Positions 1 to 64,000 of a stretch of DNA of 64,000 nucleotides are shown here, piece by piece. Both the position numbers and the translations under genes were made by a program. Under the pieces are notes generated by a model. The model worked only from the letters and a program-made list of their open reading frames with translations. It did no database searches and was not told where the DNA came from. The DNA comes from Streptomyces sp. NRRL B-3428 (GTDB lineage Bacteria; Actinomycetota; Actinomycetes; Streptomycetales; Streptomycetaceae), in contig JOGW01000016.1 in assembly GCA_000721375.1 (NCBI GenBank), positions 62,001-126,000 of the forward strand. The letters run 5' to 3'. How positions within the stretch are numbered: position 1 is the stretch's first letter; each line of letters begins with the position of its first letter.

Positions 1-1
1 C

Positions 2-97
2 CTGGTCCTGTGCGACGCACGCGATCAGAGCTCCTCCATCCAGGCCCTGATCGCCCTGATCCGCCACCTCATCCTTGCCGCGACGGAGTCCCCATGA
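2..97 (+). CDS. cvnD: C-terminal end of a CvnD-type small GTPase (partial)
   Basis: Only the last 31 residues and the stop are in the window; the gene begins off the left edge. The visible tail includes LVLCDARD followed by an amphipathic helix, like the end of MglA-like conservon GTPases (CvnD) of Streptomyces. The TGA at 95-97 overlaps the ATG at 94 of the next P450 gene (ATGA), so the two are probably translationally coupled. Conservons commonly encode a sensor-like kinase, a roadblock protein, a DUF742 protein and a GTPase, sometimes followed by P450s, and that context is the main support. The GTP-binding motifs are not in the window, so the call rests on the tail and its neighbours. Confidence 0.6.
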   Translation: MVLCDARDQSSSIQALIALIRHLILAATESP

Positions 98-1386
98 GCA
101 TGCCGCCATCCCCTTCTGCCGTCGGCGGATCCGGCTGCCCGGTCACCGGCGCCACCACCACCGGCGCGCCCACCGCCCTGTACGGACCCGGTATCGACGG
201 CGACATGCTGCCCGGCCTCTACGAGCAACTGCGATCCGCCCATGGTCCGGTGGCTCCCGTCGACATCGCTCCAGGCATCAGTGCCTGGCTGGTCATCGGC
301 CACCGTGAGCTCCTCGATCTCACCCGCGAGGAACAGGACTTCTCCCACGACCCGCGCCGCTGGTCGCTGCTGCGCGAGGGCCGCGTCCCGGCCGACTCGC
401 CCCTGCTGCCCATGGTGGGCTGGCGTCCGGCCCTGCTGTTCACCGACGGCCAGCAGCACCGCCGGATGCGTACGGCCGTCTCCCACGCACTCGCCGACAT
501 CAACGGACACGAACTGCGCCGCAGTGTCCGCGACACCGCCGAGGGCCTGATCGCGTCGTTCGCCGCCACCGGCGAAGCCGATCTCGTGGCCCAGTACGCA
601 CGGCTGCTGCCGATGCAGGTCATCACCCAGCTCCTCGGCGTGGACCAGCAGACGGGCCGCGCCCTGGTGGAAGCGATCGCCGCCACGGTCTCCGCCACCG
701 CGGCCTCCGCCGAGGCCAGCAAGAAGATGGCCGGGATCCTGCTCCGGCTGATCGACGAGAAGCGGCGCCGCCCGGGCGACGACATCACCTCCGCGCTGCT
801 GCACCACAGCGCGCAGCTCACCGACGAGGAAGTGCTGCACAACCTGGTGGTCATGTTCGTGGCCGGCAACCAGACCACGGTGAACTGGATCGCCACCTCG
901 CTGCGCATCCTGCTGTGCGACCCGGCCTTCCGCTCCTCGCTGACCGGCGGGCACCTGAGTGTGGACGACGCCCTCGACCTGGTCCTGTGGCGCTTCCCGC
1001 CCACCCAGAACTTCCCCGCCCGCTACGCCACCCGCGACATGACTTTCGGCGGTCAGGACATCCGCGCGGGCGACATGCTCATCCTCGGCCTAGCCGCGGC
1101 CAACGCCGACCCGCGGATCCTGCCCGCGGACGGCCGGCCCGTGGTCGGCAACCGATCGCACGTCGCCTTCAGCGCGGGCCCGCACACCTGCCCCGCGCAG
1201 GACCCGGCCCGCCTCATCACCCGTACCGCCATCGACACGATCCGCCACCGGCTGCCCGACCTCGAACTGGCCGTCCCGGAAAGCGAACTGGAGTGGATCA
1301 AGTCGCCGTGGAGCAGGGGCCTGGCCTCGCTTCCGGTCCGGTTCACCGAACCCCAGCCGCGTATCCCTGTCACTTCCACCAACTGA
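94..1386 (+). CDS. Cytochrome P450, CYP157-like, lacking the ExxR motif
   Basis: This 430-aa P450-fold protein is probably cytoplasmic. The ATG at 94 is preceded by GGAG at 85-88 and overlaps the stop of the upstream GTPase gene. The haem-ligand loop is present (FSAGPHTC, then PAQDPAR), and the I-helix reads AGNQTT where AGHETT is usual. The K-helix ExxR motif is absent: at the position where the next gene has ETLR this protein has LVLW. Loss of ExxR is a known trait of the CYP157 family, whose genes are often paired with a CYP154 gene inside conservons, exactly as here. A conventional monooxygenase reaction cannot be assumed; it may act with its partner P450 or be structural. The substrate is unknown. 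Confidence 0.88.
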   Translation: MSMPPSPSAVGGSGCPVTGATTTGAPTALYGPGIDGDMLPGLYEQLRSAHGPVAPVDIAPGISAWLVIGHRELLDLTREEQDFSHDPRRWSLLREGRVPADSPLLPMVGWRPALLFTDGQQHRRMRTAVSHALADINGHELRRSVRDTAEGLIASFAATGEADLVAQYARLLPMQVITQLLGVDQQTGRALVEAIAATVSATAASAEASKKMAGILLRLIDEKRRRPGDDITSALLHHSAQLTDEEVLHNLVVMFVAGNQTTVNWIATSLRILLCDPAFRSSLTGGHLSVDDALDLVLWRFPPTQNFPARYATRDMTFGGQDIRAGDMLILGLAAANADPRILPADGRPVVGNRSHVAFSAGPHTCPAQDPARLITRTAIDTIRHRLPDLELAVPESELEWIKSPWSRGLASLPVRFTEPQPRIPVTSTN

Positions 1387-1403
1387 GCACCAGGAGCCCT
1401 TCG

Positions 1404-2648
1404 TTGGACACCTCGCCGACCTCTGCCGACCGCACACCGCACCGTATGGACCCGACCGGCGGCTGCCCGCACGCGGCCAACGCCCGACTGCTCGCACAGG
1501 GCGCGGTCGCACCCGTCGTGCTGCCCGGCGACGTGCAGGGCATGGCCGTACTGGGCCACGACGCGCTCAAGGAGTTCCTCTCCCACCCCGAAGTCGCCAA
1601 GGACGCCCGCCACTTCGCGGCCCTGCAGGCCGGTGAGATACCCGAGGGGTGGCCGCTGCGCACCTTCGCCACGGTGCAGGGCATGACCACCGCCGACGGC
1701 GCCGACCACAAGCGGCTGCGCTCCCTGATGAGCCGCGCCTTCACCCCGCGCCGCATCGAGGACCTCCGCCCCCGTATCGAGAAGCTCACCTCCGACCTCC
1801 TCGACGACCTCGCCCGCGCGGCCGAGGAAGGCGACGGCGTCGCGGACCTGCGCACCCACTTCGCGCTGCCCCTGCCGATGGGCGTGATCTGCGAACTCCT
1901 GGGCGTGGACGCGGAACACCACACGACACTGCACCACCTGTCCAACCAGATAGTCGCCACCGACATCAGCCCCGAGGAGTCCCTGGCGGCCAACCGCCGG
2001 ATGATCGAGGTCCTCGGCCAGGTCATCGCCGCCCGCACCCAGAATCCCGGCGACGACCTCACCTCGGCTCTGATCGCCGCCCGTGAGGAGAACGGCGACC
2101 GCCTCAGCCCGCCGGAGCTCCTCGGCACGCTCATGCTCATGATCATCGCGGGGCACGAGACGACCCTGAACCTGATCACCAATGCGGTACGGGGGTTGTG
2201 CACCCACCGCGACCAACTCGAGCTGATCACCTCCGGCCGGGCGACGTGGGCGGACGCGGTCGAGGAGACACTGCGCTGGGACAGCCCCGTGAGCTTCTTC
2301 CCGTTCCGCTATCCCACCCGCGACCTCACGGTCGACGGCACCGTCATCCCCCAGGGCACCCCCGTCCTCGCCGGCTACTCCGCCGCGGGCCGCGACCCGG
2401 AGGCCTACGGCCCCGACGCCGACCTGTTCCGCGTGGACCGCGACCACGGCACCCGCCACCTGTCCCTCGGCCACGGTGCCCACTTCTGCCTCGGCGCCCC
2501 GCTTGCCCGGATGGAAGCCACCACCGCGCTCACCCAACTCTTCACGCGCTTCCCCGACCTGGACCTCGCGATCCCGGAGCCGGAACTGCCGCGCCACTCC
2601 TCGTTCGTCGGCAACAGCGTGCACAGGCTGCCCGTGCGGCTGCGCTGA
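1404..2648 (+). CDS. Cytochrome P450, CYP154-like
   Basis: A canonical soluble bacterial P450 of about 414 aa. The chosen start is TTG at 1404, preceded by AGGAG at 1392-1396; an ATG at 1446 is the alternative. All class motifs are present: I-helix AGHETT, K-helix ETLR (ExxR), the FRYPTRD region and the haem loop LGHGAHFCLGAPLAR with the cysteine ligand. It lies 17 bp after the ExxR-less P450 and probably shares its transcript with the conservon GTPase. CYP154 enzymes hydroxylate macrolides, steroids or aromatics, but the substrate here cannot be read from sequence. A redox partner gene is not visible in the window. Confidence 0.9.
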   Translation: MDTSPTSADRTPHRMDPTGGCPHAANARLLAQGAVAPVVLPGDVQGMAVLGHDALKEFLSHPEVAKDARHFAALQAGEIPEGWPLRTFATVQGMTTADGADHKRLRSLMSRAFTPRRIEDLRPRIEKLTSDLLDDLARAAEEGDGVADLRTHFALPLPMGVICELLGVDAEHHTTLHHLSNQIVATDISPEESLAANRRMIEVLGQVIAARTQNPGDDLTSALIAAREENGDRLSPPELLGTLMLMIIAGHETTLNLITNAVRGLCTHRDQLELITSGRATWADAVEETLRWDSPVSFFPFRYPTRDLTVDGTVIPQGTPVLAGYSAAGRDPEAYGPDADLFRVDRDHGTRHLSLGHGAHFCLGAPLARMEATTALTQLFTRFPDLDLAIPEPELPRHSSFVGNSVHRLPVRLR

Positions 2649-3024
2649 GCGGAGAGTGGGGAGGGGAGAGCGGGCAGGGGAGAGCGGGCGCGCCGGCGGC
2701 GGTGTCAGTGGCGGATGCCACGATGAACGGCATGACGATCAAGTACGTGGCCGGGCACGAGATCAGCGTGCGGCGGGTGGAGGAGGCGGCGGACAGACAT
2801 GTGGGTGCGGTCTCCACACCAGCCGCAGATCGTGCTTGCCCTGCCGTGACGATACGCAGCCAACTCCTGCCGGCGCACGAAGTTTTGATCCTCCGGCCGA
2901 CTCTCCCAGGGCTCCCGTCTAGGGCTTGGTGATGCGTATCTCCCGGAGCCATTCTCCGGGCTGTCCTGCACATCGGTACTGCACATCGGTACTACACGGC
3001 CTCCAACCGTGATCCCCTTGGGCC
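2649..3024. other. Gene-poor interval with a hairpin and a 13-bp tandem repeat
   Basis: I find no convincing gene in these 376 bases. A short rightward frame from ATG 2723 lacks a good ribosome site and recognisable homology. There is a small perfect hairpin at 2942-2960 (CCCGGAG, 5-nt loop, CTCCGGG). A 13-bp direct repeat GCACATCGGTACT occurs twice head to tail at 2968-2993, about 30 bp before the next start codon. Confidence 0.45.
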
Positions 3025-3555
3025 ATGGAGACCATTGCGGCGAGCGTGATTGCCGTCTTCGGCACACTGATGGGGTCGGGGCTCACCTTTGTCTTTCAGC
3101 AGCGCAGCCTGCTGCGGCAGCAGCAGGACGCTCGGTCAGAGCAACTGCGGCAGGAGCAGCTGGACGCCGTCGCTGTCTGTGCGGGTGCCCTGACGAACTA
3201 CCGCCGCGGCCAGATGGATCAGTGGTTCGCGGCCCACCGGCATCGAGAGCAGTCCGACATTCCCGAGTTGAACCGCGAGAGTCAGCGCCTCAGGGCGATC
3301 GCGCTCGAAGCGATCTTTCGTATGGATCTACTTACCGGCGGCGGAAGCCTCACGGCAGCGGCTCGGCATTCCCTGAAGATGGTCGACCGGCTCTACAAGG
3401 CCGGCAGCGAGCGGGAGTTGGACCTCCTCCGTGCGACATCCCGCGACGCAATCGATGCCTTCGTCAGCGCGTCCCGCCCCTTGATCACCGTCCGGTCCCT
3501 CCCCGAAGGCGCAGCACCTTCTGGCAGACGTCCGTCACATCCCCCTGCAGCGTGA
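3025..3555 (+). CDS. Small membrane-anchored protein of unknown function
   Basis: The 176-aa product starts with a hydrophobic segment (about residues 3-23, IAASVIAVFGTLMGSGLTFV) followed by a charged, glutamine-rich helical region (about 27-110), suggesting one membrane anchor with a cytoplasmic coiled-coil-like domain. No enzyme motif is visible and I do not recognise the family beyond similar short hypothetical proteins in Streptomyces. There is no clear ribosome site before the ATG; initiation may be leaderless. The last 20 or so residues are basic and proline-rich and overlap a possible leftward small ORF (3485-3628), so the true 3' end is uncertain. Confidence 0.55.
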   Translation: METIAASVIAVFGTLMGSGLTFVFQQRSLLRQQQDARSEQLRQEQLDAVAVCAGALTNYRRGQMDQWFAAHRHREQSDIPELNRESQRLRAIALEAIFRMDLLTGGGSLTAAARHSLKMVDRLYKAGSERELDLLRATSRDAIDAFVSASRPLITVRSLPEGAAPSGRRPSHPPAA

Positions 3556-3628
3556 CAAGGAGCCAGGCCAGGGCACGGGTTCGTTCCTCCATGGTCAGCT
3601 GGCACAGGGCTTCGTGGATCCGGGGCAT
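3485..3628 (-). CDS. Possible small protein, 47 aa
   Basis: A leftward frame starting MPRIHEALCQLTMEERTRAL gives a compact, helical 47-residue product that looks more protein-like than a random frame. Its 3' half overlaps antisense the end of the rightward 176-aa gene. The ribosome site is poor. It lies downstream of the kinase gene on the same strand. It could be real, a remnant of a larger gene, or an artefact; no function is proposed. Confidence 0.25.
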   Translation of the reverse strand: MPRIHEALCQLTMEERTRALAWLLVTLQGDVTDVCQKVLRLRGGTGR

Positions 3629-3693
3629 GGCTCGGATCTCTTCGTGTTGACCCGTTGAGACAGTGCGGGCTGTGGGGAAGACGCCAGCAATCG

Positions 3694-4434
3694 TCAAGGC
3701 CTGTGTCTCGATGAGTGTGATCGGACTTCCCAGGCCGGCCGCTGGAGTTGATCGTTGTACACGATGATGTCGGCGTGGTCGGTTGGGCGGGCTGTGGCGA
3801 AGTAGAGCTGCTGGGAGGGGATGTAGCGGTTGCGCCACGACCGTTCGATCTCGGCGGTGTCGGCGGTGTCGGCGGTGTCGGCGGTGTCGGCGGTGTGAGC
3901 GGTGGATGCGGCCAGTGCTGCGCTCCGGTCCCGGGCCCGATTCACCGTCTGCTCGAAGGGGACGGACACGAAAATGCGGAAGTCCCACCGGTCGATGAGT
4001 TCCGGGCGCAGGAGGAAGACGCCGTCGAAGAGCAGTACGGCGTCTTCCTGGGCTGTCGTGACCGGCAGGGCGGACCGGGAGTCGGTGTCGGCGTCGTAGA
4101 CCGCGTGTTGGAACCTTCGGTCTCCGCCTGGGCCCAGCGGGTCGAGCAGGACCCGGCACAGCGCGGCGTGGTCATGGGCTTCGAAGTAGCAGCCTTCGGC
4201 CGAGTACCGGCCGCGGCGGTAGCGCTCTGCGCGGGGGACGAGGAAGTCGTCGATGCTCGCACGGATGACGTTGCGGTCCTGCGCGCCCAGGATGACGGCA
4301 AGCTCATCGGCCAGCGTCGTCTTGCCGGAGGCGGGCGGCCCGTCGATGGCGACCCGCAGCGGGTGCGCGGTCGGGACGGACGTGATCGTGTCGGCCAGCC
4401 GACTGATGAGCTCGCTGCGGGTGCCGTGGTCCAT
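3694..4434 (-). CDS. Uridine kinase-like P-loop phosphotransferase
   Basis: The 246-aa product has a Walker A loop near the N-terminus (GPPASGKTT) followed by DDFL and RAERYRRGRYSAEG segments typical of uridine kinase/phosphoribulokinase-like proteins, then LLFDGVFLLRPEL (Walker B-like). This points to ATP-dependent phosphorylation of a small molecule in the cytoplasm. The start at 4434 is supported by GAGGGG five bases upstream; a start 33 bases earlier is possible. Near residue 190 a TAD tripeptide run is encoded by a 9-bp tandem repeat, probably a variable surface loop. It is divergent from the EPSP synthase-like gene. The substrate is not determined. Confidence 0.72.
   Translation of the reverse strand: MDHGTRSELISRLADTITSVPTAHPLRVAIDGPPASGKTTLADELAVILGAQDRNVIRASIDDFLVPRAERYRRGRYSAEGCYFEAHDHAALCRVLLDPLGPGGDRRFQHAVYDADTDSRSALPVTTAQEDAVLLFDGVFLLRPELIDRWDFRIFVSVPFEQTVNRARDRSAALAASTAHTADTADTADTADTAEIERSWRNRYIPSQQLYFATARPTDHADIIVYNDQLQRPAWEVRSHSSRHRP
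3852..3898. repeat. 9-bp tandem repeat inside the kinase gene
   Basis: The unit GTCGGCGGT (read on the plus strand) is repeated about five times in a row. On the coding strand it encodes Thr-Ala-Asp repeats. Because the unit is a multiple of three, copy-number change would alter the protein length without a frameshift. Confidence 0.85.
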
Positions 4435-4604
4435 TGCTGCCCCTCTCGCGGTGTCCCTGTTCGGCACCGCTCGTCACGCTGTCGTCGCCGGTCCCCACTG
4501 TTCCAGGCCGTCCACGACCTGGACGCGTCTGCACCGTGGGGGCCCAACGGACAGGATGCGTTCAGCTGCTGCCATCGACCGGACCCTTTCCCCTGGAGCA
4601 GGAC

Positions 4605-5861
4605 GTGACCCTCGTCGACATCCCCGGCTCGAAGTCCATCACCGCGCGGGCGCTGTTCCTCGCGGCCGCCGCCGAGGGGACCACGGTGCTGCGCAGGCCG
4701 CTGGTCTCCGACGACACCGAGGGCTTCGCGGAAGGGCTCACCGCGCTCGGCTATCGCGTGGAGCGCGGGCCGGACAGCTGGCGGATCGAGGGCAGCCCGT
4801 CGGGTCCTCCCGTTGACACTGCGCGGGTGTACTGCCGCGACGGCGCCACCACGGCCCGGTTCCTGCCCGTACTCGCCGCGGCAGGCCATGGCACGTATCA
4901 CTTCGACGCCTCCGAGCAGATGCGCCGCCGCCCGCTCGGCCCCCTCACCCAGGCGCTGCGCACGCTGGGCGTGGAACTGCACCACGAAGGGGCCGAGGGC
5001 CACCATCCGCTACGTGTCGTCGCGCGCGGGGTCGCGGGCGGTGGACTGGTCCTGGACGCGGGGGAGTCCTCGCAGTACCTGACGGCGCTCCTGCTGCTCG
5101 GCCCGCTGACGGCGGACGGCCTGCAGATCACTGTCACCCGGCTGGTGTCGGCGCCGTACGTCGAGATCACCCTGGCCATGATGCGGGCCTTCGGCGTCCA
5201 CGTGGGCCGTGAACAGACCCCCGAGGGCGTGGCGTTCCACGTGCCGCCAGGCGGCTACACGGCCACGGACTGGGCCGTGGAACCCGACGCCTCCACGGCG
5301 AGTTACTTCTTCGCCGCGGCCGCACTGGGAGGCCGCGAGCTCACCGTCCCCGGGCTCGGCAAGGCCGCGCTGCAGGGCGACCTGCGCTTCGTCGAGGTGC
5401 TGGCGCGGATGGGAGCCGAGGTCGAGACCGGCGAGGACGCGACCACGGTCCGCGGCACCGGCCGGCTGACCGGCGTCACCGTCAACATGCGCGATATCTC
5501 GGACACCATGCCCACGCTGGCGGCCCTCGCGCCCTTCGCGTCCGGGCCGGTCCGTATCGAGGACGTCCACAACACCCGCGTCAAGGAATGCGACCGACTG
5601 GAAGCCTGCGCTCAGAACCTGCGGCGGCTCGGCATCGAGGTGCACACCGGGCATGACTGGATCGAGATCCACCCCGGTACGCCACGGCCCGCCGAGATCA
5701 CGACGTACGGCGATCACCGCATCGTGATGTCCTTCGCGGTCACCGCGCTGCGCACGCCCGGGATCTCCTTCGACGACCCCGGTTGCGTGCGCAAGACCTT
5801 CCCGGGCTTCCATGAGGCGTATGCGGAACTGCGGCGGCGATGGGATGCGTCGGGCGCCTGA
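4605..5861 (+). CDS. aroA: 3-phosphoshikimate 1-carboxyvinyltransferase (EPSP synthase) paralogue
   Basis: The protein (418 aa from GTG 4605, with GGAG at 4595-4598) matches EPSP synthase, which joins phosphoenolpyruvate to shikimate 3-phosphate in the aromatic pathway. Active-site signatures are all there: GSKSITARA (Lys/Ser/Arg), ESSQYLTAL, DASTASYF (catalytic Asp), RVKECDR (Lys/Glu/Arg), YGDHRIVMS (His/Arg) and VRKTFPGF. The PEP-site loop reads DGATTARF where the usual form is NAGTAMR, placing Ala at the position of E. coli Gly96, a residue linked to glyphosate sensitivity. The divergent loop suggests this may be a second, specialised copy rather than the housekeeping enzyme. It stands alone, divergent from the kinase. 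Confidence 0.9.
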   Translation: MTLVDIPGSKSITARALFLAAAAEGTTVLRRPLVSDDTEGFAEGLTALGYRVERGPDSWRIEGSPSGPPVDTARVYCRDGATTARFLPVLAAAGHGTYHFDASEQMRRRPLGPLTQALRTLGVELHHEGAEGHHPLRVVARGVAGGGLVLDAGESSQYLTALLLLGPLTADGLQITVTRLVSAPYVEITLAMMRAFGVHVGREQTPEGVAFHVPPGGYTATDWAVEPDASTASYFFAAAALGGRELTVPGLGKAALQGDLRFVEVLARMGAEVETGEDATTVRGTGRLTGVTVNMRDISDTMPTLAALAPFASGPVRIEDVHNTRVKECDRLEACAQNLRRLGIEVHTGHDWIEIHPGTPRPAEITTYGDHRIVMSFAVTALRTPGISFDDPGCVRKTFPGFHEAYAELRRRWDASGA

Positions 5862-5864
5862 GGG

Positions 5865-5942
5865 GGACTCTCGACCAAGGGCCGCTCGGCGGACTCTCGT
5901 CCAAGGGTCGCTGAGGGGACTCTCGTCCAAGGGCCGCTGGGC
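5865..5942. repeat. Three tandem copies of a 26-bp repeat
   Basis: Copies begin at 5865, 5891 and 5917, each starting GGACTCTCG followed by CCAAGGG and CGCT, with one or two base differences. They lie directly after the aroA-like stop codon and before a terminator hairpin. Confidence 0.85.
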
Positions 5943-5952
5943 GCACCCTTGT

Positions 5953-5970
5953 CGTAGGCCCGCGCCTACG
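5953..5970. terminator. Probable bidirectional terminator
   Basis: A perfect 7-bp inverted repeat CGTAGGC / GCCTACG with a 4-nt loop sits between the convergent aroA-like gene and the leftward membrane-protein gene. There is no U-tract, which is normal for Streptomyces. Confidence 0.6.
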
Positions 5971-5974
5971 CCGC

Positions 5975-6637
5975 TCAGAACGTCGGAAGGTCCCTGAGCT
6001 CGCGGCCGTTGCGGCGGCGCACATGGCCACGGCGACCCGCCAGCAGCGCCATCAACGACCACGTCGCCACGCCGCCGACCAGATTGCCCAGTTCCTCGGA
6101 GGCGTCGACGGAGCCGGCCTCCTCCATGGGCACCCGACCGTCCGGATCACGCACGATGTCGAGCCGCTCGCCCACCCGGGGTGCGCCGACGGCTCCCCGG
6201 TAGGTGTACTTCTCCGCCAACTCGGTTCCGTCCGCGGCGTTCTTCAGCGTGAGCTGGTGGTTGTTGCCGCCCGTACCGGCCGCGCTGTCCGCGACGACGA
6301 TGACGGACTCCCGTACGCCGCGCAGGTCGAGTGCGCCTTCCGGCGGGTACTGGACGGACCCGACCAGCACGAACAAGGAGGGCACCAGCGCCAGGACGCC
6401 GAGCCACCAGGCGCGGTGCAGGAACACGAGCAGCATGACGAAGGTGAAGCAGAGGACCACCCCGACCGTGATCGGGATCCAGTCCATGCCGAACGCCACA
6501 TAGGCGAGCAGGGTGTTGCCGGCGGCCGCCACCCACCCGAACACGATCAGTGCGAGCGTCCTGCGCACCGAGCGCCAGGCGCTGACATCCGCTCTACCCG
6601 GAGCAGTGACCTGTCCGCTGCGTATCCCCGTCGCCAC
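5975..6637 (-). CDS. Membrane protein with a DUF3592-like soluble domain
   Basis: The 220-aa product has three hydrophobic segments in its first half (about residues 27-50, 53-75 and 77-95), a soluble segment of about 100 residues, and a weaker hydrophobic segment near 185-200. The soluble part contains VVADSAAG and a later VGERLDIVRDPDGRV, reminiscent of DUF3592 domains, a family without an assigned biochemical role. It converges on the aroA-like gene and shares the terminator region. No catalytic motif is visible. The DUF3592 resemblance is my inference from pattern only. Confidence 0.6.
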   Translation of the reverse strand: MATGIRSGQVTAPGRADVSAWRSVRRTLALIVFGWVAAAGNTLLAYVAFGMDWIPITVGVVLCFTFVMLLVFLHRAWWLGVLALVPSLFVLVGSVQYPPEGALDLRGVRESVIVVADSAAGTGGNNHQLTLKNAADGTELAEKYTYRGAVGAPRVGERLDIVRDPDGRVPMEEAGSVDASEELGNLVGGVATWSLMALLAGRRGHVRRRNGRELRDLPTF

Positions 6638-6835
6638 TGTCTCGCCCCTCGTCGTTCCGTGACCCTGTCTGGTCCGGGAACGCTATCGGAGGCGTCAACT
6701 CGCGTGGACCCCGGGAGTGATCAGCCCCCGTCGCTGTGGCCGGACCGGCGGCGCTTCCGGGTAGCGCCGCGAACGCGGCCCGGCGCCTCCTGGATGCCAG
6801 TGCCGAGTCGTCGAGCGCTGTGACAGCATCAGTCG

Positions 6836-6970
6836 ATGATCAATGCTGAGGACCTGGTCGGCATCGCCCTGCAGTTCGCGAAGGGGAGCATCCGCGTCCT
6901 CAACCTCGCGGACGAAATTGTCCTGGCCCATGACCAGCACCTGGGTCCGGTTGAGGCCCGTCTCAACTAG
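6836..6970 (+). CDS. Possible 44-aa protein or gene remnant
   Basis: ATG 6836 opens a short frame (MINAEDLVGIALQFAKGSIR...) whose composition looks protein-like. It has no ribosome site and runs 8 bases into the 3' end of the leftward MFS gene. It may be a decayed fragment of a longer gene. The rest of the 6638-6962 interval shows nothing recognisable. Confidence 0.22.
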   Translation: MINAEDLVGIALQFAKGSIRVLNLADEIVLAHDQHLGPVEARLN

Positions 6971-8246
6971 GCGATGATGCCGTTGAGCAGCTCGGGACAG
7001 GGAACGGTGAGCTGGACGTGTGCCAGGTGAGAATCCAGCCGGCGGTCAGCACCGCCGCGCCGCCTGCCAGGGCGATTGCGCCGCCTGTTCCGATGGCTGT
7101 GGCCACCGAGCCCAGGCACACCGGCCCGACGCCCTGCAGAGTCATGCTGCCGGAGCCGAGCAGACCGAAGGCCTGGCCCTGGCCGTCTTGCGGCAGGGCG
7201 TCCAGGAACGGCCGTTGCAGGCCGAGGCCGTAGGCGTATCCGAGGCCGCTGAGCAGCAGTAGGCAGGACGAGACGCCCACTCCGGGTTCGGTGGCGAAGC
7301 CGAGCAGCGGCAGCCCCGCCAGCGCGACCAACGGAACCACCAGTCGCTCACGGACGCGTGGCCGCAGCAGTCGACCCACCAGCAGGTCACCGACAAGCAT
7401 GCCGACCGGCAGACAGGCCATCAGGACCGCGTACCAGCCGGGTGCGAAGTGGTGTTCTCCCGCATAGGCGACCATGAGGCCTTCGGCGCCTGCGACCAAC
7501 GCGACGGGCAGCCACTGGGCCAGCATCAGCCGTCGTACCGTGCGTGCGCGCAGCAGCAGGCCCGCACCCTGCAGGCTTGCACGCACAGCCCCGCTGCCGC
7601 CCCCGTCGCCGACGGGCGTGCCGCCGATCTGTCCCGGCTGCATCCGGGGGAGCCGCATGCGGATGGCGAGCGCGCAGCCGAGGTAGAGGACGGCGCTGAC
7701 CGCGAGCGCCCGGCGCGGGCCAAGTGCCGCGACGACCGCACCTCCCAGCGCCAGTCCGAACAGTTGCGCGCCGGCGCCGGCGATGTTGTTCAGTGAACGG
7801 CCAAGTACATAGGCGTCCCCCTTCAGTGACTGCGCGACCAGCCGACTCGACGCGCCGTGGAACACCGGTGTGGCGAGGGAGACCAGCGCTACGGCACCGA
7901 GACTTGCCGCGATCGGCATCGGCACCAGAGCGAGAAGCAGGGCGGCGGCGCACGTCAAGGCGTAGCCGCCGGTGATGAGCGCGCGGGGCGGCAGCCGGTC
8001 GGCGAGTGAGCCGAGCAGCAGTGAGCCGAACAGCTGCGGGATGAAGCCGATACCGAAGGCCAGTGCGCTCAGGAGCGCGGAGCCGGTGGCAGAGAAGACC
8101 AGCACCGAGAACGTGGTGATCCGCAGCGCGTCCGCAGTGATCGAGACGGTGCGGGTCGAGAAGAGCAGCCGGAATCGTGGCTCGGCCAGCACGTCCCGGT
8201 AGGTGGCACGGGGATCGACCTGCGGAGGTTCGGCAGTTGGGGTCAT
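6963..8246 (-). CDS. MFS efflux transporter
   Basis: From the ATG at 8246 the product is 427 aa with about 12 hydrophobic helices, including FGIGFIPQLFGSLLLGSLADR (the A-motif region between helices 2 and 3). It belongs to the major facilitator superfamily of drug-efflux-like antiporters in the cytoplasmic membrane. The frame stays open upstream of 8246, but the longer start would cross a palindromic operator and the divergent regulator. That regulator (8336-9316) carries a winged helix, an arrangement typical of an efflux pump with its own repressor. The substrate is unknown. Confidence 0.82.
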   Translation of the reverse strand: MTPTAEPPQVDPRATYRDVLAEPRFRLLFSTRTVSITADALRITTFSVLVFSATGSALLSALAFGIGFIPQLFGSLLLGSLADRLPPRALITGGYALTCAAALLLALVPMPIAASLGAVALVSLATPVFHGASSRLVAQSLKGDAYVLGRSLNNIAGAGAQLFGLALGGAVVAALGPRRALAVSAVLYLGCALAIRMRLPRMQPGQIGGTPVGDGGGSGAVRASLQGAGLLLRARTVRRLMLAQWLPVALVAGAEGLMVAYAGEHHFAPGWYAVLMACLPVGMLVGDLLVGRLLRPRVRERLVVPLVALAGLPLLGFATEPGVGVSSCLLLLSGLGYAYGLGLQRPFLDALPQDGQGQAFGLLGSGSMTLQGVGPVCLGSVATAIGTGGAIALAGGAAVLTAGWILTWHTSSSPFPVPSCSTASSPS

Positions 8247-8285
8247 GACGCCGAGGCTCGTCGCGCGCCCACGCCGCTCACCAAT

Positions 8286-8305
8286 GATTCGTCGGTGGAC
8301 GAATC
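8286..8305. promoter_or_regulatory. Palindromic operator between MFS and ArsR-type genes
   Basis: GATTCGTC, a 4-nt spacer (GGTG) and GACGAATC form a perfect inverted repeat. It lies 40 bp from the MFS start and 31 bp from the regulator start, the expected place for a repressor site controlling both divergent promoters. The regulator at 8336 is the obvious candidate binder. Confidence 0.65.
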
Positions 8306-8335
8306 GCAGCGTACGTCCGGCGGTAGCATCACGGC

Positions 8336-9316
8336 GTGCTCCGGTTCGAAGTATCCGTCGAGGACCTGCTGCGCAGCCGGTTCGCACTGTCACCCGCGCT
8401 GGACCTCTGCATGCTGCTGCGCTCGCTGGCCGGTCAAGACCGGCCGCTGCCGCGAGCATGGGCCAGCCGGCTCATGCCGATCTTCGAACGCCTTCGCCGC
8501 GAGAGCGAACTGGACGCCGTCCTCGCCCTTCAGACCCCGCGATCCGGACCGAACTTCGTCGCCCCGCCACCGCGTGGCCTCAACCAGACCTGGGCGGACG
8601 ACCTGGCGATGATCCGGGCCACACCGCTGGAAGCGGCCCGACAGGAGTTCCCCACCACTGAGACCGGCCCGGCCGCCCGCGATCCCCGCGTACGCGCCGT
8701 GCTGGACTCGAAGGACGCCGTGCCCAGGATCGCCGAGGCGATGGACCAGGCGTGGCGCGAACTGCTCGCCGCGGACTGGCCGCAACTGCGCGCGATCTGT
8801 GAGCGCGACGTCGTGCACCGCGTGGGGGTGATCGGCGAACGCGGATGGGCCGTGACCATCGAGAGCCTGCACCCGAGCATCGCCTGGCAGGCCGGTGGTA
8901 TCGAGGTGGGCCATTTCCCCCAAGTCGGAACAGTGCGGCTCGCAGGCGACGGGCTCCTGCTGATCCCTTCGGTCTTCGTCGCGAATATCGCCGCCCACTT
9001 GGAGGACCCCTGGCCCAGGACCTTGGTCTATCGCGCCCGAGGCACCGCCGCCCTGTGGGGTGAAGAGGCGACCGTTCCCCAACCGGACGCGCTGACCGCT
9101 TTGGTGGGCCGGGCCCGAGCCCGGCTGCTGTTGGCGCTTGACGCCCCGGCCAGTACCAGCCACCTCGCCCGAAGTCTCGCCATGGCACCCGGCGCGGTCG
9201 GGGACCACCTCGCCATCCTGCGAGGCGCGGGGCTGCTCGTCCGCGCCCGGTCAGGACGGTCGGTGCTCTACCGGCGCACCCCGCTCGGTGAGGCGCTGGT
9301 CGCCGGTTCGGGCTGA
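8336..9316 (+). CDS. ArsR-family winged-helix regulator with an N-terminal DUF5937-like domain
   Basis: The 326-aa protein starts at GTG 8336. Residues 1-250 form an extended domain (LRFEVSVEDLLRSRFALSP at the start) found in Streptomyces ArsR-like regulators. Residues about 258-320 form a winged helix (ASTSHLARSLAMAPGAVGDH for the helix-turn-helix, then a GLLVRARSGRSVLYRRTPLG wing). The N-terminal domain probably senses a ligand. It is divergent from the MFS gene with a perfect palindrome between them, so it most likely represses the transporter and itself. The ligand is unknown. Confidence 0.78.
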   Translation: MLRFEVSVEDLLRSRFALSPALDLCMLLRSLAGQDRPLPRAWASRLMPIFERLRRESELDAVLALQTPRSGPNFVAPPPRGLNQTWADDLAMIRATPLEAARQEFPTTETGPAARDPRVRAVLDSKDAVPRIAEAMDQAWRELLAADWPQLRAICERDVVHRVGVIGERGWAVTIESLHPSIAWQAGGIEVGHFPQVGTVRLAGDGLLLIPSVFVANIAAHLEDPWPRTLVYRARGTAALWGEEATVPQPDALTALVGRARARLLLALDAPASTSHLARSLAMAPGAVGDHLAILRGAGLLVRARSGRSVLYRRTPLGEALVAGSG

Positions 9317-9378
9317 GGTCCTCTCCGGCCCAACTCCCCACGTCCAGAAGGGCGATGGCCCTCCGCGAACGCGGATGT

Positions 9379-9396
9379 GTCTTGACTTCACAAGAC
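9379..9396. promoter_or_regulatory. Short inverted repeat upstream of the flavoprotein gene
   Basis: GTCTTG, a 6-nt spacer and CAAGAC form an inverted repeat 113 bp upstream of the flavoprotein start. It overlaps a TTGACT sequence that could be a -35 element. An operator role is possible but rests on the repeat alone. Confidence 0.25.
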
Positions 9397-9508
9397 CGTC
9401 GCGCAAACCTCACCGGGCACTCGCCCACGCCCCGGCCCTCCCCGCCGACCGGCCGCCCCGCGCACCGCTCGTCCCCGGAACTCCCTCACCCCGCAGGAGC
9501 GATACGCC

Positions 9509-11278
9509 ATGCCCGAAAACCCCTCCGCTGAGCCCTTCAGACCCTCTCGCCGCAGCATCCTGGGCGCCTCGACGGCCGCCTCCATCGCGGCCGCCACCGG
9601 CCTGTCCTCCACCGCTGACGCGGCCACGCCTCCCGTGGCAGGTGAGTTCGACGTCGTCATCGTCGGCTCCGGCGCGGCCGGTATGACGGCGGCGATGACC
9701 GCGGCCGCGCGCGGCCTGAGCGGCGTGGTCGTGGAGAAGGCAGCCACGTACGGCGGTTCGGCGGCCCGCTCGGGCGCCGGAATCTGGATTCCCAACAACT
9801 CGGTGATCCGCGCGGCGGGCGTACCGGACACCCCGGCGAAGGCCGCCACGTATCTCGCGGCCGTCGTGGGCGCCGAGGTGCCGCTCGCCCGGCAGCAGGC
9901 GTTCCTCGCCAACGGGCCCGCCATGCTCGACTTCGTGATGGCCAACAGCCCGCTCAGGTTCCGCTACATGGACGGCTACAGCGACTACTACCCCGAGCTG
10001 CCGGGTGGACTTCCCCAAGGTCGTTCCATCGAGCCGGACCTCCTCGACGGCCGTGTCCTCGGCGCCGAACTGGACCGCCTGAACGAGGCGTACATGTCGG
10101 TCCCCGACGGCATGGTCGTCTTCAGCGCCGACTACAAGTGGCTCACCCTGTCCCTGGTGAACTCCAAAGGCTTCGCCGTCGCCACCGAATGTCTGGCCCG
10201 TGCGACCGAAGCGGCGCTGCACGGCGTGAAGCCGCTCACCATGGGCCAGGCCCTGGCCGGCGGACTGCGGGCAGGGCTGCTGCGCGCGAACGTGCCCGTG
10301 TGGCACAACTGCCCTCTCACCGACCTGTACATGGAGAACGGGGCCGTGCGCGGTGTGGTGGTCACCAAGGACGGCGCACCCGCCCTCGTCCGGGCCCGCC
10401 GCGGCGTGATCATCGGCTCGGGCGGCTTCGAGCACAACGCGGCGATGCGCGCCCAGTACCAGCAGCAGCCCATCGGCACGGCCTGGACGGTCGGCGCCAA
10501 GGAGAACACCGGCGACGGCATCCGCGCCGGAGCCAGGGCCGGCGCCGCGCTCGGCCTGATGGACGACGCCTGGTGGGGCCCGGCGATCCCGCTGCCCGGC
10601 GAGCCGTACTTCTGCCTCGCGGAACGCACCCTGCCCGGCGGCCTGTTGATCAACCAGGCGGGTGCACGGTTCGTCAACGAAGCAGCGCCCTACAGCGACG
10701 TCGTCCACGTCATGTACGAGAAGAACCCCACCGCGCCCGACATCCCGGCCTGGCTGATCGTCGACCAGAACTACCGCAACCGCTACCTGTTCAAGGACGT
10801 CGCACCGACCGTGGTCTTCCCCAACTCCTGGTACGAGGCAGGCGCGGTGCACAAGGCATGGACCCTCGACCAGCTCGCCAACTCCATCGGAGTCCCGGGA
10901 GCCGCCCTCAAGTCCACCGTGAGCCGCTTCAACTCCCAGGCCCGCGCGGGCCAGGACGCGGACTTCCACCGCGGCGACAGCGCGTACGACCACTACTACA
11001 CGGACCCGGCAATCACACCGAACTCCTGCCTCGCCCCACTGTGGCTGGGCCCGTTCTACGCCTTCAAGATCGTGCCCGGCGACCTCGGCACCAAGGGCGG
11101 CCTGCTCACCGACGCCCACGCCCGGGTCCTGCGCCCCGACGGCTCACTCATCCCGGGCCTGTACGCGGCGGGCAACGCGAGCTCCGCCGTCATGGGCCAC
11201 AGCTACGCGGGCGCCGGCTCGACGATCGGCCCGGCGATGACGTTCGGCTACATCGCGGCCAACCATCTGGCCGGCTGA
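9509..11278 (+). CDS. Tat-exported FAD-dependent 3-ketosteroid dehydrogenase-like oxidoreductase
   Basis: The 589-aa protein opens with a twin-arginine signal (PSRRSILGAS, hydrophobic stretch, AATPPV cleavage region), then the FAD dinucleotide-binding motif VVIVGSGAAGMTAA, VVEKAATYGGSAARSGAG, and a C-terminal LYAAGNASSAVMGHSYAGAG flavin-binding segment. This order matches the FAD_binding_2 family including 3-oxosteroid 1-dehydrogenase (KstD) and related fumarate reductase-like flavoproteins. Folding with flavin in the cytoplasm before Tat export fits a cofactor enzyme. AGGAG lies upstream of ATG 9509. It appears monocistronic. Steroid specificity is inferred from family resemblance; another enone or quinone substrate is possible. 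Confidence 0.8.
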   Translation: MPENPSAEPFRPSRRSILGASTAASIAAATGLSSTADAATPPVAGEFDVVIVGSGAAGMTAAMTAAARGLSGVVVEKAATYGGSAARSGAGIWIPNNSVIRAAGVPDTPAKAATYLAAVVGAEVPLARQQAFLANGPAMLDFVMANSPLRFRYMDGYSDYYPELPGGLPQGRSIEPDLLDGRVLGAELDRLNEAYMSVPDGMVVFSADYKWLTLSLVNSKGFAVATECLARATEAALHGVKPLTMGQALAGGLRAGLLRANVPVWHNCPLTDLYMENGAVRGVVVTKDGAPALVRARRGVIIGSGGFEHNAAMRAQYQQQPIGTAWTVGAKENTGDGIRAGARAGAALGLMDDAWWGPAIPLPGEPYFCLAERTLPGGLLINQAGARFVNEAAPYSDVVHVMYEKNPTAPDIPAWLIVDQNYRNRYLFKDVAPTVVFPNSWYEAGAVHKAWTLDQLANSIGVPGAALKSTVSRFNSQARAGQDADFHRGDSAYDHYYTDPAITPNSCLAPLWLGPFYAFKIVPGDLGTKGGLLTDAHARVLRPDGSLIPGLYAAGNASSAVMGHSYAGAGSTIGPAMTFGYIAANHLAG

Positions 11279-11326
11279 CCTTCGCCGCCAGCTGCTCCAG
11301 CTGTCGTACGCACGGTTCCCGAGGTG

Positions 11327-11384
11327 CTGCGACAGCCGGAGCAGATAGCCGTCCGCTGCGACCGCCGGAGCAGGTAGCCGTCCG
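11327..11384. repeat. Two tandem copies of a 29-bp repeat
   Basis: Units 11327-11355 and 11356-11384 (CTGCGACaGCCGGAGCAGaT... with A/C and A/G differences) are exactly adjacent in the gap between the flavoprotein and TetR genes. No coding role is apparent. Confidence 0.8.
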
Positions 11385-11413
11385 GATCCTGCACTGCCTC
11401 CCGGGCCGCTGCA

Positions 11414-11992
11414 TCAGACCACGGCCAGCCGGCCGACCAGCAACTCCATCTGCTGCTCTGTGTCCCCGGGGCGCAGCCGTCCCGAGCGCTTCAGCGTTGC
11501 GATGCCGTGCAGTGCTGCCCAGAACACCTCGGTGAACAGCCCCGGGTCGACTCCGTCCCCGGCGACCTCACCCAGGCTTTCCAGGAGTGCGGCGAAGGCG
11601 TCCTTGAGTTGCTCCGGTGTGTCCTCCCGCGCGAACGCCAGGCCGCCGTCGAGCTGGAACATCGCCTCGTAGACCGCAGGGTGGCGTGTGGCGAAGTCGA
11701 GATAGGCGCGGGCGAGGGCGGCGACGCGTTCGCGTGGGCCGCTCGCGGCGGAGGTGGCGGCACGCACTGCCGCGGCCATCTCGGTGGCGCCTTCGAGCGC
11801 GACCGCGCCGATGATCTCGCGCTTGCCCCGGAAATGGCTGTAGAGGACGGGCTGGCTGTACTCGATGCGCTCGGCGAGGCGGCGGGTGGTGACCGCGTCC
11901 CAGCCCTGCTGCTCGGCGAGTTCGCGGGCCGTCGCCAGGATCAGACGTTCGCGAACCGCCCGCTCGCGCTCCTTGCGTTCCTTTACCGACAT
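11414..11992 (-). CDS. TetR-family transcriptional repressor
   Basis: The 192-aa protein has a typical N-terminal TetR helix-turn-helix (ILATARELAEQQGWDAVTTR, then YSQPVLYSHFRGKREI, residues 18-65). The helical ligand-binding region contains AYLDFATRHPAVYEAMF and resembles the WHG-type C-terminal domain. It is divergent from a DUF1772 gene, and two identical-pattern palindromes CTAGCnnnGCTAG lie in the 91-bp intergenic region, one beside each gene. It therefore probably represses itself and the DUF1772/DUF4267 genes in response to an unknown small molecule. Confidence 0.85.
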   Translation of the reverse strand: MSVKERKERERAVRERLILATARELAEQQGWDAVTTRRLAERIEYSQPVLYSHFRGKREIIGAVALEGATEMAAAVRAATSAASGPRERVAALARAYLDFATRHPAVYEAMFQLDGGLAFAREDTPEQLKDAFAALLESLGEVAGDGVDPGLFTEVFWAALHGIATLKRSGRLRPGDTEQQMELLVGRLAVV

Positions 11993-12001
11993 GATTTGAC
12001 C

Positions 12002-12065
12002 CTAGCACTGCTAGACAAGCGAGCGGTAGAAGAGCTAGCGTTGCCTCATCAGCTAGCAACGCTAG
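12002..12065. promoter_or_regulatory. Paired CTAGCnnnGCTAG operators for the TetR repressor
   Basis: Site 1 (12002-12014, CTAGCACTGCTAG) is 10 bp from the TetR start; site 2 (12053-12065, CTAGCAACGCTAG) is 19 bp from the DUF1772 start. A half-site, CTAGCGTTGC at 12035-12044, forms a longer inverted repeat with GCAACGCTAG at 12056-12065. Two matching palindromes flanking a divergent promoter region strongly suggest TetR autoregulation. Confidence 0.72.
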
Positions 12066-12083
12066 AAATTCAGAGGGGTCGTC

Positions 12084-12530
12084 ATGTTCAACGCACTTGA
12101 GGTGTTCACCACCGTGGCCGTCGGCGTGATGGTGGGCGTGGAGTTCTCCGTCGCCTTCGTCATGAACCGGATATTCAACGCCCTTCCCGAGGACAGCGGT
12201 CAGCTCGGCCGCGCCCACGGCGGCCGGATGCTCGGCGCCGTGATGCCGTTCTGGTACATCGGCTCGATGGTCCTCGTCGCCATATGGGCCATCGCCGGAT
12301 GGGACCGCCAGGGCGCCGGCCTCGTCGTCACCGCCGGAGCACTGCTGATGGTCAGCGTCATCATGTCGATCCTGCTGCTCGTCCCGATCAACAACCAGAG
12401 CAAGACGTGGACTCCGGAGAACCGTCCCGCGGACTGGAAGGAGCAGTCGAATCGCTGGGACCGCTATCACTACGTCCGCGTGGCCGTCATCATCGCGGCC
12501 TTCGCCCTGCTGGTCGCCGCCCTCGCCTGA
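12084..12530 (+). CDS. DUF1772-family membrane protein (anthrone oxygenase-like)
   Basis: The 148-aa protein has four hydrophobic helices (about residues 5-28, 50-70, 80-102 and 125-147) and the EFSVAFVMNRIF and FWYIGSMVL segments, with PINNQSKTW after helix 3, typical of DUF1772. Some members are anthrone oxygenases or accessory proteins of polyketide oxidation; most are uncharacterised. The ATG is preceded by GAGGGG. It probably forms an operon with the DUF4267 gene downstream and is controlled by the divergent TetR through the site at 12053. Confidence 0.72.
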   Translation: MFNALEVFTTVAVGVMVGVEFSVAFVMNRIFNALPEDSGQLGRAHGGRMLGAVMPFWYIGSMVLVAIWAIAGWDRQGAGLVVTAGALLMVSVIMSILLLVPINNQSKTWTPENRPADWKEQSNRWDRYHYVRVAVIIAAFALLVAALA

Positions 12531-12603
12531 GTCCGTCCACCGCATCCGCATCCGCATCCGAACCGGGCCCTCTCGGCCTGAACGCCACTGAAGGAGAAGA
12601 CGC

Positions 12604-13032
12604 ATGTCGCTCAAGAGGATCAACACCGTCCTGGCCACCGTGGTCGTCCTGTTCAGCTTCTACCTCGGAGTGTCCTTCCTACTGGCCCCCGAGGCGTCCG
12701 CCGAAGGCTTCGGTCTGCCGGCCTGGCCCACCGGTGACGCCGGCGCCTTCCTCATGGTCAAGGGAAATCGTGAACTCGCGATGGGCCTGGCCCTGGGTGT
12801 TCTGCTGATAAAGGGCTACCGCCGCCCCCTGGGCTGGGCCCTGCTGATGACTGCAGTCGCCCCGTTCGGCGACATGATCACCGTGCTGACCCAGCAAGGC
12901 TCCATAGCCGCCGCGTTGGGCATCCACGGCCTGACCGCAGCGTTCATCGCGGTGGCCGGTCTGCTGATGCTCCGCGAGGCGGGCAAGTCCCAGGTGGCCC
13001 CCGCGCCGGCGCCGGCCGTACACGCCGCCTGA
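12604..13032 (+). CDS. DUF4267-family small membrane protein
   Basis: The 142-aa product has four hydrophobic segments and the signature SFYLGVSFLLAPEASAEGFG, then VKGNRELAMGLALGVLL, as in DUF4267 proteins. The family often sits beside TetR regulators and DUF1772-like genes; its function is unknown. GAAGGAG precedes the ATG. It lies 73 bp after the DUF1772 gene and is probably cotranscribed with it. The short gap contains a CGCATC trinucleotide-pair repeat. Confidence 0.7.
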   Translation: MSLKRINTVLATVVVLFSFYLGVSFLLAPEASAEGFGLPAWPTGDAGAFLMVKGNRELAMGLALGVLLIKGYRRPLGWALLMTAVAPFGDMITVLTQQGSIAAALGIHGLTAAFIAVAGLLMLREAGKSQVAPAPAPAVHAA

Positions 13033-13091
13033 AAGTCGCTCGTCCGATGGACCGGTCGGGCCGCAACGCCGCAGGTCGTGGCGCACACCCC

Positions 13092-13892
13092 TCAGTGTGT
13101 GGCCGTCGACCGGCGGCGTGCGGAGCCGTTGTGGGGCGAGCGGCGCATCTGCAGATGGGCGGAGAGCAGCGCGGAGAACTCACGGCCAGGCTCCGTGCCG
13201 AGCTCGCGACGCAAGGTCTCCGCGTACGCGTCGTGGCAGCGTCGCGCCTCCATCCAGTTGTTCTCGCCCAGATGCGCCTGGACCAGAGCGAGTTGAGCAC
13301 TCTCGCGCAACGGATCGGCGCTCACGACCAGCAGGGCCGCGTCGATGGCCTCGGCGTGATGTCCGCGCCGCGTCAGACCCCGGCTCTGCGTCTCCAGGGC
13401 GTGCAGCAGCCGCTGCCTGAACCGCTCACGTTCGAGCAGCGCCCAGTCCTCGTACCAGCCGGGCAGCAGATCCAGCGCGTCAGGGGTGGACGGCAGCGCG
13501 TGCAGGTCCTCGATCGGTGGTTGCTCACCGGCCACCCGGGCGGCCCAGGCCACGACCAGTTGCTGGTCCACGAGCACCCGCTCGTGCAGGGTCAGGGCGT
13601 ACTTGTCGACGTCAAGGAGCTCGAGTCCCACCTTGTTCAGTCGCCACAAGGCCGAGCGGAGATTGCCGGCCGCCCTGCAGTCGTCGCCGCCCGGCCAGAG
13701 CGTGCCGGCCGCGCACGAGCGCTGCACCCGGCCGGAGCGCAGGGCGACGAAGGCCAGCAGGCGTTTGCTGCCCTCGGGGACCTCGATCCGGCGCCCGTTC
13801 AGTGAGACGAAGGGCCCTCCGAAGAGATGGAGGACCGGGTGGACGCCGTCGGATTCGCGTTGAACCAGAACGCGGATGATGTCCGGGAACAT
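13092..13892 (-). CDS. BTAD-domain (SARP-like) transcriptional regulator beside the eCIS locus
   Basis: From the ATG at 13892 (GGGAG five bases upstream) the product is 266 aa. Residues about 15-110 form an OmpR-like winged-helix domain (LHLFGGPFVSLNGRRIEVPE at its start). Residues about 115-250 form the helical bacterial transcriptional activation domain, ending AYAETLRRELGTEPGREFSAL. This is the architecture of small SARP activators without an ATPase module. It is the outermost leftward gene beside the eCIS operon, so a role in activating that locus is plausible but inferred. A second possible start is 84 bases upstream. Confidence 0.78.
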   Translation of the reverse strand: MFPDIIRVLVQRESDGVHPVLHLFGGPFVSLNGRRIEVPEGSKRLLAFVALRSGRVQRSCAAGTLWPGGDDCRAAGNLRSALWRLNKVGLELLDVDKYALTLHERVLVDQQLVVAWAARVAGEQPPIEDLHALPSTPDALDLLPGWYEDWALLERERFRQRLLHALETQSRGLTRRGHHAEAIDAALLVVSADPLRESAQLALVQAHLGENNWMEARRCHDAYAETLRRELGTEPGREFSALLSAHLQMRRSPHNGSARRRSTATH

Positions 13893-13977
13893 CGCGGCTC
13901 CCTTCGCGCGGAATGGAAAGCGGCCCCGCGAACTCAAGCACCGGATCGTCACCCGGCTGTCACCGGGCCAAATCAAA

Positions 13978-14193
13978 TTACTCGCGGACGCTCCGTTCCG
14001 CGGCTGCGAATTCGGTCAGGAACGCACGGACGGCGGTCACGGCCGCCTCGATCTCGGACAGGGTGATCGTGCGTTGTGTCGAAGTCCTGCTGATGTCCGG
14101 AACGATCAGGAGCGTGAGGTGCAGACCGTTGGGCTGGGCCTCGGCGCGCAGTTGGCAGACGCCGGTACGGATCGGGCTGTTCCGCGTGCCCAT
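13978..14193 (-). CDS. 71-aa protein of unknown function in the eCIS locus
   Basis: The small acidic/helical product (MGTRNSPIRTGVCQLRAEAQ... then IEAAVTAVRAFLTEFAAAER) has a ribosome-like AGGAG about 10 bases before the ATG. No domain is recognised. It lies between the BTAD regulator and the cysteine-rich gene on the same strand and may be cotranscribed with them. A role in regulation or assembly of the injection system can only be inferred from position. Confidence 0.5.
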   Translation of the reverse strand: MGTRNSPIRTGVCQLRAEAQPNGLHLTLLIVPDISRTSTQRTITLSEIEAAVTAVRAFLTEFAAAERSVRE

Positions 14194-14298
14194 GAGGACG
14201 TCACTCCTGTCTCACCACAGCCAGGGCAATATTCCTGCCACAGCTTTCGAAGGGAAGGGGAAGCGGACTTTGTTCGCGACATGCTCCGAAGGGGCAAT

Positions 14299-15351
14299 TC
14301 ACGCCGTGCCCGACTGCTGGGCACCGCCTACCTTCGGGCGCAACTTCAGTTCCACCGCGAGGGTCTCCGCCACCATGTGAGTGCGCAGCCAGTCGCACCG
14401 TTTCGCGCGTGATTCCTCCTGGCACTGCAAGTACGCCTGGTCGCCCGCCAGTTGGGCGAGCAGTTCCCGGCCGCGCAGCGATCCAGTGAGTGCGCAGCAC
14501 AGACACTCCTGGTACTCGTTCACGTCGGCGAAGCGTCCCCACACCGCGTCCGCGGCGTAGGAGACCTGTTTTGCCCTGGCGTAGAGCTTCTTGGCGCTCT
14601 CACGGGGCTCGGCCTTGCCGGCGGTGTCCAGTTCGGCCAGCAGCGCCTTCAGGTCGGCGGCCCGCTTGCGGACGGCCTCCGGTTCCTTGACCAGCACGTC
14701 GTCGAAGCACCGCTCGACCCTTTCGACCCGCAGACGCAGTCCCTCGCTCTGGTCCACGCTCCAGGTCTCGTTCTCGAACCTGCAGTCCTCGTCGGCGCAG
14801 CAGCCCGCACGATCGGGGCAGTCGTCGAGGCAGTCGAGGACCTGCTGGAAGGCGTGGTCGAGACACTCGATCTCGTCCCGGTGGAGCCGGCAGCGGATCT
14901 CGGCCAGCGCCTCCTCGACCTTGTGCCTGACCTCGTCCACGACAGCGGCCGCCTCGTCACGTGCCGCGCTGTAGTCACCGCGGGCTGTCTCGAACGCGGT
15001 GCGCCGTTTGACCAGGGCGTCGGCCACCGCGGCGAACGCGTCGGACTCCGCCTTCACCGCCTTGGCCCGGCACTGCAGATCGTCGATGGCGCCGGTGTCG
15101 CACTCCATGGAGGGCGGGCACGGGTGCGTCGGGGGGCGTGTCACTTCAGGGGCGGGGGTGCGCTCCAGCCGTTTGCTCTGGGTGCGCTCACGGGCAGGTC
15201 CTGCGGATTCCTCCGGCTGCGGCTCCGGCTCCGGTTCCGGCTGCGGCTTGGCCGACGGCGGATCGCCCGTGCGCCGGGAGGGCGTCCAGGGCCCGCCCCG
15301 CGGCTGCCGACCGTAACGCGCCTCCTGCTCGCTTTCATGCGGCGTGGTCAT
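14299..15351 (-). CDS. Cysteine-rich coiled-coil protein of the eCIS locus
   Basis: From ATG 15351 (GGGAGGGA upstream) the product is 350 aa. Residues 1-85 are proline/glutamate-rich and disordered (PEPEPEPQPEE). The remainder is strongly helical with coiled-coil character and contains 16 cysteines, including a cluster LDCLDDCPDRAGCCADEDC near residues 175-195 and QECLCCAL near 290. No signal peptide is seen, so the cysteines may bind metal rather than form disulfides. It faces the Cis16 gene across a divergent region with a 26-bp palindrome. I do not recognise a characterised homologue; structural accessory or regulatory roles are both possible. Confidence 0.65.
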   Translation of the reverse strand: MTTPHESEQEARYGRQPRGGPWTPSRRTGDPPSAKPQPEPEPEPQPEESAGPARERTQSKRLERTPAPEVTRPPTHPCPPSMECDTGAIDDLQCRAKAVKAESDAFAAVADALVKRRTAFETARGDYSAARDEAAAVVDEVRHKVEEALAEIRCRLHRDEIECLDHAFQQVLDCLDDCPDRAGCCADEDCRFENETWSVDQSEGLRLRVERVERCFDDVLVKEPEAVRKRAADLKALLAELDTAGKAEPRESAKKLYARAKQVSYAADAVWGRFADVNEYQECLCCALTGSLRGRELLAQLAGDQAYLQCQEESRAKRCDWLRTHMVAETLAVELKLRPKVGGAQQSGTA

Positions 15352-15425
15352 CTTCTCGGTCCCTCCCGGCAACGACGACGGACGATCCGCGGTACCGGCA
15401 CCAGACTTGCCGTGGCGTCGTCACG

Positions 15426-15451
15426 GTCGCGTCGCCGCGCGGCGACGCGAC
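15426..15451. promoter_or_regulatory. Perfect 26-bp palindrome in the divergent eCIS promoter region
   Basis: GTCGCGTCGCCG, CG, CGGCGACGCGAC is a perfect inverted repeat, 49 bp upstream of the Cis16 start and 75 bp upstream of the cysteine-rich gene. Direct copies of GTGACG follow at about 15460-15475. Its position suggests an operator governing both directions. A structured 5' leader is an alternative. Confidence 0.6.
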
Positions 15452-15499
15452 AGGGGTGCGTGACGGGCGGGTGACGTCCACGGAGGGACAGTCCCCGGC

Positions 15500-16093
15500 A
15501 TGAGCAGCTTCCGGGTCCTTGCCGTCGCCAGCGAAGGGCTGCGCCGACTGTTGTGGAACTCGATCGGCGCGGACCCGGTCACCCGGCCGTTGGTGGGCAC
15601 CGAGGACGCGATCGTGTTCCTCAATCCGACGGCCACCGCGCAGGATTCGTCGCGCCGGCTGTCGCTGTGGCTGTACCACGTGGGCGAGGACGAGCATGTG
15701 AAGAACACCCCCGCGGTACGGCTGGGCGACGGCTCCTTCCGGATGACGCCGCTTGCGCTGGATCTCTACTACCTGCTCACGCCGTTCGCCTCCAGCGGGG
15801 AGGCCGACCATCTGCTGCTCGGCAGGGCGATGCAGACCTTCCACGACACGGGCACCGCACGCATCGTCGACGACACGGCCGAGGTGAACGAGGAACTGCG
15901 CATCACCCTGTTCCGCCGCTCCCTCGACGAGATCTCCCAGGTGTGGCAGGCGTTGCGCGAGCCGTACCGATTGAGCGTGTGCTACCAGGTGAAGGTCATG
16001 CACCTGGATTCCGAGCGCGTGGACGAGTCGGCTCCCGTGATCGAGGTGACCGGTGCCTGGACACCGCAGAGCGACCCGGTGGGTGCCCGGTGA
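15500..16093 (+). CDS. cis16: eCIS cap/tail-terminator protein (Cis16/Pvc16, DUF4255)
   Basis: The 197-aa protein carries the DUF4255 pattern: VLAVASEGLRRLLW at the N-terminus, LSLWLYHVGEDEHVKN, and LALDLYYLLTPFA in the centre. In Afp/PVC particles the DUF4255 protein (Pvc16) caps the distal end of the tube and sheath. It is the first gene of the rightward operon, with GGAGG upstream of the ATG. Its stop overlaps the GTG of the next gene (GTGA). Two splice-like longer frames in other phases are shadows. Location inside the cytoplasmically assembled particle is inferred from family knowledge. Confidence 0.88.
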   Translation: MSSFRVLAVASEGLRRLLWNSIGADPVTRPLVGTEDAIVFLNPTATAQDSSRRLSLWLYHVGEDEHVKNTPAVRLGDGSFRMTPLALDLYYLLTPFASSGEADHLLLGRAMQTFHDTGTARIVDDTAEVNEELRITLFRRSLDEISQVWQALREPYRLSVCYQVKVMHLDSERVDESAPVIEVTGAWTPQSDPVGAR

Positions 16094-16806
16094 GTGCCCC
16101 GATCGCCGAACTGCGCCGGCACCGACCGCTGGGCATCTTCGACGTCCGTGACCACTACCGCGAGCAGGAACGCGGCGACGGCCTGGCGGCGACGGTCAGG
16201 GGCCGGGTGCGGTTCGCGGTCGTCTCCGTCGTCACGCCCGGGGGACCGTTGCGCCCCGTGGGGTGGTACCTGGTGACACGGCCGAGCCTGTCCGGCCTCG
16301 CGGTGTTCCTCGAGGACATGGTCGAGGACCGGCCGCCCCGCGTCGTGCACCGGCTCAGCCCCTCGGCGACCGGCGTCGAACTGCGGGTCTCCTGCCCGTG
16401 GTTCCAGACCACGGACTTCGCCTTCCGGCCGGGTACGGGGCAGCGCGAGCAGATCGATCTGGAGCCGGCCGTCGACTATCCCTTCGCCGGCATCCCGCCC
16501 CGGGCCGGCGCCGCGGGCCCCGCGCTGCTCAGGGGTACGGTCCGCGACGACTCGGGCGGGCCGGTGGCCGGCGCGGTCGTCGAGGTCACCGAGGGCCGCT
16601 ACCGCTACCGCACCGGCGGGGACGGTTCTTGGGTGATCGTGCTCGCCGACGAGCTTCCGTGGACGGCGGCCGGCCGCCTGCCGGTGCGGGTCCGCGTCAA
16701 CCCGCCGCCCGGGCGCGGCCCGGCACCGGCCGGACCTGGCGTGGCTGTCACGGCACGGCGCGGGGCCACGGTCTCCGTCCCCGAAATCCGGCTCCGGATG
16801 TCCTGA
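16090..16806 (+). CDS. eCIS-locus protein with a carboxypeptidase-regulatory-like domain
   Basis: The 238-aa product begins at GTG 16090, overlapping the Cis16 stop. The first 140 residues (IFDVRDHYREQ, PVGWYLVTRPSLSGLAVFLED) are unrecognised. Residues about 150-200 read LLRGTVRDDSGGPVAGAVVE then DGSWVIVLADEL, a carboxypeptidase-regulatory-like beta-sandwich. Such domains often decorate structural or surface proteins. It lies between the cap and sheath genes, a position that suggests a cap accessory or particle-tethering protein, but this is inference. Confidence 0.68.
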   Translation: MSAPIAELRRHRPLGIFDVRDHYREQERGDGLAATVRGRVRFAVVSVVTPGGPLRPVGWYLVTRPSLSGLAVFLEDMVEDRPPRVVHRLSPSATGVELRVSCPWFQTTDFAFRPGTGQREQIDLEPAVDYPFAGIPPRAGAAGPALLRGTVRDDSGGPVAGAVVEVTEGRYRYRTGGDGSWVIVLADELPWTAAGRLPVRVRVNPPPGRGPAPAGPGVAVTARRGATVSVPEIRLRMS

Positions 16807-16816
16807 GGAGAATCAC

Positions 16817-18427
16817 ATGCCTGAATACCGCGCGCCCGGTGTCTACACCGAGGAGATCAGCACCGGGCCGGTACCGATCGAGGGCGTCAGCACCAGCACC
16901 GCCGGCTTCGTCGGGCTCACCGAGCGCGGACCGACCGCCATCCGGCTTGTGACCAGCCTGCGCGAGTTCACCCGGTGGTACGGCGGCTCGGTCGATCCGG
17001 ACACCGTGTCGTATCTGCCGTACGCCGCAAAGGGGTTCTTCGACAACGGCGGTCAGCAGCTCTTCGTGGCCCGGGTGACCCGGCCGAACGCGGTCGCCTC
17101 CGGGGCGACGCTCGCGACCGACAGGGACGACCTGGTGCTCGAATCCATCGGCCCGGGCAATCTGGACAACCGGCTGTTCGTCCGCGTCGTCGAGGCCAGC
17201 CGACGCGACCCGGCCGCTCCCCACTCACCCGACCCCACCCGGTTCCGTCTGCAAGTGATCCACTATTCGACCGCGCAGCCGCTGCCCCTCGTCGACCCGT
17301 TCGCACGGGCCACCCTGCGCGACCCCAACCGCAGGGAGCCTGATGAGTCGGAGGACTGGGACAACCTCTCCGCGGACGTGACGTCGAGCGACTACGTGCT
17401 CACGGTCCTGCAGGCTTCGCACCTGGTGTCGGCCTCCGGAACGCTCGGAACACTCGGCACGCCGGCCGCCGCCGACAACTGGACGCCGTTCACCGGCGGG
17501 GCGGACGGCGACGCCATGACGGCGGCCCGTTTCGTGGGCACCGAGGTACCGCCTACCGGACTCGACGGGCTGCGCCAGATCGACGCCGTCTCCCTGCTTT
17601 GCGTACCCGACGAGGTGAACCGCGCCCTGCTGCCCGATGACGCGGCCCGCGACGAGATCCGCAACGCGCTGGTCGCGCAGTGCGAGGAGTTACGGGACCG
17701 CTTCGCGGTGCTCCAAGTGGAGCGCGGAGCAGAGGACGTGGGGGCCATCGATCCGCCGCTGACGACTTCGTACGCCGCCATCTACTACCCGTGGCTGCGG
17801 GTGCTCGACGCACGGACCGGTGCCAGCCGGCTCGTTCCGCCCGGCGGCCATGTGGTGGGCGTGTACGCGAGCACCGACATCGGGCGCGGGGTGCACAAGG
17901 CGCCGGCCAACGTCGATCTGCGCGGCATCGTCCGCCGGGATCTGCCGGGCGGCCGCAAACCGCTCGAGTTCCTGATCAACAAGAGGCAGCAGGACCTCCT
18001 CAACCCCAAGGGCATCAACGTCTGCCGGGACTTCAGGGCCGACCGGCGCGGGATCCGGGTGTGGGGCGCGCGCACGCTGTCCGCCGACGCGCAGTGGAAG
18101 TACGTCAACGTGCGGCGGCTGTTCATCTTCGTCGAGGAGTCGATCGACGAGGGCGTCCAGTGGGTGGTCTTCGAGCCGAACAGCGAGGCCACTTGGGACC
18201 GGGTGCGGCGCAGCATCTCGAACTTCCTCGTGAGTGTCTGGAAGAGCGGTGCGCTGATGGGCTCGCGGCCCGAGGAGGCGTTCTTCGTGCGCTGCGACCG
18301 CACCACGATGACCCAGCAGGAGATCGACAACGGGCAACTGGTCTGTTATATCGGCCTCGCCGCGGTGAAGCCCGCCGAGTTCGTGATCCTGCGCTACAGC
18401 CAGCTGACCGCCGACGCGGATTCGTAG
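16817..18427 (+). CDS. cis2: eCIS contractile sheath protein 1
   Basis: The 536-aa protein is a phage-tail-type sheath: PEYRAPGVYTEEI at the N-terminus, KAPANVDLRG near residue 360, then LNPKGINVCRDF, WGARTLSADAQWKYVNVRRL, WVVFEPNSEATW and a C-terminal KPAEFVILRYSQL. It polymerises around the inner tube and contracts to drive it forward. GAGGAG lies before the ATG. An in-frame TTA leucine codon at 17690-17692 (within CEELRDRF) is exceptional in this GC-rich sequence and would make expression depend on the bldA tRNA. It is followed by the tube gene 10 bp downstream. Confidence 0.95.
   Translation: MPEYRAPGVYTEEISTGPVPIEGVSTSTAGFVGLTERGPTAIRLVTSLREFTRWYGGSVDPDTVSYLPYAAKGFFDNGGQQLFVARVTRPNAVASGATLATDRDDLVLESIGPGNLDNRLFVRVVEASRRDPAAPHSPDPTRFRLQVIHYSTAQPLPLVDPFARATLRDPNRREPDESEDWDNLSADVTSSDYVLTVLQASHLVSASGTLGTLGTPAAADNWTPFTGGADGDAMTAARFVGTEVPPTGLDGLRQIDAVSLLCVPDEVNRALLPDDAARDEIRNALVAQCEELRDRFAVLQVERGAEDVGAIDPPLTTSYAAIYYPWLRVLDARTGASRLVPPGGHVVGVYASTDIGRGVHKAPANVDLRGIVRRDLPGGRKPLEFLINKRQQDLLNPKGINVCRDFRADRRGIRVWGARTLSADAQWKYVNVRRLFIFVEESIDEGVQWVVFEPNSEATWDRVRRSISNFLVSVWKSGALMGSRPEEAFFVRCDRTTMTQQEIDNGQLVCYIGLAAVKPAEFVILRYSQLTADADS
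17690..17692 (+). promoter_or_regulatory. TTA (bldA-dependent) codon in the sheath gene
   Basis: The triplet is in frame with the sheath start at 16817 and encodes the leucine of CEELRD. In Streptomyces the only tRNA reading UUA is the bldA product, which accumulates during development. Confidence 0.85.
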
Positions 18428-18437
18428 GGGGAGATCC

Positions 18438-18875
18438 ATGCCTGTCACCGGAGACCGCAGGGACCCGTACTCGGCCTTCAACTTCATCGTCGAGATCGAC
18501 GGTGTGATCGTGGGCGGCTTTGCCGAGGCCGGAGGACTCGGCACCGAGACCGAAGTCATCGAATACCGCAACGGCGACGAGGACATCACCGTCCGCAAGC
18601 TTCCAGGGAAGGCGAAGTACCCGAACATCACCCTGAAACGCGGCTTCACCGACTCCCGCGAGCTGTGGGAGTGGCGCAGGCGAGTCATCGAGGGCCGCAC
18701 CGAACGCAGGTCCGGCAGCATCCAACTCCTCGACGAGGCACGCCGCCCGGCCCTCACATGGAACTTCCGCGAAGGCTGGCCGGCCAAGTGGGAAGGCCCC
18801 GCGCTCAACGCCAAGAACAACGACGTGGCGATCGAGAATCTGGAGATCGCGCACGAAGGGCTGGAGCTGGCATGA
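18438..18875 (+). CDS. cis1: eCIS inner tube protein 1
   Basis: The 145-aa product matches the Hcp/gp19-like tube family: RDPYSAFNFIVEIDGVIVGG at the N-terminus, FAEAGGLGTETEV, ITLKRGFTDSRELWEWRR and a C-terminal WNFREGWPAKWEGPALNAKN. Stacked hexameric rings form the conduit ejected by sheath contraction. GGGGAGATCC precedes the ATG. Its stop overlaps the start of the second sheath gene. A paralogue lies at 20445. Confidence 0.94.
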   Translation: MPVTGDRRDPYSAFNFIVEIDGVIVGGFAEAGGLGTETEVIEYRNGDEDITVRKLPGKAKYPNITLKRGFTDSRELWEWRRRVIEGRTERRSGSIQLLDEARRPALTWNFREGWPAKWEGPALNAKNNDVAIENLEIAHEGLELA

Positions 18876-20461
18876 CCCCGCTCGGCGGCCGGGAGGCCGC
18901 CCCGCTCACCACGGGCCGGATGACGGGTCGCGCACCGGCGTCGGCGGCCAGGGCGGCGCCGGGCGTCACCGTGGAGTGGCTCGGTCCGCTGTTCCGTCAA
19001 ATCGAGGGCCTGCGCAGCGACATCGCCGGGTTCGTCGGTCTCGCCCCGCGCGGCCCCGTCGACCACGGACTGCGCCTGGCGAGCGCGAGCGAGTTCGACG
19101 CGGTGTACGGACCGGCCGCCGACGGCTGCTTCCTGGCCCACGCGGTGCATGGGTTCTTCGCCACCGGCGGGGACACGTGCTGGGTGGTGCGGGCCGTCGA
19201 CCAAGAGGCCGCCAAGGCCGCGGAGGTGACCGTCGAAAGCGATCCTGTCCTGCACTGTGCGGCGGCGAGCCCCGGACAGTGGGGCAACGGGATCTCCGTC
19301 GAGGTGCTGCCCAGCGGCCGCGGCCGCGTGACCGTCCTCGTGACGGCGCCGGACGGCCGCCGTGAGTACTTCCGCGACCTCGACCGGGAGGGGTTGAGCG
19401 CGCACTTCAGCGGCGCCGGCACCTCCGCCCGCAGTGCCTCCGCGCTCGTCCGCATCGAGCTCCCGGACGGGGCCGACGTCCCGCGGACCGCGGCACGCGG
19501 GGTGCTCGGCGGCGGCGACGACGGCCTGACCACACTCACCCCCGGACACCTCGTGGGCGACGACAGCATCAGGCCGACAAGGCCCAACGGGGTGGCGCTG
19601 CTCGACGACATCGACGAGATCACCCTGATCGCCGTACCGGATCTGGTCCTGCGGCAGAACGGTTCGGGCTTCGGGCCCGAACAGATCGCGGCCGCGCAGC
19701 TCCACCTGGTGGGGGAGTGCCACGCACTGCGCCGCACCGCCCTCCTGCACCATCCGTCCCCCGACGCACGCGCCGACGAGGTGATGCGGTGGCGGGAGCC
19801 CTTCGACTCGCCCTTCGCCGCCTTGTACTGGCCGTGGCTGCGGACCGCGGACCCGGCGCGTTCCTCCACGCTCCTGTCCGTGCCGCCCACCGGACACGTC
19901 GCGGGCATCGTGGCCCGCTGTGACCGATCGGCCGGACCGCACCGACCACCGGCCAACGAAGAGGTGGCGGGTGCGCTCGGCACCACGCGGCGGGTCGACG
20001 ACGAGGACCACGGCCGTGCGAACAGCGCCGGGGTCAACGCGATCCGGCCGCTGGCCGGGCGCGGCATCCGCCTGCTCGGCTGCCGCACGACGAGCGACGA
20101 GACCTCGTGGCGCTACCTCAACGTCCGGCGTCTGGTGACCCAGATCGAGCGGAACATCGCCTCGTACGCCTCCTGGGTCGTCTTCGAACCGGATGACGAG
20201 CGCCTGCGCGAAGACCTGGAGCGGGTCGTACGGCAGTACCTCGACGACCTGTGGCGCGCCGGCGTGCTCGACGGCGACCGCGCCGAGGACGCCTTCTCGG
20301 TGGCCGTCGAGGAGGCGCGCACGGCCGAGGGGCGCCTCGTCGTCGAGATCGGTGTGCGGCCGCCGTGGCCCGCCGAGTACGTGGTGGTACGGATCGATGT
20401 CACCGACACCGGAGCAGGCGGCGGGACGGCAGGAGGTGAGGGCCGTGGCGGTGACGGCTAG
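18872..20461 (+). CDS. eCIS contractile sheath protein 2 (divergent paralogue)
   Basis: From ATG 18872 (ATGA overlap with the tube stop) the protein is 529 aa. It retains sheath signatures in diverged form: AAPGVTVEWLGPL near the N-terminus, HRPPANEEVAGAL where sheath 1 has KAPAN, SAGVNAIRPLAGRGIRLLGC, WRYLNVRRLVTQIERNIASY, WVVFEPDDERL and a C-terminal WPAEYVVVRIDV. Afp/PVC loci encode several sheath variants, the minor ones placed near the baseplate, and that role is likely here. No TTA codon was seen. Confidence 0.87.
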   Translation: MTPLGGREAAPLTTGRMTGRAPASAARAAPGVTVEWLGPLFRQIEGLRSDIAGFVGLAPRGPVDHGLRLASASEFDAVYGPAADGCFLAHAVHGFFATGGDTCWVVRAVDQEAAKAAEVTVESDPVLHCAAASPGQWGNGISVEVLPSGRGRVTVLVTAPDGRREYFRDLDREGLSAHFSGAGTSARSASALVRIELPDGADVPRTAARGVLGGGDDGLTTLTPGHLVGDDSIRPTRPNGVALLDDIDEITLIAVPDLVLRQNGSGFGPEQIAAAQLHLVGECHALRRTALLHHPSPDARADEVMRWREPFDSPFAALYWPWLRTADPARSSTLLSVPPTGHVAGIVARCDRSAGPHRPPANEEVAGALGTTRRVDDEDHGRANSAGVNAIRPLAGRGIRLLGCRTTSDETSWRYLNVRRLVTQIERNIASYASWVVFEPDDERLREDLERVVRQYLDDLWRAGVLDGDRAEDAFSVAVEEARTAEGRLVVEIGVRPPWPAEYVVVRIDVTDTGAGGGTAGGEGRGGDG

Positions 20462-20885
20462 CCGGGGCGACCCGTTCCTGGCGTTCCGGTTCGAGGTACG
20501 GCTTGACGATCTGCCGGTCGGCGGGTTCTCCGACTGCGGCGGGCTCGCCGTCGAGACCGAGTTCTTCGACTATCCGGCAGGCGGGGTCAACGACCATCTG
20601 CTGCGCTTCCCCGGCCGCAGCCGGCTGGCCAACCTGGTGCTCAAGCGGGGCATCGTGGACCGCCTGCTGTGGGACTGGCACGCAGACCTGGTCCGCGGCG
20701 TCGTCCGCTTCCGCAACGGAACCGTCGTGCTGCGCGACCCGAGCGGAACCGTGGCCCAGCTGCGGTTCGAGTTCCGCCGGGCCCTGCCGGTCAAGTGGAC
20801 CGGCCCCGAACTGTCCGCCGGCGGAGGGCAGGTGGCCGTGGAATCGCTCGAACTCGCCCATCACGGTCTGGATCGGAGGACCTGA
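20445..20885 (+). CDS. eCIS inner tube protein 2
   Basis: The chosen start is GTG 20445, 8 bases after AGGAGG (20431-20436); GTG codons at 20436 and 20451 are alternatives. The 146-aa product aligns with tube 1: DPFLAFRFEVRLDDLPVGGF, SDCGGLAVETEFFDY, LVLKRGIVDRLLWDWHADLV and RALPVKWTGPELSAGGGQ. It corresponds to Pvc5, the tube-initiating ring contacting the hub. The gene overlaps the end of sheath 2 by 17 bases, indicating tight coupling. Confidence 0.88.
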   Translation: MAVTASRGDPFLAFRFEVRLDDLPVGGFSDCGGLAVETEFFDYPAGGVNDHLLRFPGRSRLANLVLKRGIVDRLLWDWHADLVRGVVRFRNGTVVLRDPSGTVAQLRFEFRRALPVKWTGPELSAGGGQVAVESLELAHHGLDRRT

Positions 20886-20887
20886 GG

Positions 20888-21088
20888 ATGCCGCTGCACA
20901 TCGGCTCGGTCACCGCGGACGTCACCGTCGTCGACGGTGAACTGCCGCTCAGCGAACGACAGCTAGGCCAGGTCGCCGAGGCCGTGCTGCGGCTGCTCGC
21001 CGCCCGCGAGCGGGACCGCCTGCGACAGCGCGAGGCCACCTCGATCATGCGCAGCGCGCAGCCTGCTTCGCCGGTGAAGGAGTGCTGA
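20888..21088 (+). CDS. Small eCIS protein (Cis6/Pvc6-like, DUF5908-like)
   Basis: The 66-aa product (MPLHIGSVTADVTVVDGELP..., ending VKEC) starts 2 bases after the tube 2 stop with GAGG just upstream. It occupies the position of Pvc6 between the second tube and the LysM protein. The beta-strand start and the arginine-rich helical tail match small DUF5908-like proteins of such loci. Its role in the particle is unknown; the family call rests mainly on position and size. Confidence 0.65.
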   Translation: MPLHIGSVTADVTVVDGELPLSERQLGQVAEAVLRLLAARERDRLRQREATSIMRSAQPASPVKEC

Positions 21089-21091
21089 GCC

Positions 21092-21775
21092 ATGGCACTG
21101 GTCTCCGCACTCGTAGAAATCCTCGACCCTGGCGCGGTCGACCCCGGCCGCGGTCTCGGCCGGTTCATCCCGGTCCAGTTCAACCCGACCGAGTACACCC
21201 TCACCAAGGGCGCGCAGATCGCCGAGATCGCGATACCCGGCCTGGACGCACCGATCCTGCAGTTCGTCCGCGGCCAGAGCAGGACCCTGAAGATGGACCT
21301 GTTCTTCGACACCACGGAAACCGGGATGGACGACACCGGCGTCGATGTGCGGACGCTGACGAACGGATTCGCCGAGCTGGTCCGTATCCAGCCCAAGACG
21401 CACGCACCACCGCGGATCCGGGTCACCTGGGGCGCCGGACTCTCGTTCAAGGCGATTGTCGAATCGGTGGACCAGAAGTTCACCCTGTTCACCCCGGGCG
21501 GAGTGCCGCTGCGGGCCACGCTGACCATGGCGATGCGGGAGTACCGCACGCTGGAGGAGCAGCTGGCCGAACTCAATCTGCAGTCCGCGGACCACACCCG
21601 CACACGGGTCACCGCGCAGGGGGACACGCTGGCGTCGATCGCCCATGAGGAGTACGGCGACCCGCGCGACTGGCGGCGGATCGCCGAGGCCAACCCGGCC
21701 GTCGACGATCCGGCCGCGCCACCGGTCGGCACCCGGATCGTGCTGCCGGCGGTGGAGCGGAGGTCGGCGCGATGA
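21092..21775 (+). CDS. cis7: eCIS baseplate protein with LysM domain (Cis7)
   Basis: The 227-aa protein has an N-terminal baseplate domain (IPVQFNPTEYTLTKGAQIAE, then FVRGQSRTLKMDLFFDTTE) and a C-terminal LysM of about 50 residues (VTAQGDTLASIAHEEYGDPR, then GTRIVLPA). It corresponds to Pvc7/Afp7 and T4 gp53, which clamps the hub to the inner baseplate. The ATG is 3 bp after the previous stop with GTGCTGAG upstream; its own stop overlaps the hub start. In contractile systems this LysM serves assembly rather than peptidoglycan hydrolysis. Confidence 0.9.
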   Translation: MALVSALVEILDPGAVDPGRGLGRFIPVQFNPTEYTLTKGAQIAEIAIPGLDAPILQFVRGQSRTLKMDLFFDTTETGMDDTGVDVRTLTNGFAELVRIQPKTHAPPRIRVTWGAGLSFKAIVESVDQKFTLFTPGGVPLRATLTMAMREYRTLEEQLAELNLQSADHTRTRVTAQGDTLASIAHEEYGDPRDWRRIAEANPAVDDPAAPPVGTRIVLPAVERRSAR

Positions 21776-22884
21776 CCACGACAGCCCAGTCCGTCACGAC
21801 CGCCGGAGACTTCTACGTACCCGTCTTCGAACTGCGCCTGCGCGGCCGCCCGGTGGCCCGGGACGTGGTCCGTGACGTCGTCTCGGTGACCTACAAGGAC
21901 AACGTCGCGGAGATCGACAGCTTCGAGGTCGTCATCAACAACTGGGACTCCGTGAAAAGGGAGTTCAAGTACAGCGACGACACCTCTTTCGACCCGGGGG
22001 CCGAGATCGAGCTGAGCATGGGCTACCGGGGTCAGGGCGCGCCCCAGTTGATGACGGCCGGCGAGATCACCGCGCTGCGCCCGTCCTTCCCTTCGGGCGG
22101 CCAGCCGACGCTGACCATCAGCGGCCTGAACGTGCTGCACCGCTTCCGCGGCGAGCAGCGCTCGCAGGCCTTCGTCGACAAGACCGACTCCCAGATCGCC
22201 AAGGCCATCGGCCGCTCGCTGAACGTCCGGGTGCGGACGGCGCCGCAGCACGAGCCGGTCCACTCCTATCTGCTGATGGACAACACGTATCCGCTCGTCT
22301 TCCTGATGGAGCGGGCCCGCGCCAACGGATACGACCTGGTGGTCGACGAACAGGCCGAGCAGCGGCCGCAGTTGTACTTCGGGCCGTCCACCGAGATCCG
22401 CCGGGCGACGTACGAGCTCGTCTACGGCCGCTCGCTGATCGAGTTCCAGCCCGAACTCACCACCGCCGCCCAGGTCGGCGAGGTGGTGGTGCGCGGCTGG
22501 GACCCGATCCGCAAGGAGAAGATCGAGTACCGGGCCGCCCAGGGCGAACTCGCCACGGACGGGCTCGGACGCGGTGTGACGCCGGGCGTGCGCAAGTCGT
22601 ACCAGGACCGCAAGGAGATCGTCGCCACCCGGATCGTGGACAGCCTCGCCGAAGCGCGCCAGGTGGCCACCGACACCCTGCAGCGCATCGCCCAGGGGCT
22701 GGTCACGGCCACCGGCTCCACCGTCGGGCTGCCCAAGCTGCGGGCCGGCAGCGTGATCGTGATCGACCGGCTCGGAGACCGCTTCTCCGGACGGTACTTC
22801 GTCACGGAGACCACGCACACGATCGGTGACGCCGGCTACACCACGCAGTTCGGCTGCCGGCGCGAAGAGGTCAAGGGGACCTGA
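21772..22884 (+). CDS. cis8: eCIS baseplate hub protein (gp27/VgrG N-terminal-like)
   Basis: The 370-aa protein corresponds to the hub half of Pvc8/VgrG: FYVPVFELRLRGRPVARDVV, VTYKDNVAEIDSFEVVINNW, ISGLNVLHRFRGEQRSQAF and LPKLRAGSVIVIDRLGDRFS. The phage late control D/gp27 fold forms the trimeric hub linking spike and tube. In Afp/PVC the hub and spike are a single polypeptide; here the spike is a separate gene starting 2 bases after this stop. ATGA overlap couples it to the LysM gene. Confidence 0.88.
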   Translation: MTTTAQSVTTAGDFYVPVFELRLRGRPVARDVVRDVVSVTYKDNVAEIDSFEVVINNWDSVKREFKYSDDTSFDPGAEIELSMGYRGQGAPQLMTAGEITALRPSFPSGGQPTLTISGLNVLHRFRGEQRSQAFVDKTDSQIAKAIGRSLNVRVRTAPQHEPVHSYLLMDNTYPLVFLMERARANGYDLVVDEQAEQRPQLYFGPSTEIRRATYELVYGRSLIEFQPELTTAAQVGEVVVRGWDPIRKEKIEYRAAQGELATDGLGRGVTPGVRKSYQDRKEIVATRIVDSLAEARQVATDTLQRIAQGLVTATGSTVGLPKLRAGSVIVIDRLGDRFSGRYFVTETTHTIGDAGYTTQFGCRREEVKGT

Positions 22885-22885
22885 G

Positions 22886-23461
22886 ATGACACGAAGCACG
22901 CTGGTGGCCGCGATCGTGCACGACCTCGACGACCCGCAGCACCTCGGACGGATCAGGGTGCGTTTCCCCCACCTCGACGACCAGGTGTCCCACTGGGCGC
23001 GTCTGGTGTCGGCGGGGGCCGGCCACCAGCGCGGCAGCTTCTTCCGGCCCGAGGAGGGCGACGAGGTGGTCGTCGGCTTCGAACACGACGACCCGCGCCG
23101 GCCCTACGTCCTCGGCGGTGTCTGGAGCGTGCCCGCGCCGCCGCCGCCCGACCAGAAGGCGACCGACAACAACCTGCGGCAGATCGTCACCCGCAGCGGA
23201 CACGTGCTGCGCTTCGACGACGGCAAAGGCGCCGAGCAGATACGGATCGTCGCGGCCGGCGGCGCCCAGGAGATCGTGCTCGACACCGCCCAAGGCCGGA
23301 TCGAGGTCACCGCGAAGAAGGGGGACATCGTGGTGCGTGCGTCCGCGGGCACGGTCCAGGTGACCAGCTCGGGCAACCTCACCCTCTCGGCGGGCGGCGA
23401 TCTGCAGATCAAGGCCACCGGCGCGCTGAAGCTCTCCGGCGCCACCGTGGACATCAACTAA
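22886..23461 (+). CDS. eCIS central spike protein (gp5/gpV-like OB fold plus beta-helix)
   Basis: From ATG 22886 the product is 191 aa. Residues 5-90 form the OB-fold (LGRIRVRFPHLDD, GSFFRPEEGDEVVVGFEHDD, RRPYVLGGVW) typical of VgrG/gp5 spikes. The rest is repetitive beta-helix (IVLDTAQGRIEVTAKKGDIV, VTSSGNLTLSAGGDLQIKAT). Together with the upstream hub it makes a two-gene VgrG-like assembly. The tip is completed by the PAAR protein encoded 10 bp downstream. A longer start at 22826 would overlap the hub gene by 59 bases and lacks a better ribosome site. Confidence 0.9.
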   Translation: MTRSTLVAAIVHDLDDPQHLGRIRVRFPHLDDQVSHWARLVSAGAGHQRGSFFRPEEGDEVVVGFEHDDPRRPYVLGGVWSVPAPPPPDQKATDNNLRQIVTRSGHVLRFDDGKGAEQIRIVAAGGAQEIVLDTAQGRIEVTAKKGDIVVRASAGTVQVTSSGNLTLSAGGDLQIKATGALKLSGATVDIN

Positions 23462-23471
23462 GGGGCCTGCC

Positions 23472-23855
23472 ATGGGAATGCCCGCAGCCAAACAGGGGGA
23501 CCGGGTCACCGCGGTGGACCCGCATCTGATCCTGCCGCCCAGCGGGCCGACGGTCACCGTGCCGCACGCCTTCAGCGGGGTTCTCGCACAGCAACTCAGC
23601 CCGGATGTACGCATCTTGGGCCGGGCCGCGGCCACCGTGGGATCGGTCGCCGTGAACACCCCGCCGCACATCCCGCAGGGCGGCACGTTCGTCAATCCGC
23701 CGGCCAACCGAGGAACCGTGCGCACCGGCAGTGCGAGCGTACGGATCAACGGGCGCGCAGCGGCCCGCGGCGGCGACAGCGCACAGACCTGCGCCGACCC
23801 ACCCAACCCGGGCGGCAAGGTCGTGGCCGTCGGCACGGTCCGGATCGGGGGCTGA
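23472..23855 (+). CDS. cis10: PAAR-like spike tip protein (Cis10)
   Basis: The 127-aa protein shows the PAAR-like pattern: MPAAKQGDRVTAVDPHLILP, then VRILGRAAATVGSVAVNTPP, and C-terminal TCADPPNPGGKVVAVGTVRI. PAAR proteins form the sharp metal-binding cone at the tip of spikes and may carry effectors. This one has no C-terminal extension, so any effector would be attached noncovalently or loaded in the tube. GGGGCCTGCC lies before ATG 23472. Confidence 0.87.
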   Translation: MGMPAAKQGDRVTAVDPHLILPPSGPTVTVPHAFSGVLAQQLSPDVRILGRAAATVGSVAVNTPPHIPQGGTFVNPPANRGTVRTGSASVRINGRAAARGGDSAQTCADPPNPGGKVVAVGTVRIGG

Positions 23856-23859
23856 GGGC

Positions 23860-24276
23860 ATGGACGACTTCCTGGGCCGGGGCTGGGCCTACCCGATTGC
23901 ACCCGCAGCGCGCGGCCCGCGCTATGCCGACGGCGCCGACAAGATCCGCCAGAGCATCTGGCTGATCCTGAGCACGGCACAGGGCGAGCGGCCGATGCTG
24001 CCCGACTTCGGCTGTGGCATCCACGAACTGGTCTTCGCGGCCAATACCGCGGGACTGCGGGGCCTGGTCGCGGCCGAGGTACGTGACGCGCTGACCCGCT
24101 GGGAGCCACGGGTTGACGTACTCGACGTGAGCGTCGAGACTCCCGGCGACGCCCGCGACCGGATCGTGATCTCGATCGGGTGCCGGATCCGCTCGAACAA
24201 CTCGGCCCTGAACCTGGTCTACCCGTTCTTCCTCACCGAGGGTGTACGGCCGGGCGGTGGTCGCGATGGCGCTTGA
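23860..24276 (+). CDS. cis9: Baseplate wedge protein, gp25-like (Cis9)
   Basis: The 138-aa product carries the GPW_gp25 signature: KIRQSIWLILSTAQGERPML, PDFGCGIHELVFAANT, then a C-terminal NSALNLVYPFFL. gp25-like proteins sit at the inner baseplate and nucleate the sheath. The ATG at 23860 is 5 bp after the PAAR stop. Its end overlaps the baseplate J gene by 11 bases. Relative to Afp/PVC numbering, genes 9 and 10 are in reversed order. Confidence 0.9.
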   Translation: MDDFLGRGWAYPIAPAARGPRYADGADKIRQSIWLILSTAQGERPMLPDFGCGIHELVFAANTAGLRGLVAAEVRDALTRWEPRVDVLDVSVETPGDARDRIVISIGCRIRSNNSALNLVYPFFLTEGVRPGGGRDGA

Positions 24277-26203
24277 ACCGCCCAACCTGGACGACCGCAC
24301 CTTCGAGCAGATCAAACGGGAAATGCTGCTGCGCATCCCGCGCTACGCACCCGAGTGGACCGACTTCAACGACTCCGATCCCGGCGTCACCCTCATCGAG
24401 ACGTTCGCCTGGCTGGCCGAGACGATCGGCTACCGCCTCAACCAGGCGCCGGAACGCTGCCTGTTGACCTTCCTGGACGTCCTGGGCGTCACCCCGATCG
24501 CGGCGGCGCCCGCGCATACCGATCTCACCTTCACCGTACGGCCGGGGGAGACGCAGCCCATCTCCGTCCCAGCCCGCACCATTGTCGGCTCGGACGTACA
24601 GACCGAGGACGGGCCGATCGTCTTCGAGACCGAGCGGGGTATCGAGCTGATGCCGCTGCGGCTGCAGAGCGTCCAGGTCGCCGGACTCACGGACTTCGAA
24701 CTCTTCCCCGTGGACGGCCCGTCGCCGCCGAGCCTGAGGCCCTTCGGCCCCGCCCCTGAGCAGGGCAACGCCTGCTATCTCGGGTTCGGACCGGGCGACG
24801 ACGCACCCGTGACCTTTCCCGATGAGATCACCCTGCTGGTGAACCCGGCGGGCCGGCCCGACGCCCTGCCCACGGACGCCCGTCTGCAGTGGGAGTTCCG
24901 GGCAGCGGGCTCGGACCGGTGGAGCCCGCTGGACACGTACGAGGATGCGACGCGGTCCTTCACCCGCCGCGGATACGTACGCATCGCCGGGCCGCGCAAC
25001 AGCATGGCGATCGCCGGCGTCGGCCGCGAACCCCGGCCGCTGCACTGGCTGCGCTGCCGGCTCGCAGGCGGCCGGTACGCGGCCGGTCAGGAACCCGTCA
25101 TCGAGCTGCTCCGGTACAACACCGTCGAGGCCGTGAGCCTGTCCACCGTGACGGACGAGAGCGCCGGGCAGAGCGACGGCCGCACCGGCCAACTGGTGCG
25201 GCTGCGCCACCGACCCGTGCAGGCGGGCACCGTCACCGTCAGCACCCGGTCACCCGACGCCGGTATCGACGCCGGTGCCGGTGCCGATACCGGTGACGAC
25301 GAGGAACCGTGGCAGGTCGTGCCCGACCTGGTCACCTCCGGGGAGCAGGACCGCCATGTCGTCCTCGACCCGAGCCGCGGCGAGCTGCGCTTCGGCGACG
25401 GACGCAACGGTCAAGTGCCCGTGGCGGGCTACGAGTTCGTCGTTTCCTACCGGTACGGCGGCACCGCGCTGGCCAACGTCCCCCCGGGCGCCGTGACCAG
25501 CCTGCAGACCGCTCCGGCCGGCGTGGAGTCGGTCAGCAACCTGCGCCGGGCCGAGGCGGGCCGGGATGAGGAGAGCGCCGGAGAACTCCGCAAGCACGCC
25601 GCGTCGCGGCTGCGCACCCTCGGCCGCGCGGTCACCGCCGAGGACTACCGGCAGCTGGCCAGGGCGGTCGGCGGCGTGGCCGACGCCGTCGCGATCGAGC
25701 GGCGCCATCCGGGCTACCCGGGCGTCGACGTTCCGGGCGCGGTGACGGTCGCCGTCCTGCCCGCGCTGACCGACCGTATGCCGTACGCCTCCCCTGAGCT
25801 GCTCGACGAGGTCGCCACGGCGCTGGATCGCGTCCGCACGATCGGCACCGAACTGTTCGTGCGCAGCGCCCGGTTCGTCGAGATCGCCGTCACTGCGGTC
25901 GTCGAGGTCGAGCCGTACGCGAGCTTCGGTGAGATCCGGGCCGAAGTGCTGCGCCGGATCGACGAGCGGCTGGCGCCACGGTCCGCCGACGGGGCGAGCC
26001 GATTCGGCCGGGACTTCTTTCCCACCGCACTGTTCGGCGCCCTGCAGCCGATACCGGGCGTCATCGCCGTACCGCGGCTGACCGTCTCCGTGGACAACAC
26101 ACCTCATGGCGACATCGCCGAACCGGTGGTCATGGCGGCGGACCAGCTCGCCGTGCGGGCGGTGGAACACCACATCGACGTGCGGCCGAGGAGGGACCGA
26201 TGA
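24266..26203 (+). CDS. cis11: Baseplate J-like protein (Cis11)
   Basis: The 645-aa protein (ATG 24266, inside the gp25 gene end) has the typical N-terminus EWTDFNDSDPGVTLIETFAWLAE, a central insertion domain, and gpJ-like segments DPSRGELRFGDGRNGQVPVA, YRYGGTALANVPPGAVTSLQ and HAASRLRTLGRAVTAEDYRQ. It corresponds to Pvc11/gp6-type wedge proteins that form the outer baseplate and trigger contraction. Its stop overlaps the next ATG by ATGA. An acidic Gly/Ala/Asp-rich loop lies near residues 331-345. Confidence 0.92.
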   Translation: MALEPPNLDDRTFEQIKREMLLRIPRYAPEWTDFNDSDPGVTLIETFAWLAETIGYRLNQAPERCLLTFLDVLGVTPIAAAPAHTDLTFTVRPGETQPISVPARTIVGSDVQTEDGPIVFETERGIELMPLRLQSVQVAGLTDFELFPVDGPSPPSLRPFGPAPEQGNACYLGFGPGDDAPVTFPDEITLLVNPAGRPDALPTDARLQWEFRAAGSDRWSPLDTYEDATRSFTRRGYVRIAGPRNSMAIAGVGREPRPLHWLRCRLAGGRYAAGQEPVIELLRYNTVEAVSLSTVTDESAGQSDGRTGQLVRLRHRPVQAGTVTVSTRSPDAGIDAGAGADTGDDEEPWQVVPDLVTSGEQDRHVVLDPSRGELRFGDGRNGQVPVAGYEFVVSYRYGGTALANVPPGAVTSLQTAPAGVESVSNLRRAEAGRDEESAGELRKHAASRLRTLGRAVTAEDYRQLARAVGGVADAVAIERRHPGYPGVDVPGAVTVAVLPALTDRMPYASPELLDEVATALDRVRTIGTELFVRSARFVEIAVTAVVEVEPYASFGEIRAEVLRRIDERLAPRSADGASRFGRDFFPTALFGALQPIPGVIAVPRLTVSVDNTPHGDIAEPVVMAADQLAVRAVEHHIDVRPRRDR

Positions 26204-28233
26204 CGACCGCCATGACGATCGCCCGGGGCTCCTGGTGGTTCGGGCGGAGCCGCCAGACCTGGCCGACCGCAGCCGCCGAACAGGTGGCCGTCGGCGATCG
26301 CCTCACTCTGCTCGCGAACCCCGAAGGCCCGCGCTCTTTGCGCTCCGCCGACCGCACCCTGGGCGGGCTCGTCCTGCCACCGACGCTGGCCACCGACGGC
26401 CGGACGCTCTGGCTGATCGACCAAGTCGGCGTACTCCTGCGGCGGTTCGACCCCGCGACCGACCGGTTCCGTACGGTGCCGGGCTGGGGCGGTGTTTCCA
26501 GCGGAGCTCAGCGGTTCGGTCCACGCACCGTTGTCGCGGCGGTCACGGGCCACCTCGCGCTCGCCGACCCGGACGGGCACGCCCTCGTGGTGGTGGCCAC
26601 CGGCGGCATGACCGTACGGGCCGTGCTCGATCTGGGCGAGCGTCGTCCCCTCGCGGTCTGCGGACACACGGACCGGTTCTACGTCCTCGACGACCGTGGC
26701 GACGTGCGGGTGACCACCGCTCGGATGGACCGGCTCGAGGTCCTGTCGCGACCGCGTTGGCGCCCGGACGGAGTGTGGAGCCGACTGACCGTCGACGACG
26801 CCGGGCGTGCGCTGCTGATCGACCCGGACGCCTCGCTGATCACCGGCCCGGACGCGACGGAGCTCCACACCGCGGACGACGTCCGCGACCGGTTCACCAC
26901 CCCGCCGCTGAGCGTTGAGGGGACCGGCAGGTTCCGGGTGCCCGCACGTTTCCGGCTCGCGGGCCGGGACGCGAGCCGGTGGTTCGACGCCCGCGGACGG
27001 GAGTCGGACCGGAGTCACCCGCAGCAGTACGGGCAGCCGCCTTACGGCAGGAGCGGCACATGGGCCGGGGAGCCTCTGGACAGCGGCACGCTGGGCTGCC
27101 GATGGAGCCGTCTGACCCTCACCGCGACCCTTCCGCCGGGCTGCGCGGTGACCGTCCGGACGTATACGAGCGATGAGTCATTCGGGCCGGCGGAGGTCCC
27201 GGCCGAAGCCTGGAGCCGGCCGCACCTGCTCGATGCCGACGCGAGCGGCACACGCGACTTCGCGGTGCTCTCGCCCCGAGGCCGCTTCCTCGGCCTGCGC
27301 ATCGGGTTGAGCGGCGACGGCTGGAGCACACCGTCGGTGGACGAACTCCTGGTGGAGCCCGAGGCGAGGGGGCTGGAGAATCTGCTCCCCGCCGTCTACC
27401 GCGGCGACCATCCCGATGCCGATTTCCTGCGCCGCTACCTCGCAGTCTTCGCCGCCGAGTTCGATGCGGTGGAACACAGCCTCCGTACGCTGCCGGCCCG
27501 CTTCTCGCCGAAGGCCGTGCCCGACCCGTGGCTCGATGTGCTCGCGGCCGAGCTCGGCGTACCTCTGGAACGCGGGTGGGACGCGGGCCGGCGCCGCCAG
27601 ATGCTGGCCGCGGCACCGAAGTTGTATCCCAGGCGTGGTACCCCGGCGGCTCTGCGGACACTGCTGCACGCGCACCTGCGCGCCACGTACGACCGGCCGC
27701 TGCCACCGGGTCTGCCGGCGCTCGTGGAAGGGTTCAGGGAACGTCCCGGCGCGCTGCTCGGACGGGTGCACCTGCCGCTGGGCGCCGGGGTGAGGATGTG
27801 GAGCGATACCGTCGTGGACCGGCCGGTGCTCGGCGCCCCCGGGCGGCGCGAACGGATCCGGCTCGTCTCGGTCGGGGACCGGCCGACCGACCGTTTCCGT
27901 GTTCATGCACACCGGTTCAAGGCCGTCGTGCCACGCCCGCTGCTGCCCGATGACAGTGCACGCGAAAGTTTCCAGCGGCTGATCGCCGCGGAGAAGCCCG
28001 CACATGTGGCCCACGAGCTGGTCCTGGTCGAACCACGGGCCGTGGTCGGCGCACAGGGCCTGCTCGGTGTCGACACCATTGTCGCCGCCTGGCCCGAGGC
28101 GCGGCTCGTACGGGCGGGCTGTGCCGGACCCGTACTGGGCCTCGGTCTGCGCCTGGCGGCGCGAACTCCCGTCGCCACGGCGCCCGCTGTGGGGCGCGGC
28201 GCCCGTGCCGGTCTGAGCACGGTCTTGCTCTAG
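26200..28233 (+). CDS. cis12: Baseplate component (Cis12-like) with propeller-like N-terminus and tail-I-like C-terminus
   Basis: The 677-aa protein has an N-terminal region with repeated beta strands (FGRSRQTWPT, LPPTLATDGRTLWLIDQVGV, GHLALADPDGHALVVVATGG) suggestive of a propeller or beta-sandwich. The C-terminal region, from about residue 388, matches tail protein I-like sequences: ENLLPAVYRGDHPDADFLRR, DPWLDVLAAELGVPLERGWD and RRGTPAALRTLLHAHL. Such proteins complete the wedge with Cis11. It overlaps the Cis11 gene by 4 bases. The N-terminal assignment is less certain than the C-terminal one. Confidence 0.82.
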   Translation: MTTAMTIARGSWWFGRSRQTWPTAAAEQVAVGDRLTLLANPEGPRSLRSADRTLGGLVLPPTLATDGRTLWLIDQVGVLLRRFDPATDRFRTVPGWGGVSSGAQRFGPRTVVAAVTGHLALADPDGHALVVVATGGMTVRAVLDLGERRPLAVCGHTDRFYVLDDRGDVRVTTARMDRLEVLSRPRWRPDGVWSRLTVDDAGRALLIDPDASLITGPDATELHTADDVRDRFTTPPLSVEGTGRFRVPARFRLAGRDASRWFDARGRESDRSHPQQYGQPPYGRSGTWAGEPLDSGTLGCRWSRLTLTATLPPGCAVTVRTYTSDESFGPAEVPAEAWSRPHLLDADASGTRDFAVLSPRGRFLGLRIGLSGDGWSTPSVDELLVEPEARGLENLLPAVYRGDHPDADFLRRYLAVFAAEFDAVEHSLRTLPARFSPKAVPDPWLDVLAAELGVPLERGWDAGRRRQMLAAAPKLYPRRGTPAALRTLLHAHLRATYDRPLPPGLPALVEGFRERPGALLGRVHLPLGAGVRMWSDTVVDRPVLGAPGRRERIRLVSVGDRPTDRFRVHAHRFKAVVPRPLLPDDSARESFQRLIAAEKPAHVAHELVLVEPRAVVGAQGLLGVDTIVAAWPEARLVRAGCAGPVLGLGLRLAARTPVATAPAVGRGARAGLSTVLL

Positions 28234-28252
28234 TTGGTGAGGAGAAGGACGG

Positions 28253-29449
28253 ATGGGCCGTATCGCCGAGGTCGCCGAGTCGTTCCGTTACCGGGTCCCG
28301 ACGACCCGGCTGCGCTGGTTCACCGGACGCTTCATCACCGCGCGGGACCTTACCGACGAGCAGGACTACCACGTCGCACGCCATCGACTGCACAACCGGC
28401 TGCTGCACGGCTGGGGCACGGTCTGCGGCCTGGTCGTACGGCCGCACGAGCGGGCGGAGTGCGGATACGAGTGGGTGCGCGTCGAACCGGGGATCGCCAT
28501 CGACTGCGTGGGCCGCGAGATCGTGCTGCCCCACAGCGAAGCCGTGCACTGGGAGATCGACCCCGAGCGCGCCGCCGCCGACGACGCGCTGGCCATCCTC
28601 TGCGTCCGCTACCGCGAATGCCTCGCCGAACCCCTGCCCGCCATCGTGGCCGACTGCTCGTCCGCGACCGGCACCGAACCCGGACGCGTCGTCGAACAGT
28701 GGGAGTTCGAGCTGCACCCGGTCTCCGGTGACGTGGACGACGAGTGGGCGCGGCTGCTGCGGCACGGACCCGGTACGGCGCCCGCCGCACATGGACACTG
28801 CTCCGACGGGTGCGGGCGCCGGCCGTGCGAGGGCGGGTGCGTGGAGCCGGTCGGCGAGTTCGGGGAGTGTGTGCCGATCGCGCTGCTCAGCCGCTGCCGG
28901 GGCGAGGCCATCCGGATCGACGTGGACCGTCATGGCATCCGCCGCGACGTACGGCGCACCCTGCCCCCGCCGGTCGCCTACCTCACGCACATCGTGGCGA
29001 CCAGTTGGGAGCACGGCGGTGAGGTCGGCATCGATGAACTCATCGACGCGGGCGGCGAGTTGCGGGTGCGCTTCGACCGGGACCTCGCACCCGCCGACGG
29101 ACTGCGCACCGGTGTCAACCAGTTCACCTTCCTGGTGGAGATCGAGGACTCCACCGGCAGCCGCGAGCGCCTCGACTTCGACGCGGCCAACGCCCCCAGG
29201 GTGGTGGACGGTTGCGAGGCGGTCTTCACCATCGACCCGGACGCCCTGCGTCGCTCGGGCCGCCACGGCGGACTGCCGAAGCTGGTCGGCGACACCGTCT
29301 TCGTCACCGTGCTCGGCGATCTCATCAAGGACTGTCACGGGATTCCGGTCGACGCCGACTTCCTCGGCACCTTCCCGACCGGCGACGGCATCAAGGGCGG
29401 CGTGCTGCGCAGCTGGTTCTTCGTGACCGAAAGGGGGGCCGGGACATGA
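28253..29449 (+). CDS. eCIS-locus protein with shared N-terminal module and Cys cluster
   Basis: The 398-aa product starts after a strong GAGGAGAAGGA site. Residues about 20-95 hold a module with RWFTGRFITARDLTDEQDYH, RLHNRLLHGWGTVCGLVVRP and VEPGIAIDCVGREIVLP. Related versions begin the two neighbouring proteins at 29446 and 31716. Residues about 183-196 read CSDGCGRRPCEGGC, a compact four-cysteine cluster. The C-terminal half contains Ig-like strands (LRVRFDRDLAPADG, NQFTFLVEIEDSTGS). It occupies the place of tail-fibre genes after the baseplate in PVC loci. A baseplate decoration or receptor/cargo attachment role is inferred; no enzyme motif is seen. Confidence 0.72.
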   Translation: MGRIAEVAESFRYRVPTTRLRWFTGRFITARDLTDEQDYHVARHRLHNRLLHGWGTVCGLVVRPHERAECGYEWVRVEPGIAIDCVGREIVLPHSEAVHWEIDPERAAADDALAILCVRYRECLAEPLPAIVADCSSATGTEPGRVVEQWEFELHPVSGDVDDEWARLLRHGPGTAPAAHGHCSDGCGRRPCEGGCVEPVGEFGECVPIALLSRCRGEAIRIDVDRHGIRRDVRRTLPPPVAYLTHIVATSWEHGGEVGIDELIDAGGELRVRFDRDLAPADGLRTGVNQFTFLVEIEDSTGSRERLDFDAANAPRVVDGCEAVFTIDPDALRRSGRHGGLPKLVGDTVFVTVLGDLIKDCHGIPVDADFLGTFPTGDGIKGGVLRSWFFVTERGAGT

Positions 29450-30708
29450 GCCGCGGTCACGAGGTGCCGGCGGCGGCCGGAGTGGAGTGTCCGGGACCGG
29501 AGCGTTCGGGACCCGAGTGTGTGGAACGCCCGCTGTTCACCTGCGGGATGGTGCTGTCCGACGCGGACCTCACCGCGCTCGTCGAATGGGCACGGGCGCG
29601 GCTGGGGCTCCAGCGGTTCCGTACGGGCTGGGGTGTGGTGTGCGGCCTCGATGTGCGCTGCGACCCCGAACGGGCCGGCTGGGTACGGGTCGAGTCGGGC
29701 GTGGCGGTCGTCGAGGACGGCCAGGACGTCGTGGTCGGCGAGCCGATCTCGGTCGACCTGACCGGCTGCTGTGCGGTCGCGAGCCCCTGCGCGGCGCCCC
29801 AGCCGGCGAAGGAGGTCGACCGGGACGCATGCGGCGACGTGGTCGTCGACCTGGTCCTGTCGGCCGAGGACGCCCCGACCGGAACGGACCTGGCCGGCGG
29901 GTGCACTTGCGGCTGCACACCCGCGACGGAGCACATGGTGCTCACCAGGGTGCGCGAACGGGCTCGTATCCATGCCCGCCCGGTCGCGATGCCGGCCGTC
30001 GACCCCGCGCTTGCGGCCGCCCAGCGACGGCAGGCGGCGTACTCCGAGTGCCACCGCGTGGTGGAGCGCTACGTCAAAGCGGGGCGTGGCGAGCGTTCGC
30101 CCGACGAGGTGATCGACTGGCTGGGCGGACAGGACCTGGACCCGCCGTGCGGCTGGTGGGAGACGACGTGCGAGGACCTGCGGGCGTCCGACGCCGCAGC
30201 GGCTCTGGACGCCGCCGTGGCACGGGCGTTACTCGATCTCGTCGTGGACTACCGGCACCGCCTGGTGCGGCGTGCCTGCGCGTCGTGCGAGTGCGAGGAC
30301 CGGATACGGCTCGCCCGGGTCTGGCTGCGGCGCCCGGACAAGACCCATGACTCCTGCCGGGTCGTCCGTATCGACGCCTACCCGCCCTATCGCCGCGAAC
30401 TCGGCCCGTGCACCGGCCCGGTTCCGCCCGGCTCCTTCGATCTGACACCGTTCCTGTGGCAGCGCTGGCAGCAGATCTGCACACGCTGGCGCACCCTCGC
30501 CGGTGACAAGCGCGTCCAGAAACTGAAGGTGCCGACCACGACCGAGAACCTCCTGGCCCTGCTCGAAGGCACCGACCGTATGTCCTGGGACTGCGCCGAC
30601 AACGCACCGGTCCCGGTGGTGGTGCCCACCGCATGCCTCGGTGAACGCGTGCTCGGCTTCGCACCCCGCCCCACCGCGACCCGCACCCGGCGCAAGGCGG
30701 GACCATGA
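29446..30708 (+). CDS. Cysteine-rich eCIS-locus protein with shared N-terminal module
   Basis: The 420-aa product overlaps the previous stop by ATGA. Its N-terminal module (about residues 25-100: RPLFTCGMVLSDADLTALVE, RTGWGVVCGLDVRCDPERAG, VRVESGVAVVEDGQDVVV) is clearly related to that of the preceding gene. I count 23 cysteines, with clusters GGCTCGCTP near 150 and ACASCECED near 277, and there is no signal peptide. This suggests bound metal or a rigid fold after release. A TTA leucine codon lies at 30229-30231 (ARALLDLV), the second in the operon. Function is unknown; position suggests a baseplate or fibre-region component. Confidence 0.7.
   Translation: MSRGHEVPAAAGVECPGPERSGPECVERPLFTCGMVLSDADLTALVEWARARLGLQRFRTGWGVVCGLDVRCDPERAGWVRVESGVAVVEDGQDVVVGEPISVDLTGCCAVASPCAAPQPAKEVDRDACGDVVVDLVLSAEDAPTGTDLAGGCTCGCTPATEHMVLTRVRERARIHARPVAMPAVDPALAAAQRRQAAYSECHRVVERYVKAGRGERSPDEVIDWLGGQDLDPPCGWWETTCEDLRASDAAAALDAAVARALLDLVVDYRHRLVRRACASCECEDRIRLARVWLRRPDKTHDSCRVVRIDAYPPYRRELGPCTGPVPPGSFDLTPFLWQRWQQICTRWRTLAGDKRVQKLKVPTTTENLLALLEGTDRMSWDCADNAPVPVVVPTACLGERVLGFAPRPTATRTRRKAGP
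30229..30231 (+). promoter_or_regulatory. TTA (bldA-dependent) codon in the 420-aa fibre-region gene
   Basis: The codon is in frame with ATG 29446 and encodes the first leucine of ALLDLVVDY. With the sheath codon at 17690 it makes two TTA codons in one operon. Confidence 0.85.
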
Positions 30709-31697
30709 GCGGGCACCTGGAGTTCCGCGATGGGCGCCGGCTTTCCGCGGCGGATCTCAACCAGGAGGACGCCGCCCGCCGTGCAGACCTGGATCTGCAC
30801 GAGCGTCTCGCCCACCGCGACGACGGCCTGGTCGGCAGCCGGATCTCGGCCCCGGGCGCAGGCGCGGCACTGGACTTCACGCCGGACGGCCTTGGAGCCG
30901 AACTGCGCTGCACGCTCGGCGACGCAGCGCAGGCGCTGCGTCTGAGCGCGTCGCGTGGGCACCGCGCCGAGGCCGTCACGGCGTACGGCACCGAGGTGCG
31001 CGTGGCGCGCGCGGTACGCCTGGTCGCCGCGACCGGCCCGCCGGAGCCGTCGCTGCCCTGGAGTGTGCGGGCGATCGACGTCAGGGGCGACGACGGAGCA
31101 CTGCTTTCCCGGGAGCTGCGCGTCGAATTGGGGGTCCCGCTCGGCTCACCGGCGCACAGCAGTCGGCTGACCGTGGGCCGGACGGTGGACAACACGTTCG
31201 TGCCGGTGCTCGTCGTCGACGCGGCGGGTTCCGTCAGAGTCGTCGGCGATCTTCGGGTGGCCGGCACGGCCACGCAGGGCGCGATCCGTCCCGATCCCAC
31301 GGATCCCCGTTTCGTGTCTCTGCTGACCGACGTGCTCGCCCGCCGCATCGTGGATACGGCCGTCGCCGCGCCCACCGCGGGCCTGCAACTGGCCGCACAG
31401 ATCGACCCCGCGAGGTCGACACCACAGAAGGCCACCCTCGCTGTGACGTTGACACCCGCCGTGACGCTGGCCCGATGGGGCGCCGCGCTCGCGGTGCACC
31501 GATCCGGCACCACCCGGTTCGGCCTCGTCACACGGGGCCGTGACGCGGCCCCCGGCGCGGCGGTGAGATTCCCGGCGGCCGTCGAGTGGACCCCCGACGT
31601 CTCGGCGGCAGCGCCCGCTCGACTGGCCGTCGCAGTTGTCGCGTTCGACCTCCAGAGCCGAGTGTTCGCCCAGAGCGCTTCGGTCACCGTTCCGTAG
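30705..31697 (+). CDS. eCIS-locus fibre-like protein, 330 aa
   Basis: ATGA overlap links it to the preceding gene. The start (LEFRDGRRLSAADLNQEDAA) is a short, weaker version of the shared N-terminal module. The centre has VLVVDAAGSVRVVGDLRVAG, the alternating strand pattern common in tail-fibre and spike shafts and echoed in the next protein. The last 100 residues resemble a beta-sandwich (LAVTLTPAVTLARWGAALAV, RLAVAVVAFDLQSRVF). No catalytic site is visible. A structural, fibre-related role is inferred from these strands and from position. Confidence 0.66.
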   Translation: MSGHLEFRDGRRLSAADLNQEDAARRADLDLHERLAHRDDGLVGSRISAPGAGAALDFTPDGLGAELRCTLGDAAQALRLSASRGHRAEAVTAYGTEVRVARAVRLVAATGPPEPSLPWSVRAIDVRGDDGALLSRELRVELGVPLGSPAHSSRLTVGRTVDNTFVPVLVVDAAGSVRVVGDLRVAGTATQGAIRPDPTDPRFVSLLTDVLARRIVDTAVAAPTAGLQLAAQIDPARSTPQKATLAVTLTPAVTLARWGAALAVHRSGTTRFGLVTRGRDAAPGAAVRFPAAVEWTPDVSAAAPARLAVAVVAFDLQSRVFAQSASVTVP

Positions 31698-31715
31698 CAG
31701 CGGGAAGGACAGCAC

Positions 31716-32807
31716 ATGCAACGTCCCGTGTTCGCCGATGGGCGCGTCCTGCGCACCTCGGACTTCGTCGCCGAGCAGAACTACCACCTCGACGCCGTAC
31801 GGCGGCACAACGCCACCCTCCACGTCTGGGGCATCGCCTCCGGACTGCGGATCCTCCTGCAGGAGGGAGAACTGGTGGTGGAGAAGGGCGCCGCGATCGA
31901 CGGCTTCGGACGGTACGTGGTCCTGGACACCGCGAAAGCGCTGGATCTACGGAGTTGGCGCATCCAGGGCATCGACGGAGTCGACGTATGGGCCTGCTAC
32001 ACCCAGCGGCGGACGCAGGCCACCGGCGACGGCGTCGACAGCGTCACCGACGCGGCGAGCATCGAGTGCACCGCCGCCAAGGAGATCGACCCACGCCGTC
32101 CGGACGCCGTCTCGGCCACCGACCTCGTCGCCGGCGCCACCCGGCAGAGCGACGACCTGGCCCGACGCTGGCCGGTCTACCTGGGCCGGATCACCTTCGA
32201 CGCAGCCCGCCCCGACGCCGCGCCGACCATCGGCATGGACCGGCGCGCGACACTCGGTGTGGTCGGCGCGACGGTCAGGACGCCGGAGGGCTTCGCCTGG
32301 CTGGCCCTGACCGAGGACGGGAACCCGGCAGTGCAGGTGCATCTGCCGGACCGTGCGGGCAAGCCACGGACACCGCTCAAGGTCAGCGCCGCGGACGGCG
32401 TCGAGATCGACGACACCTTGACGGTCGACGGTGAACTGGTCCTCAAGGGCGGGTCCTTGAGGGTCCTGCCCGGCGCGGCCGCGCTCGGTGCGACGGACGC
32501 CGCACCCGCCGAGTGGTCGCTGAGCCATGCGGTCGACGGCGTCGCCCACGATCTACGGGTGGCGCTGCCGGCCACCGTCGACGACTCCGTGCCGAACCGG
32601 CTGGTCGTCGGGGCGTGGCGCGACGGCCGGTTCGCCCCGAGCCTGGAGGTCGATGTCAACGGGACCCTGACGGTCCACGGCAATCTGGTGGTCGAGGGCC
32701 GGCTCCAAGCGGCTTCCGTGCAGGAGGCACCTCTGAGCGAGGAGGCCCGGGCCACTTTGGCCGGGGTGCAGACGGCCGGGCTGCTGGCGCTGTTCGACAT
32801 CAACTAG
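31716..32807 (+). CDS. eCIS-locus fibre-like protein with shared N-terminal module, 363 aa
   Basis: The product begins RPVFADGRVLRTSDFVAEQN, then NATLHVWGIASGLRILLQEG and EKGAAIDGFGRYVVLDTA, the same module as the genes at 28253 and 29446. The C-terminal third has VEIDDTLTVDGELVLKGGSL and LEVDVNGTLTVHGNLVVEGR, tandem fibre-shaft-like strands matching one stretch of the preceding protein. GGGAAGGA precedes the ATG. The N-terminal module probably docks to the baseplate while the C-terminal strands trimerise, but this is inference. Its stop lies in a 26-bp tandem duplication. Confidence 0.7.
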   Translation: MQRPVFADGRVLRTSDFVAEQNYHLDAVRRHNATLHVWGIASGLRILLQEGELVVEKGAAIDGFGRYVVLDTAKALDLRSWRIQGIDGVDVWACYTQRRTQATGDGVDSVTDAASIECTAAKEIDPRRPDAVSATDLVAGATRQSDDLARRWPVYLGRITFDAARPDAAPTIGMDRRATLGVVGATVRTPEGFAWLALTEDGNPAVQVHLPDRAGKPRTPLKVSAADGVEIDDTLTVDGELVLKGGSLRVLPGAAALGATDAAPAEWSLSHAVDGVAHDLRVALPATVDDSVPNRLVVGAWRDGRFAPSLEVDVNGTLTVHGNLVVEGRLQAASVQEAPLSEEARATLAGVQTAGLLALFDIN

Positions 32808-32850
32808 CAGTGGGTGTGTGGGAGATCGACTAGCAGCGGGTGCTCGGGAG
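32799..32850. repeat. 26-bp tandem duplication carrying stop codon and ribosome site
   Basis: Units 32799-32824 and 32825-32850 are adjacent and differ at only a few positions (ATC-ACTAGCAG-GGGTG---GGGAG pattern). The first unit contains the TAG of the fibre-like gene; the second supplies the GGGAG site for the tape-measure gene. Confidence 0.8.
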
Positions 32851-32855
32851 TCGGC

Positions 32856-34904
32856 ATGGACGTCAGCATCGGACGGCTTCAACTACGGGCCCGTGTCCTC
32901 GGCGCCGCGGGTGCGGCCGGGCGCGGCGCGGTCCTCGACCTGCTGGCGGGCGCCGCCGCACGCGAGCGGATGTTCGCGGGCCTGTCCGCCGCGTTCGACG
33001 GCGACGAGGTGGTGCTGATCCGCGACCTGGTCTGCCGGGCGACGGTCTCCACGGACACCGCGTCCGGGCCGGACAGCCTGGTGCGGTCGCTGGTCGCGTC
33101 CGCCGCCCGACTTCTGCGGGACCATCCATGCGACGACGACCGCGTGGTCAGGTTTCCCGACGAGGCGGCCTTCGTCGCCGCGTACATCCACAACTGCCTG
33201 GGCGGGCACCGGCATTACTGGTACTTCGATGCCTTCCGACGGTTTCTGCGCCCGGACGGATCGCCCGACTGGGGCGCCCTGCTCGTCGAGCACCGGGCGC
33301 GGCGCTGGCCGGTCCTTGCTGCGGTCCGCGCGAGCGGCGACCTCGAGCCGCTGCTCGCCGCCCTGGGGGAGGACGGCGTCCGTGAACTCCTCGGCAGCGG
33401 GGAAGCACCGGACGACGGCTGGCCGGCCCTGTCCGCCACCGCGGGCCAGATCGTCCGTACGGCCGACGCCTTGTCGTCCCGCGCGCCTGCCCTGCGCGCG
33501 CCGCCTGCGCCGCCTGAGGCGCCGCCCATCCAGCCAGCGGCCGTGCCGCCACCGGACTGGCGGGATCCGGAGAGCCTGGGGTCTGCGGTCGCGACCGTGG
33601 TGAGCGGCCTGCTCGCGGCGTCGGAGCCGCAAGCCGGAGATACGTCGGGGCAGCACGACCGTACGGAGGCCGTGGCCGAAGCCGCCCGGCACTACGACTG
33701 GTTCGACCACGAGGCCTTCCGTCGGAGCCTGCCCGCGGGCGCGGCGACAGTGTCGCTCTCACTGCGCTCCCGGCAGATCCTCGCCGATCTGTCCGAGGCG
33801 ATCGCCGATCCGCTGCTGGTCCTGGACCCGGCTGGACCCGCGTCGGCTGCGAACCTGGTCCGTCTGATGGCGGCCCTGGTGCACAGGGCGCCGCGATGGA
33901 GCGAGGATGAGCTGGCCCGTTCGCTGACCGAGCATGTTCTGCGGCACTGGCAGCGGAATGCGGCCGGCCCGCCTCGTACGACGGGCAGTGAGCCGTCCGC
34001 GCCCCACGCGTCGGAAGCCCGGCCGGACGGGGTGAACCCGCCCATCGGACAGGAGAGTTGGGAACCGGCCGCCGCACTGCCGCTGGAGCCCGCCGCAGTT
34101 GCCGATCGACTCGCAGCGCGATTCCCGGCCGAACACGTTCATCACGAGCATCTGGAATCGCAGACTGCGGCCGGGCTTTTGCTGCTGCGCTCCGTGCTCG
34201 ATCTCGGCCTCGGCAGACGTCTGCTCGACCCTGCCGGCCCCGACGGCGAAGCACTCCTGGGCGCACTCCTTCGACGCTGGACGGGCTGTCGGCCCACCAC
34301 CGACCCACTCCTGGAGATCCTCCGAGCGGCACCCCGCACGCCGGACGCCGAGGGGATTGGAGTGCTCGTGACACGACGACTGCTCGGCCAGCGGCTCGCC
34401 GTACCTCCCTTCCGCACGATCACCGTGCCGTACGCGGCGGACCGGGTCGCCGCGACCGTGGTGGACGCGGCGGGACGGGTGCTGCCGCTCGATCCGGAAC
34501 AACTCGGCGAGCTGGGCCATGAGTTGGAGCTGGAGTGCGAGCCGGGCGACGCGGAGGGCGAGGGTGATCACCGGACCGCCGTCGCCGAAGCCATGGCAGC
34601 GATCGACTGCGGCCCGCCGTACGATCTCGCGCTCGACCTCCTCGCGATCGCCTGCGTGCACAGCTGGGCGCGCTGGCTGCCGGGCTTCGCCACGGCGAGC
34701 GCGCCGTTCCTGCTGCGCACACTCGTGCGCCGGCCGGCCCGGGTCGCGATCGACGAGGACGCCGTCACCGTGCACCTTGCGGCCCGGCCCCACGACGTCG
34801 TCCTCGACCTGGCCGGCTATCTCGCGCCCGTCGCCGCTGTCCCCGAACTGGGCGGCCGCCGGGTCCAGTTCGTGACAGGAGAGGGAGAGGGCCATGCCAC
34901 CTGA
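32856..34904 (+). CDS. cis14: eCIS tape-measure protein (Cis14/Pvc14-like)
   Basis: From ATG 32856 the protein is 682 aa. It resembles the contractile injection system tape-measure family: a start with IGRLQLRARV, long helical segments, a proline-rich linker near 210-235 (RAPPAPPEAPPIQPA), and, near residue 435, TAAGLLLLRSVLDLGLGRRL, which corresponds to the family's conserved NAGLVLL.PFL...LGL block. Such proteins fill the nascent tube and set its length. It immediately precedes the AAA+ gene, as in Afp/PVC, and overlaps it by 11 bases. A longer start at 32814 would not match the ribosome site. Confidence 0.75.
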   Translation: MDVSIGRLQLRARVLGAAGAAGRGAVLDLLAGAAARERMFAGLSAAFDGDEVVLIRDLVCRATVSTDTASGPDSLVRSLVASAARLLRDHPCDDDRVVRFPDEAAFVAAYIHNCLGGHRHYWYFDAFRRFLRPDGSPDWGALLVEHRARRWPVLAAVRASGDLEPLLAALGEDGVRELLGSGEAPDDGWPALSATAGQIVRTADALSSRAPALRAPPAPPEAPPIQPAAVPPPDWRDPESLGSAVATVVSGLLAASEPQAGDTSGQHDRTEAVAEAARHYDWFDHEAFRRSLPAGAATVSLSLRSRQILADLSEAIADPLLVLDPAGPASAANLVRLMAALVHRAPRWSEDELARSLTEHVLRHWQRNAAGPPRTTGSEPSAPHASEARPDGVNPPIGQESWEPAAALPLEPAAVADRLAARFPAEHVHHEHLESQTAAGLLLLRSVLDLGLGRRLLDPAGPDGEALLGALLRRWTGCRPTTDPLLEILRAAPRTPDAEGIGVLVTRRLLGQRLAVPPFRTITVPYAADRVAATVVDAAGRVLPLDPEQLGELGHELELECEPGDAEGEGDHRTAVAEAMAAIDCGPPYDLALDLLAIACVHSWARWLPGFATASAPFLLRTLVRRPARVAIDEDAVTVHLAARPHDVVLDLAGYLAPVAAVPELGGRRVQFVTGEGEGHAT

Positions 34905-37071
34905 GCCTTACGCGACCAGCCTCGATCACCTCTACGACGAACTGGGCCGGGTCGAGCTCACGGTGCGCGCACAAGTGGAGCGCTGGCGCCGGGCCGTCGC
35001 AGAGCTGCGTGAGGAGACGGCCTGGGGGACCGGCATCCTCGACGACCGGGAGGTGCGGCGCTATCTGGGCCACCCCTTCACCGCGCCACTCGCCGAGGCG
35101 GAGACCCCCGAGGCCGTACGCGAGCTGCAGCGCCGCGCGATGGCACAGACCCTGACGATCGCCACCCGGCGCGCCCTGTCCCCTCCGTCGACTCTGCGCC
35201 TGGAGCGGCTGCGCGCCGCCCTTGGCCTCACTCCCGACGATGTGGACGTACTGCTCATCTGTCTCCTCGACGAGCTGGACGGACGCTACCGCAGGCTCTT
35301 CGCCTACCTGGCCGACGAGCGCTGGCTGCACAGCCCGACGGTCGGCCTGCTGGCCGAGATCCTGCGCCCCGCCCCCGCGGAACTGCCGGATTTCCGGGCC
35401 CGGTTCGCCCCTGGCGCCCCGCTGATGCACCACAGGGTCGTGTGCCTCGACGACGACCCCCGGCTGTCCGCCCGGTCCGTGCGCCTGGACGCGAGGATCG
35501 CCGCGTACCTCACCGGCCAGGACTACCTCGACGGCTGGCTGGCCGAAGCGGTCAAGGTCGCCGAGCCGCTGCGCTACGAGGACCTCGTGCTGTCCGACGA
35601 CCGCCGCACCAGGCTTCGCGCCCTCGGCGAATCCTGCTCCCGTCGGGTCGGCCATGACCGCGTGGCCGTGATCGCCCTCATAGGCGACGAGGGCAGCGGC
35701 CGCACCTCGACCGCCCGGTGTCTGGCCACCCAACTCGACGTGGAACTGCTCCTCGTCGACGTGGCCGCCGCGGCTGCGAGCGGCACCGACTTCGCCGGCG
35801 AGCTCTATCGCGAGGCGCTGCTGCGCGGCGCCGCGGTCCTGTGGCGCGGCTGCGCCCAGCTCGCAGGCCCGCCGGCCACCGGAGACCGGACCTGGCCCAC
35901 TCTCCTCGCGTACGCGGCGCAGCATCCGCACCCCACCTTCGTCGACCATCTGCAGCCGTGGGATCCGGCCGAACGCAGCCCGGGCGGCGGTGCGTTCGTA
36001 CGCCTGGCCTGCCCGTCACCCGATCTGGACGAGCGACACGCGCTCTGGACCGAGCTGCTCGGCGACACGGAAGTGGCGGACCGCCTGGCCGGCACGTTCC
36101 TACTCACGCCCGGCAGGATGCTGGACGCGATCAAGATGAGCGCCGAACTGGCCCGCCAACGCGGCGCCGCGGTCACGGACGCGCCGGCGGAGGAGGATCT
36201 GCGCGACGCCTGCCGCCGCCAGTCCTCGCGCCGGTTGATGAGCATCGCCCGCCTCATCGAGGCGCCGGCGCACATGACCCTTGACGACATCGTGCTGCCC
36301 GGCCCGAATCTGCGGCAGCTGAAGGCCCTGCGGGACCGGGTCGCCAACCGCCCGCGCTTCGAGCAGCTGGTCGGGCCGGGGCGCAGTGGCCCGAAGGGTC
36401 TGGTGGCGATGTTCGCCGGCTCGTCCGGCACCGGTAAGACTCTCGCCGCCGGTCTGCTGGCCAAGGACCTGGGGCGGGATCTGCTGAAGGTCGATCTGGC
36501 TCAGGTGGTCAGCAAGTGGGTGGGGGAGACCGAGAAGAATCTGGACCGGCTGCTCGACGAGGCTCAGGACGCGCACGCGATCCTGTTCTTCGACGAGGCC
36601 GAGGCCATCTTCGGCAAGCGCGGCGCGGTGAGTGACGCCCGTGACAGGTACGCGCTGCAGGAGACCAGTTTCCTGCTGCAGCGGATCGAGGAGTACGAGG
36701 GCGTGGTCATCCTGGCGACGAATCTGCGACAGAACCTCGACGACGCGTTCAGCCGCAGGATCCAGGTGGTCATCGAGTTCCTCACTCCTGACGGCAAGGC
36801 CCGCGAGCAGATGTGGCGGCTCGCGCTGTCGGGTGTCGAGCACGACCTGACGGACGAGGACCTCGCCCGGGTGGCGAAGGCATCCCGGCTCTCCGCGGCC
36901 GCGATCGTCCAGGTCGTGGTCGCGGCGACCTATGCGGCGGTGGCCCGTAACCCCGACGCGCCGCGGCTCACGGCCGAGGACGTGGAGGACGCGGTACGGG
37001 CGGAGCTTCAGCGGGTCGGTCTGCCTGCTCCGGCCGGCACCGATACGGGCCGGGCGGGTGGAGGGCGATGA
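34894..37071 (+). CDS. cis15: AAA+ ATPase of the eCIS (Cis15)
   Basis: The 725-aa protein has two ATPase modules. The first, near residue 262, is degenerate (IGDEGSGRTSTARCLA with a weak Walker B). The second, residues about 470-680, is complete: GSSGTGKTLAAGLLAK (Walker A, about 508), ILFFDEAEAIFGKRG (Walker B, about 565), ATNLRQNLDDAFSRRIQVVI (sensor 1 and arginine finger). It matches Pvc15/Afp15, needed for particle assembly or tape-measure/cargo handling in the cytoplasm. It is the last gene of the operon and converges on the large putative effector gene 42 bp away. Confidence 0.92.
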   Translation: MPPEPYATSLDHLYDELGRVELTVRAQVERWRRAVAELREETAWGTGILDDREVRRYLGHPFTAPLAEAETPEAVRELQRRAMAQTLTIATRRALSPPSTLRLERLRAALGLTPDDVDVLLICLLDELDGRYRRLFAYLADERWLHSPTVGLLAEILRPAPAELPDFRARFAPGAPLMHHRVVCLDDDPRLSARSVRLDARIAAYLTGQDYLDGWLAEAVKVAEPLRYEDLVLSDDRRTRLRALGESCSRRVGHDRVAVIALIGDEGSGRTSTARCLATQLDVELLLVDVAAAAASGTDFAGELYREALLRGAAVLWRGCAQLAGPPATGDRTWPTLLAYAAQHPHPTFVDHLQPWDPAERSPGGGAFVRLACPSPDLDERHALWTELLGDTEVADRLAGTFLLTPGRMLDAIKMSAELARQRGAAVTDAPAEEDLRDACRRQSSRRLMSIARLIEAPAHMTLDDIVLPGPNLRQLKALRDRVANRPRFEQLVGPGRSGPKGLVAMFAGSSGTGKTLAAGLLAKDLGRDLLKVDLAQVVSKWVGETEKNLDRLLDEAQDAHAILFFDEAEAIFGKRGAVSDARDRYALQETSFLLQRIEEYEGVVILATNLRQNLDDAFSRRIQVVIEFLTPDGKAREQMWRLALSGVEHDLTDEDLARVAKASRLSAAAIVQVVVAATYAAVARNPDAPRLTAEDVEDAVRAELQRVGLPAPAGTDTGRAGGGR

Positions 37072-37113
37072 CCGCTGCCCTTTGAACTCACGGGCCCGCC
37101 AGGCCGATTGGTG

Positions 37114-40100
37114 CTATGGAAACTGCAGGTCGAGGTCCTTGTAGAACCGAGTCCAGCTCTCGTCGAACGCGGTGGCCAGCTCGTCGAGTGCCGCCTGTCG
37201 TTGCGGCGGGGACCCGTAACCGACACGGTCCATCGCGTCGGCGACAGCGTTCTTTCCTGCTTGGTACGCATCGTTCACGCCGCGCTCGATGACCATCTGC
37301 GTCTTCTTCACCACGTCGTCCTTGAGATGCTGGCGGGTCGTCAGTTGGACCTGCTTGATCGCCAGGAGTACGTCGCGAAGGACCATGTGTGCCGCGGAAT
37401 CGGGCTGTGGCGCCTTCGTATGGTCCTTGACGCCCGTAATGCCGTTCAGCACCTCGTAGACGTCCCCCAGGAACATCCGCCAGTTCGAGGTTCTCGGGTT
37501 GACCGAGGCATGCGTGGTGAACTGGCCCATGCGCAGTTGGAAGCGCCGTTTGACCAGGATGAGGTCCTGCGTTGCGGGGTTGGTGGACATTTCGGCGAAC
37601 GCGGGAGCGGAGCCCTTGATGGTGTGCACGCCCTCGTCTTTGCCGTGCGCCTCCTCGCTGAGCATGATCGCGCTGAGTTTCTCGCCGTTCGGGAACACCT
37701 TGTCCATCTCTTCCTTGCGTTTGTCGAACGCAGCGGCGACCGCCTTGGCGTCATCGTCGGCTTTCCAGGGATCGTTCCGCAGTCCCGTGGCGACCTCGCT
37801 CCACAGCTCGCCGATCGCCTTGCTCAGCGCCTGCGCCGGAACGTGGTGCGAATGTTCTGGGCCCTTGACCGGTTTCTTCCGTTCCAACTTGTGTGGTCCG
37901 GCAAAGGGCCCTTCGGCGGGAATGACCTTGGCGTCCTTGGCCTCGCTGTCGTTGGGGGCGATCCGCACCGTGAAGTCGATCGTCTTGTCCTCCGCGTCGG
38001 TGGACGGACTCTCGAACAGGACCGACATCGCCACGTGTTCGGCCGCGAGGGACTCGTTGCGCGCCGTGGTGATCTTCGCGGCCTGCTGCTCCGTCTTGGC
38101 GCGGATCGCTTTGTAATCGAGACCCTCGTCGTCCGGCGAAGGCGTGGCCAGTTCCTCCGCCACCTCCCGCACCGCCTGCTCGTGCGGTGTGCCGGGCTGC
38201 TCCTTCTCCTTCTTGCCGATGCCGAGCGAGGCGAGCAGGGCCTTGCCCTTCTCCACGAGCCAGGTGAGCGCCCGCTCGATCAGGCCGAGCACCCACTCGC
38301 GCAGGCTCTTCACCTTGGCGGCGACCATCGAGGGGAGATCGCCCAGGCCGAGGTAGTCGGTGATGAACGAGACGACCGGAGAAATCAGCGTGGCCAGGCC
38401 CTTCTCGACCGCCTGCGCGAACCCCGCCGTGTTCCCGGCCAGGATGTCGGTGATGCCGTTCACCACGGTTTCCACGAACGTGAAGAGCCGCGCCGCGTTC
38501 TGGAAGATCCACTTGAGTACGCGGTAGATGGCCTCGACCGCCTGGAGGATCGCGCCGGCCGGATTGAAGAGGGCAAGGATGCGTACGCTCGCCTGCTTGA
38601 CGATCGCGGAGGTGAGGAAGTCGACCGCGAGCTGGACCACTTGATCGACCAGCATCTGCGGGTTCAACTGCTCCTTGATCATCTCGTGGATGCCCTCAGG
38701 ACCCATCTCGATGAGCGTCGAGACCATCGAGTAGACCTTCTCGGCCAGCGCGACGTTCTTCGCGCCGAGCAGTTTGGCGAGGATCTTGCGGATGTTGGGC
38801 CAGGTGATGCCCATCAGCTGCAGGAAGAACGTGACGATGCCGCGCAGAGACAGGTCTTTGGGCACCTGTACGTCCTTGACCCCGCCGAGCAGCCAGCCGA
38901 GGAAGCCCTTGAGCATATGGGTGCCGAAGTTCTGGAAGAACAGCCCGAAGCCGTCCCCCAGTCCCCGCAGCAGGCGGTCGGCGAACTCCAGCGGATCGTC
39001 GGCGATCTTGCGGACCGCCCGCTTGATTCTCGCGACCACGGCCCAGAACGACGCGGGTGGAATACCGAGAGCTTCGAGGAGCCCCTCGATGAGAAACCTG
39101 ACCGGATCCGCGACGAACCGGTTCACCGCGCCGACGATCCGGCCGAGCAACCCGCCGGCCTTCCGGCGCAGTTCAGCGATCTCCCCGCGGACTTCGTCGA
39201 CCGCCGCGCTGGAACTGCGCACCAGATCCCTGGTGAAGCCGTCCCGGACCGCGATCACTTCGCCGTGCAGCCGGTCGAGGCGGAGGTCGAACTGTGCCCG
39301 CTCGTGCTCCGCCTTGGCCCGCACGGCATCGGGCAGCTCCGCGTAGATCCCGTCGATCCGTTCGCGGGCGCTCTTGATGATCAGGTCGCACGCCGCGATC
39401 ACCGCGTTCACCTTCGCGGAGATGGCGCACAGCTTGTCGATCACGCTCTCGGCGAAGGCGTTCTCGGCCTGGGCGTATGCCTCCTCCGCCCACTTGGGCA
39501 GACCCCTCACCGCGTCCCAGACGCCGACGAAGAACCCGCCCAACCCGGCGTGCCGGGCGTCGACCCGGTCCTGGACGGGTTTCAGATCCGCCCTGAACTT
39601 GCCGGCGAAAGCGTCCTTCGCGCTGTCCCATTCCGCCATGGCCGTCGCGGGCAGATCCTTGAGCTGGGCGTTCACCAGCGCCCTCGCGTCGGCGAAGATC
39701 CGCTGCGCCTCGGCGGCGGCCGCGCTGCGCATCATCTCCTCGGACCCGACCAGCCCGCTCTGCCGCGCGGTGAAGCCCTTCGACGTTGTCTGACGCGAGG
39801 TCTCGAGTGCCGCCAGCGTGCGGGCCTGCAGAGCCGCCATGTCGTCCTCGGCCCGGGCGAGCGACTGCCGCTGCGAGGCCAGGACTTGGGCCGGGTCCTC
39901 CGCCGCCACCTGGTCGAGCTCGCCCTGCGCTGCCCGCGCCTCGGCCACCGGTCCGGTACGCGCGAGGTCGGCCACGGGGGTGGCCATCCCGGCGTCCTGC
40001 GCCTTTTGGCGAGAGTCCGCGGCTTCTTGATCGAGTGAGACCTCGCGGGCTGTCACCGCACCGGGCACCGCCGTCTGCGCGTCGACGGGCACGGTCGCCC

Positions 40101-41139
40101 CGACCGAGGGCTGCGCCGCAAGGTCAAGTCCCTTTGCCGGAGCATCGGCTGACGGGGAGTCGTTCATCGGGCCGTAGTGACCCTGTACGTCTCGGATCTC
40201 GCCGTCGACCGACGCGTTCAGCTGATCACCGGCGTCAGCGGCCGTCTCCTCCGGTTTCGCCGCCATCAGGGCGTCCTCGTCGGGCGGGCGCTTGGTGCGG
40301 ATGACATCCCGGATGCGCTTGGCCAGTTCGACGATCTCCTGGCTCGGCTCGGCGTGCACCTGCGCGATCAGCGTGCGCTCGCCGAGGGCAACGCGCTCCG
40401 CGGCCGGCTGCGACACGGCCTCCCGGGCGTCGCCGACCTGGCTGGTTCCCCCCGGCAGCCGTCCGTACGCGGTGGCCGTGGCGGTGGCCCGGGCTTGTAC
40501 GTCACGGAGGCGGTGGGCTTCGGCGGGGGAGGGGCCTGCCGGTGGCTCCGGCAGCTGTGAGGGTTCGGCGCTGCTGCCCCTGATACGGGTCGGTGGAGGT
40601 GCCGGTGCCGGCCCCGCAGCCGCGCCTTCGGTTCGTGTCGGCCGGGGTGGCCCTTTCGTATCGGCCTGAACGACCGAACGCGGCGCCGACGATCCGCTTC
40701 CCGATCCGCTTCCCGATCCTGCCGCGGGCCGCGGGGGCGCCCCGTCCGGTACGACGCCGGACGCCGAGCCCGGCCGCGGAGCCTGAACTGCAAGGTCCGC
40801 GAGGGCAGCGGGCCGGCTCGGTTCGCCCGCGGGCGTACGGCTGATCGGTGCGGCCGACGCCAGCCGCCGCGCGGCGGCCTGCATGCTGGCGCCGGGTCCC
40901 GCCGCCCGCCGCGCCGCGTTCCCGACCGCACCCGAGGCGCCGACCGCACCCGATGCCCCGGCGAAACCCGACCGCGCGGATGCCCCCGTACGCGCGGACA
41001 CCCCCGCACGAAGACCCGTCCGATGCTCACCGGAATCCTTACGGACGGTGGGCCGGACTCGCTCGCGGGCCTTCTCGGTTCCCAACACGCCCCCTTCGGC
41101 CGCCTGCCAGGCCCACCCATGCTCCCCGGCCCACGTCAC
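37114..41139 (-). CDS. Giant eCIS-associated protein with C-terminal SHH-type putative nuclease domain
   Basis: The 1341-aa product (GTG 41139; GTG 41088 preceded by AAGGGGG is a likely alternative start) has a disordered Ala/Pro/Ser-rich region to about residue 330, helical regions to about 600, and a long block of amphipathic and hydrophobic helices (about 640-1000, for example ILAKLLGAKNVALAEKVYSM). Similar blocks occur in eCIS-linked toxin carriers. Around residue 1097 it reads GPEHSHHVPAQAL, followed about 70 residues later by KLSAIMLSEEAHGKDEGVHT, the layout of HNH/endonuclease VII-like toxin domains with an SHH signature. No HExxH protease motif is present. It converges on the ATPase gene. 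I infer a cargo effector; no immunity gene is obvious. Confidence 0.7.
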   Translation of the reverse strand: MTWAGEHGWAWQAAEGGVLGTEKARERVRPTVRKDSGEHRTGLRAGVSARTGASARSGFAGASGAVGASGAVGNAARRAAGPGASMQAAARRLASAAPISRTPAGEPSRPAALADLAVQAPRPGSASGVVPDGAPPRPAAGSGSGSGSGSSAPRSVVQADTKGPPRPTRTEGAAAGPAPAPPPTRIRGSSAEPSQLPEPPAGPSPAEAHRLRDVQARATATATAYGRLPGGTSQVGDAREAVSQPAAERVALGERTLIAQVHAEPSQEIVELAKRIRDVIRTKRPPDEDALMAAKPEETAADAGDQLNASVDGEIRDVQGHYGPMNDSPSADAPAKGLDLAAQPSVGATVPVDAQTAVPGAVTAREVSLDQEAADSRQKAQDAGMATPVADLARTGPVAEARAAQGELDQVAAEDPAQVLASQRQSLARAEDDMAALQARTLAALETSRQTTSKGFTARQSGLVGSEEMMRSAAAAEAQRIFADARALVNAQLKDLPATAMAEWDSAKDAFAGKFRADLKPVQDRVDARHAGLGGFFVGVWDAVRGLPKWAEEAYAQAENAFAESVIDKLCAISAKVNAVIAACDLIIKSARERIDGIYAELPDAVRAKAEHERAQFDLRLDRLHGEVIAVRDGFTRDLVRSSSAAVDEVRGEIAELRRKAGGLLGRIVGAVNRFVADPVRFLIEGLLEALGIPPASFWAVVARIKRAVRKIADDPLEFADRLLRGLGDGFGLFFQNFGTHMLKGFLGWLLGGVKDVQVPKDLSLRGIVTFFLQLMGITWPNIRKILAKLLGAKNVALAEKVYSMVSTLIEMGPEGIHEMIKEQLNPQMLVDQVVQLAVDFLTSAIVKQASVRILALFNPAGAILQAVEAIYRVLKWIFQNAARLFTFVETVVNGITDILAGNTAGFAQAVEKGLATLISPVVSFITDYLGLGDLPSMVAAKVKSLREWVLGLIERALTWLVEKGKALLASLGIGKKEKEQPGTPHEQAVREVAEELATPSPDDEGLDYKAIRAKTEQQAAKITTARNESLAAEHVAMSVLFESPSTDAEDKTIDFTVRIAPNDSEAKDAKVIPAEGPFAGPHKLERKKPVKGPEHSHHVPAQALSKAIGELWSEVATGLRNDPWKADDDAKAVAAAFDKRKEEMDKVFPNGEKLSAIMLSEEAHGKDEGVHTIKGSAPAFAEMSTNPATQDLILVKRRFQLRMGQFTTHASVNPRTSNWRMFLGDVYEVLNGITGVKDHTKAPQPDSAAHMVLRDVLLAIKQVQLTTRQHLKDDVVKKTQMVIERGVNDAYQAGKNAVADAMDRVGYGSPPQRQAALDELATAFDESWTRFYKDLDLQFP

Positions 41140-41428
41140 GCCACCGTCGCCGGCCGACGGAGGGCCACCGGCGGCGAACCGCCTGACGGGTCATGCCGTC
41201 GATGCGCCGACTTGCTGCCAGGCTTTCAACACCGCCGGTCCTTGCCGAGGAGGTCGTCGTCGTACGCGGTGCCGGGCGCCTTCAAAGAACGCAGGGCGTG
41301 CCCACTCAGGTGGCCGAATTCCTCCTCGCGCCGACCGTGCCGTTCCGCACGATTCGGTCCTCCGCGCCCGAACCGCAACAGGCCGCCAACACGTCCTCGT
41401 CCCTGGGAACTTCAGAGCGGGGGCGAGG
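41140..41428. other. Divergent intergenic region between effector and M48 genes
   Basis: Nearly 290 bases separate the two divergent start codons. I see no strong palindrome or convincing gene here, though weak open frames exist. It should contain promoters for both genes. Confidence 0.4.
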
Positions 41429-42694
41429 ATGGGGACCGAACGTGTCGAGACCGAGCCGTGTCCGCAGTGCGGAGCCGATATGCCGGTGCAGGCCGGTCAT
41501 GTGGTCTGGTGTCGAGCCTGCGACTGGAACGTGGCGCCCGAACTGTTCGTGTTCGGCCTCGGTGGCAGCGCGGAGCGCCGGGCCGAGGTCGCCGGCCAGC
41601 GGGCCGAGGAGATCTTTTCCGAGCTGACCAGGACCGGCGACTTCGGGCGCCGATCGCGCTGGACGGCCGCGCGGATCGCCGCGTACGGCCTGTCCTGCGG
41701 TGTCGTCGGAGCGTCGGTGGCGCTCGCGGGTGGTGCGGTGGCGCTGCTGGTCACGGGCTGGTGGAACCCGCTCAGTGTCACGCTCGGCCTCGTCCTGCTG
41801 TTCTTCTCCGCGGTGCTACGGCCCTGGGTGGCGCCGCTGAACCCTCAGCTGCCGCGACTGGTGCGGCGCACCGCGCCCCGCCTGTTCGCCCTGCTCGACG
41901 AGGTGGCGCGGGAGGTCGGCACACGGGGTGTGGACCTCGTGATCCTTGAGCCCGGCTTCAATGCGTACGTCACCTCACGCCGCCCTGGGCAACGTGTCCT
42001 GTGCATCGGACTGACCCTCTGGGAGACCCTCACGCCGCAACAGCGGGTTGCCCTGCTCGGCCACGAACTCGGTCACTTCACCGGCGGCGACACCCGGCAC
42101 GGCCTGGTCGTCGGCAACGCGCTCGGCACGCTCGCCTGGTGGCGGCACTGGCTCGACCCGGGACGGTGGCACGGCGGGCGGCTGCGGCACTGGTTCGGCC
42201 ACGGCGTACTGCGCTGGCCGTGGTACGCGGCCGACGGTCTGCTCCGCGTGATCGACCGGCTGAGTCTGCGCGACTCGACCCGCGCGGAGTTCCTGGCCGA
42301 CCACCTCGCCGCCCGGGTCGCCTCGAGCGATGCCGCACACGGTCTGGCCGAACGGCTGCTGCACGTCGACCGTGCCGTCGAGGCGCTCAACGAACTCCTG
42401 GTGGACGGCGTCCTCGACTGGCGCCGGGGGCCCTGGTCCGACGCCGCGCGTGCGGCCCTCGACCTCCCGGACCACGAACGCGAACGTCTTCTGCGCGTGA
42501 GCCAACTGCAATGGCACTACGAGGACGACACCCACCCGCCGACCCATCTGCGCCTCGCCCTGGCCGAACACTGCGCCTACACCGAGGCACGCGTGGAATG
42601 CGGACAACAGCAGGCCAAGGCCATCGACCGCGAACTCGCCCAGGCCGTCAAGTCCGCTGCGGCGCACGGGCCCTTGCGAACCCGACGGGTCTGA
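41429..42694 (+). CDS. M48-family membrane metalloprotease with zinc-ribbon N-terminus
   Basis: The 421-aa protein (ATG 41429 after GGGGGCGAGG) starts with a zinc-ribbon (CPQCGADMPVQAGHVVWCRACDW, cysteines paired 3 and 2 apart). Two membrane helices follow at about 80-130. A peptidase M48 domain has GHELGHF near residue 212 and EFLADHLAAR near 288 supplying the third zinc ligand. HtpX-like enzymes degrade membrane or misfolded proteins. The reading frame is open far upstream, but that part lacks a ribosome site and overlaps the effector gene antisense. It is divergent from the putative effector, so a role in processing or protection is possible but speculative. Confidence 0.8.
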   Translation: MGTERVETEPCPQCGADMPVQAGHVVWCRACDWNVAPELFVFGLGGSAERRAEVAGQRAEEIFSELTRTGDFGRRSRWTAARIAAYGLSCGVVGASVALAGGAVALLVTGWWNPLSVTLGLVLLFFSAVLRPWVAPLNPQLPRLVRRTAPRLFALLDEVAREVGTRGVDLVILEPGFNAYVTSRRPGQRVLCIGLTLWETLTPQQRVALLGHELGHFTGGDTRHGLVVGNALGTLAWWRHWLDPGRWHGGRLRHWFGHGVLRWPWYAADGLLRVIDRLSLRDSTRAEFLADHLAARVASSDAAHGLAERLLHVDRAVEALNELLVDGVLDWRRGPWSDAARAALDLPDHERERLLRVSQLQWHYEDDTHPPTHLRLALAEHCAYTEARVECGQQQAKAIDRELAQAVKSAAAHGPLRTRRV

Positions 42695-42699
42695 GTGAC

Positions 42700-42731
42700 G
42701 AGCCCCTGGTGGACGTGTCCACCAGGGGCTC
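42700..42731. terminator. Strong hairpin terminator between convergent genes
   Basis: GAGCCCCTGGTGGA and TCCACCAGGGGCTC form a perfect 14-bp stem with a 4-nt loop (CGTG), 6 bp after the M48 stop and 18 bp from the stop of the leftward 77-aa gene. Confidence 0.85.
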
Positions 42732-42748
42732 GCTGACGGTGTGCGGTG

Positions 42749-42982
42749 TCACCAGTTGTAGATGATCTCCCCGTCACTGTTGACGTACTTGAAGGACCCG
42801 TCCTCCTGTCCGATGATGCACGCGTAGCCGCCCGCAGGCGTCTCGCCGCAGAAGGTGTCGGCACTGGCCGACCCCGCGGTCATCAGTCCCCCGCCGACGA
42901 ACATCGCGGTGGCGGCGACGGCGAAGGCGAGCCTGCGGCCCCACCTGCGACCCGGTGCGGTGGTCTTCTCCTGCATGGTCAA
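42749..42982 (-). CDS. Small secreted protein, 77 aa
   Basis: A typical Sec signal peptide (RRWGRRLAFAVAATAMFVGG, cleavage after SASA) precedes a mature part of about 35 residues with two cysteines (DTFCGETPAGGYACII), probably joined by a disulfide. The sequence then reads SFKYVNSDGEIIYNW. I do not recognise a family. It is a single gene upstream of the TolB-like gene on the same strand; the two are separated by 65 bp. Confidence 0.65.
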   Translation of the reverse strand: MTMQEKTTAPGRRWGRRLAFAVAATAMFVGGGLMTAGSASADTFCGETPAGGYACIIGQEDGSFKYVNSDGEIIYNW

Positions 42983-43047
42983 CTCCCTGTTCCCGATGGG
43001 CTGTCGGTCGGGAGTCGTTCGGCGCGGCCACCGTGCCGGATTGGTCC

Positions 43048-44037
43048 TCAGCGGCTCTCGGGAGCGTTCATGCTCGGTGACGAGGCGTCGCGGGCCAGGA
43101 GCTTCGGTGCGCCGGAGCCGTCCGCAGGGACCGACCAGACATCAGTGGAGTTGCGGCCCTGTCCAGGAAGGGCATAGCTCACCGTCCGGTCGTCGAGCCA
43201 TGCCGCCTGGTCGTCGACGCTGCGCGCCTCCGCCAACGGGGTTTCGCGCATCGTCTTGAGGTCGAGGACGTGCAGTTGCCAGGGGTCCGAAGTGCCTTCG
43301 CGGACCCGCTTCTTGAACGCGATGCGCGTGCCGTCGGGGGACAGGGAGGGGCATTCGACGTTCGTCCGCAGTGTGCGCGCCGTCCAGTTCTTGAGGTCGC
43401 CCTCGACCAGGTACGTCTTGCCGTGCGTCGAGGCGGTGGCGTAGAAGCGGTTGTCGTCATCGGCGAAGGTGATCCCCCAGAAGTTCAGGTCGGACGCGCC
43501 GTAGCGCTTTCCGTCGAGGGTGAGTCGGAGGGTCTCCACGTTCTTGATCAGGTATCCGGTCCGGGTGTCGAGGATCCCGCTGCGCGTGGAGAAGGAGTTG
43601 CCGGCGTAGGAGTCGCCGCTCACGAACACCGTCCAGGAGACCATCCGGCCGGACGGCGAGACCCGCGCCCGGTTGGGGGTGCCGCCGAAGGTGACGCTGC
43701 GACGGGGGTGCAGCGAGCGGTCGAGCACGATCGCCTGGGATCTCGGCGGGATGCCGGGCTTGGTCGTGAGACAGACCGCGCCGTTGCCGCTCGCATAGAA
43801 GCGGCGGCAGGACAGCCCTGTCTGCTGCGGGCTCTTCTTGCCGAGCGCGGCGATGGTTCCCCGTTCCGAACGCACGTACAGGCCATGGGTGTTGTCGAGG
43901 GTGACGTGGTGGGTCCCGGCGGTCGGCTCGGGACGGTCGGTGGCGCGCACCGTGTACGTGACGGCGAGCGCGGCCAGCACCACGGCGGCCAGGACGACCG
44001 CGCCCAGGCGGGCGCGCGGGGACAGGGTGGGGGTCAT
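43048..44037 (-). CDS. Membrane-anchored TolB-like beta-propeller protein
   Basis: From ATG 44037 the product is 329 aa. Residues 10-30 form a signal anchor (LGAVVLAAVVLAALAVTYTV). The rest has WD40/TolB-like repeats (SPSGRMVSWTVFVSGDSY, CPSLSPDGTRIAFKKRV, DDQAAWLDDRTVSYALPG). It probably acts outside the membrane as a binding or signalling propeller. The ATG overlaps the stop of the upstream MFS gene (TGATG), indicating translational coupling and a shared role. A much longer frame exists upstream but is antisense-like noise within the MFS gene. Confidence 0.68.
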   Translation of the reverse strand: MTPTLSPRARLGAVVLAAVVLAALAVTYTVRATDRPEPTAGTHHVTLDNTHGLYVRSERGTIAALGKKSPQQTGLSCRRFYASGNGAVCLTTKPGIPPRSQAIVLDRSLHPRRSVTFGGTPNRARVSPSGRMVSWTVFVSGDSYAGNSFSTRSGILDTRTGYLIKNVETLRLTLDGKRYGASDLNFWGITFADDDNRFYATASTHGKTYLVEGDLKNWTARTLRTNVECPSLSPDGTRIAFKKRVREGTSDPWQLHVLDLKTMRETPLAEARSVDDQAAWLDDRTVSYALPGQGRNSTDVWSVPADGSGAPKLLARDASSPSMNAPESR

Positions 44038-45341
44038 CAGGACTCCGTGGGCGTGGGCGTAGGAGTGGGCGTGGGGCGTGCGGTCAGCAGGAAGCGGGCG
44101 ATGAACAAAGTGACCGTGAGTGCGACGGCGGCGAGGGTCAGTGCGGTCTGCATGCTCCACAGCGTCCATACGGCGCCGAACAGGATGGAGGCGAGCAGCC
44201 GGCCGACCGCCTGACCGGACTGCAGCAGCGCCAGACCGGCGCCCCGCTGCTCCACGGGAATCGACGGGCCGCCCAGTGCCATGAGCACACCGTCCGTCGC
44301 CGCGTAGTACGTACCGAGCAGGGCCACGACGGCGATGGTCAGCGGCCACTGCGGGAGCGGGCAGCTCAGCGCCAAGTAGGCGCCGAGCAGGCCCAGATGA
44401 CCGAGGAGATAGGGGGTGCGGCGGCCCTTGCGGTCCGCTGCCCGTCCGATCGGCACGGCGAGCAGCAGATAGACGGCGGCGCTGCCCAGCGGGAGCAGGG
44501 GGAAGTAGGCCGGGTCCAGTTCGAGGCGCTTTTGCAGCACGAGGTAGAGGAAGCCGTCGCCCACGGACACGAGACCGAGCAGGGTCGCGGTCGTCAGGAG
44601 ACGGCGGAAGGCGGGGACGGCGGCCAGGCGCAGGACCGCACGCATCCGCGGTGGTCGAGGTGTGGGGGACGTGGACGGTTGCGGCCCGGGTACGAAGGCG
44701 TACAGGAGCAGTACGCCGAACAGGGCGAAGCAGAAGCTGACCATGAACACCGCGTCGTAGGCGTCCACCGTCAGCCACAGCAGCGCGAAGGCCAGGAGGG
44801 GACCGAGCAGGGCGCCGGTGGTGTCCATCGCCCGGTGCACACCGAAGGCACGGCCGAGGTCCCGTTCGTCACAGCTGAGGGTGATCAGGGCGTCGCGCGG
44901 CGCCGTCCGGATGCCCTTGCCCACGCGGTCCGCGGCGAGCGTCGCGGAGAGTGCCCCGGTGGAACCGCCGCCGAGCAGCAGCCCCAGCTTGCAGAGGGCG
45001 GACAGGGCGTAACCGGAGCCTGCGACGAGCTTGTGGCGCCCCCGACGGTCGGCGAGATGCCCGCCGGCCAGTCGGACGAGCGCGGTGACACCGTTGGACA
45101 GCCCGTCCAGGAAGCCGAACTGCAGGGGATTGAGGCCCAGTTGGAGTACGAGGTACAGAGGCAGGACCGCGGTGACCATCTCGGAGGAGATGTCGGTGAC
45201 CAGACTGACCGCGCCGAGCGTGACGACGGTGGAGGTCACACGGGTGGAGCGGCGTTCGGGGACAGGAGAGGCAGGGGAGGCAGGGGAGGTGGCGGACGTG
45301 GGGCCGGTCGCGGGACCGCTCCTGCCGGCGGCGAGATACAT
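44037..45341 (-). CDS. MFS transporter
   Basis: The 434-aa protein begins after AGGAG and has 12 predicted hydrophobic helices, with the family loop GGHLADRRGRHKLVAGSGYA between helices 2 and 3 and RVGKGIRTAPRDALI in loop 4, a pattern seen in a subgroup of MFS carriers coupled to secreted propeller proteins. The N-terminus is a Ser/Pro/Ala repeat and the C-terminus a Pro-Thr repeat (PTPTPTPTES). The coupled TolB-like gene suggests both serve one export or sensing function. Substrate unknown. Confidence 0.82.
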   Translation of the reverse strand: MYLAAGRSGPATGPTSATSPASPASPVPERRSTRVTSTVVTLGAVSLVTDISSEMVTAVLPLYLVLQLGLNPLQFGFLDGLSNGVTALVRLAGGHLADRRGRHKLVAGSGYALSALCKLGLLLGGGSTGALSATLAADRVGKGIRTAPRDALITLSCDERDLGRAFGVHRAMDTTGALLGPLLAFALLWLTVDAYDAVFMVSFCFALFGVLLLYAFVPGPQPSTSPTPRPPRMRAVLRLAAVPAFRRLLTTATLLGLVSVGDGFLYLVLQKRLELDPAYFPLLPLGSAAVYLLLAVPIGRAADRKGRRTPYLLGHLGLLGAYLALSCPLPQWPLTIAVVALLGTYYAATDGVLMALGGPSIPVEQRGAGLALLQSGQAVGRLLASILFGAVWTLWSMQTALTLAAVALTVTLFIARFLLTARPTPTPTPTPTES

Positions 45342-45360
45342 GGGAACTCCTGAGAGGCAC

Positions 45361-45393
45361 CCCGGGCGCGTCCTTGGAAGGGACGCGCCCGGG
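45361..45393 (-). terminator. Terminator downstream of the chitosanase-fusion gene
   Basis: CCCGGGCGCGTCC and GGACGCGCCCGGG form a perfect 13-bp stem with a 7-nt loop, 17 bp after the leftward stop at 45410 and upstream of the MFS start. Confidence 0.85.
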
Positions 45394-45409
45394 GGCTGGT
45401 GGCGGCCGG

Positions 45410-47563
45410 TCAGTGACAGGAGTACGTGGGGCTGGTGTCGAGCACGGTGCCGTCGGTGCCGATGAAGCTGGAGGTGAAGCCGGTGTCGGTGAAGTCGAGC
45501 TTCACCACGCCGTACTTGTCGAAGATCCGCTTGGCGCTGTTGGGCTGTACGGTGTCGCCCTGCCCGTACAGGTCCTTGCCGCCCGCGCCGCCGAGGATCT
45601 CGACGATGCCGTTCGGGTCGGCCTTGGCGTCGCGGGTCTGCGGGGCGAAACGCTCGTAGTGGTGGTCATGGCCGTTGAGGACCAGCTCGGCCTTCGAGGC
45701 TTCGAGCAGCGCCCACACCGGCTTGCTGACGGGCACGTTGCCGTGGTCGCCGGAGCTGAACAGCGGCTCGTGCCAGTACGCGGCCACGCACTTCTTGGTG
45801 TTCGCGGCGAGGTCGGCCTTCAGCCAGTCCATCTGGCCCGCCTCGTCGAACCGGTTGGAGTTCAGGGCGATGAAGTGCCAGTTGCCGCGGTTGTACGAGT
45901 ACCACATCTTGCCCTGCGGGGTGGCGCGGGAGCCGAAGTACTCGCGGTAGGCCTTCTCGTCCAGGTTCTCGTAGTCGTCGTAGGACTCGTGGTTGCCGGG
46001 CACCGGGTAGGTGTTGGCCTTGAAGCGGCCCCAGGACTTGTCGTAGTAGTTGCGGAAGTCCTCGATGTGGGCGTCGTCGTACTGGTTGTCGCCCATGGTG
46101 AGGTAGAAGTCCGGCTTGATGGCCTCGGCCCGGGCGGCGGTCTTGAAGTGCTGGCAGTTCGCGTCGCTCGCGGTGCACTGATCGGCGATGTCACCGGCGC
46201 CCACCACGGTGAACGCACCCGTGGGCGGATCGGTCGGCGGGTCGGTGGGAGTGGTGCCGCTCTTGCCGTACACCTCGACCTCGAACAGCGAGTAGCCGTA
46301 GGGCGTACCGCGTGCGGTGCCGTAGACCCGCAGATAGCGGCCGGTGCCGGTGAGCCCGGTCCATTCGTCGGTGCCGCCGTTGCCCGCGGTCTCAGTGGCC
46401 AGCCGGGTCCAGGTCGTGCCGTCGGCGGTGATCTCCACCCGGTAGGTCTTGGCGTACGCGGCCTCCCAGGTGAGCTTCACCTTGGAGACGGTGGAGTTCG
46501 CGCCGAGGTCGATCTTGATCCACTGGGGGTCGACGCCCTCCTTGCTGGCCCAGCGCGTGGTGGCGCTGCCGTCGACCGCGTTGCCCGGCCCGAAGGCGGA
46601 GGTCTCGACGGAGGACGAGGTGGCGGGCTTGCCCCGGGAGATCAACTGCGGTTCTCCGCCGCCCGGTTCGGTGGGTGAGGGCGAGGGGGGCGGACCGGGG
46701 TCGGTGGGTACGGGGTCCTTCGTTATCGTGAAGGGGTCGCCGTAGACGTGCCAGGACAGCGGGGTGTTGAGCCGCAGGTTCCCGTTGTCCAGGAACACCC
46801 GCTGGGCCGTGTCGACCCGGCTGGTGTCCTCGTGCGCCGCCTCCTTCTTCATCTCCTCGACCCGTGCGTCCAGGAACGCGTTGAGATACGTGGTCTCGTT
46901 GCCGCCCTCGGCCGGGGTCTTGGCGTGGGAACGGGCGTCGGCGCGGATCGAGTCGAAGCCCTCCTGACCGTGCATCACGATCGCGTCGTAGTAGGCGAAC
47001 TGGCCCAGCTCCTGGAGCTTGTCGCTCTTGGCCCTGGACACGGACGGGTTGAAGTAGACGCGGTCGCGCTCGTGGTGCTGCGCCTCCTTGAACGCGGTGG
47101 TCTGCGCCGCTTCCTGCCAGGCATCGGTGAAGCCCGGGTCGAGGCCTTCGTGCGAGTCGGAGCCGTCCACCTCGCGCAGTGCGGGCAGGTACTCGGCGAG
47201 CGGGTTGTTCGGCACCTGGTCGGTGTAGTACTCGACGAGTTCGAGCATGTCGTGGGTGCCGGAGCAGAAGCCGACGATGCCCGCGGTGTAGCCGCGGCCG
47301 TCGTCGATGTCCTCGATGTAGTCGTACTGGTCCTTCCAGTCCAGTGAGGAGTTCTCGGCACTGGAGACCAGTTGCATCGCGATCTCCTTCTTCACCGGGT
47401 CGTCGAGGCCGGTCGGTGCGGCGGCCTGACTGGTGTTGAGGAGGATCACCGCGGGGACGGCGGCGAGCATGGTGGCGAGCGCGATCCTGAAGCCGGTTTT
47501 GCGGCGGCTGCGGTGCCGCGATCCGGACGGCGTCGTACGCCGTCGCGGAGTGGGGAGTGGCAT
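45410..47563 (-). CDS. Secreted GH46 chitosanase fused to F5/8C domain and metallophosphoesterase
   Basis: The 717-aa protein has a signal peptide (ending about residue 48). A GH46 chitosanase domain spans about 50-275: catalytic Glu70 in SSAENSS and Asp88 in DDGRGYT, spaced as in Streptomyces N174 chitosanase, plus FCSGTHDMLELVEYYTDQ. A Pro-rich linker follows, then a discoidin (F5/8C) domain (about 315-435), a TDPPTDPPT linker, and a metallophosphoesterase (about 450-717). The last has all ligand motifs: GAGDIADQ, TMGDNQYD, PGNHESYDD, WHEPLF and NGHDHHYERF. It should hydrolyse chitosan and a phosphate ester outside the cell. The fusion is unusual. GGAGAAG precedes ATG 47563. Confidence 0.88.
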   Translation of the reverse strand: MPLPTPRRRTTPSGSRHRSRRKTGFRIALATMLAAVPAVILLNTSQAAAPTGLDDPVKKEIAMQLVSSAENSSLDWKDQYDYIEDIDDGRGYTAGIVGFCSGTHDMLELVEYYTDQVPNNPLAEYLPALREVDGSDSHEGLDPGFTDAWQEAAQTTAFKEAQHHERDRVYFNPSVSRAKSDKLQELGQFAYYDAIVMHGQEGFDSIRADARSHAKTPAEGGNETTYLNAFLDARVEEMKKEAAHEDTSRVDTAQRVFLDNGNLRLNTPLSWHVYGDPFTITKDPVPTDPGPPPSPSPTEPGGGEPQLISRGKPATSSSVETSAFGPGNAVDGSATTRWASKEGVDPQWIKIDLGANSTVSKVKLTWEAAYAKTYRVEITADGTTWTRLATETAGNGGTDEWTGLTGTGRYLRVYGTARGTPYGYSLFEVEVYGKSGTTPTDPPTDPPTGAFTVVGAGDIADQCTASDANCQHFKTAARAEAIKPDFYLTMGDNQYDDAHIEDFRNYYDKSWGRFKANTYPVPGNHESYDDYENLDEKAYREYFGSRATPQGKMWYSYNRGNWHFIALNSNRFDEAGQMDWLKADLAANTKKCVAAYWHEPLFSSGDHGNVPVSKPVWALLEASKAELVLNGHDHHYERFAPQTRDAKADPNGIVEILGGAGGKDLYGQGDTVQPNSAKRIFDKYGVVKLDFTDTGFTSSFIGTDGTVLDTSPTYSCH

Positions 47564-48012
47564 GTGCTTCTCCGGTTTCTCGTCTGGCCGGGGACCGCGC
47601 GTGCGAGCGGTGGGACGGAAGTCGACGCAGGGGCCCGGTAGGGGAGTTCGGGGCTACATGGCGGTGCGGAACCGTGGCGGATGAGGTGCGGAACCTCGGC
47701 TGCCTTCTTGCCAATTGATAGGAACCTTTCCTTTCTATTGGCAAGCGCGCCTGCTCCGCAAGACGCCTGCACGAACTGGTGTGCCGGATGTGGTTCGACA
47801 ACGGCCGCACACAGACCGGTTCACGCTCCGTGCGCGGAATACCACCTGACGCGCCCCGCCCGCACCCCCTTGTGCCTCTGAGGTGCGTCCTGAACACGTC
47901 TTGACCCATCGAACTTCTGTCACGGCTGTAGTCAGATCGACAAAATCCTGCAACTCTCCTGCACGGCGAGGGCAATTGGGCATCAGATGAAGGCAAAGGA
48001 GCTACGGGACCG
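47564..48012. other. Divergent promoter region between chitosanase-fusion and alpha-glucanase genes
   Basis: These 449 bases hold no supported gene. They contain the 39-bp near-palindrome (47707-47745) and, just before the rightward gene, an AAAGGAG ribosome site at 47995-48001. Confidence 0.6.
47707..47745. promoter_or_regulatory. 39-bp near-palindromic operator upstream of the chitosanase gene
   Basis: Outer arms CTTGCCAAT and ATTGGCAAG are perfect 9-bp inverted repeats; the inner core AGGAA-CCT-TTCCT is a second inverted repeat sharing the same centre region. It lies 144-182 bp upstream of the chitosanase start. The inner AGGAA/TTCCT pattern recalls operators of the ROK-family chitosanase repressor CsnR known in Streptomyces; this match is from memory and unverified. 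Confidence 0.65.
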
Positions 48013-51000
48013 ATGAGTCGCTTCAGACCCGCCCCAACCGCACCACCCCTGCGCAGGAGTGCACGGCGCTCTGCGCGCACCTGGACCACGCTCCGCACCT
48101 GGACGACCCTGCGCACCTGGCGGACCCTCGCCGCAGGCCTGGTCGCCACCCTGCTCCTGCTGTGCCTGCCCGGCCTCAGCGCCGTGGCCGCCGGCGGGCC
48201 CGACCTCGCCGCGGGCAAGCCCGCCGGCGCCAGCAGCGCGAACGGCGCGTACGTGGCGGGTAACGTCACCGATGGCAACCCCGGTACGTACTGGGAGAGT
48301 TCAGGCAGCAACTTTCCGCAGTGGGTCCAGGTCGAGCTCGGCCGCACCGCGAGGATCGACCAGGTGGTCCTGAAGCTCCCGCCGTCCTGGGAGACGCGCA
48401 GTCAGACGCTCGCCGTCCAGGGCAGCGCGGACGGCACCGGCTTCAGCACGCTGGCCGCCTCCGCCGCGTACTCCTTCGCGCCGGGCGGCGGCAACACGGT
48501 GACGGTCGGCTTCCCGGCCGCGCAGACCCGGTTCGTACGGGTGCAGATCACCGCCAACACCGGCTGGCCCGCCGCGCAGCTCTCCGAGCTGCAGGTGTTC
48601 GCCGCGGAAGGCACCTCGGCAAACCTGGCCCTGGGCAAGACCCTCAAGGCCTCCAGCTACACCGAGACCTATGTCGCCGGGAACGCCAACGACGGCAACC
48701 GCGCCAGCTACTGGGAGAGCGAGAACAACAAGCTGCCCCAGTGGCTTCAGGCGGACCTCGGCTCCTCCGTCCGCGTCAACGAGGTGGTGCTGCGCGTGCC
48801 CGAGACCTGGGGCGCCCGCAACCAGACCCTCAAGATCCAGGGCAGTGAGAACGGCACGGACTTCACCGATCTGAGTTCGGCCAAGGCGTACGCCTTCTCG
48901 ACGGCCACCGGACACACCGCCTCGCTCACCTTCGACGCGGCGACCACCCGCTACGTACGCGTGTTGATATCGGCCAACGACAGCCAGCCCGCGGGCCAGT
49001 TGTCCGAGCTGGAGATCTACGGCCCGGCGGGCGGAGACACCCAGGCACCCACCGCACCCGCGAACCTGGCCTTCACCGAGCCGGCCACCGGCCAGATCAA
49101 GCTCACCTGGGACGCGGCCACCGACAACACCGGCGTGAGCGCGTACGACGTGTACGCCAACGGCGAGCTGCGCACCACCGTCGACGGTGCGGTGCGCACG
49201 TACACCGACACACAGCCGGCGAACGCCACGGTCACCTACTACGTGCGCGCCCGCGACGCCGCGGGCAACACTTCCCCGAACAGCAACTCCGTGACCCGCA
49301 GGGCGGACACGGGCGACACCCAGGCGCCGACCGCGCCCGCGAACCTCGCGTACACCCAGCCCACCGCCGGTGACATCAAGCTGACCTGGGGTGCGTCCAC
49401 GGACAACGTGAAGGTCACGGCGTACGACGTGTACGCGGACGGGGCACTGCTCAAGTCGGTCGCCGGCGATGTCACGACGTACACCGACCAGCGCTCGGCG
49501 GGCGTGACGGTCTCGTATTCGGTGCGCGCCCGCGACGCCGCCGGGAACGTCTCCGCCTTCAGCAACACGGTGACGCGCCCGGGCACCGTCGACGGCGCCA
49601 ACCTCGCGGTGGGCAAGCCGATCAGCGCCTCCTCGGTGATCCACACGTTCGTCGCCGAGAACGCCAACGACGGCCAGATCTCCACGTACTGGGAAGGGGC
49701 GGCCGGCAGCTACCCGAACGCGCTGACCGTGAAGCTGGGCGCCAACGCCGATGTCGACGCGGTCGTCGTCAAGCTGAACCCGGACGCGAGCTGGAGCACG
49801 CGGACCCAGAAGATCCAGGTTCTCGGCCGCGAGCAGAGCGCCACGGGCTTCACCACGCTGGCGGGGGAGAAGGAGTACACCTTCAACCCATCCGCGAACA
49901 CCAACAAGGTGACGATTCCGGTCTCGGGTCGCGTCGCCGATGTACGGCTGCAGTTCACCGCCAACAGCGGATCCAGCGCCGGTCAGGTCGCCGAGTTCGA
50001 GGTCATCGGCACCCCCGCACCCAACCCGGACCTGGAGATCACCCAGCTCACCTCCGCGCCGACGGCGCCGGTCGAGACGGACGCGCTCACGCTCACCGCC
50101 ACCGTGCGCAACCGCGGCGCCGAGGCGTCGGGTGCGAGCGACGTGCTGTTCAAGCTCGGCGGCGAGAGCGTCGGCACCAAGGCGCTGGCGGCACTCGGCG
50201 CCGGCCAGTCCACCACCGTGAGCGCCACGATCGACCCGCAGGACGCGGGCTCGTACGCCCTGAGCGCCGTCGTCGACGACAAGAACACCGTCATCGAGGA
50301 GAACGAGGGCAACAACACCTACACGGCGGCAAGTCCCTTGGTGGTCAAGCCGGTTCAGTCCTCCGACCTGGTGGCCGCGCCGGTGAGCTGGTCCCCGTCC
50401 TCGCCCTCGGCGGGCAAGGAGGTCACCTTCAGCGTCGCGATCAAGAACCAGGGCACCCAGGCGTCCGCCGCCGGCGATCACGCCATCACGCTCACCGTGC
50501 AGAACGCGCAGGGCGACACGGTCAAGACGCTGACCAAGCCGTACTCCGGCACCATCGCCGCGGGTGACACCACGGCGCCGGTCTCGCTGGGCACCTGGAC
50601 GGCCGCCAACGGCAAGTACACCGTGAAGACGGTGATCGCCGCCGACGCGAACGAGCTGCCGGTCAAGCGCGACAACAACACCAGCACCAAGTCCCTGTTC
50701 GTCGGGCGCGGCGCCGACATGCCGTACGACACCTACGAGGCGGAGGACGCGGTCGTGGGCGGCGGCGCGAAGGTCGTCGGCCCGAACCGCACCATCGGCG
50801 ACCTCGCCGGCGAGGCCTCCGGGCGCAAGGCCGTCACGCTCAACTCGACCGGCGCCTCGGTGGAGTTCACCGCCAAGCAGGACACCAACACCCTGGTCAC
50901 CCGCTTCTCCATCCCGGACGCGGCGGGCGGCGGCGGCATCAACGCGACCCTGAACGTCTACGTCGACGGTGTCTTCCGCAAGACGCTCGACCTCACCTCC

Positions 51001-52386
51001 AAGTACGCCTGGCTGTACGGGGCGGAGGCCTCACCCGGCAACTCCCCGAGCGCGGGCCCGGCCCGGCACATCTACGACGAGGCCAACCTCCTGCTCGGCG
51101 AGACCGTCAAGGCGGGCAGCAGGATCAAGCTGCAGAAGGACGCGGCCAACACCTCCCAGTACGCCATCGACTTCATCGACCTGGAGCAGGTGGCACCCGC
51201 GGCGAACCCGGACCCGGCGGCCTATGTCGTCCCGGCCGGCTTCACCCACCAGGACGTGCAGAACGCCCTGGACAAGGTCCGTATGGACACCACCAACAAG
51301 TTCACCGGCGTCTACCTGCCGCCCGGTGACTACGAGACGGGCAGCAAGTTCCAGGTCTACGGCAAGGCGGTCAAGGTCGTCGGCGCCGGGCCCTGGTTCA
51401 CCCGCTTCCGCGCACCGGGGTCCCAGGAGAACACCGACATCGGCTTCCGCGCCGAGGCGAGCGCCAACGGCTCCTCCTTCAGCGGGTTCGCCTACTTCGG
51501 CAACTACACCTCGCGGATCGACGGTCCGGGCAAGGTGTTCGACTTCCAGAACACCGCCGACATCACCATCGACAACATCTGGAACGAGCACATGGTGTGC
51601 CTGTACTGGGGCGCCAACACCGACCGCATGACCATCAAGAACTCGCGGATCCGGGACATGTTCGCCGACGGCATCAACATGACCAACGGCAGCACGGACA
51701 ACCACGTCACCAACAACGACGCCCGGGCCACCGGCGACGACAGCTTCGCGCTGTTCTCGGCGATCGACGCGGGCGGCGCGGACATGAAGAACAACGTCTA
51801 CGAGAACCTGACCACGACCCTGACCTGGCGTGCGGCCGGCGTCGCCGTCTACGGCGGCTACAACAACACGTTCCGCAACATCCGTATCGCCGATACCCTG
51901 GTCTACTCCGGGATCACGGTCAGCTCCCTGGACTTCGGCTACCCGATGAACGGCTTCGGGACCGATCCCACCACGCTCGAGAACATCTCGATCGAACGGT
52001 CCGGCGGGCACTTCTGGAACGGCCAGACCTTCCCCGGCATCTGGCTGTTCTCCGCCTCCAAGGTGTTCCAGGGCATCCGCATCAACAACGTGGACATCAC
52101 CGACCCGACGTACAGCGGAATCATGTTCCAGACCCAGTACGTGGGCGGTCAGCCCAAGTTCCCGATCAAGGACACCATCCTGCGGGACATCACCATCACC
52201 GGCGCCCGCAAGAGCGGCGACGAGTTCGACGCCAAGTCGGGCTTCGGGCTCTGGGCGAACGAGATGCCGGAAGCGGGTCAGGGTCCGGCCGTCGGTGAAG
52301 TCACCTTCTACAACCTGAAGATGAGCGACAACGCGGAGAACGTGCGCAACACCACCTCCACCTTCAAGATCAACATTCAACCCTGA
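48013..52386 (+). CDS. Secreted multidomain GH87-like alpha-1,3-glucanase
   Basis: The 1457-aa protein has a long signal peptide preceded by a TWTTLR repeat. Two discoidin domains follow (about 60-340, each with TYWESS/SYWESE and QWVQVEL/QWLQADL). Then come two fibronectin III domains (about 345-520, DTQAPTAPANL repeats), a third discoidin domain (about 523-670), two CARDB domains (about 675-890), a CBM35-like domain (DTYEAEDAVVGGGAKVVG, about 905-1065), and a right-handed beta-helix to the end. Asp-rich active-site strands MFADGINMTNGSTDNHV and ATGDDSFALF (about 1215-1245) match GH87 mycodextranase/mutanase enzymes. It probably cleaves fungal alpha-1,3-glucan. It is divergent from the chitosanase-fusion gene. 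Confidence 0.85.
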   Translation: MSRFRPAPTAPPLRRSARRSARTWTTLRTWTTLRTWRTLAAGLVATLLLLCLPGLSAVAAGGPDLAAGKPAGASSANGAYVAGNVTDGNPGTYWESSGSNFPQWVQVELGRTARIDQVVLKLPPSWETRSQTLAVQGSADGTGFSTLAASAAYSFAPGGGNTVTVGFPAAQTRFVRVQITANTGWPAAQLSELQVFAAEGTSANLALGKTLKASSYTETYVAGNANDGNRASYWESENNKLPQWLQADLGSSVRVNEVVLRVPETWGARNQTLKIQGSENGTDFTDLSSAKAYAFSTATGHTASLTFDAATTRYVRVLISANDSQPAGQLSELEIYGPAGGDTQAPTAPANLAFTEPATGQIKLTWDAATDNTGVSAYDVYANGELRTTVDGAVRTYTDTQPANATVTYYVRARDAAGNTSPNSNSVTRRADTGDTQAPTAPANLAYTQPTAGDIKLTWGASTDNVKVTAYDVYADGALLKSVAGDVTTYTDQRSAGVTVSYSVRARDAAGNVSAFSNTVTRPGTVDGANLAVGKPISASSVIHTFVAENANDGQISTYWEGAAGSYPNALTVKLGANADVDAVVVKLNPDASWSTRTQKIQVLGREQSATGFTTLAGEKEYTFNPSANTNKVTIPVSGRVADVRLQFTANSGSSAGQVAEFEVIGTPAPNPDLEITQLTSAPTAPVETDALTLTATVRNRGAEASGASDVLFKLGGESVGTKALAALGAGQSTTVSATIDPQDAGSYALSAVVDDKNTVIEENEGNNTYTAASPLVVKPVQSSDLVAAPVSWSPSSPSAGKEVTFSVAIKNQGTQASAAGDHAITLTVQNAQGDTVKTLTKPYSGTIAAGDTTAPVSLGTWTAANGKYTVKTVIAADANELPVKRDNNTSTKSLFVGRGADMPYDTYEAEDAVVGGGAKVVGPNRTIGDLAGEASGRKAVTLNSTGASVEFTAKQDTNTLVTRFSIPDAAGGGGINATLNVYVDGVFRKTLDLTSKYAWLYGAEASPGNSPSAGPARHIYDEANLLLGETVKAGSRIKLQKDAANTSQYAIDFIDLEQVAPAANPDPAAYVVPAGFTHQDVQNALDKVRMDTTNKFTGVYLPPGDYETGSKFQVYGKAVKVVGAGPWFTRFRAPGSQENTDIGFRAEASANGSSFSGFAYFGNYTSRIDGPGKVFDFQNTADITIDNIWNEHMVCLYWGANTDRMTIKNSRIRDMFADGINMTNGSTDNHVTNNDARATGDDSFALFSAIDAGGADMKNNVYENLTTTLTWRAAGVAVYGGYNNTFRNIRIADTLVYSGITVSSLDFGYPMNGFGTDPTTLENISIERSGGHFWNGQTFPGIWLFSASKVFQGIRINNVDITDPTYSGIMFQTQYVGGQPKFPIKDTILRDITITGARKSGDEFDAKSGFGLWANEMPEAGQGPAVGEVTFYNLKMSDNAENVRNTTSTFKINIQP
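48079..48132. repeat. 18-bp tandem repeat in the glucanase signal region
   Basis: Three in-frame 18-bp units beginning ACCTGG encode the TWTTLR-type repeat just before the hydrophobic core of the signal peptide. Confidence 0.75.
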
Positions 52387-52408
52387 CAGGAGCACCCGGT
52401 CATACCTC

Positions 52409-52441
52409 GGCCCCGGTCGTCCGCCATGGACGGCCGGGGCC
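52409..52441. terminator. Terminator between convergent glucanase and YihY/BrkB genes
   Basis: GGCCCCGGTCGTCC and GGACGGCCGGGGCC form a 14-bp stem with one G-U-type mismatch and a 5-nt loop, 23 bp after the glucanase stop. Confidence 0.8.
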
Positions 52442-52484
52442 TCCCCGCTGCTCCGTATGGCGCCGCGCGGTGTCGGGCGAGGGT

Positions 52485-53438
52485 TCACACCCCGGGGTCG
52501 GGTTTGACCGGCCCCGGCTGCAGCGCGCGGGCCGCTTCGAGCTGGGCGGCGAAGGCGAGGCCCAGGAACAGAGCGATCGAGGTGAGGTACGCCCACAGGA
52601 GCAGGGACATGAAGGCGCTGAGCGGGCCGTAGACCGCGTCGAAGGATCCGCTCAGTTCGAGATAGCGGCTCAGTACCCAGGTCAGCGCGGTCCACAGCAC
52701 CAGGTAGACCACGGCGCCGAACGCCAGCCAGGTGTATCCGGGTTGGCGCCGGCGCGGAGCACCCCGGAAGATCACGCTCGCCGAGATGAGCGCGAGGACG
52801 AGACCGAGTGGCCAGCGCAGCAGGGTCCCGAGCGTGCCGGTCGCGACATCGATGCCGTAGACCTTCGCCGCCGCCCGCCCCAGGGCGTCGCCGGTCACCA
52901 TGACGATGAAGCCGAGGCCCAGCGGCAGGGCGGCGGTGACGGCCATGACCAGTCCGCGCAGATATTTGCGGTGGAACGGGCGGTCGCGCTCGTTGCCGTA
53001 GATGCGGTTGGCGCCGCGCTCGATCTGGCACATGGCGGTCGTGATGTTCATCAGGGAGAACAGCAGCGCCAGCCACAAGGCGACCTGTGCCCCGTCGTCC
53101 GCGGTGCGGCGGCTGCGCGCCAGCGCCTCGTCGAACACCTCGGTGCTGGTGCCCAGCGGCATGCGGTGCAGGGTCTCCTGCGCGAACCGGCCGATGCTCT
53201 CCGTGTGCAGGACGGTGGAGAGCCCGACGAAGACGATGACCAGCGGCACCACGGCCAGGACCGTCTGCAGGGCGAGCGCGCGGGCATGGCTGAAGCCGTC
53301 GGCGTACCGGAACCGAATGAACGCGTCGCGCAGCAGGTGCAGACCGCCGTAGTGCCGCAGAGCTTGGAAGGCCTCGTCGCCGGAGAGCTCGCTGCCGCGC
53401 ATGTCCCGTGTCTCGGGGACGGTCGTCGCCGTACCCAT
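52485..53438 (-). CDS. YihY/BrkB-family inner-membrane protein
   Basis: From ATG 53438 (GAGGGGG just upstream) the product is 317 aa with about six hydrophobic helices. Family signatures include FSHARALALQTVLAVVPLVIVFVG, MNITTAMCQIERGANRIYG and a C-terminal PLSAFMSLLLWAYLTSIALFLG. The family was once annotated as ribonuclease BN; that assignment is not supported, and the role (transport or envelope) is unknown. It converges on the glucanase gene. An upstream start 120 bases earlier is possible but lies close to the next divergent gene. Confidence 0.85.
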   Translation of the reverse strand: MGTATTVPETRDMRGSELSGDEAFQALRHYGGLHLLRDAFIRFRYADGFSHARALALQTVLAVVPLVIVFVGLSTVLHTESIGRFAQETLHRMPLGTSTEVFDEALARSRRTADDGAQVALWLALLFSLMNITTAMCQIERGANRIYGNERDRPFHRKYLRGLVMAVTAALPLGLGFIVMVTGDALGRAAAKVYGIDVATGTLGTLLRWPLGLVLALISASVIFRGAPRRRQPGYTWLAFGAVVYLVLWTALTWVLSRYLELSGSFDAVYGPLSAFMSLLLWAYLTSIALFLGLAFAAQLEAARALQPGPVKPDPGV

Positions 53439-53625
53439 GAACCCCCTCGGATCTCCTCGCCGCGCCCGCCGTGCGCGGACCCGTCCGGTGACTGGTGCCC
53501 CGGCACAACTCGTCCAATCCAGCGCACTCTTGCGCGCGAAGGAGCGCCAGATTGTCAATGTGGCATCTGTTCACGGGTGGTGGAGGTTCATAGGCTCGAC
53601 GGCCTTCGCATCGTGGGGAGGCTCG

Positions 53626-54720
53626 GTGAACCGTCTGCGTGCGTTCTTCATCTGCTTGGCCGTCGTGTGCGCCTCGTTGACGGCGCCGGCCGCGACGGCG
53701 GCACCGTCGGCGACCGCGGGAGCAGCACCGCCGACAGCCGCCGCGCCGCGCTGGGAGGCACTGCCGGTGCCGGTCACGGCCCCGGAGGCAGGCGTGGCGG
53801 ACCTCGCCGCGCGCGGGCCCGGCGACGCATGGGCCACTGGCGCCGAGCAGACCGCCGACGGCCCGCGTCCGCTGCTGCTGCGGTGGGACGGCCGCGCCTG
53901 GAGCCGGGACACCACGTTCCCCGGCGCCGATGAGCCCGGCTATCTGCGCAAGATCCAGTTCGTCGGCGACGAGGTGTGGATCTTCCGCAACCGCGGCGAG
54001 GCAGGCGAGATCCTGCGCTGGTCGGCGGGCACGTGGAGCACCGTCGAGGTGCCGGAGATCCTGTGGTGGTACCAGGACTTCACCGCAGTACCCGGAGCCG
54101 CGTGGGTGGTGGGGGAGGACGAGAACGGCCACCATGTGCTGCACTACGACGGCACCCGCTGGACTACGCAGACGGAGCCCGAAGGCGTCCTGAGCTATTA
54201 CGTGATCGAGGCGCGCTCGGCCGACGACGCCTGGGCCGCGGTGAGCCGCACCGACAGCGGCAGCCAGATCATTCACTGGGACGGCACCGCGTGGCGCGAC
54301 GTCGTCCTCCCGCTGCCGCCGAACGGCAACGTGCACCGGATCCTGCTCGAACGCTCCGGCCGGGTCACACTCGGCGGCCGCGCCGACGCCGACGGTGTAC
54401 CCCGCCCGTTCCTGACCACCTTCAACGGCCATGCGTGGCAGACCACTTACCCGCAGATCGGTGACAACTACTTCTACGGCATGGTCCGCGGACCTGACGG
54501 CGCGCTGTGGCTGCCGGTGGTCAGCAACCGGGCCTTCCAGTCCAAGTACGCGCGCATCGACGGCAAACGCACCACCTTCTCGTACGGCCCCGAGCGCCCG
54601 AACGCGATCGATGTACGGCCGCGCGTTCTCACGAGCGCCGGGACCTCGCTGCTCGCGTTCGGCACCGTCGAGATCTACGGCTCCAAACCGAATCTGATGA
54701 GCGAGCGACTGGGAGGCTGA
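53626..54720 (+). CDS. Secreted beta-propeller-like protein 1
   Basis: GTG 53626 follows GGGGAGG and gives a 364-aa product with a Sec signal peptide (FFICLAVVCASLTAPAATA). The mature part is made of repeated W-containing blades (DAWATGAEQ, LLLRWDGRAWSRD, EILRWSAGTWSTV, VLHYDGTRWTTQ, IIHWDGTAWRDV), predicting a propeller. The next gene is its paralogue, starting 2 bases after this stop, so they form an operon and perhaps a heteromer. No catalytic motif is seen. A binding role at the cell surface is inferred. Confidence 0.72.
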   Translation: MNRLRAFFICLAVVCASLTAPAATAAPSATAGAAPPTAAAPRWEALPVPVTAPEAGVADLAARGPGDAWATGAEQTADGPRPLLLRWDGRAWSRDTTFPGADEPGYLRKIQFVGDEVWIFRNRGEAGEILRWSAGTWSTVEVPEILWWYQDFTAVPGAAWVVGEDENGHHVLHYDGTRWTTQTEPEGVLSYYVIEARSADDAWAAVSRTDSGSQIIHWDGTAWRDVVLPLPPNGNVHRILLERSGRVTLGGRADADGVPRPFLTTFNGHAWQTTYPQIGDNYFYGMVRGPDGALWLPVVSNRAFQSKYARIDGKRTTFSYGPERPNAIDVRPRVLTSAGTSLLAFGTVEIYGSKPNLMSERLGG

Positions 54721-54722
54721 CC

Positions 54723-55832
54723 ATGGCACGCCGATTACTCGTCGCGGTCCTCGCCGCCGTCATGGCCGCACTGGCCGTGATGACACCGGCCGCGGCGGAC
54801 ACCTCGTCCTGGGTGCGCGTCCCGGTCCCGGCCGACGTACGTCCCCAGGCCGCACTGTCCGAAGCCACGGCCTTCTCGGCCGACCGGGCCTGGGCCGTGG
54901 GCACCGACGCCGTGGGCCGCCAAGCCCCCGGCTTCCCGCTGATCCTGCGCTGGAGCGGCGCCGGCTGGCAGCGGCAGGCACTGCCCGGCATCGACTGGCA
55001 GGGCGAACTCCTGTCCGTCGCCGGCACCTCCCCGAGCGCCGTATGGGCCGTCGGCCGCGACTCCGCGGGCGCAAGCCGCCTCCTTCGCTACGACGGCACG
55101 TCCTGGCGCGAGAGCCGCGTACCGCGCGGGGTGGCGGGCCTGACCAAGGTCGTCACCGGCGCCGGGGAAACCTGGCTGATCGGCTCGCGCGACGGCGGAC
55201 AGGCGCTCCTGCGCTGGGACGGACGCACCTGGCGCGACCTGCCCGTACCGCCGGGAATCGTCTACGGGCTGCACATCGTGGCCGCCGACGACGTCTGGGC
55301 GGCCGGTGTCAACAACGGCGCGGCGGTGTCGCACTGGGACGGAAAGGCCTGGCAGCAGACCGTTGTCGACGGCACACCACGCGCCGGCGTCGGCACCGTC
55401 CTCGTCGTGTCACCGACCGAAATCTGGGCCGGCGGCACCGGCGGCTTCATCGGCGGCCCGCCGGGCCGCCCGATCCCACCGCTCCTCGTGCGCTACGACG
55501 GCCAGTCCTGGAGCCGCGTCGCACTGCCCGCCGACTTCGGGGGCATCACCTCGATCGTTCCCACCGACTCCGGACAACTGGGCTGGGTCGCCATGTCCAA
55601 CTCCATGAAGTGGGCCCCACCGGGCAGCTACCCGCCACTGGAACCCGGCCCGGACTTCATGTCCTGGGACGGTACGGCCTTCACGGGTTACAGCGAACCG
55701 GCGGTGGCGGGTGAGGGCGACTCCTCCCAGTTCCGGCTCGCCCCTGTCCCGGGCACGGACACCGTGTGGTCCGTGGGCCGGGCAGGAGGCCCGGAGAGCA
55801 CCTTCGCGCCACGGATCCTGCGCTTCAACTGA
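54723..55832 (+). CDS. Secreted beta-propeller-like protein 2 (paralogue)
   Basis: The 369-aa product has a signal peptide (LVAVLAAVMAALAVMTPAAA) and the same blade pattern as protein 1 (RAWAVGTDA, LILRWSGAGWQRQ, AVWAVGRDS, LLRYDGTSWRES, VSHWDGKAWQQT). Its ATG lies 2 bp after the preceding stop with GGGAGG upstream. A TTA leucine codon is the fifth codon (54735-54737), again implying bldA-controlled, developmental expression. The two genes probably arose by duplication. Function unknown. Confidence 0.72.
   Translation: MARRLLVAVLAAVMAALAVMTPAAADTSSWVRVPVPADVRPQAALSEATAFSADRAWAVGTDAVGRQAPGFPLILRWSGAGWQRQALPGIDWQGELLSVAGTSPSAVWAVGRDSAGASRLLRYDGTSWRESRVPRGVAGLTKVVTGAGETWLIGSRDGGQALLRWDGRTWRDLPVPPGIVYGLHIVAADDVWAAGVNNGAAVSHWDGKAWQQTVVDGTPRAGVGTVLVVSPTEIWAGGTGGFIGGPPGRPIPPLLVRYDGQSWSRVALPADFGGITSIVPTDSGQLGWVAMSNSMKWAPPGSYPPLEPGPDFMSWDGTAFTGYSEPAVAGEGDSSQFRLAPVPGTDTVWSVGRAGGPESTFAPRILRFN
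54735..54737 (+). promoter_or_regulatory. TTA (bldA-dependent) codon near the start of propeller gene 2
   Basis: Codon 5 of the gene starting at 54723 reads MARRL with the leucine as TTA. Its position right after the start would block translation strongly without the bldA tRNA. Confidence 0.85.
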
Positions 55833-55911
55833 GCGGACGGCCGGGAGTTCTGGCGCGTGGCAAGTACCCGGACGGCGCCGTCACAGGTGCCGACCTGCGC
55901 AGGGACGGCGA

Positions 55912-57126
55912 TCAGGCGGACACGTGCGGCGAGCGCAGAGTGAGCAGGGTGATCTCGCTGGGGGCGAAGACCCGGAAGGGCGGCCCCCAGAAGCCGGTGC
56001 CGCGGCTCGTGTAGAGGAGGGTGCGGGCGCCGTGCCGGCTGAGGCCGGCCACGGCGGGCTGGTCGAGGCGCACCAGGTGGTGGAAGGGCCAGATCTGACC
56101 GCCGTGCGTATGACCCGAGAGCTGCAGGTCGACACCTGCCGCCGACGCCCGGTCGATGAACTTGGGCTGATGGGCCAGGAGCAGGACGGGAAGCTTCGGG
56201 TCGACCCCGTCGAGGGCCGCGTCGAGCTGCGCACGATGACCGGCCAGGCCCGAGTGCTCGGCGGTGACATCGTCCACACCGGCGACCACGAGAGTGTCGC
56301 CGCCCTGTGCGAGCAACAGATGGCGGTTGCGCAGGGGCTGCCAGCCCAACTTGTCCATCAGGTCGACCCAGCCCTGCGCCTGGCTGTAGTACTCGTGATT
56401 GCCGGTGACGTAGACCCGGCCGTGCCGGGCCTGCACGGTGGCGAGCGGGGCGGCCTGGTCATGCCGGCGCTCCGCCGTGCCGTCGGCGATGTCCCCGGTG
56501 TGGCACACCAGGTCGGCGTCCAGGCTGTTGACCACGTCGCAGACCCGGGCGGACCATCGGGCGCGATCGAGCGGGCCGTAGTGCGTGTCGGTGATGAGTA
56601 CGACGCGCAGCCCGTCCAATCCGGTGCCCAGGCGCGGCAGTCGCACATCAAGGCTGCGCACTCGCGGGACCCGGCGCGCTTCGGCATATCCCCAGGCCAG
56701 GAGCGCGGCGGTGACGCCGAGCGCTGCCCAGGTGACGATCCGGGCCCGGCCTTGGCCGTCGCCGACCCCGGCCAGCCACAGGCCGGACCGCAGCACGACG
56801 GAGAGCAGAACCGACCAGGTGAACAGCACCCAGACACTGCCCAGCAAAGTGGCCCCGAGCACCGCCGCCCCGTCCTGCTGCCGCCGGCCGAGACCTCGCA
56901 CCATCGCGACCGGCATCGCGACAAGACCGACAGCGCACAGACATGTGGCGCCGAGCGTGAGCGCCGCCGGCCAGTGCTGTCCGGTGTACAGCAGCAACCA
57001 GCAGGGCACGGACCACAGCAGTACGGGAGCGATCAGCGGCAGATAGCGCATGAGGCGAAGCACCCGGCTCGGCCGGGCCGGATCCGCCGTGCGCTGAGCG
57101 GATCCGGATTCGCTGGTGTCGGTCAC
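55912..57126 (-). CDS. Membrane metallophosphoesterase (YaeI/calcineurin-like)
   Basis: From GTG 57126 (AAGGGGAAGC upstream) the protein is 404 aa. Four hydrophobic helices occupy about residues 30-150, followed by a calcineurin-like domain with all motifs: LITDTHYGPLD, CHTGDIADG, VTGNHEYYS, LLAHQPKF and SGHTHGGQIWP. This is the YkuE/YaeI-like group, acting at the membrane on phosphorylated envelope or signalling molecules. It converges on propeller gene 2 and is preceded by the chitinase region. The substrate is unknown. A start 108 bases upstream is less likely. Confidence 0.85.
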   Translation of the reverse strand: MTDTSESGSAQRTADPARPSRVLRLMRYLPLIAPVLLWSVPCWLLLYTGQHWPAALTLGATCLCAVGLVAMPVAMVRGLGRRQQDGAAVLGATLLGSVWVLFTWSVLLSVVLRSGLWLAGVGDGQGRARIVTWAALGVTAALLAWGYAEARRVPRVRSLDVRLPRLGTGLDGLRVVLITDTHYGPLDRARWSARVCDVVNSLDADLVCHTGDIADGTAERRHDQAAPLATVQARHGRVYVTGNHEYYSQAQGWVDLMDKLGWQPLRNRHLLLAQGGDTLVVAGVDDVTAEHSGLAGHRAQLDAALDGVDPKLPVLLLAHQPKFIDRASAAGVDLQLSGHTHGGQIWPFHHLVRLDQPAVAGLSRHGARTLLYTSRGTGFWGPPFRVFAPSEITLLTLRSPHVSA

Positions 57127-57184
57127 GCTTCCCCTTTTCGAGCAACCTTGCTGCCGTCGCGGCACTGTAACCCGGGCATGCAAG

Positions 57185-57265
57185 GACCCGGTGCTCCTCG
57201 GAGGTCTCCAGGAGGGGCACCGGGTCGGATCCATGCCGGGCCCTGCGCCTACAAGGGGCGCAGGG
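57185..57265 (-). terminator. Tandem hairpin terminators downstream of the chitinase gene
   Basis: Hairpin 1: CCCTGCGCC (57241-57249) and GGCGCAGGG (57257-57265), a 9-bp stem with a 7-nt loop, 9 bp after the chitinase stop. Hairpin 2: GACCCGGTGC (57185-57194) and GCACCGGGTC (57217-57226), a 10-bp stem with a longer loop containing a smaller internal stem. Confidence 0.75.
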
Positions 57266-57273
57266 CGGCGTGG

Positions 57274-59073
57274 TCACCAGCGATAGGCGTCGAAGTTCCG
57301 GCTGAACTCCCAGCCGTTGAAACGGTCCCAGTTGATGGACCAGGTCATCAGGCCGCGCAACGCCGGCCAGGTCCCGTGGGTCTGGTAGGAGCCGCAGTTC
57401 GTCTTCTTCGTCAGACAGTCGAGAGCCTTGTTCACCTCGGCGGGGGAGGTGTGCCCGTTGCCCGCGTTGGTGGAGGCGGGCAGCCCGATGGCCACCTGCT
57501 CGGGACGCAGCGCGGGGAAGACCCGGTCGGCGTTGCCCGCCACGGGGAAGCCGGTGAGGAGCATGTCGGTCATCGCGATGTGGAAGTCGGCGCCGCCCAT
57601 GGAGTGGTACTGGTTGTCGAGGCCCATGATCGAGCCCGAGTTGTAGTCCTGGACATGCAGCAGGGTGAGGTCGTCGCGCAGCGCGTGGATCACCGGAAGG
57701 TACGCGCCGGCCCGCGGATCCTGGCCGCCCCAGGGCCCCGACCCGTAGTACTGATAGCCGAGCTGCACGAAGAACGTCTCCGGCGCCATGGTCAGCACGA
57801 ACTTCGAGCCGTACTTGGCCTTGAGCGTCTTGACGGCCTGAATCAGGTTCACGATCACGGGACTTGTGGGGTTGCGGAAGTCGGTGTCGCCGGTCTGCAG
57901 GGACAGCGAGTGCCCCTCGAAGTCGATGTCGAGGCCGTCGAGCCGGTACTCGTCGATGATCTTCGAGACGGAGGTGACGAACGCGTCACGCGCCGAGGTC
58001 GTGGCCAGCTGCACCTGCCCGTTCTGCCCGCCGATCGATATCAGGACCTTCTTGCCCGCGGCCTGCTTGGCGAGGATCGCGGCCTTGAAATCCGCCTCGG
58101 ACTCCACGTTCGGGCACTCCGTCTGCGGACACAGCTTGAAGCGGATGTCGCCCGAGGTCACCGAAGTCGGCTCGCCGAAGGCCAGGTTGATGACGTCCCA
58201 GGACTCGGGCACGTCCGCCATCCGCGTATAGCCGGATCCGTTGGCGAAGCTCGCGTGCAGGTAGCCGACGAGGGCGTGCGCGGGAAGATCGCCGCCAGGG
58301 TTGCCGCCGCCGGTGGAGGTTGTGGCGGAGACCGAGGCGGACTTGGGGGAGTCGCCCGCGCTGTTGCCCGCGGTGACCTGGAAGGTGTACGCCGTGGCGG
58401 GGCTGAGACCGGAGACGGTGGCCGAGGTGCCGCTCGCCGTCGCCACCTGGTTGCCGTTCGCGTACACCGTGTAGCGCGTGGCGCCCGGGACCGCGGACCA
58501 GGACAGCGGCACGGTGGTGCTCGTGGGGGTGCCCGCCGTCAGACCGGTCGGCGCCGTGGGCACCTGCACCGGAGCGCCGCCCGGCCCGATGAGGGAGAGA
58601 TCGTCGGCCTGGTAGGCGGCCGTCCCGTACCAGCCGTGGGTGTAGATGGTCACCGAGGTGGTGGAGGCGCCCGTACGGAAGGTCGTGCTCAACTTCTGCC
58701 AGTCGGGCGCCGATTGCGTCCAGGTGGAGACATCGGTGGTACCGGTACCCGACGCCCCCAGGTACACGTAGCTGCCGCGTACCCAACCGCTCAGTGTGTA
58801 CGCGGAGTCGGGCTGCACGGTGATCGTCTGGGAGCACTTGGCGTTGTCGCTGCCGGCCGGGGTCGCCTGCAGAGCTTTCGTGCCGCCGTGTACGGGGGTG
58901 GAGATCGCCGCCCCGCTGCCCGCGCTGCAGCTCCAGCCGTCAAGTCCGACTTCGAAACCGCCGTTACGTGCCAACTCGACGTCGGCCGCGTGCGCGGCGG
59001 GGACGGTGACGAGCAGGCCGCACGCGGCGAGCACTGCCGCCAGTACGGCGGCCAGGGGTCTGTGGCGTTCCAC
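57274..59073 (-). CDS. Secreted GH18 chitinase with CBM and fibronectin III domains
   Basis: The 599-aa protein starts at GTG 59073 after GGAGG. A signal peptide (to about residue 29) is followed by an N-terminal carbohydrate-binding module (about 31-165, NGGFEVGLDGWSCSAGSG), an Fn3 domain (about 172-253) and a GH18 catalytic domain (about 262-599) with DGLDIDFEG near residue 385 carrying the catalytic Glu. It should release chitobiose from chitin. Two DasR-like palindromes lie 46-75 bp upstream, so it is probably repressed by DasR and induced by chitin breakdown products. Confidence 0.92.
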   Translation of the reverse strand: MERHRPLAAVLAAVLAACGLLVTVPAAHAADVELARNGGFEVGLDGWSCSAGSGAAISTPVHGGTKALQATPAGSDNAKCSQTITVQPDSAYTLSGWVRGSYVYLGASGTGTTDVSTWTQSAPDWQKLSTTFRTGASTTSVTIYTHGWYGTAAYQADDLSLIGPGGAPVQVPTAPTGLTAGTPTSTTVPLSWSAVPGATRYTVYANGNQVATASGTSATVSGLSPATAYTFQVTAGNSAGDSPKSASVSATTSTGGGNPGGDLPAHALVGYLHASFANGSGYTRMADVPESWDVINLAFGEPTSVTSGDIRFKLCPQTECPNVESEADFKAAILAKQAAGKKVLISIGGQNGQVQLATTSARDAFVTSVSKIIDEYRLDGLDIDFEGHSLSLQTGDTDFRNPTSPVIVNLIQAVKTLKAKYGSKFVLTMAPETFFVQLGYQYYGSGPWGGQDPRAGAYLPVIHALRDDLTLLHVQDYNSGSIMGLDNQYHSMGGADFHIAMTDMLLTGFPVAGNADRVFPALRPEQVAIGLPASTNAGNGHTSPAEVNKALDCLTKKTNCGSYQTHGTWPALRGLMTWSINWDRFNGWEFSRNFDAYRW

Positions 59074-59118
59074 AACTGCCTCCAGGGGGGACCCGACGAG
59101 GGGGAGTGGCGCACAGCT

Positions 59119-59148
59119 TGGTCCAGACCAATGCAGTGGTCAAGACCA
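59119..59148. promoter_or_regulatory. Two DasR-responsive elements (dre) in the chitinase promoter
   Basis: TGGTCCAGACCA (59119-59130) and TGGTCAAGACCA (59137-59148) match the core of the dre consensus (TGGTCTAGACCA) and also resemble the 12-bp direct repeats of classical Streptomyces chitinase promoters. Their starts are 18 bp apart. Confidence 0.8.
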
Positions 59149-59313
59149 CAGCCGGATACCGCGGAAATTGCCGCCTCGTACGCAACACGTCCTGAACCAC
59201 CTGCAGTTGTCGGACCAAGGCGCATCACGGCCCGGCCGAGTTGGTCGGCCCTACGACGGCCGACAGGCCGGCGACGCGCAGGAAGCGCATCGCCGGCCCG
59301 TTGCGGGTTCAGG

Positions 59314-59715
59314 TCAGGCGGCCACCTGGCCGCGGCCGACACCGGATCCCTCGAAGTCGAGCCAGTACCCGACGCCGTCGATGACGTTCGACGCGGCGGC
59401 GGTCCATTGGCCGGCCGGGGCGGTGCGGTAGGCGTTGCACGAGCCGTTCGACTGCCAGCAGACTCTGACCCGGCGGGTGGCGGTCGGCTTGACGTTGATG
59501 TCGAGGCAGTTGCCGGTGGTGTAGGTGTAGTTGGCTCCCGTCGGCCAGAAGCCGATGTTGTCGGTCGTGTAGCTCTTCGCACTCCCGTAGCAGCTCAGGG
59601 TCGCGGCGGGCGCGATGGCGGCACTGTCCGCGGAAGCGGTGGTCGCGAGGCCGAGTCCGCTGCCGAGGACGATGGCGGTCAGCGCGAACGGGGCGACTCG
59701 TGAACGTATACGCAC
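59314..59715 (-). CDS. Small secreted protein, 133 aa
   Basis: GTG 59715 follows GAGGGGAAT. A signal peptide (FALTAIVLGSGLGLATTASA) precedes a mature domain of about 103 residues with three cysteines in SCYGSAKS, NCLDINV and VCWQSNG and a fourth in SCNAYRT, likely forming two disulfides. No family is recognised. It lies between the AraC gene and the chitinase on the same strand, but the distance and the intervening dre sites make separate expression likely. Confidence 0.7.
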   Translation of the reverse strand: MRIRSRVAPFALTAIVLGSGLGLATTASADSAAIAPAATLSCYGSAKSYTTDNIGFWPTGANYTYTTGNCLDINVKPTATRRVRVCWQSNGSCNAYRTAPAGQWTAAASNVIDGVGYWLDFEGSGVGRGQVAA

Positions 59716-59762
59716 AGCTGATTCCCCTCAGGTGCAACCGGTGTGTGTGGTCAGCACGGAAC

Positions 59763-60812
59763 CTAACCGTCCGCGTCGGCCGGGACATTAGCTGCCTGCG
59801 ACCCGTCCTTGGCAATGCGCGTCAGCGTGTGCAGGAGCCGGTACTCCCCGGGAGGCATCCCGTACACCGAGCGGAAGGCCCGGGAGAAGTCGGCCGCGCG
59901 CGGGTACCCCCACCGCGCACCCACCGCGTGCACGGGCATCTCGGCCTGGCGTGGATCGGTCAGCGCCTGTGCGGCTCGTCCCAGGCGCAGCAGGCGTACG
60001 AGCTCACTGGCGGTGGTGCCCTCGGCGCGGAAGAGGCGCTGCAGCGAGCGGACCGAGATCTGGTGGGCGGCGGCGATGGAGCCCGGCGAGAGTTCCGGAT
60101 GGTTGAGGTTGTGCCGGATGAACGAGTGGATCCGCAACGACAGGACTCGCTCCCGCGCATCTGCCTGCAGCGCGTCCCGCTCCAGCCGGTGCGCCAGCAC
60201 CGCACCCACCAGATCGACCATGACGGTGCCGAGCCGTGCCCGGTCATGGACGCTCGTGGATCCGCCGCCACCCGCCACCAGCCCGCGCAGGAACTGCGCC
60301 AGCAGCAAGCCGGGACCCTGTGCGGCCTGGATCGGTGCGGCGATCAAGGTGGCGGCCTGCTGCGCGGGGACCGGCAGCAGCCGTCTGGGCACATGCACGA
60401 TGACCGACGCGGGACGCTTGCCGCCGGGGCGGGAGGGCGCCGAGCGGGCCTCGAAGGGCTGCGAGCTGTCGTACAGGACGAGTTGACCGGGCGTGATTTC
60501 ACAGCTTCGCTGTGCCTGGGCGAGCAACTTGCGCCCGGAGGTGAGCAGTTCGAGCTGGTACGTCTCCGGATCCGAGCGTTTGACCAGCGCGGCGGTCCGC
60601 ACGGCTGTCTCCGCCGCGCGGGAGACGGAGTTCACCGACGCACTCCCCAGCGAGAGCGCCGCGACACGGACGGGAAACGCCCCGTCGTGCTCCGGTCGAA
60701 CCCGCGTGGGCAGTGAGGACGCCAGCGTCGTCTCATTCCACCACTCGGCCTGATCCCGAAGCGGAACTCCACGACTGTCGTACACCAGCTCCAATGCCGC
60801 CCCCAACGCCAC
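59763..60812 (-). CDS. AraC-family transcriptional regulator
   Basis: The product is up to 349 aa (GTG 60812; the start is uncertain and a slightly later GTG is possible). Residues about 25-210 form an AraC-binding-like sensing domain (LSLGSASVNSVSRAAETA, GQLVLYDSSQPFEARSA). The C-terminus is a double helix-turn-helix AraC domain (HQISVRSLQRLFRAEGTTAS, then RWGYPRAADFSRAFRSVYGMPPGEYR). It probably activates a nearby or distant catabolic gene in response to a small molecule; no divergent partner makes the target clear. Confidence 0.83.
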   Translation of the reverse strand: MALGAALELVYDSRGVPLRDQAEWWNETTLASSLPTRVRPEHDGAFPVRVAALSLGSASVNSVSRAAETAVRTAALVKRSDPETYQLELLTSGRKLLAQAQRSCEITPGQLVLYDSSQPFEARSAPSRPGGKRPASVIVHVPRRLLPVPAQQAATLIAAPIQAAQGPGLLLAQFLRGLVAGGGGSTSVHDRARLGTVMVDLVGAVLAHRLERDALQADARERVLSLRIHSFIRHNLNHPELSPGSIAAAHQISVRSLQRLFRAEGTTASELVRLLRLGRAAQALTDPRQAEMPVHAVGARWGYPRAADFSRAFRSVYGMPPGEYRLLHTLTRIAKDGSQAANVPADADG

Positions 60813-60920
60813 CGTGACAAACGCATGACAACTTACGTGGCGTGGCGGCCCCTGGACGGTTCGTTACGACGTTTGTCCTGATCTCTGCGCTGCCGTTGTG
60901 GCGTCCCAGCTACAGAGATG

Positions 60921-60956
60921 CACCTGCCGGCCGAGCGGACGCCCGGCCGGCAGGTG
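60921..60956 (-). terminator. Terminator downstream of the SnoaL-like gene
   Basis: CACCTGCCGGCCG (60921-60933) and CGGCCGGCAGGTG (60944-60956) form a perfect 13-bp stem with a 10-nt loop, 24 bp after the leftward stop at 60980. Confidence 0.8.
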
Positions 60957-60979
60957 TCGACGCGACAAGTCGAAGCGGC

Positions 60980-61633
60980 TCAGCCGCCGTGCGCGACCGG
61001 GCAGCCGCCCGTCATCGACCCGAGGAACGCGTTCGGGTCGTAGTAGTGCTCGACCTCCAGCAGGCGGAGGTCGTCGCTGACCTTGGCGATGCTCACTCCG
61101 TACATCTCGATCTTCTCGCCGGTCGGCGCGAAGCCCTTGTACTCGCCGGTGAAGGTGCCCCAGTGCCGCCACTTGAAGGTGACGACCGGCGGCGGCGAGA
61201 TCACTTCGAGCACCTCCCAGAAGAACCCTTCCGGGAATGCCGTGTGGAACACCTCGTGGGAGGACTCGAAGGACTCCTGCCCGTAGAAGATGCTGTCGCC
61301 GATGAGGATGTTGTAACTGCCCTGGTCGACGATGTCCGCCGCGTTCGCCCAGGCGCCTCCGTTGACGCGTGTACGGAACTTCTCGGTGACCATCGAGACC
61401 CAGGTGGCCGGATCCTTCTTGTGCGAGACCTCCATCTCGAAGACCTGCACGATGCTCTCGACGATCGCGTCGAGCGAACCGGACTCGTGCTGCTTGGTCC
61501 GCTGCTGCGGCATCACCGTGTGCGAGTAGTGATAGTCGGGAGCTTCCTCGCGCCAGTCCGAGGCAGCCGCCGCGGCGATCACCGCGTCACGCCCCTGAAG
61601 CCACAGAGGAGCAGTGGTTTCCGCCTGTGTCAT
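60980..61633 (-). CDS. SnoaL-like / pathogen-defence-type protein
   Basis: From ATG 61633 (GAAGGG seven bases upstream) the product is 217 aa with the cone-shaped NTF2/SnoaL-like pattern: GRDAVIAAAAASDWREEAPD near the start, QGSYNILIGDSIFYGQESFE, FPEGFFWEVLEVISPPPVVT and VTFKWRHWGTFTGEYKGFAP. Plant homologues are described as pathogen defence-related; bacterial members are unassigned and some cyclise polyketides. No signal peptide is seen. A longer start at 61735 is less likely. Confidence 0.6.
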   Translation of the reverse strand: MTQAETTAPLWLQGRDAVIAAAAASDWREEAPDYHYSHTVMPQQRTKQHESGSLDAIVESIVQVFEMEVSHKKDPATWVSMVTEKFRTRVNGGAWANAADIVDQGSYNILIGDSIFYGQESFESSHEVFHTAFPEGFFWEVLEVISPPPVVTFKWRHWGTFTGEYKGFAPTGEKIEMYGVSIAKVSDDLRLLEVEHYYDPNAFLGSMTGGCPVAHGG

Positions 61634-61787
61634 GCCAACACCCTTCGCAGCACTGGTAGTTGCGCAGATACTGGCGCAGTCAACCTTTGGCCACAAGTCC
61701 ACAACTTCTGAACACTTCAGATCGTTAACTTTCACAGAGTGAGCAAGAAGTGACGGTGTGCCGGGGAGTCCGCTTCGGCTGTCTGCC

Positions 61788-61812
61788 GTTCACCCGAGGA
61801 GTTCGGGTGAAC
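61788..61812 (-). terminator. Hairpin straddling the acyl-CoA oxidase-like stop codon
   Basis: GTTCACCCGA and TCGGGTGAAC form a perfect 10-bp stem with a 5-nt loop. The left arm contains the stop codon (61790-61792), so termination would coincide with the end of translation. Confidence 0.6.
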
Positions 61813-63748
61813 GCAGCATCGGCTTCGGTACGTTCCACGCATCCACGAGATCGACCGCGACCGCCCGGACTTTGCGACAGAGATCGTTCACCTCGCGGCG
61901 CATGGTCTTGGAGCGCTGGACCGACAGCCGGCCGTGCTCCATGAACCAGGCGCGATCGTCCTCGATCGTGCAGAGGGCGAACAGATCGCAGAGCAGCCCC
62001 AGGGCGACCTTCTCGTCCCCGTCCGGCAGTCCACGCACCCGCTCGACGAACGCTTCCAGCACCAGTCGCTCGACATGCGCGGACGCCACCGCGATGACAT
62101 GGTCCTGGACCTGCGAGAAGACCAAGCCGGGCGGCCCGCCCTGGTCGACGCCGCGCTTGAGGCGGCGCGCGAGCCCGGTGAGCATGTGCTCCTCGCGGAA
62201 GCGAAGCATCGCCAGCTGATACTCCGAATCCAGCAGCCCGGCCTCCTGGTCCCATTCGTCCCCGCCGGGCAGCAGGTCCCGTACACGCTCCAGGAGTTTG
62301 TGCACCGCGGTCTTCTCGATGAGCGTCTCGATGGCCAGATTCGCGACGTAACGCACCATGCCCCGCTGGTCCAGGTCCTCGAACGCGCTGGCGTGGTGCG
62401 TCAGCATGCCCTTCGCCACGAGCTGGAGCAGGACGTGGTTGTCGCCTTCGAACGTCGTGAAGACATCACTGTCGGCCTTGAGCGCGGCGAACCTGTTCAC
62501 CGCGAGATATCCGGCCCCGCCGCACGCCTCGCGGCACTCCTGAACGGTCCGGGTGGCGTGCCAGGTCCCGAGCGCCTTGAGGCCGGCGGCCCGTGACTCC
62601 AGCTCCCGCCGCGCGAGGTCGTCATCCGTATCGGCGGTGAAGACATCGTGCAGCCGGCCGCGTACGACGTCCTGGGCGAAGTGCAGCGCGTAGGTACGCG
62701 CGAGCAACGGGAGCAACCGGCGCTGATGGGTGCCGTAGTCGAGGAGCAGTTGTTCCTCGGAGTCCGAAGCGGCCGTGAACTGCCGTCGCCTGGCGGCGTA
62801 TTTGACGGCGATCGTCAGCGCGACCTTGCTCGCGTTGATCGCGGCGCCGGCGACACTGACCCGTCCCTGCACGAGCGTGCCGAGCATGGTGAAGAAGCGC
62901 CGGCCGGGGTTCTCGATCTCACTGTGGTACGCGCCTTCGGGAGTGACGTCGGCGAACCGGTTGAGCAGCGCCTCACGCGGCACACGCACTCCGTCGAACC
63001 AGATCCGTCCGTTGTCCACGCCGTTCAGGCCCATCTTGCGGCCGTCGTCCTCGATCCGTACGCCCGGCGCCGGCGCCCCGTCGACACGGATCGGCACCAC
63101 GAACGCGTGCACGCCTTCCTGCTCGCCGCCGACCTCGAGCTGCGCGAACACCACAGCCAGCTCGGCATGCCGGGCCGCGTTGCCGATGTAGTCCTTGCGC
63201 GCCTGGTCCCCGTCGGTGGTGATCACGAACTCCGCGGTGTCCTGGTCGTAGCGAGCCACCGTGCGCAGCGCCTGCACGTCCGAGCCGTGCCCGGTCTCCG
63301 TCATCGCGAAGCAGCCCATCAGCTCACCGGTGATCAGACGCGGGAGGTAGGCCTCGTGGTGCCGCTCGGTGCCCAGGTGCAGGATCGCGCCACCGAAAAG
63401 ACCGAACTGCACCCCGGTCTTCACCAGCACCGACAGGTCACCGAAGGCCAGCGTCTCGAACGCGGCGATCGAGGCCCCGACATCCCCGCCACCGCCGTGG
63501 GCCTGAGGAAAGCCCATCCCGGTCTGGCCCGTCGCCGCCATCTCGACGACGACATCGCGCACTCGGTCCCGGAACGCGTCCAGGCCGAGCCGCTCGGCGT
63601 CCTCGAGCACACTCGCGTGCTTCGTCAGATTCGTGCGCACCAGATCGCGGATCCCGCCGTACTCCCCGTCGAGGAGCGCAGTGAGAGCCTTGACGTCGAC
63701 GGAGGGCTGCACATAGCCGTTCGGTGAAGCTGCGCTTTCGTTGACCAT
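61790..63748 (-). CDS. Acyl-CoA dehydrogenase/oxidase family protein
   Basis: The 652-aa protein matches the acyl-CoA oxidase-type branch: MGFPQAHGGGGDVGASIAAF, FAMTETGHGSDVQALRTVAR (FAD/substrate site), QGRVSVAGAAINASKVALTI and the catalytic base region CGGAGYLAVNRFAALKADSD, VFTTFEGDNHVLLQLVAKGM. The last 200 residues are the extra helical domain of oxidases. It should oxidise fatty acyl-CoA to trans-2-enoyl-CoA in the cytoplasm, transferring electrons to oxygen or a flavoprotein. It is the first clearly complete gene after the right-end partial gene on the same strand. Confidence 0.9.
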   Translation of the reverse strand: MVNESAASPNGYVQPSVDVKALTALLDGEYGGIRDLVRTNLTKHASVLEDAERLGLDAFRDRVRDVVVEMAATGQTGMGFPQAHGGGGDVGASIAAFETLAFGDLSVLVKTGVQFGLFGGAILHLGTERHHEAYLPRLITGELMGCFAMTETGHGSDVQALRTVARYDQDTAEFVITTDGDQARKDYIGNAARHAELAVVFAQLEVGGEQEGVHAFVVPIRVDGAPAPGVRIEDDGRKMGLNGVDNGRIWFDGVRVPREALLNRFADVTPEGAYHSEIENPGRRFFTMLGTLVQGRVSVAGAAINASKVALTIAVKYAARRRQFTAASDSEEQLLLDYGTHQRRLLPLLARTYALHFAQDVVRGRLHDVFTADTDDDLARRELESRAAGLKALGTWHATRTVQECREACGGAGYLAVNRFAALKADSDVFTTFEGDNHVLLQLVAKGMLTHHASAFEDLDQRGMVRYVANLAIETLIEKTAVHKLLERVRDLLPGGDEWDQEAGLLDSEYQLAMLRFREEHMLTGLARRLKRGVDQGGPPGLVFSQVQDHVIAVASAHVERLVLEAFVERVRGLPDGDEKVALGLLCDLFALCTIEDDRAWFMEHGRLSVQRSKTMRREVNDLCRKVRAVAVDLVDAWNVPKPMLRSPELLG

Positions 63749-63789
63749 GTGGCCCCGCTACCCGCCCTCGCTCCGGGCAAAGCCCGATA

Positions 63790-63804
63790 GGCCGATGATC
63801 GGCC
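63790..63804. promoter_or_regulatory. Odd-centred palindrome upstream of the acyl-CoA oxidase-like gene
   Basis: GGCCGAT-G-ATCGGCC is a perfect inverted repeat, 42 bp before the start at 63748 and 52 bp after the previous stop. It could be an operator or part of a terminator; the tiny loop favours an operator. Confidence 0.45.
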
Positions 63805-63855
63805 CGCTCGGGTGAGCAGGTCACCCCGAGTGCCCCACGAGGGCTGGGGGCGCGG

Positions 63856-64000
63856 TCAGGAGCTCGCGTGGATGCCCTGGGTCCGGGCGGCGGACAGCCA
63901 CTGCGGAAACTCCCGCACCAGTTGGTCGTACAGCACGTCATCCGGTACGGACAGCGGATTCTGCCCGGCGTGGAAGAAGCCGGCGTTGTCGACGACCCGC
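63856..64000 (-). CDS. C-terminal part of an unrecognised gene
   Basis: The last 47 residues and stop of a leftward gene are visible (RVVDNAGFFHAGQNPLSVPD, then DVLYDQLVREFPQWLSAART). The gene continues beyond the window edge. It lies upstream of the acyl-CoA oxidase-like gene on the same strand, about 108 bp away, with a palindrome between. I do not recognise the family from this tail. Confidence 0.5.
   Translation of the reverse strand, partial: RVVDNAGFFHAGQNPLSVPDDVLYDQLVREFPQWLSAARTQGIHASS

Follow-up and report, generated by a model that had tools for sequence, protein, structure and literature searches.

A large protein encoded beside a CIS structural cluster in Streptomyces sp. NRRL B-3428 is, judged by sequence comparison, a carrier of the polymorphic-toxin type, in which a conserved body is joined to one of at least eight exchangeable C-terminal types. 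The gene lies in the window, by which we mean the whole 64,000-nucleotide stretch of DNA analysed here. Our preferred reading, which we hold with somewhat better than even confidence, is that the carrier is cargo of the adjacent CIS, with a tape-measure-derived body and an exchangeable tip that cuts nucleic acid in a metal-dependent manner. The tip is an undescribed domain that is probably HNH-nuclease-like in its action. The features concerned are:

15500..37071, plus strand: CIS structural cluster (Pfam matches)
34894..37071, plus strand: CIS AAA ATPase (PF00004, 1.7e-27; PF22977, 1.3e-37)
37114..41085, minus strand: CIS cargo carrier with a toxin-like tip (open frame to GTG at 41139; probable TTG start at 41085)
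40360..41085, minus strand: N-terminal Pro/Gly/Ser/Ala-rich region, probably disordered, to about residue 260 (from composition)
39820..40359, minus strand: entry to the body, residues 261-440 (75.0% identity to S. mesophilus)
38185..39819, minus strand: helical, tape-measure-related body, residues 441-985 (phrog_1535 match, 449 relatives)
37873..38184, minus strand: HEQAVxxVA linker, residues 986-1089 (motif pattern; predicted alpha/beta)
37114..37872, minus strand: putative nuclease toxin tip (type 1), residues 1090-1341 (tip typing, structure model)
37843..37851, minus strand: S1097-H1098-H1099, end of predicted strand 1 (conservation, model)
37624..37647, minus strand: H1165 to H1172, after predicted strand 2 (conservation, model)

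The original prediction placed a 1341-residue open reading frame at 37114..41139, and this frame is present with a GTG start; its strand, which had been left unstated, is minus. Both stretches quoted from its translation, GPEHSHHVPAQAL (residues 1093-1105) and LSAIMLSEEAH (residues 1155-1165), were recovered. Sequence comparison indicates that the frame is a real and conserved gene and more than an open frame, because it has counterparts in S. mesophilus and S. canus and because 449 homologues of its body (residues 440-1000) are found at E<=0.001. In S. mesophilus, locus L003 aligns with carrier residues 1-1340; the S. canus database protein (74% identical) covers residue 86 onward, and the S. 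mesophilus database protein (73% identical) is recorded with a still shorter N-terminus. The true start is probably the TTG at 41085, 18 codons downstream of the GTG, which would give a protein of 1323 residues. This codon is favoured because all three loci read have a possible start codon before GTEK(A/T)R, namely TTG in the window and GTG in both L003 and the Nocardioides locus L004; in the window and L003, GAAGGGGG is found upstream of this codon. A long plus-strand frame opposite the carrier (37108-40038) has the appearance of an antisense frame in GC-rich DNA.

The neighbouring cluster encodes Pvc16_N, two sheaths, a tube, CIS_tube with Phage_tail_X, a spike OB domain, PAAR, Baseplate_J, Tail_P2_I, the AAA ATPase, and several proteins without a Pfam match, and the PDB holds relatives of its sheath and tube. 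As had been stated, the carrier is convergent to the ATPase gene (34894-37071, plus strand), across a gap of 42 bp. The same convergence is seen in all three close-family loci read (window, L003, and L004), and the ATPase and other cluster genes adjoin the carrier in L003 and L004 too.

At the level of profiles, the body appears remotely akin to phage tape-measure proteins. Residues 480-932 of the carrier match phrog_1535 (tail length tape measure protein) with an E-value of 5.6e-7, and two further tape-measure families match it as well (phrog_4200, 9.6e-5; phrog_991, 1.4e-4). Such matches were obtained for three of the four carriers scanned, P0029 being without any, and none of 50,697 phage records matched the body. 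The region had been described as a hydrophobic helical block resembling eCIS cargo carriers; the likeness to carriers stands, but the hydrophobicity is only mild, with a single stretch (residues 570-588) exceeding a 19-residue Kyte-Doolittle mean of 1.6. We also note that helical proteins can yield tape-measure matches through their composition.

The listed relatives, 119 in number, have bodies that are 58-87% identical, and their named sources are actinobacteria, proteobacteria, and one acidobacterium. Among 119 rows, representing 118 distinct carriers, there are eight multi-member C-terminal types and four singletons. Type 1, the tip found in the window, is narrowly the largest group among the carriers listed (29 of 118 distinct carriers; 29 vs 28). 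Tips of type 4 share 52-56% identity with carrier L013, from another genome of the same genus, whose body is 25% like the window's. An apparent likeness of type 1 to other tips was rejected, being due to a VGE linker common to a subset. The HEQAVxxVA pattern occurs in 19 of the 29 type-1 carriers listed and in none of the 89 others. Several sibling tips point to enzymatic functions: PF13930 (EndA-like nuclease) is precomputed for P0085 and P0100, and below the Pfam cut-offs it appears in P0028 (0.025), as does a NAD1 deaminase in P0012 (1.3e-4). Plasmid relatives carry the names DddA-like deaminase, polymorphic toxin type 15, and DNA/RNA non-specific endonuclease. The window's genome is the only one with tip relatives among 199 genomes of the genus and 396 of the phylum, and the only one of the latter with a close body (E<=1e-60). 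Plasmid and phage records held no tip relatives; neither did viral contigs in two scans, one of them of low power (body-derived patterns with tip confirmation), and no standalone tip protein or toxin cassette of 139-441 residues was found.

Region-wise rates, calculated roughly (NG86) between the carrier and its S. mesophilus counterpart, show that the tip (59.3% amino acid identity, dN 0.266 / dS 0.329) evolves faster than the body (86.6%, dN 0.074 / dS 0.370). The N-terminal region (residues 20-260) is faster still (51.9%, dN 0.384 / dS 0.631), and speed alone is therefore no marker of a toxin.

Conservation of the tip histidines among homologues had been set beforehand as a point on which the nuclease proposal could fail, and the histidines are conserved. 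H1098, H1099, and H1165 are invariant in all 29 type-1 carriers, and H1172 is present in 25, with Phe in the other four. The residue before the two adjacent histidines is Ser in 25 carriers, the window's SHH among them, Ala in two, and Val in two. In a model of residues 985-1341 (pLDDT 91.7), the tip is mostly helical, the HH pair ends a strand, and H1165 lies in the helix that follows a second strand; the order of these elements is unchanged when the motif region is modelled alone, although that model is poor (pLDDT 73.1, pTM 0.47). This succession corresponds to the HNH layout described in PMC10902643, in which a His motif at the end of a strand is followed by a strand and then a His-bearing helix. 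The modelled order of elements fits the proposed HNH/endonuclease VII-like layout. The fold itself may be of the HNH type; fold searches of the tip returned no match to a known nuclease. The 66 residues between HH and H1165 are also far from a compact finger.

Profile searches place the tip outside described families. The tip has no match in Pfam or NCBIfam, and the whole carrier has none in Pfam or PADLOC and a single, chance-level one in NCBIfam (residues 905-964, E 0.035). PF13930 is not matched by the carrier or the tip. Against PDB sequences, the carrier gave nothing and the tip profile one meaningless match (E 0.052), and when the toxin part was compared at profile level with four AHH sequences and six sibling tips, none emerged.

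The original prediction had also named Tox-SHH as a profile to be checked, and here the result is negative: PF15652 has no match in the window's genome, with a Bacillus subtilis control positive. It is likewise absent from the 25 families, out of 31, that were listed for the 29 type-1 members and from six of these members rescanned individually. On this sequence evidence the tip is not a member of Tox-SHH, because PF15652 is not matched and because the spacing from HH to the later His is 66 residues vs 24 in the Tox-SHH nuclease V2c (PMC10902643).

The carrier has no DUF4157 HExxH, in agreement with the first description: there is no Pfam match and no HExxH in residues 1-450. PF13699 (DUF4157) has no match in the window's genome, whereas in the same run five of five other genomes of the genus, picked for holding distant relatives, were positive. 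DUF4157 was undetected in three carrier-holding genomes (the window's and those of two relatives), and it occurs in 6 of the 120 listed carriers, a minimum given that others may have truncated N-termini. In Tme and Sle1/Sle2, DUF4157 links cargo to the spike; with this domain missing, the carrier would have to be loaded by another route, which weighs against our preferred reading. The absence of an obvious immunity gene is also confirmed, as none lies beside the carrier in the window or in the S. mesophilus locus, where the gap to the neighbouring gene is 15 bp. Immunity-gene candidates were seen only beside other tips (L004 and L043). The Nocardioides candidate (L004:13384-13983) has no Pfam match; it may possibly be SUFU-like. 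A self-directed or cross-kingdom toxin, as had been suggested, is one possible reading of the missing gene. Its absence does not count as evidence for this, since an immunity gene is also missing for most verified eCIS toxins, according to PMC8213781.

As a plausible mechanism, the body, derived from a phage tape-measure protein, would probably occupy the tube lumen, and the C-terminal ~250 residues would form an exchangeable tip that is ejected upon sheath contraction. The tip would most likely be a single-metal enzyme that cuts nucleic acid: H1099 would serve as the general base and the metal ion would be bound by H1098, H1165, and possibly H1172, in a site that may represent a finger of the His-Me/HNH kind with two helices standing in for its loop. 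The producer may escape harm because the tip remains in the tube before contraction; alternatively, the producer may be its own target. Streptomyces CISs have been reported to cause cell death or DNA release. A bolder version of this reading, which we offer tentatively and lean against, is that the tips form an undescribed clade of metal-finger nucleases with two helices for the finger loop, found solely on tape-measure-derived CIS cargo; the CISs concerned would be without DUF4157 and would need no immunity protein since the toxin is freed only on contraction, perhaps in the producer's mycelium.

The carrier could be correctly understood and its tip still be another histidine-dependent enzyme or binding domain, such as a metal hydrolase, a phosphoesterase, or a protein modifier. 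The failure to match any nuclease profile or fold, the mostly helical model, and a probable deaminase among the sibling tips, which shows that not every tip of this carrier family is a nuclease, all speak for this alternative; we nevertheless consider it rather unlikely, as [SAV]-HH-V-P ends a strand and is followed by a strand and a His-bearing helix in the HNH order (as laid out in PMC10902643), and some sibling tips are nuclease-like. Another possibility, that the tip is a true Tox-SHH nuclease of the PF15652 clade, draws on its SHH signature with a later conserved His, which agrees with the definition '[SG]HH, H' given in PMC3482391. It is very improbable in view of the PF15652 search with its positive control, the lack of any Pfam match for the tip, and the wider spacing.

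The carrier might instead be mainly structural, serving as the CIS tape measure, with the tip forming a folded domain that caps or anchors the tube. Its tape-measure matches fit this idea, as does the Pfam scan, in which no tape-measure family was found among the scanned cluster proteins. A cap, however, would not be expected to occur in eight or more unrelated forms that are exchanged between related bodies, or to diverge so much more rapidly than the body does, and we judge this explanation improbable. Cargo with a nucleic-acid-cutting tip remains the reading that we prefer.

PMC8213781 describes two questions as open: what part DUF4157 plays when toxins are loaded, and why immunity genes are missing for most eCIS toxins. 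In a carrier family in which DUF4157 is rare (6 of 120 listed) and undetected in three carrier-holding genomes, DUF4157-independent loading becomes directly testable. As the type-1 tip is an undescribed and probably nucleolytic domain, a single purified fragment is enough for testing its activity and self-protection.

Compared with known systems, the carrier resembles the eCIS-associated toxins of Geller et al. 2021, in which the toxin is C-terminal, follows a long linker, and often has no immunity gene, as described in PMC8213781; these have a DUF4157 leader, whereas none was found in the window's carrier or genome. With the Agrobacterium Tox-SHH nuclease V2c, as presented in PMC10902643, it shares the Ser-His-His at a strand end, the later conserved His, and the placement as the tip on a polymorphic carrier that belongs to a contractile system; the V2c carrier protein and delivery machine are unlike the window's, and an immunity protein, V3c, is present. 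Micromonospora eburnea RS14790/RS14785 (PMC13277306) represents the same type of tape-measure-related effector with variable C-termini, but RS14790 is described with an immunity partner and the carrier has no adjacent one. Another effector of this type is Sle1 of the Streptomyces lividans SLP (PMC13277306), which is tape-measure-related, has no DUF4157 of its own and variable C-terminal domains, as in the carrier, and for which no immunity protein was found, just as no immunity gene adjoins the carrier. By description, Sle1 has a DUF4157 protein, Sle2, as its partner, whereas no DUF4157 gene was detected in the carrier's genome, and the sle1 gene is located directly upstream of that for the sheath rather than convergent to the ATPase. 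Tme (BN159_7576) of the Streptomyces davawensis CIS, as described in PMC11126660, is likewise a large protein linked to a CIS, its body tape-measure-related and its C-terminus toxin-like, and the main text of that paper is without the word immunity, in parallel with the carrier's lack of an adjacent immunity gene. By the same description, Tme has an N-terminal DUF4157, which the carrier does not, an EndA-like DRGH/H-N-N nuclease in place of the undescribed HH...H tip, and a gene just upstream of the baseplate genes instead of convergent to the ATPase at the cluster end; its C-terminal part, Tme-C, is a Mg-dependent endonuclease (PMC11126660). With a tape-measure-related body and a CIS cluster alongside, the carrier appears to belong in one broad class with Tme and Sle1, both of them published CIS effectors.

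The carrier, very probably a cargo of the contractile injection system (CIS) encoded beside it, is a genuine gene, as originally predicted, because a Streptomyces mesophilus YC504 locus (L003) matches its residues 1-1340 and the recorded proteins of S. canus (P0003) and S. mesophilus (P0004) are 74% and 73% identical to it over the shared length. A possible start codon stands immediately before GTEK(A/T)R in the window, in L003 and in a Nocardioides pini locus (L004), a placement that makes the TTG at 41085 appear a likelier start than the GTG at 41139. The features concerned are:

15500-37071, plus strand: CIS cluster, comprising Pvc16_N, two sheaths, tube, CIS_tube joined to Phage_tail_X, spike OB domain, PAAR, Baseplate_J, Tail_P2_I and AAA ATPase
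37114-41139, minus strand: carrier ORF, 1341 codons, GTG start

In the PDB, the first sheath is closest to 9ezm_A (398 bits), 8bky_A and 8bl4_V. Four successive proteins of the cluster (398, 420, 330 and 363 aa; 28253-32807, plus strand) have no Pfam match at E<=1, and a Cys-rich, helical-looking 357-aa ORF (14299-15372, minus strand) lies at its opposite end. Divergent from the carrier is an M48-family peptidase gene (41429-42694, plus strand; PF01435, 7.1e-11; start judged by eye), whose product may begin with a zinc ribbon, matched below threshold. In S. mesophilus, the ORFs that precede the carrier appear different from the window's.

The carrier body (residues 441-985) looks derived from a tape-measure protein: its best hit, to phrog_1535 ('tail length tape measure protein', 5.6e-7), spans residues 480-932, and two further tape-measure families match at about 1e-4. 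Of three relatives put through the same scan, P0085 and P0052 likewise matched tape-measure families and P0029 matched none, and the body had no direct match among 50,697 phage records. A search with residues 440-1000 retrieved 449 proteins at E<=0.001. The best 120 of the 449 are 58-87% identical to the query, the window's own record P0002 apart, and their named sources include Streptomyces, Nocardioides, Actinoplanes, Janthinobacterium, Paraburkholderia, Lysobacter, Sphingomonas and an acidobacterial MAG. An order sample of 196 other genomes yielded more distant bodies (23-28% identity in matches spanning most of the query) in 18, all of the window's genus, and 32 plasmid records also gave a match.

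Behind this conserved body, the C-termini differ widely. We compared the sequence behind residue 985 in the window's protein and the best 120 of the 449 relatives (121 records, P0001 and P0002 being one window protein); leaving out P0092 and P0109, with <=150 residues behind the body, gave 119 rows, 118 distinct. BLAST linkage over the last 200 residues divided these rows into groups of 30, 28, 20, 17, 8, 7, 3 and 2 and four singletons, two of which (P0039 and P0113, ending 197 and 200 residues behind the body) look truncated, frameshifted or decayed by eye, with ESHHVPA still present in P0113. Tip type 4 recurs at 52-56% identity on the carrier of L013, a locus in a different genome of the genus, where the carrier body is 25% identical to the window's; carrier C-termini are exchanged, and tips move between bodies. 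This type, shared by L013 and the same-genus locus L027 (there recognised by eye only), is His-rich (ASGHWNR.GHKQTRE...YHGPEHE) and, by eye, perhaps another HNH-like nuclease. Other tips show hints, weak to moderate, of being nucleases or deaminases: precomputed PF13930 in P0085 and P0100, and, below Pfam's cut-offs, PF13930 in P0028 (0.025) and NAD1 in P0012 (1.3e-4). The annotations on plasmid relatives name a DddA-like deaminase toxin, a polymorphic toxin type 15 and a DNA/RNA non-specific endonuclease. On a Streptomyces anulatus plasmid (NZ_CP109318.1, 6774-10007), a gene annotated as a DddA-like double-stranded DNA deaminase toxin has a distantly related carrier body (25% identity).

We are confident that the carrier C-terminus is a toxin tip, and consider a metal-dependent nuclease its probable, though less assured, identity. 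The window's tip type is the largest group by one among the best 120 of the 449 relatives, and H1098, H1099 and H1165 are invariant in its 29 distinct members; position 1172 is His in 25 and Phe in four (P0016, P0056, P0060 and P0086), and position 1097 is Ser in 25, Ala in two and Val in two. Since similarity in this very region defined the group, some conservation is expected; what counts is that the histidines stay constant even at 14-41% identity to the window's tip plus linker, the level of 25 of the 28 others. The histidines, whose conservation the original prediction had staked itself on, thus hold among homologues. Two linkers precede this tip, HEQAVxxVA in 19 of 29 (window included) and 'VGE...HxLWI' in 10 (nine by pattern, P0086 by eye); the latter is found by the same loose pattern in 85 of 89 rows with other tips, whereas HEQAV precedes none of those 89.

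Compared with S. mesophilus, the window's tip is 59.3% identical (dN/dS about 0.8, dS 0.33) and the body 86.6% (dN/dS about 0.2, dS 0.37), by NG86, which is rough on GC-rich codons. With dS so similar, these values are consistent with a tip whose protein sequence changes faster, and less so with one brought in from a distant source; conservation is lower still in the N-terminal region (51.9%, dN/dS about 0.6).

An AlphaFold2 model of residues 985-1341 from a 29-row alignment (pLDDT 91.7, pTM 0.80) places H1098-H1099 at the end of a predicted strand (1095-1099), followed by helices 1103-1120 and 1129-1148, strand 1156-1161, a short helix with H1165 at its end and another helix from 1174; a shorter construct (1079-1215) repeated this order with low confidence (pLDDT 73.1, pTM 0.47). 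This predicted order resembles the His-Me finger described for the Tox-SHH nuclease V2c, in which the catalytic His ends strand 1 and the metal His lies in the helix after strand 2, but the histidines are 24 residues apart in V2c (H384/H408) and 66 in the tip (H1099/H1165) (PMC10902643). The predicted strand(HH)-strand-helix(H) order fits the HNH-like layout first proposed, at a spacing unlike that of V2c, and no fold match to the model was found.

The proposed absence of an obvious immunity gene holds next to the carrier: in the two loci with the window's tip that were read, no gene lies between carrier and convergent ATPase (gaps of 42 bp in the window and 15 bp in S. mesophilus). The convergent order recurs in N. 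pini with one additional ORF in between; there, a 199-aa ORF without Pfam match (L004:13384-13983) overlaps the end of a type-4 carrier and is, by position, a candidate immunity gene. A similar overlap, of a GAD-like gene with the end of a distant carrier, occurs in Aureibacter; tips other than the window's may thus have partners. The missing neighbour is compatible with release at contraction, with a function within the producer or with an unlinked protein; published accounts link Streptomyces CISs to producer cell death (PMC10066040, PMC10020575) and DNA release (PMC11126660).

The broad CIS effector class to which the carrier belongs is already known, from publications of 2024-2026. What is new is the tip domain, the apparent lack of DUF4157 and the breadth of different tips on one closely conserved body. 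The literature searched, mostly outside subscription journals and without bioRxiv preprints, held no description of the window's tip, and the two papers that bring polymorphic toxins, tape measure proteins and contractile injection together do not address the subject, judging by titles and abstract openings. The DUF4157 profile (PF13699) had no match in the window's genome (8.57 Mb, 74 contigs, estimated completeness 100%) and in the same run matched all five other same-genus genomes, chosen for holding distant body relatives; it also had none in the genomes of S. mesophilus and N. pini, which are of unstated completeness and for which a separate run with the same profile was the positive control. 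Fused DUF4157 occurs in six of the best 120 of the 449 body relatives. According to the published descriptions, DUF4157 is fused in the Streptomyces effector Tme (PMC11126660) and sits in the partner Sle2 for Sle1 (PMC13277306), whereas the window's carrier has neither; lacking the stated feature of each, it is not to be filed under Tme or Sle1, although all three fall within the broader class of tape-measure-related effectors.
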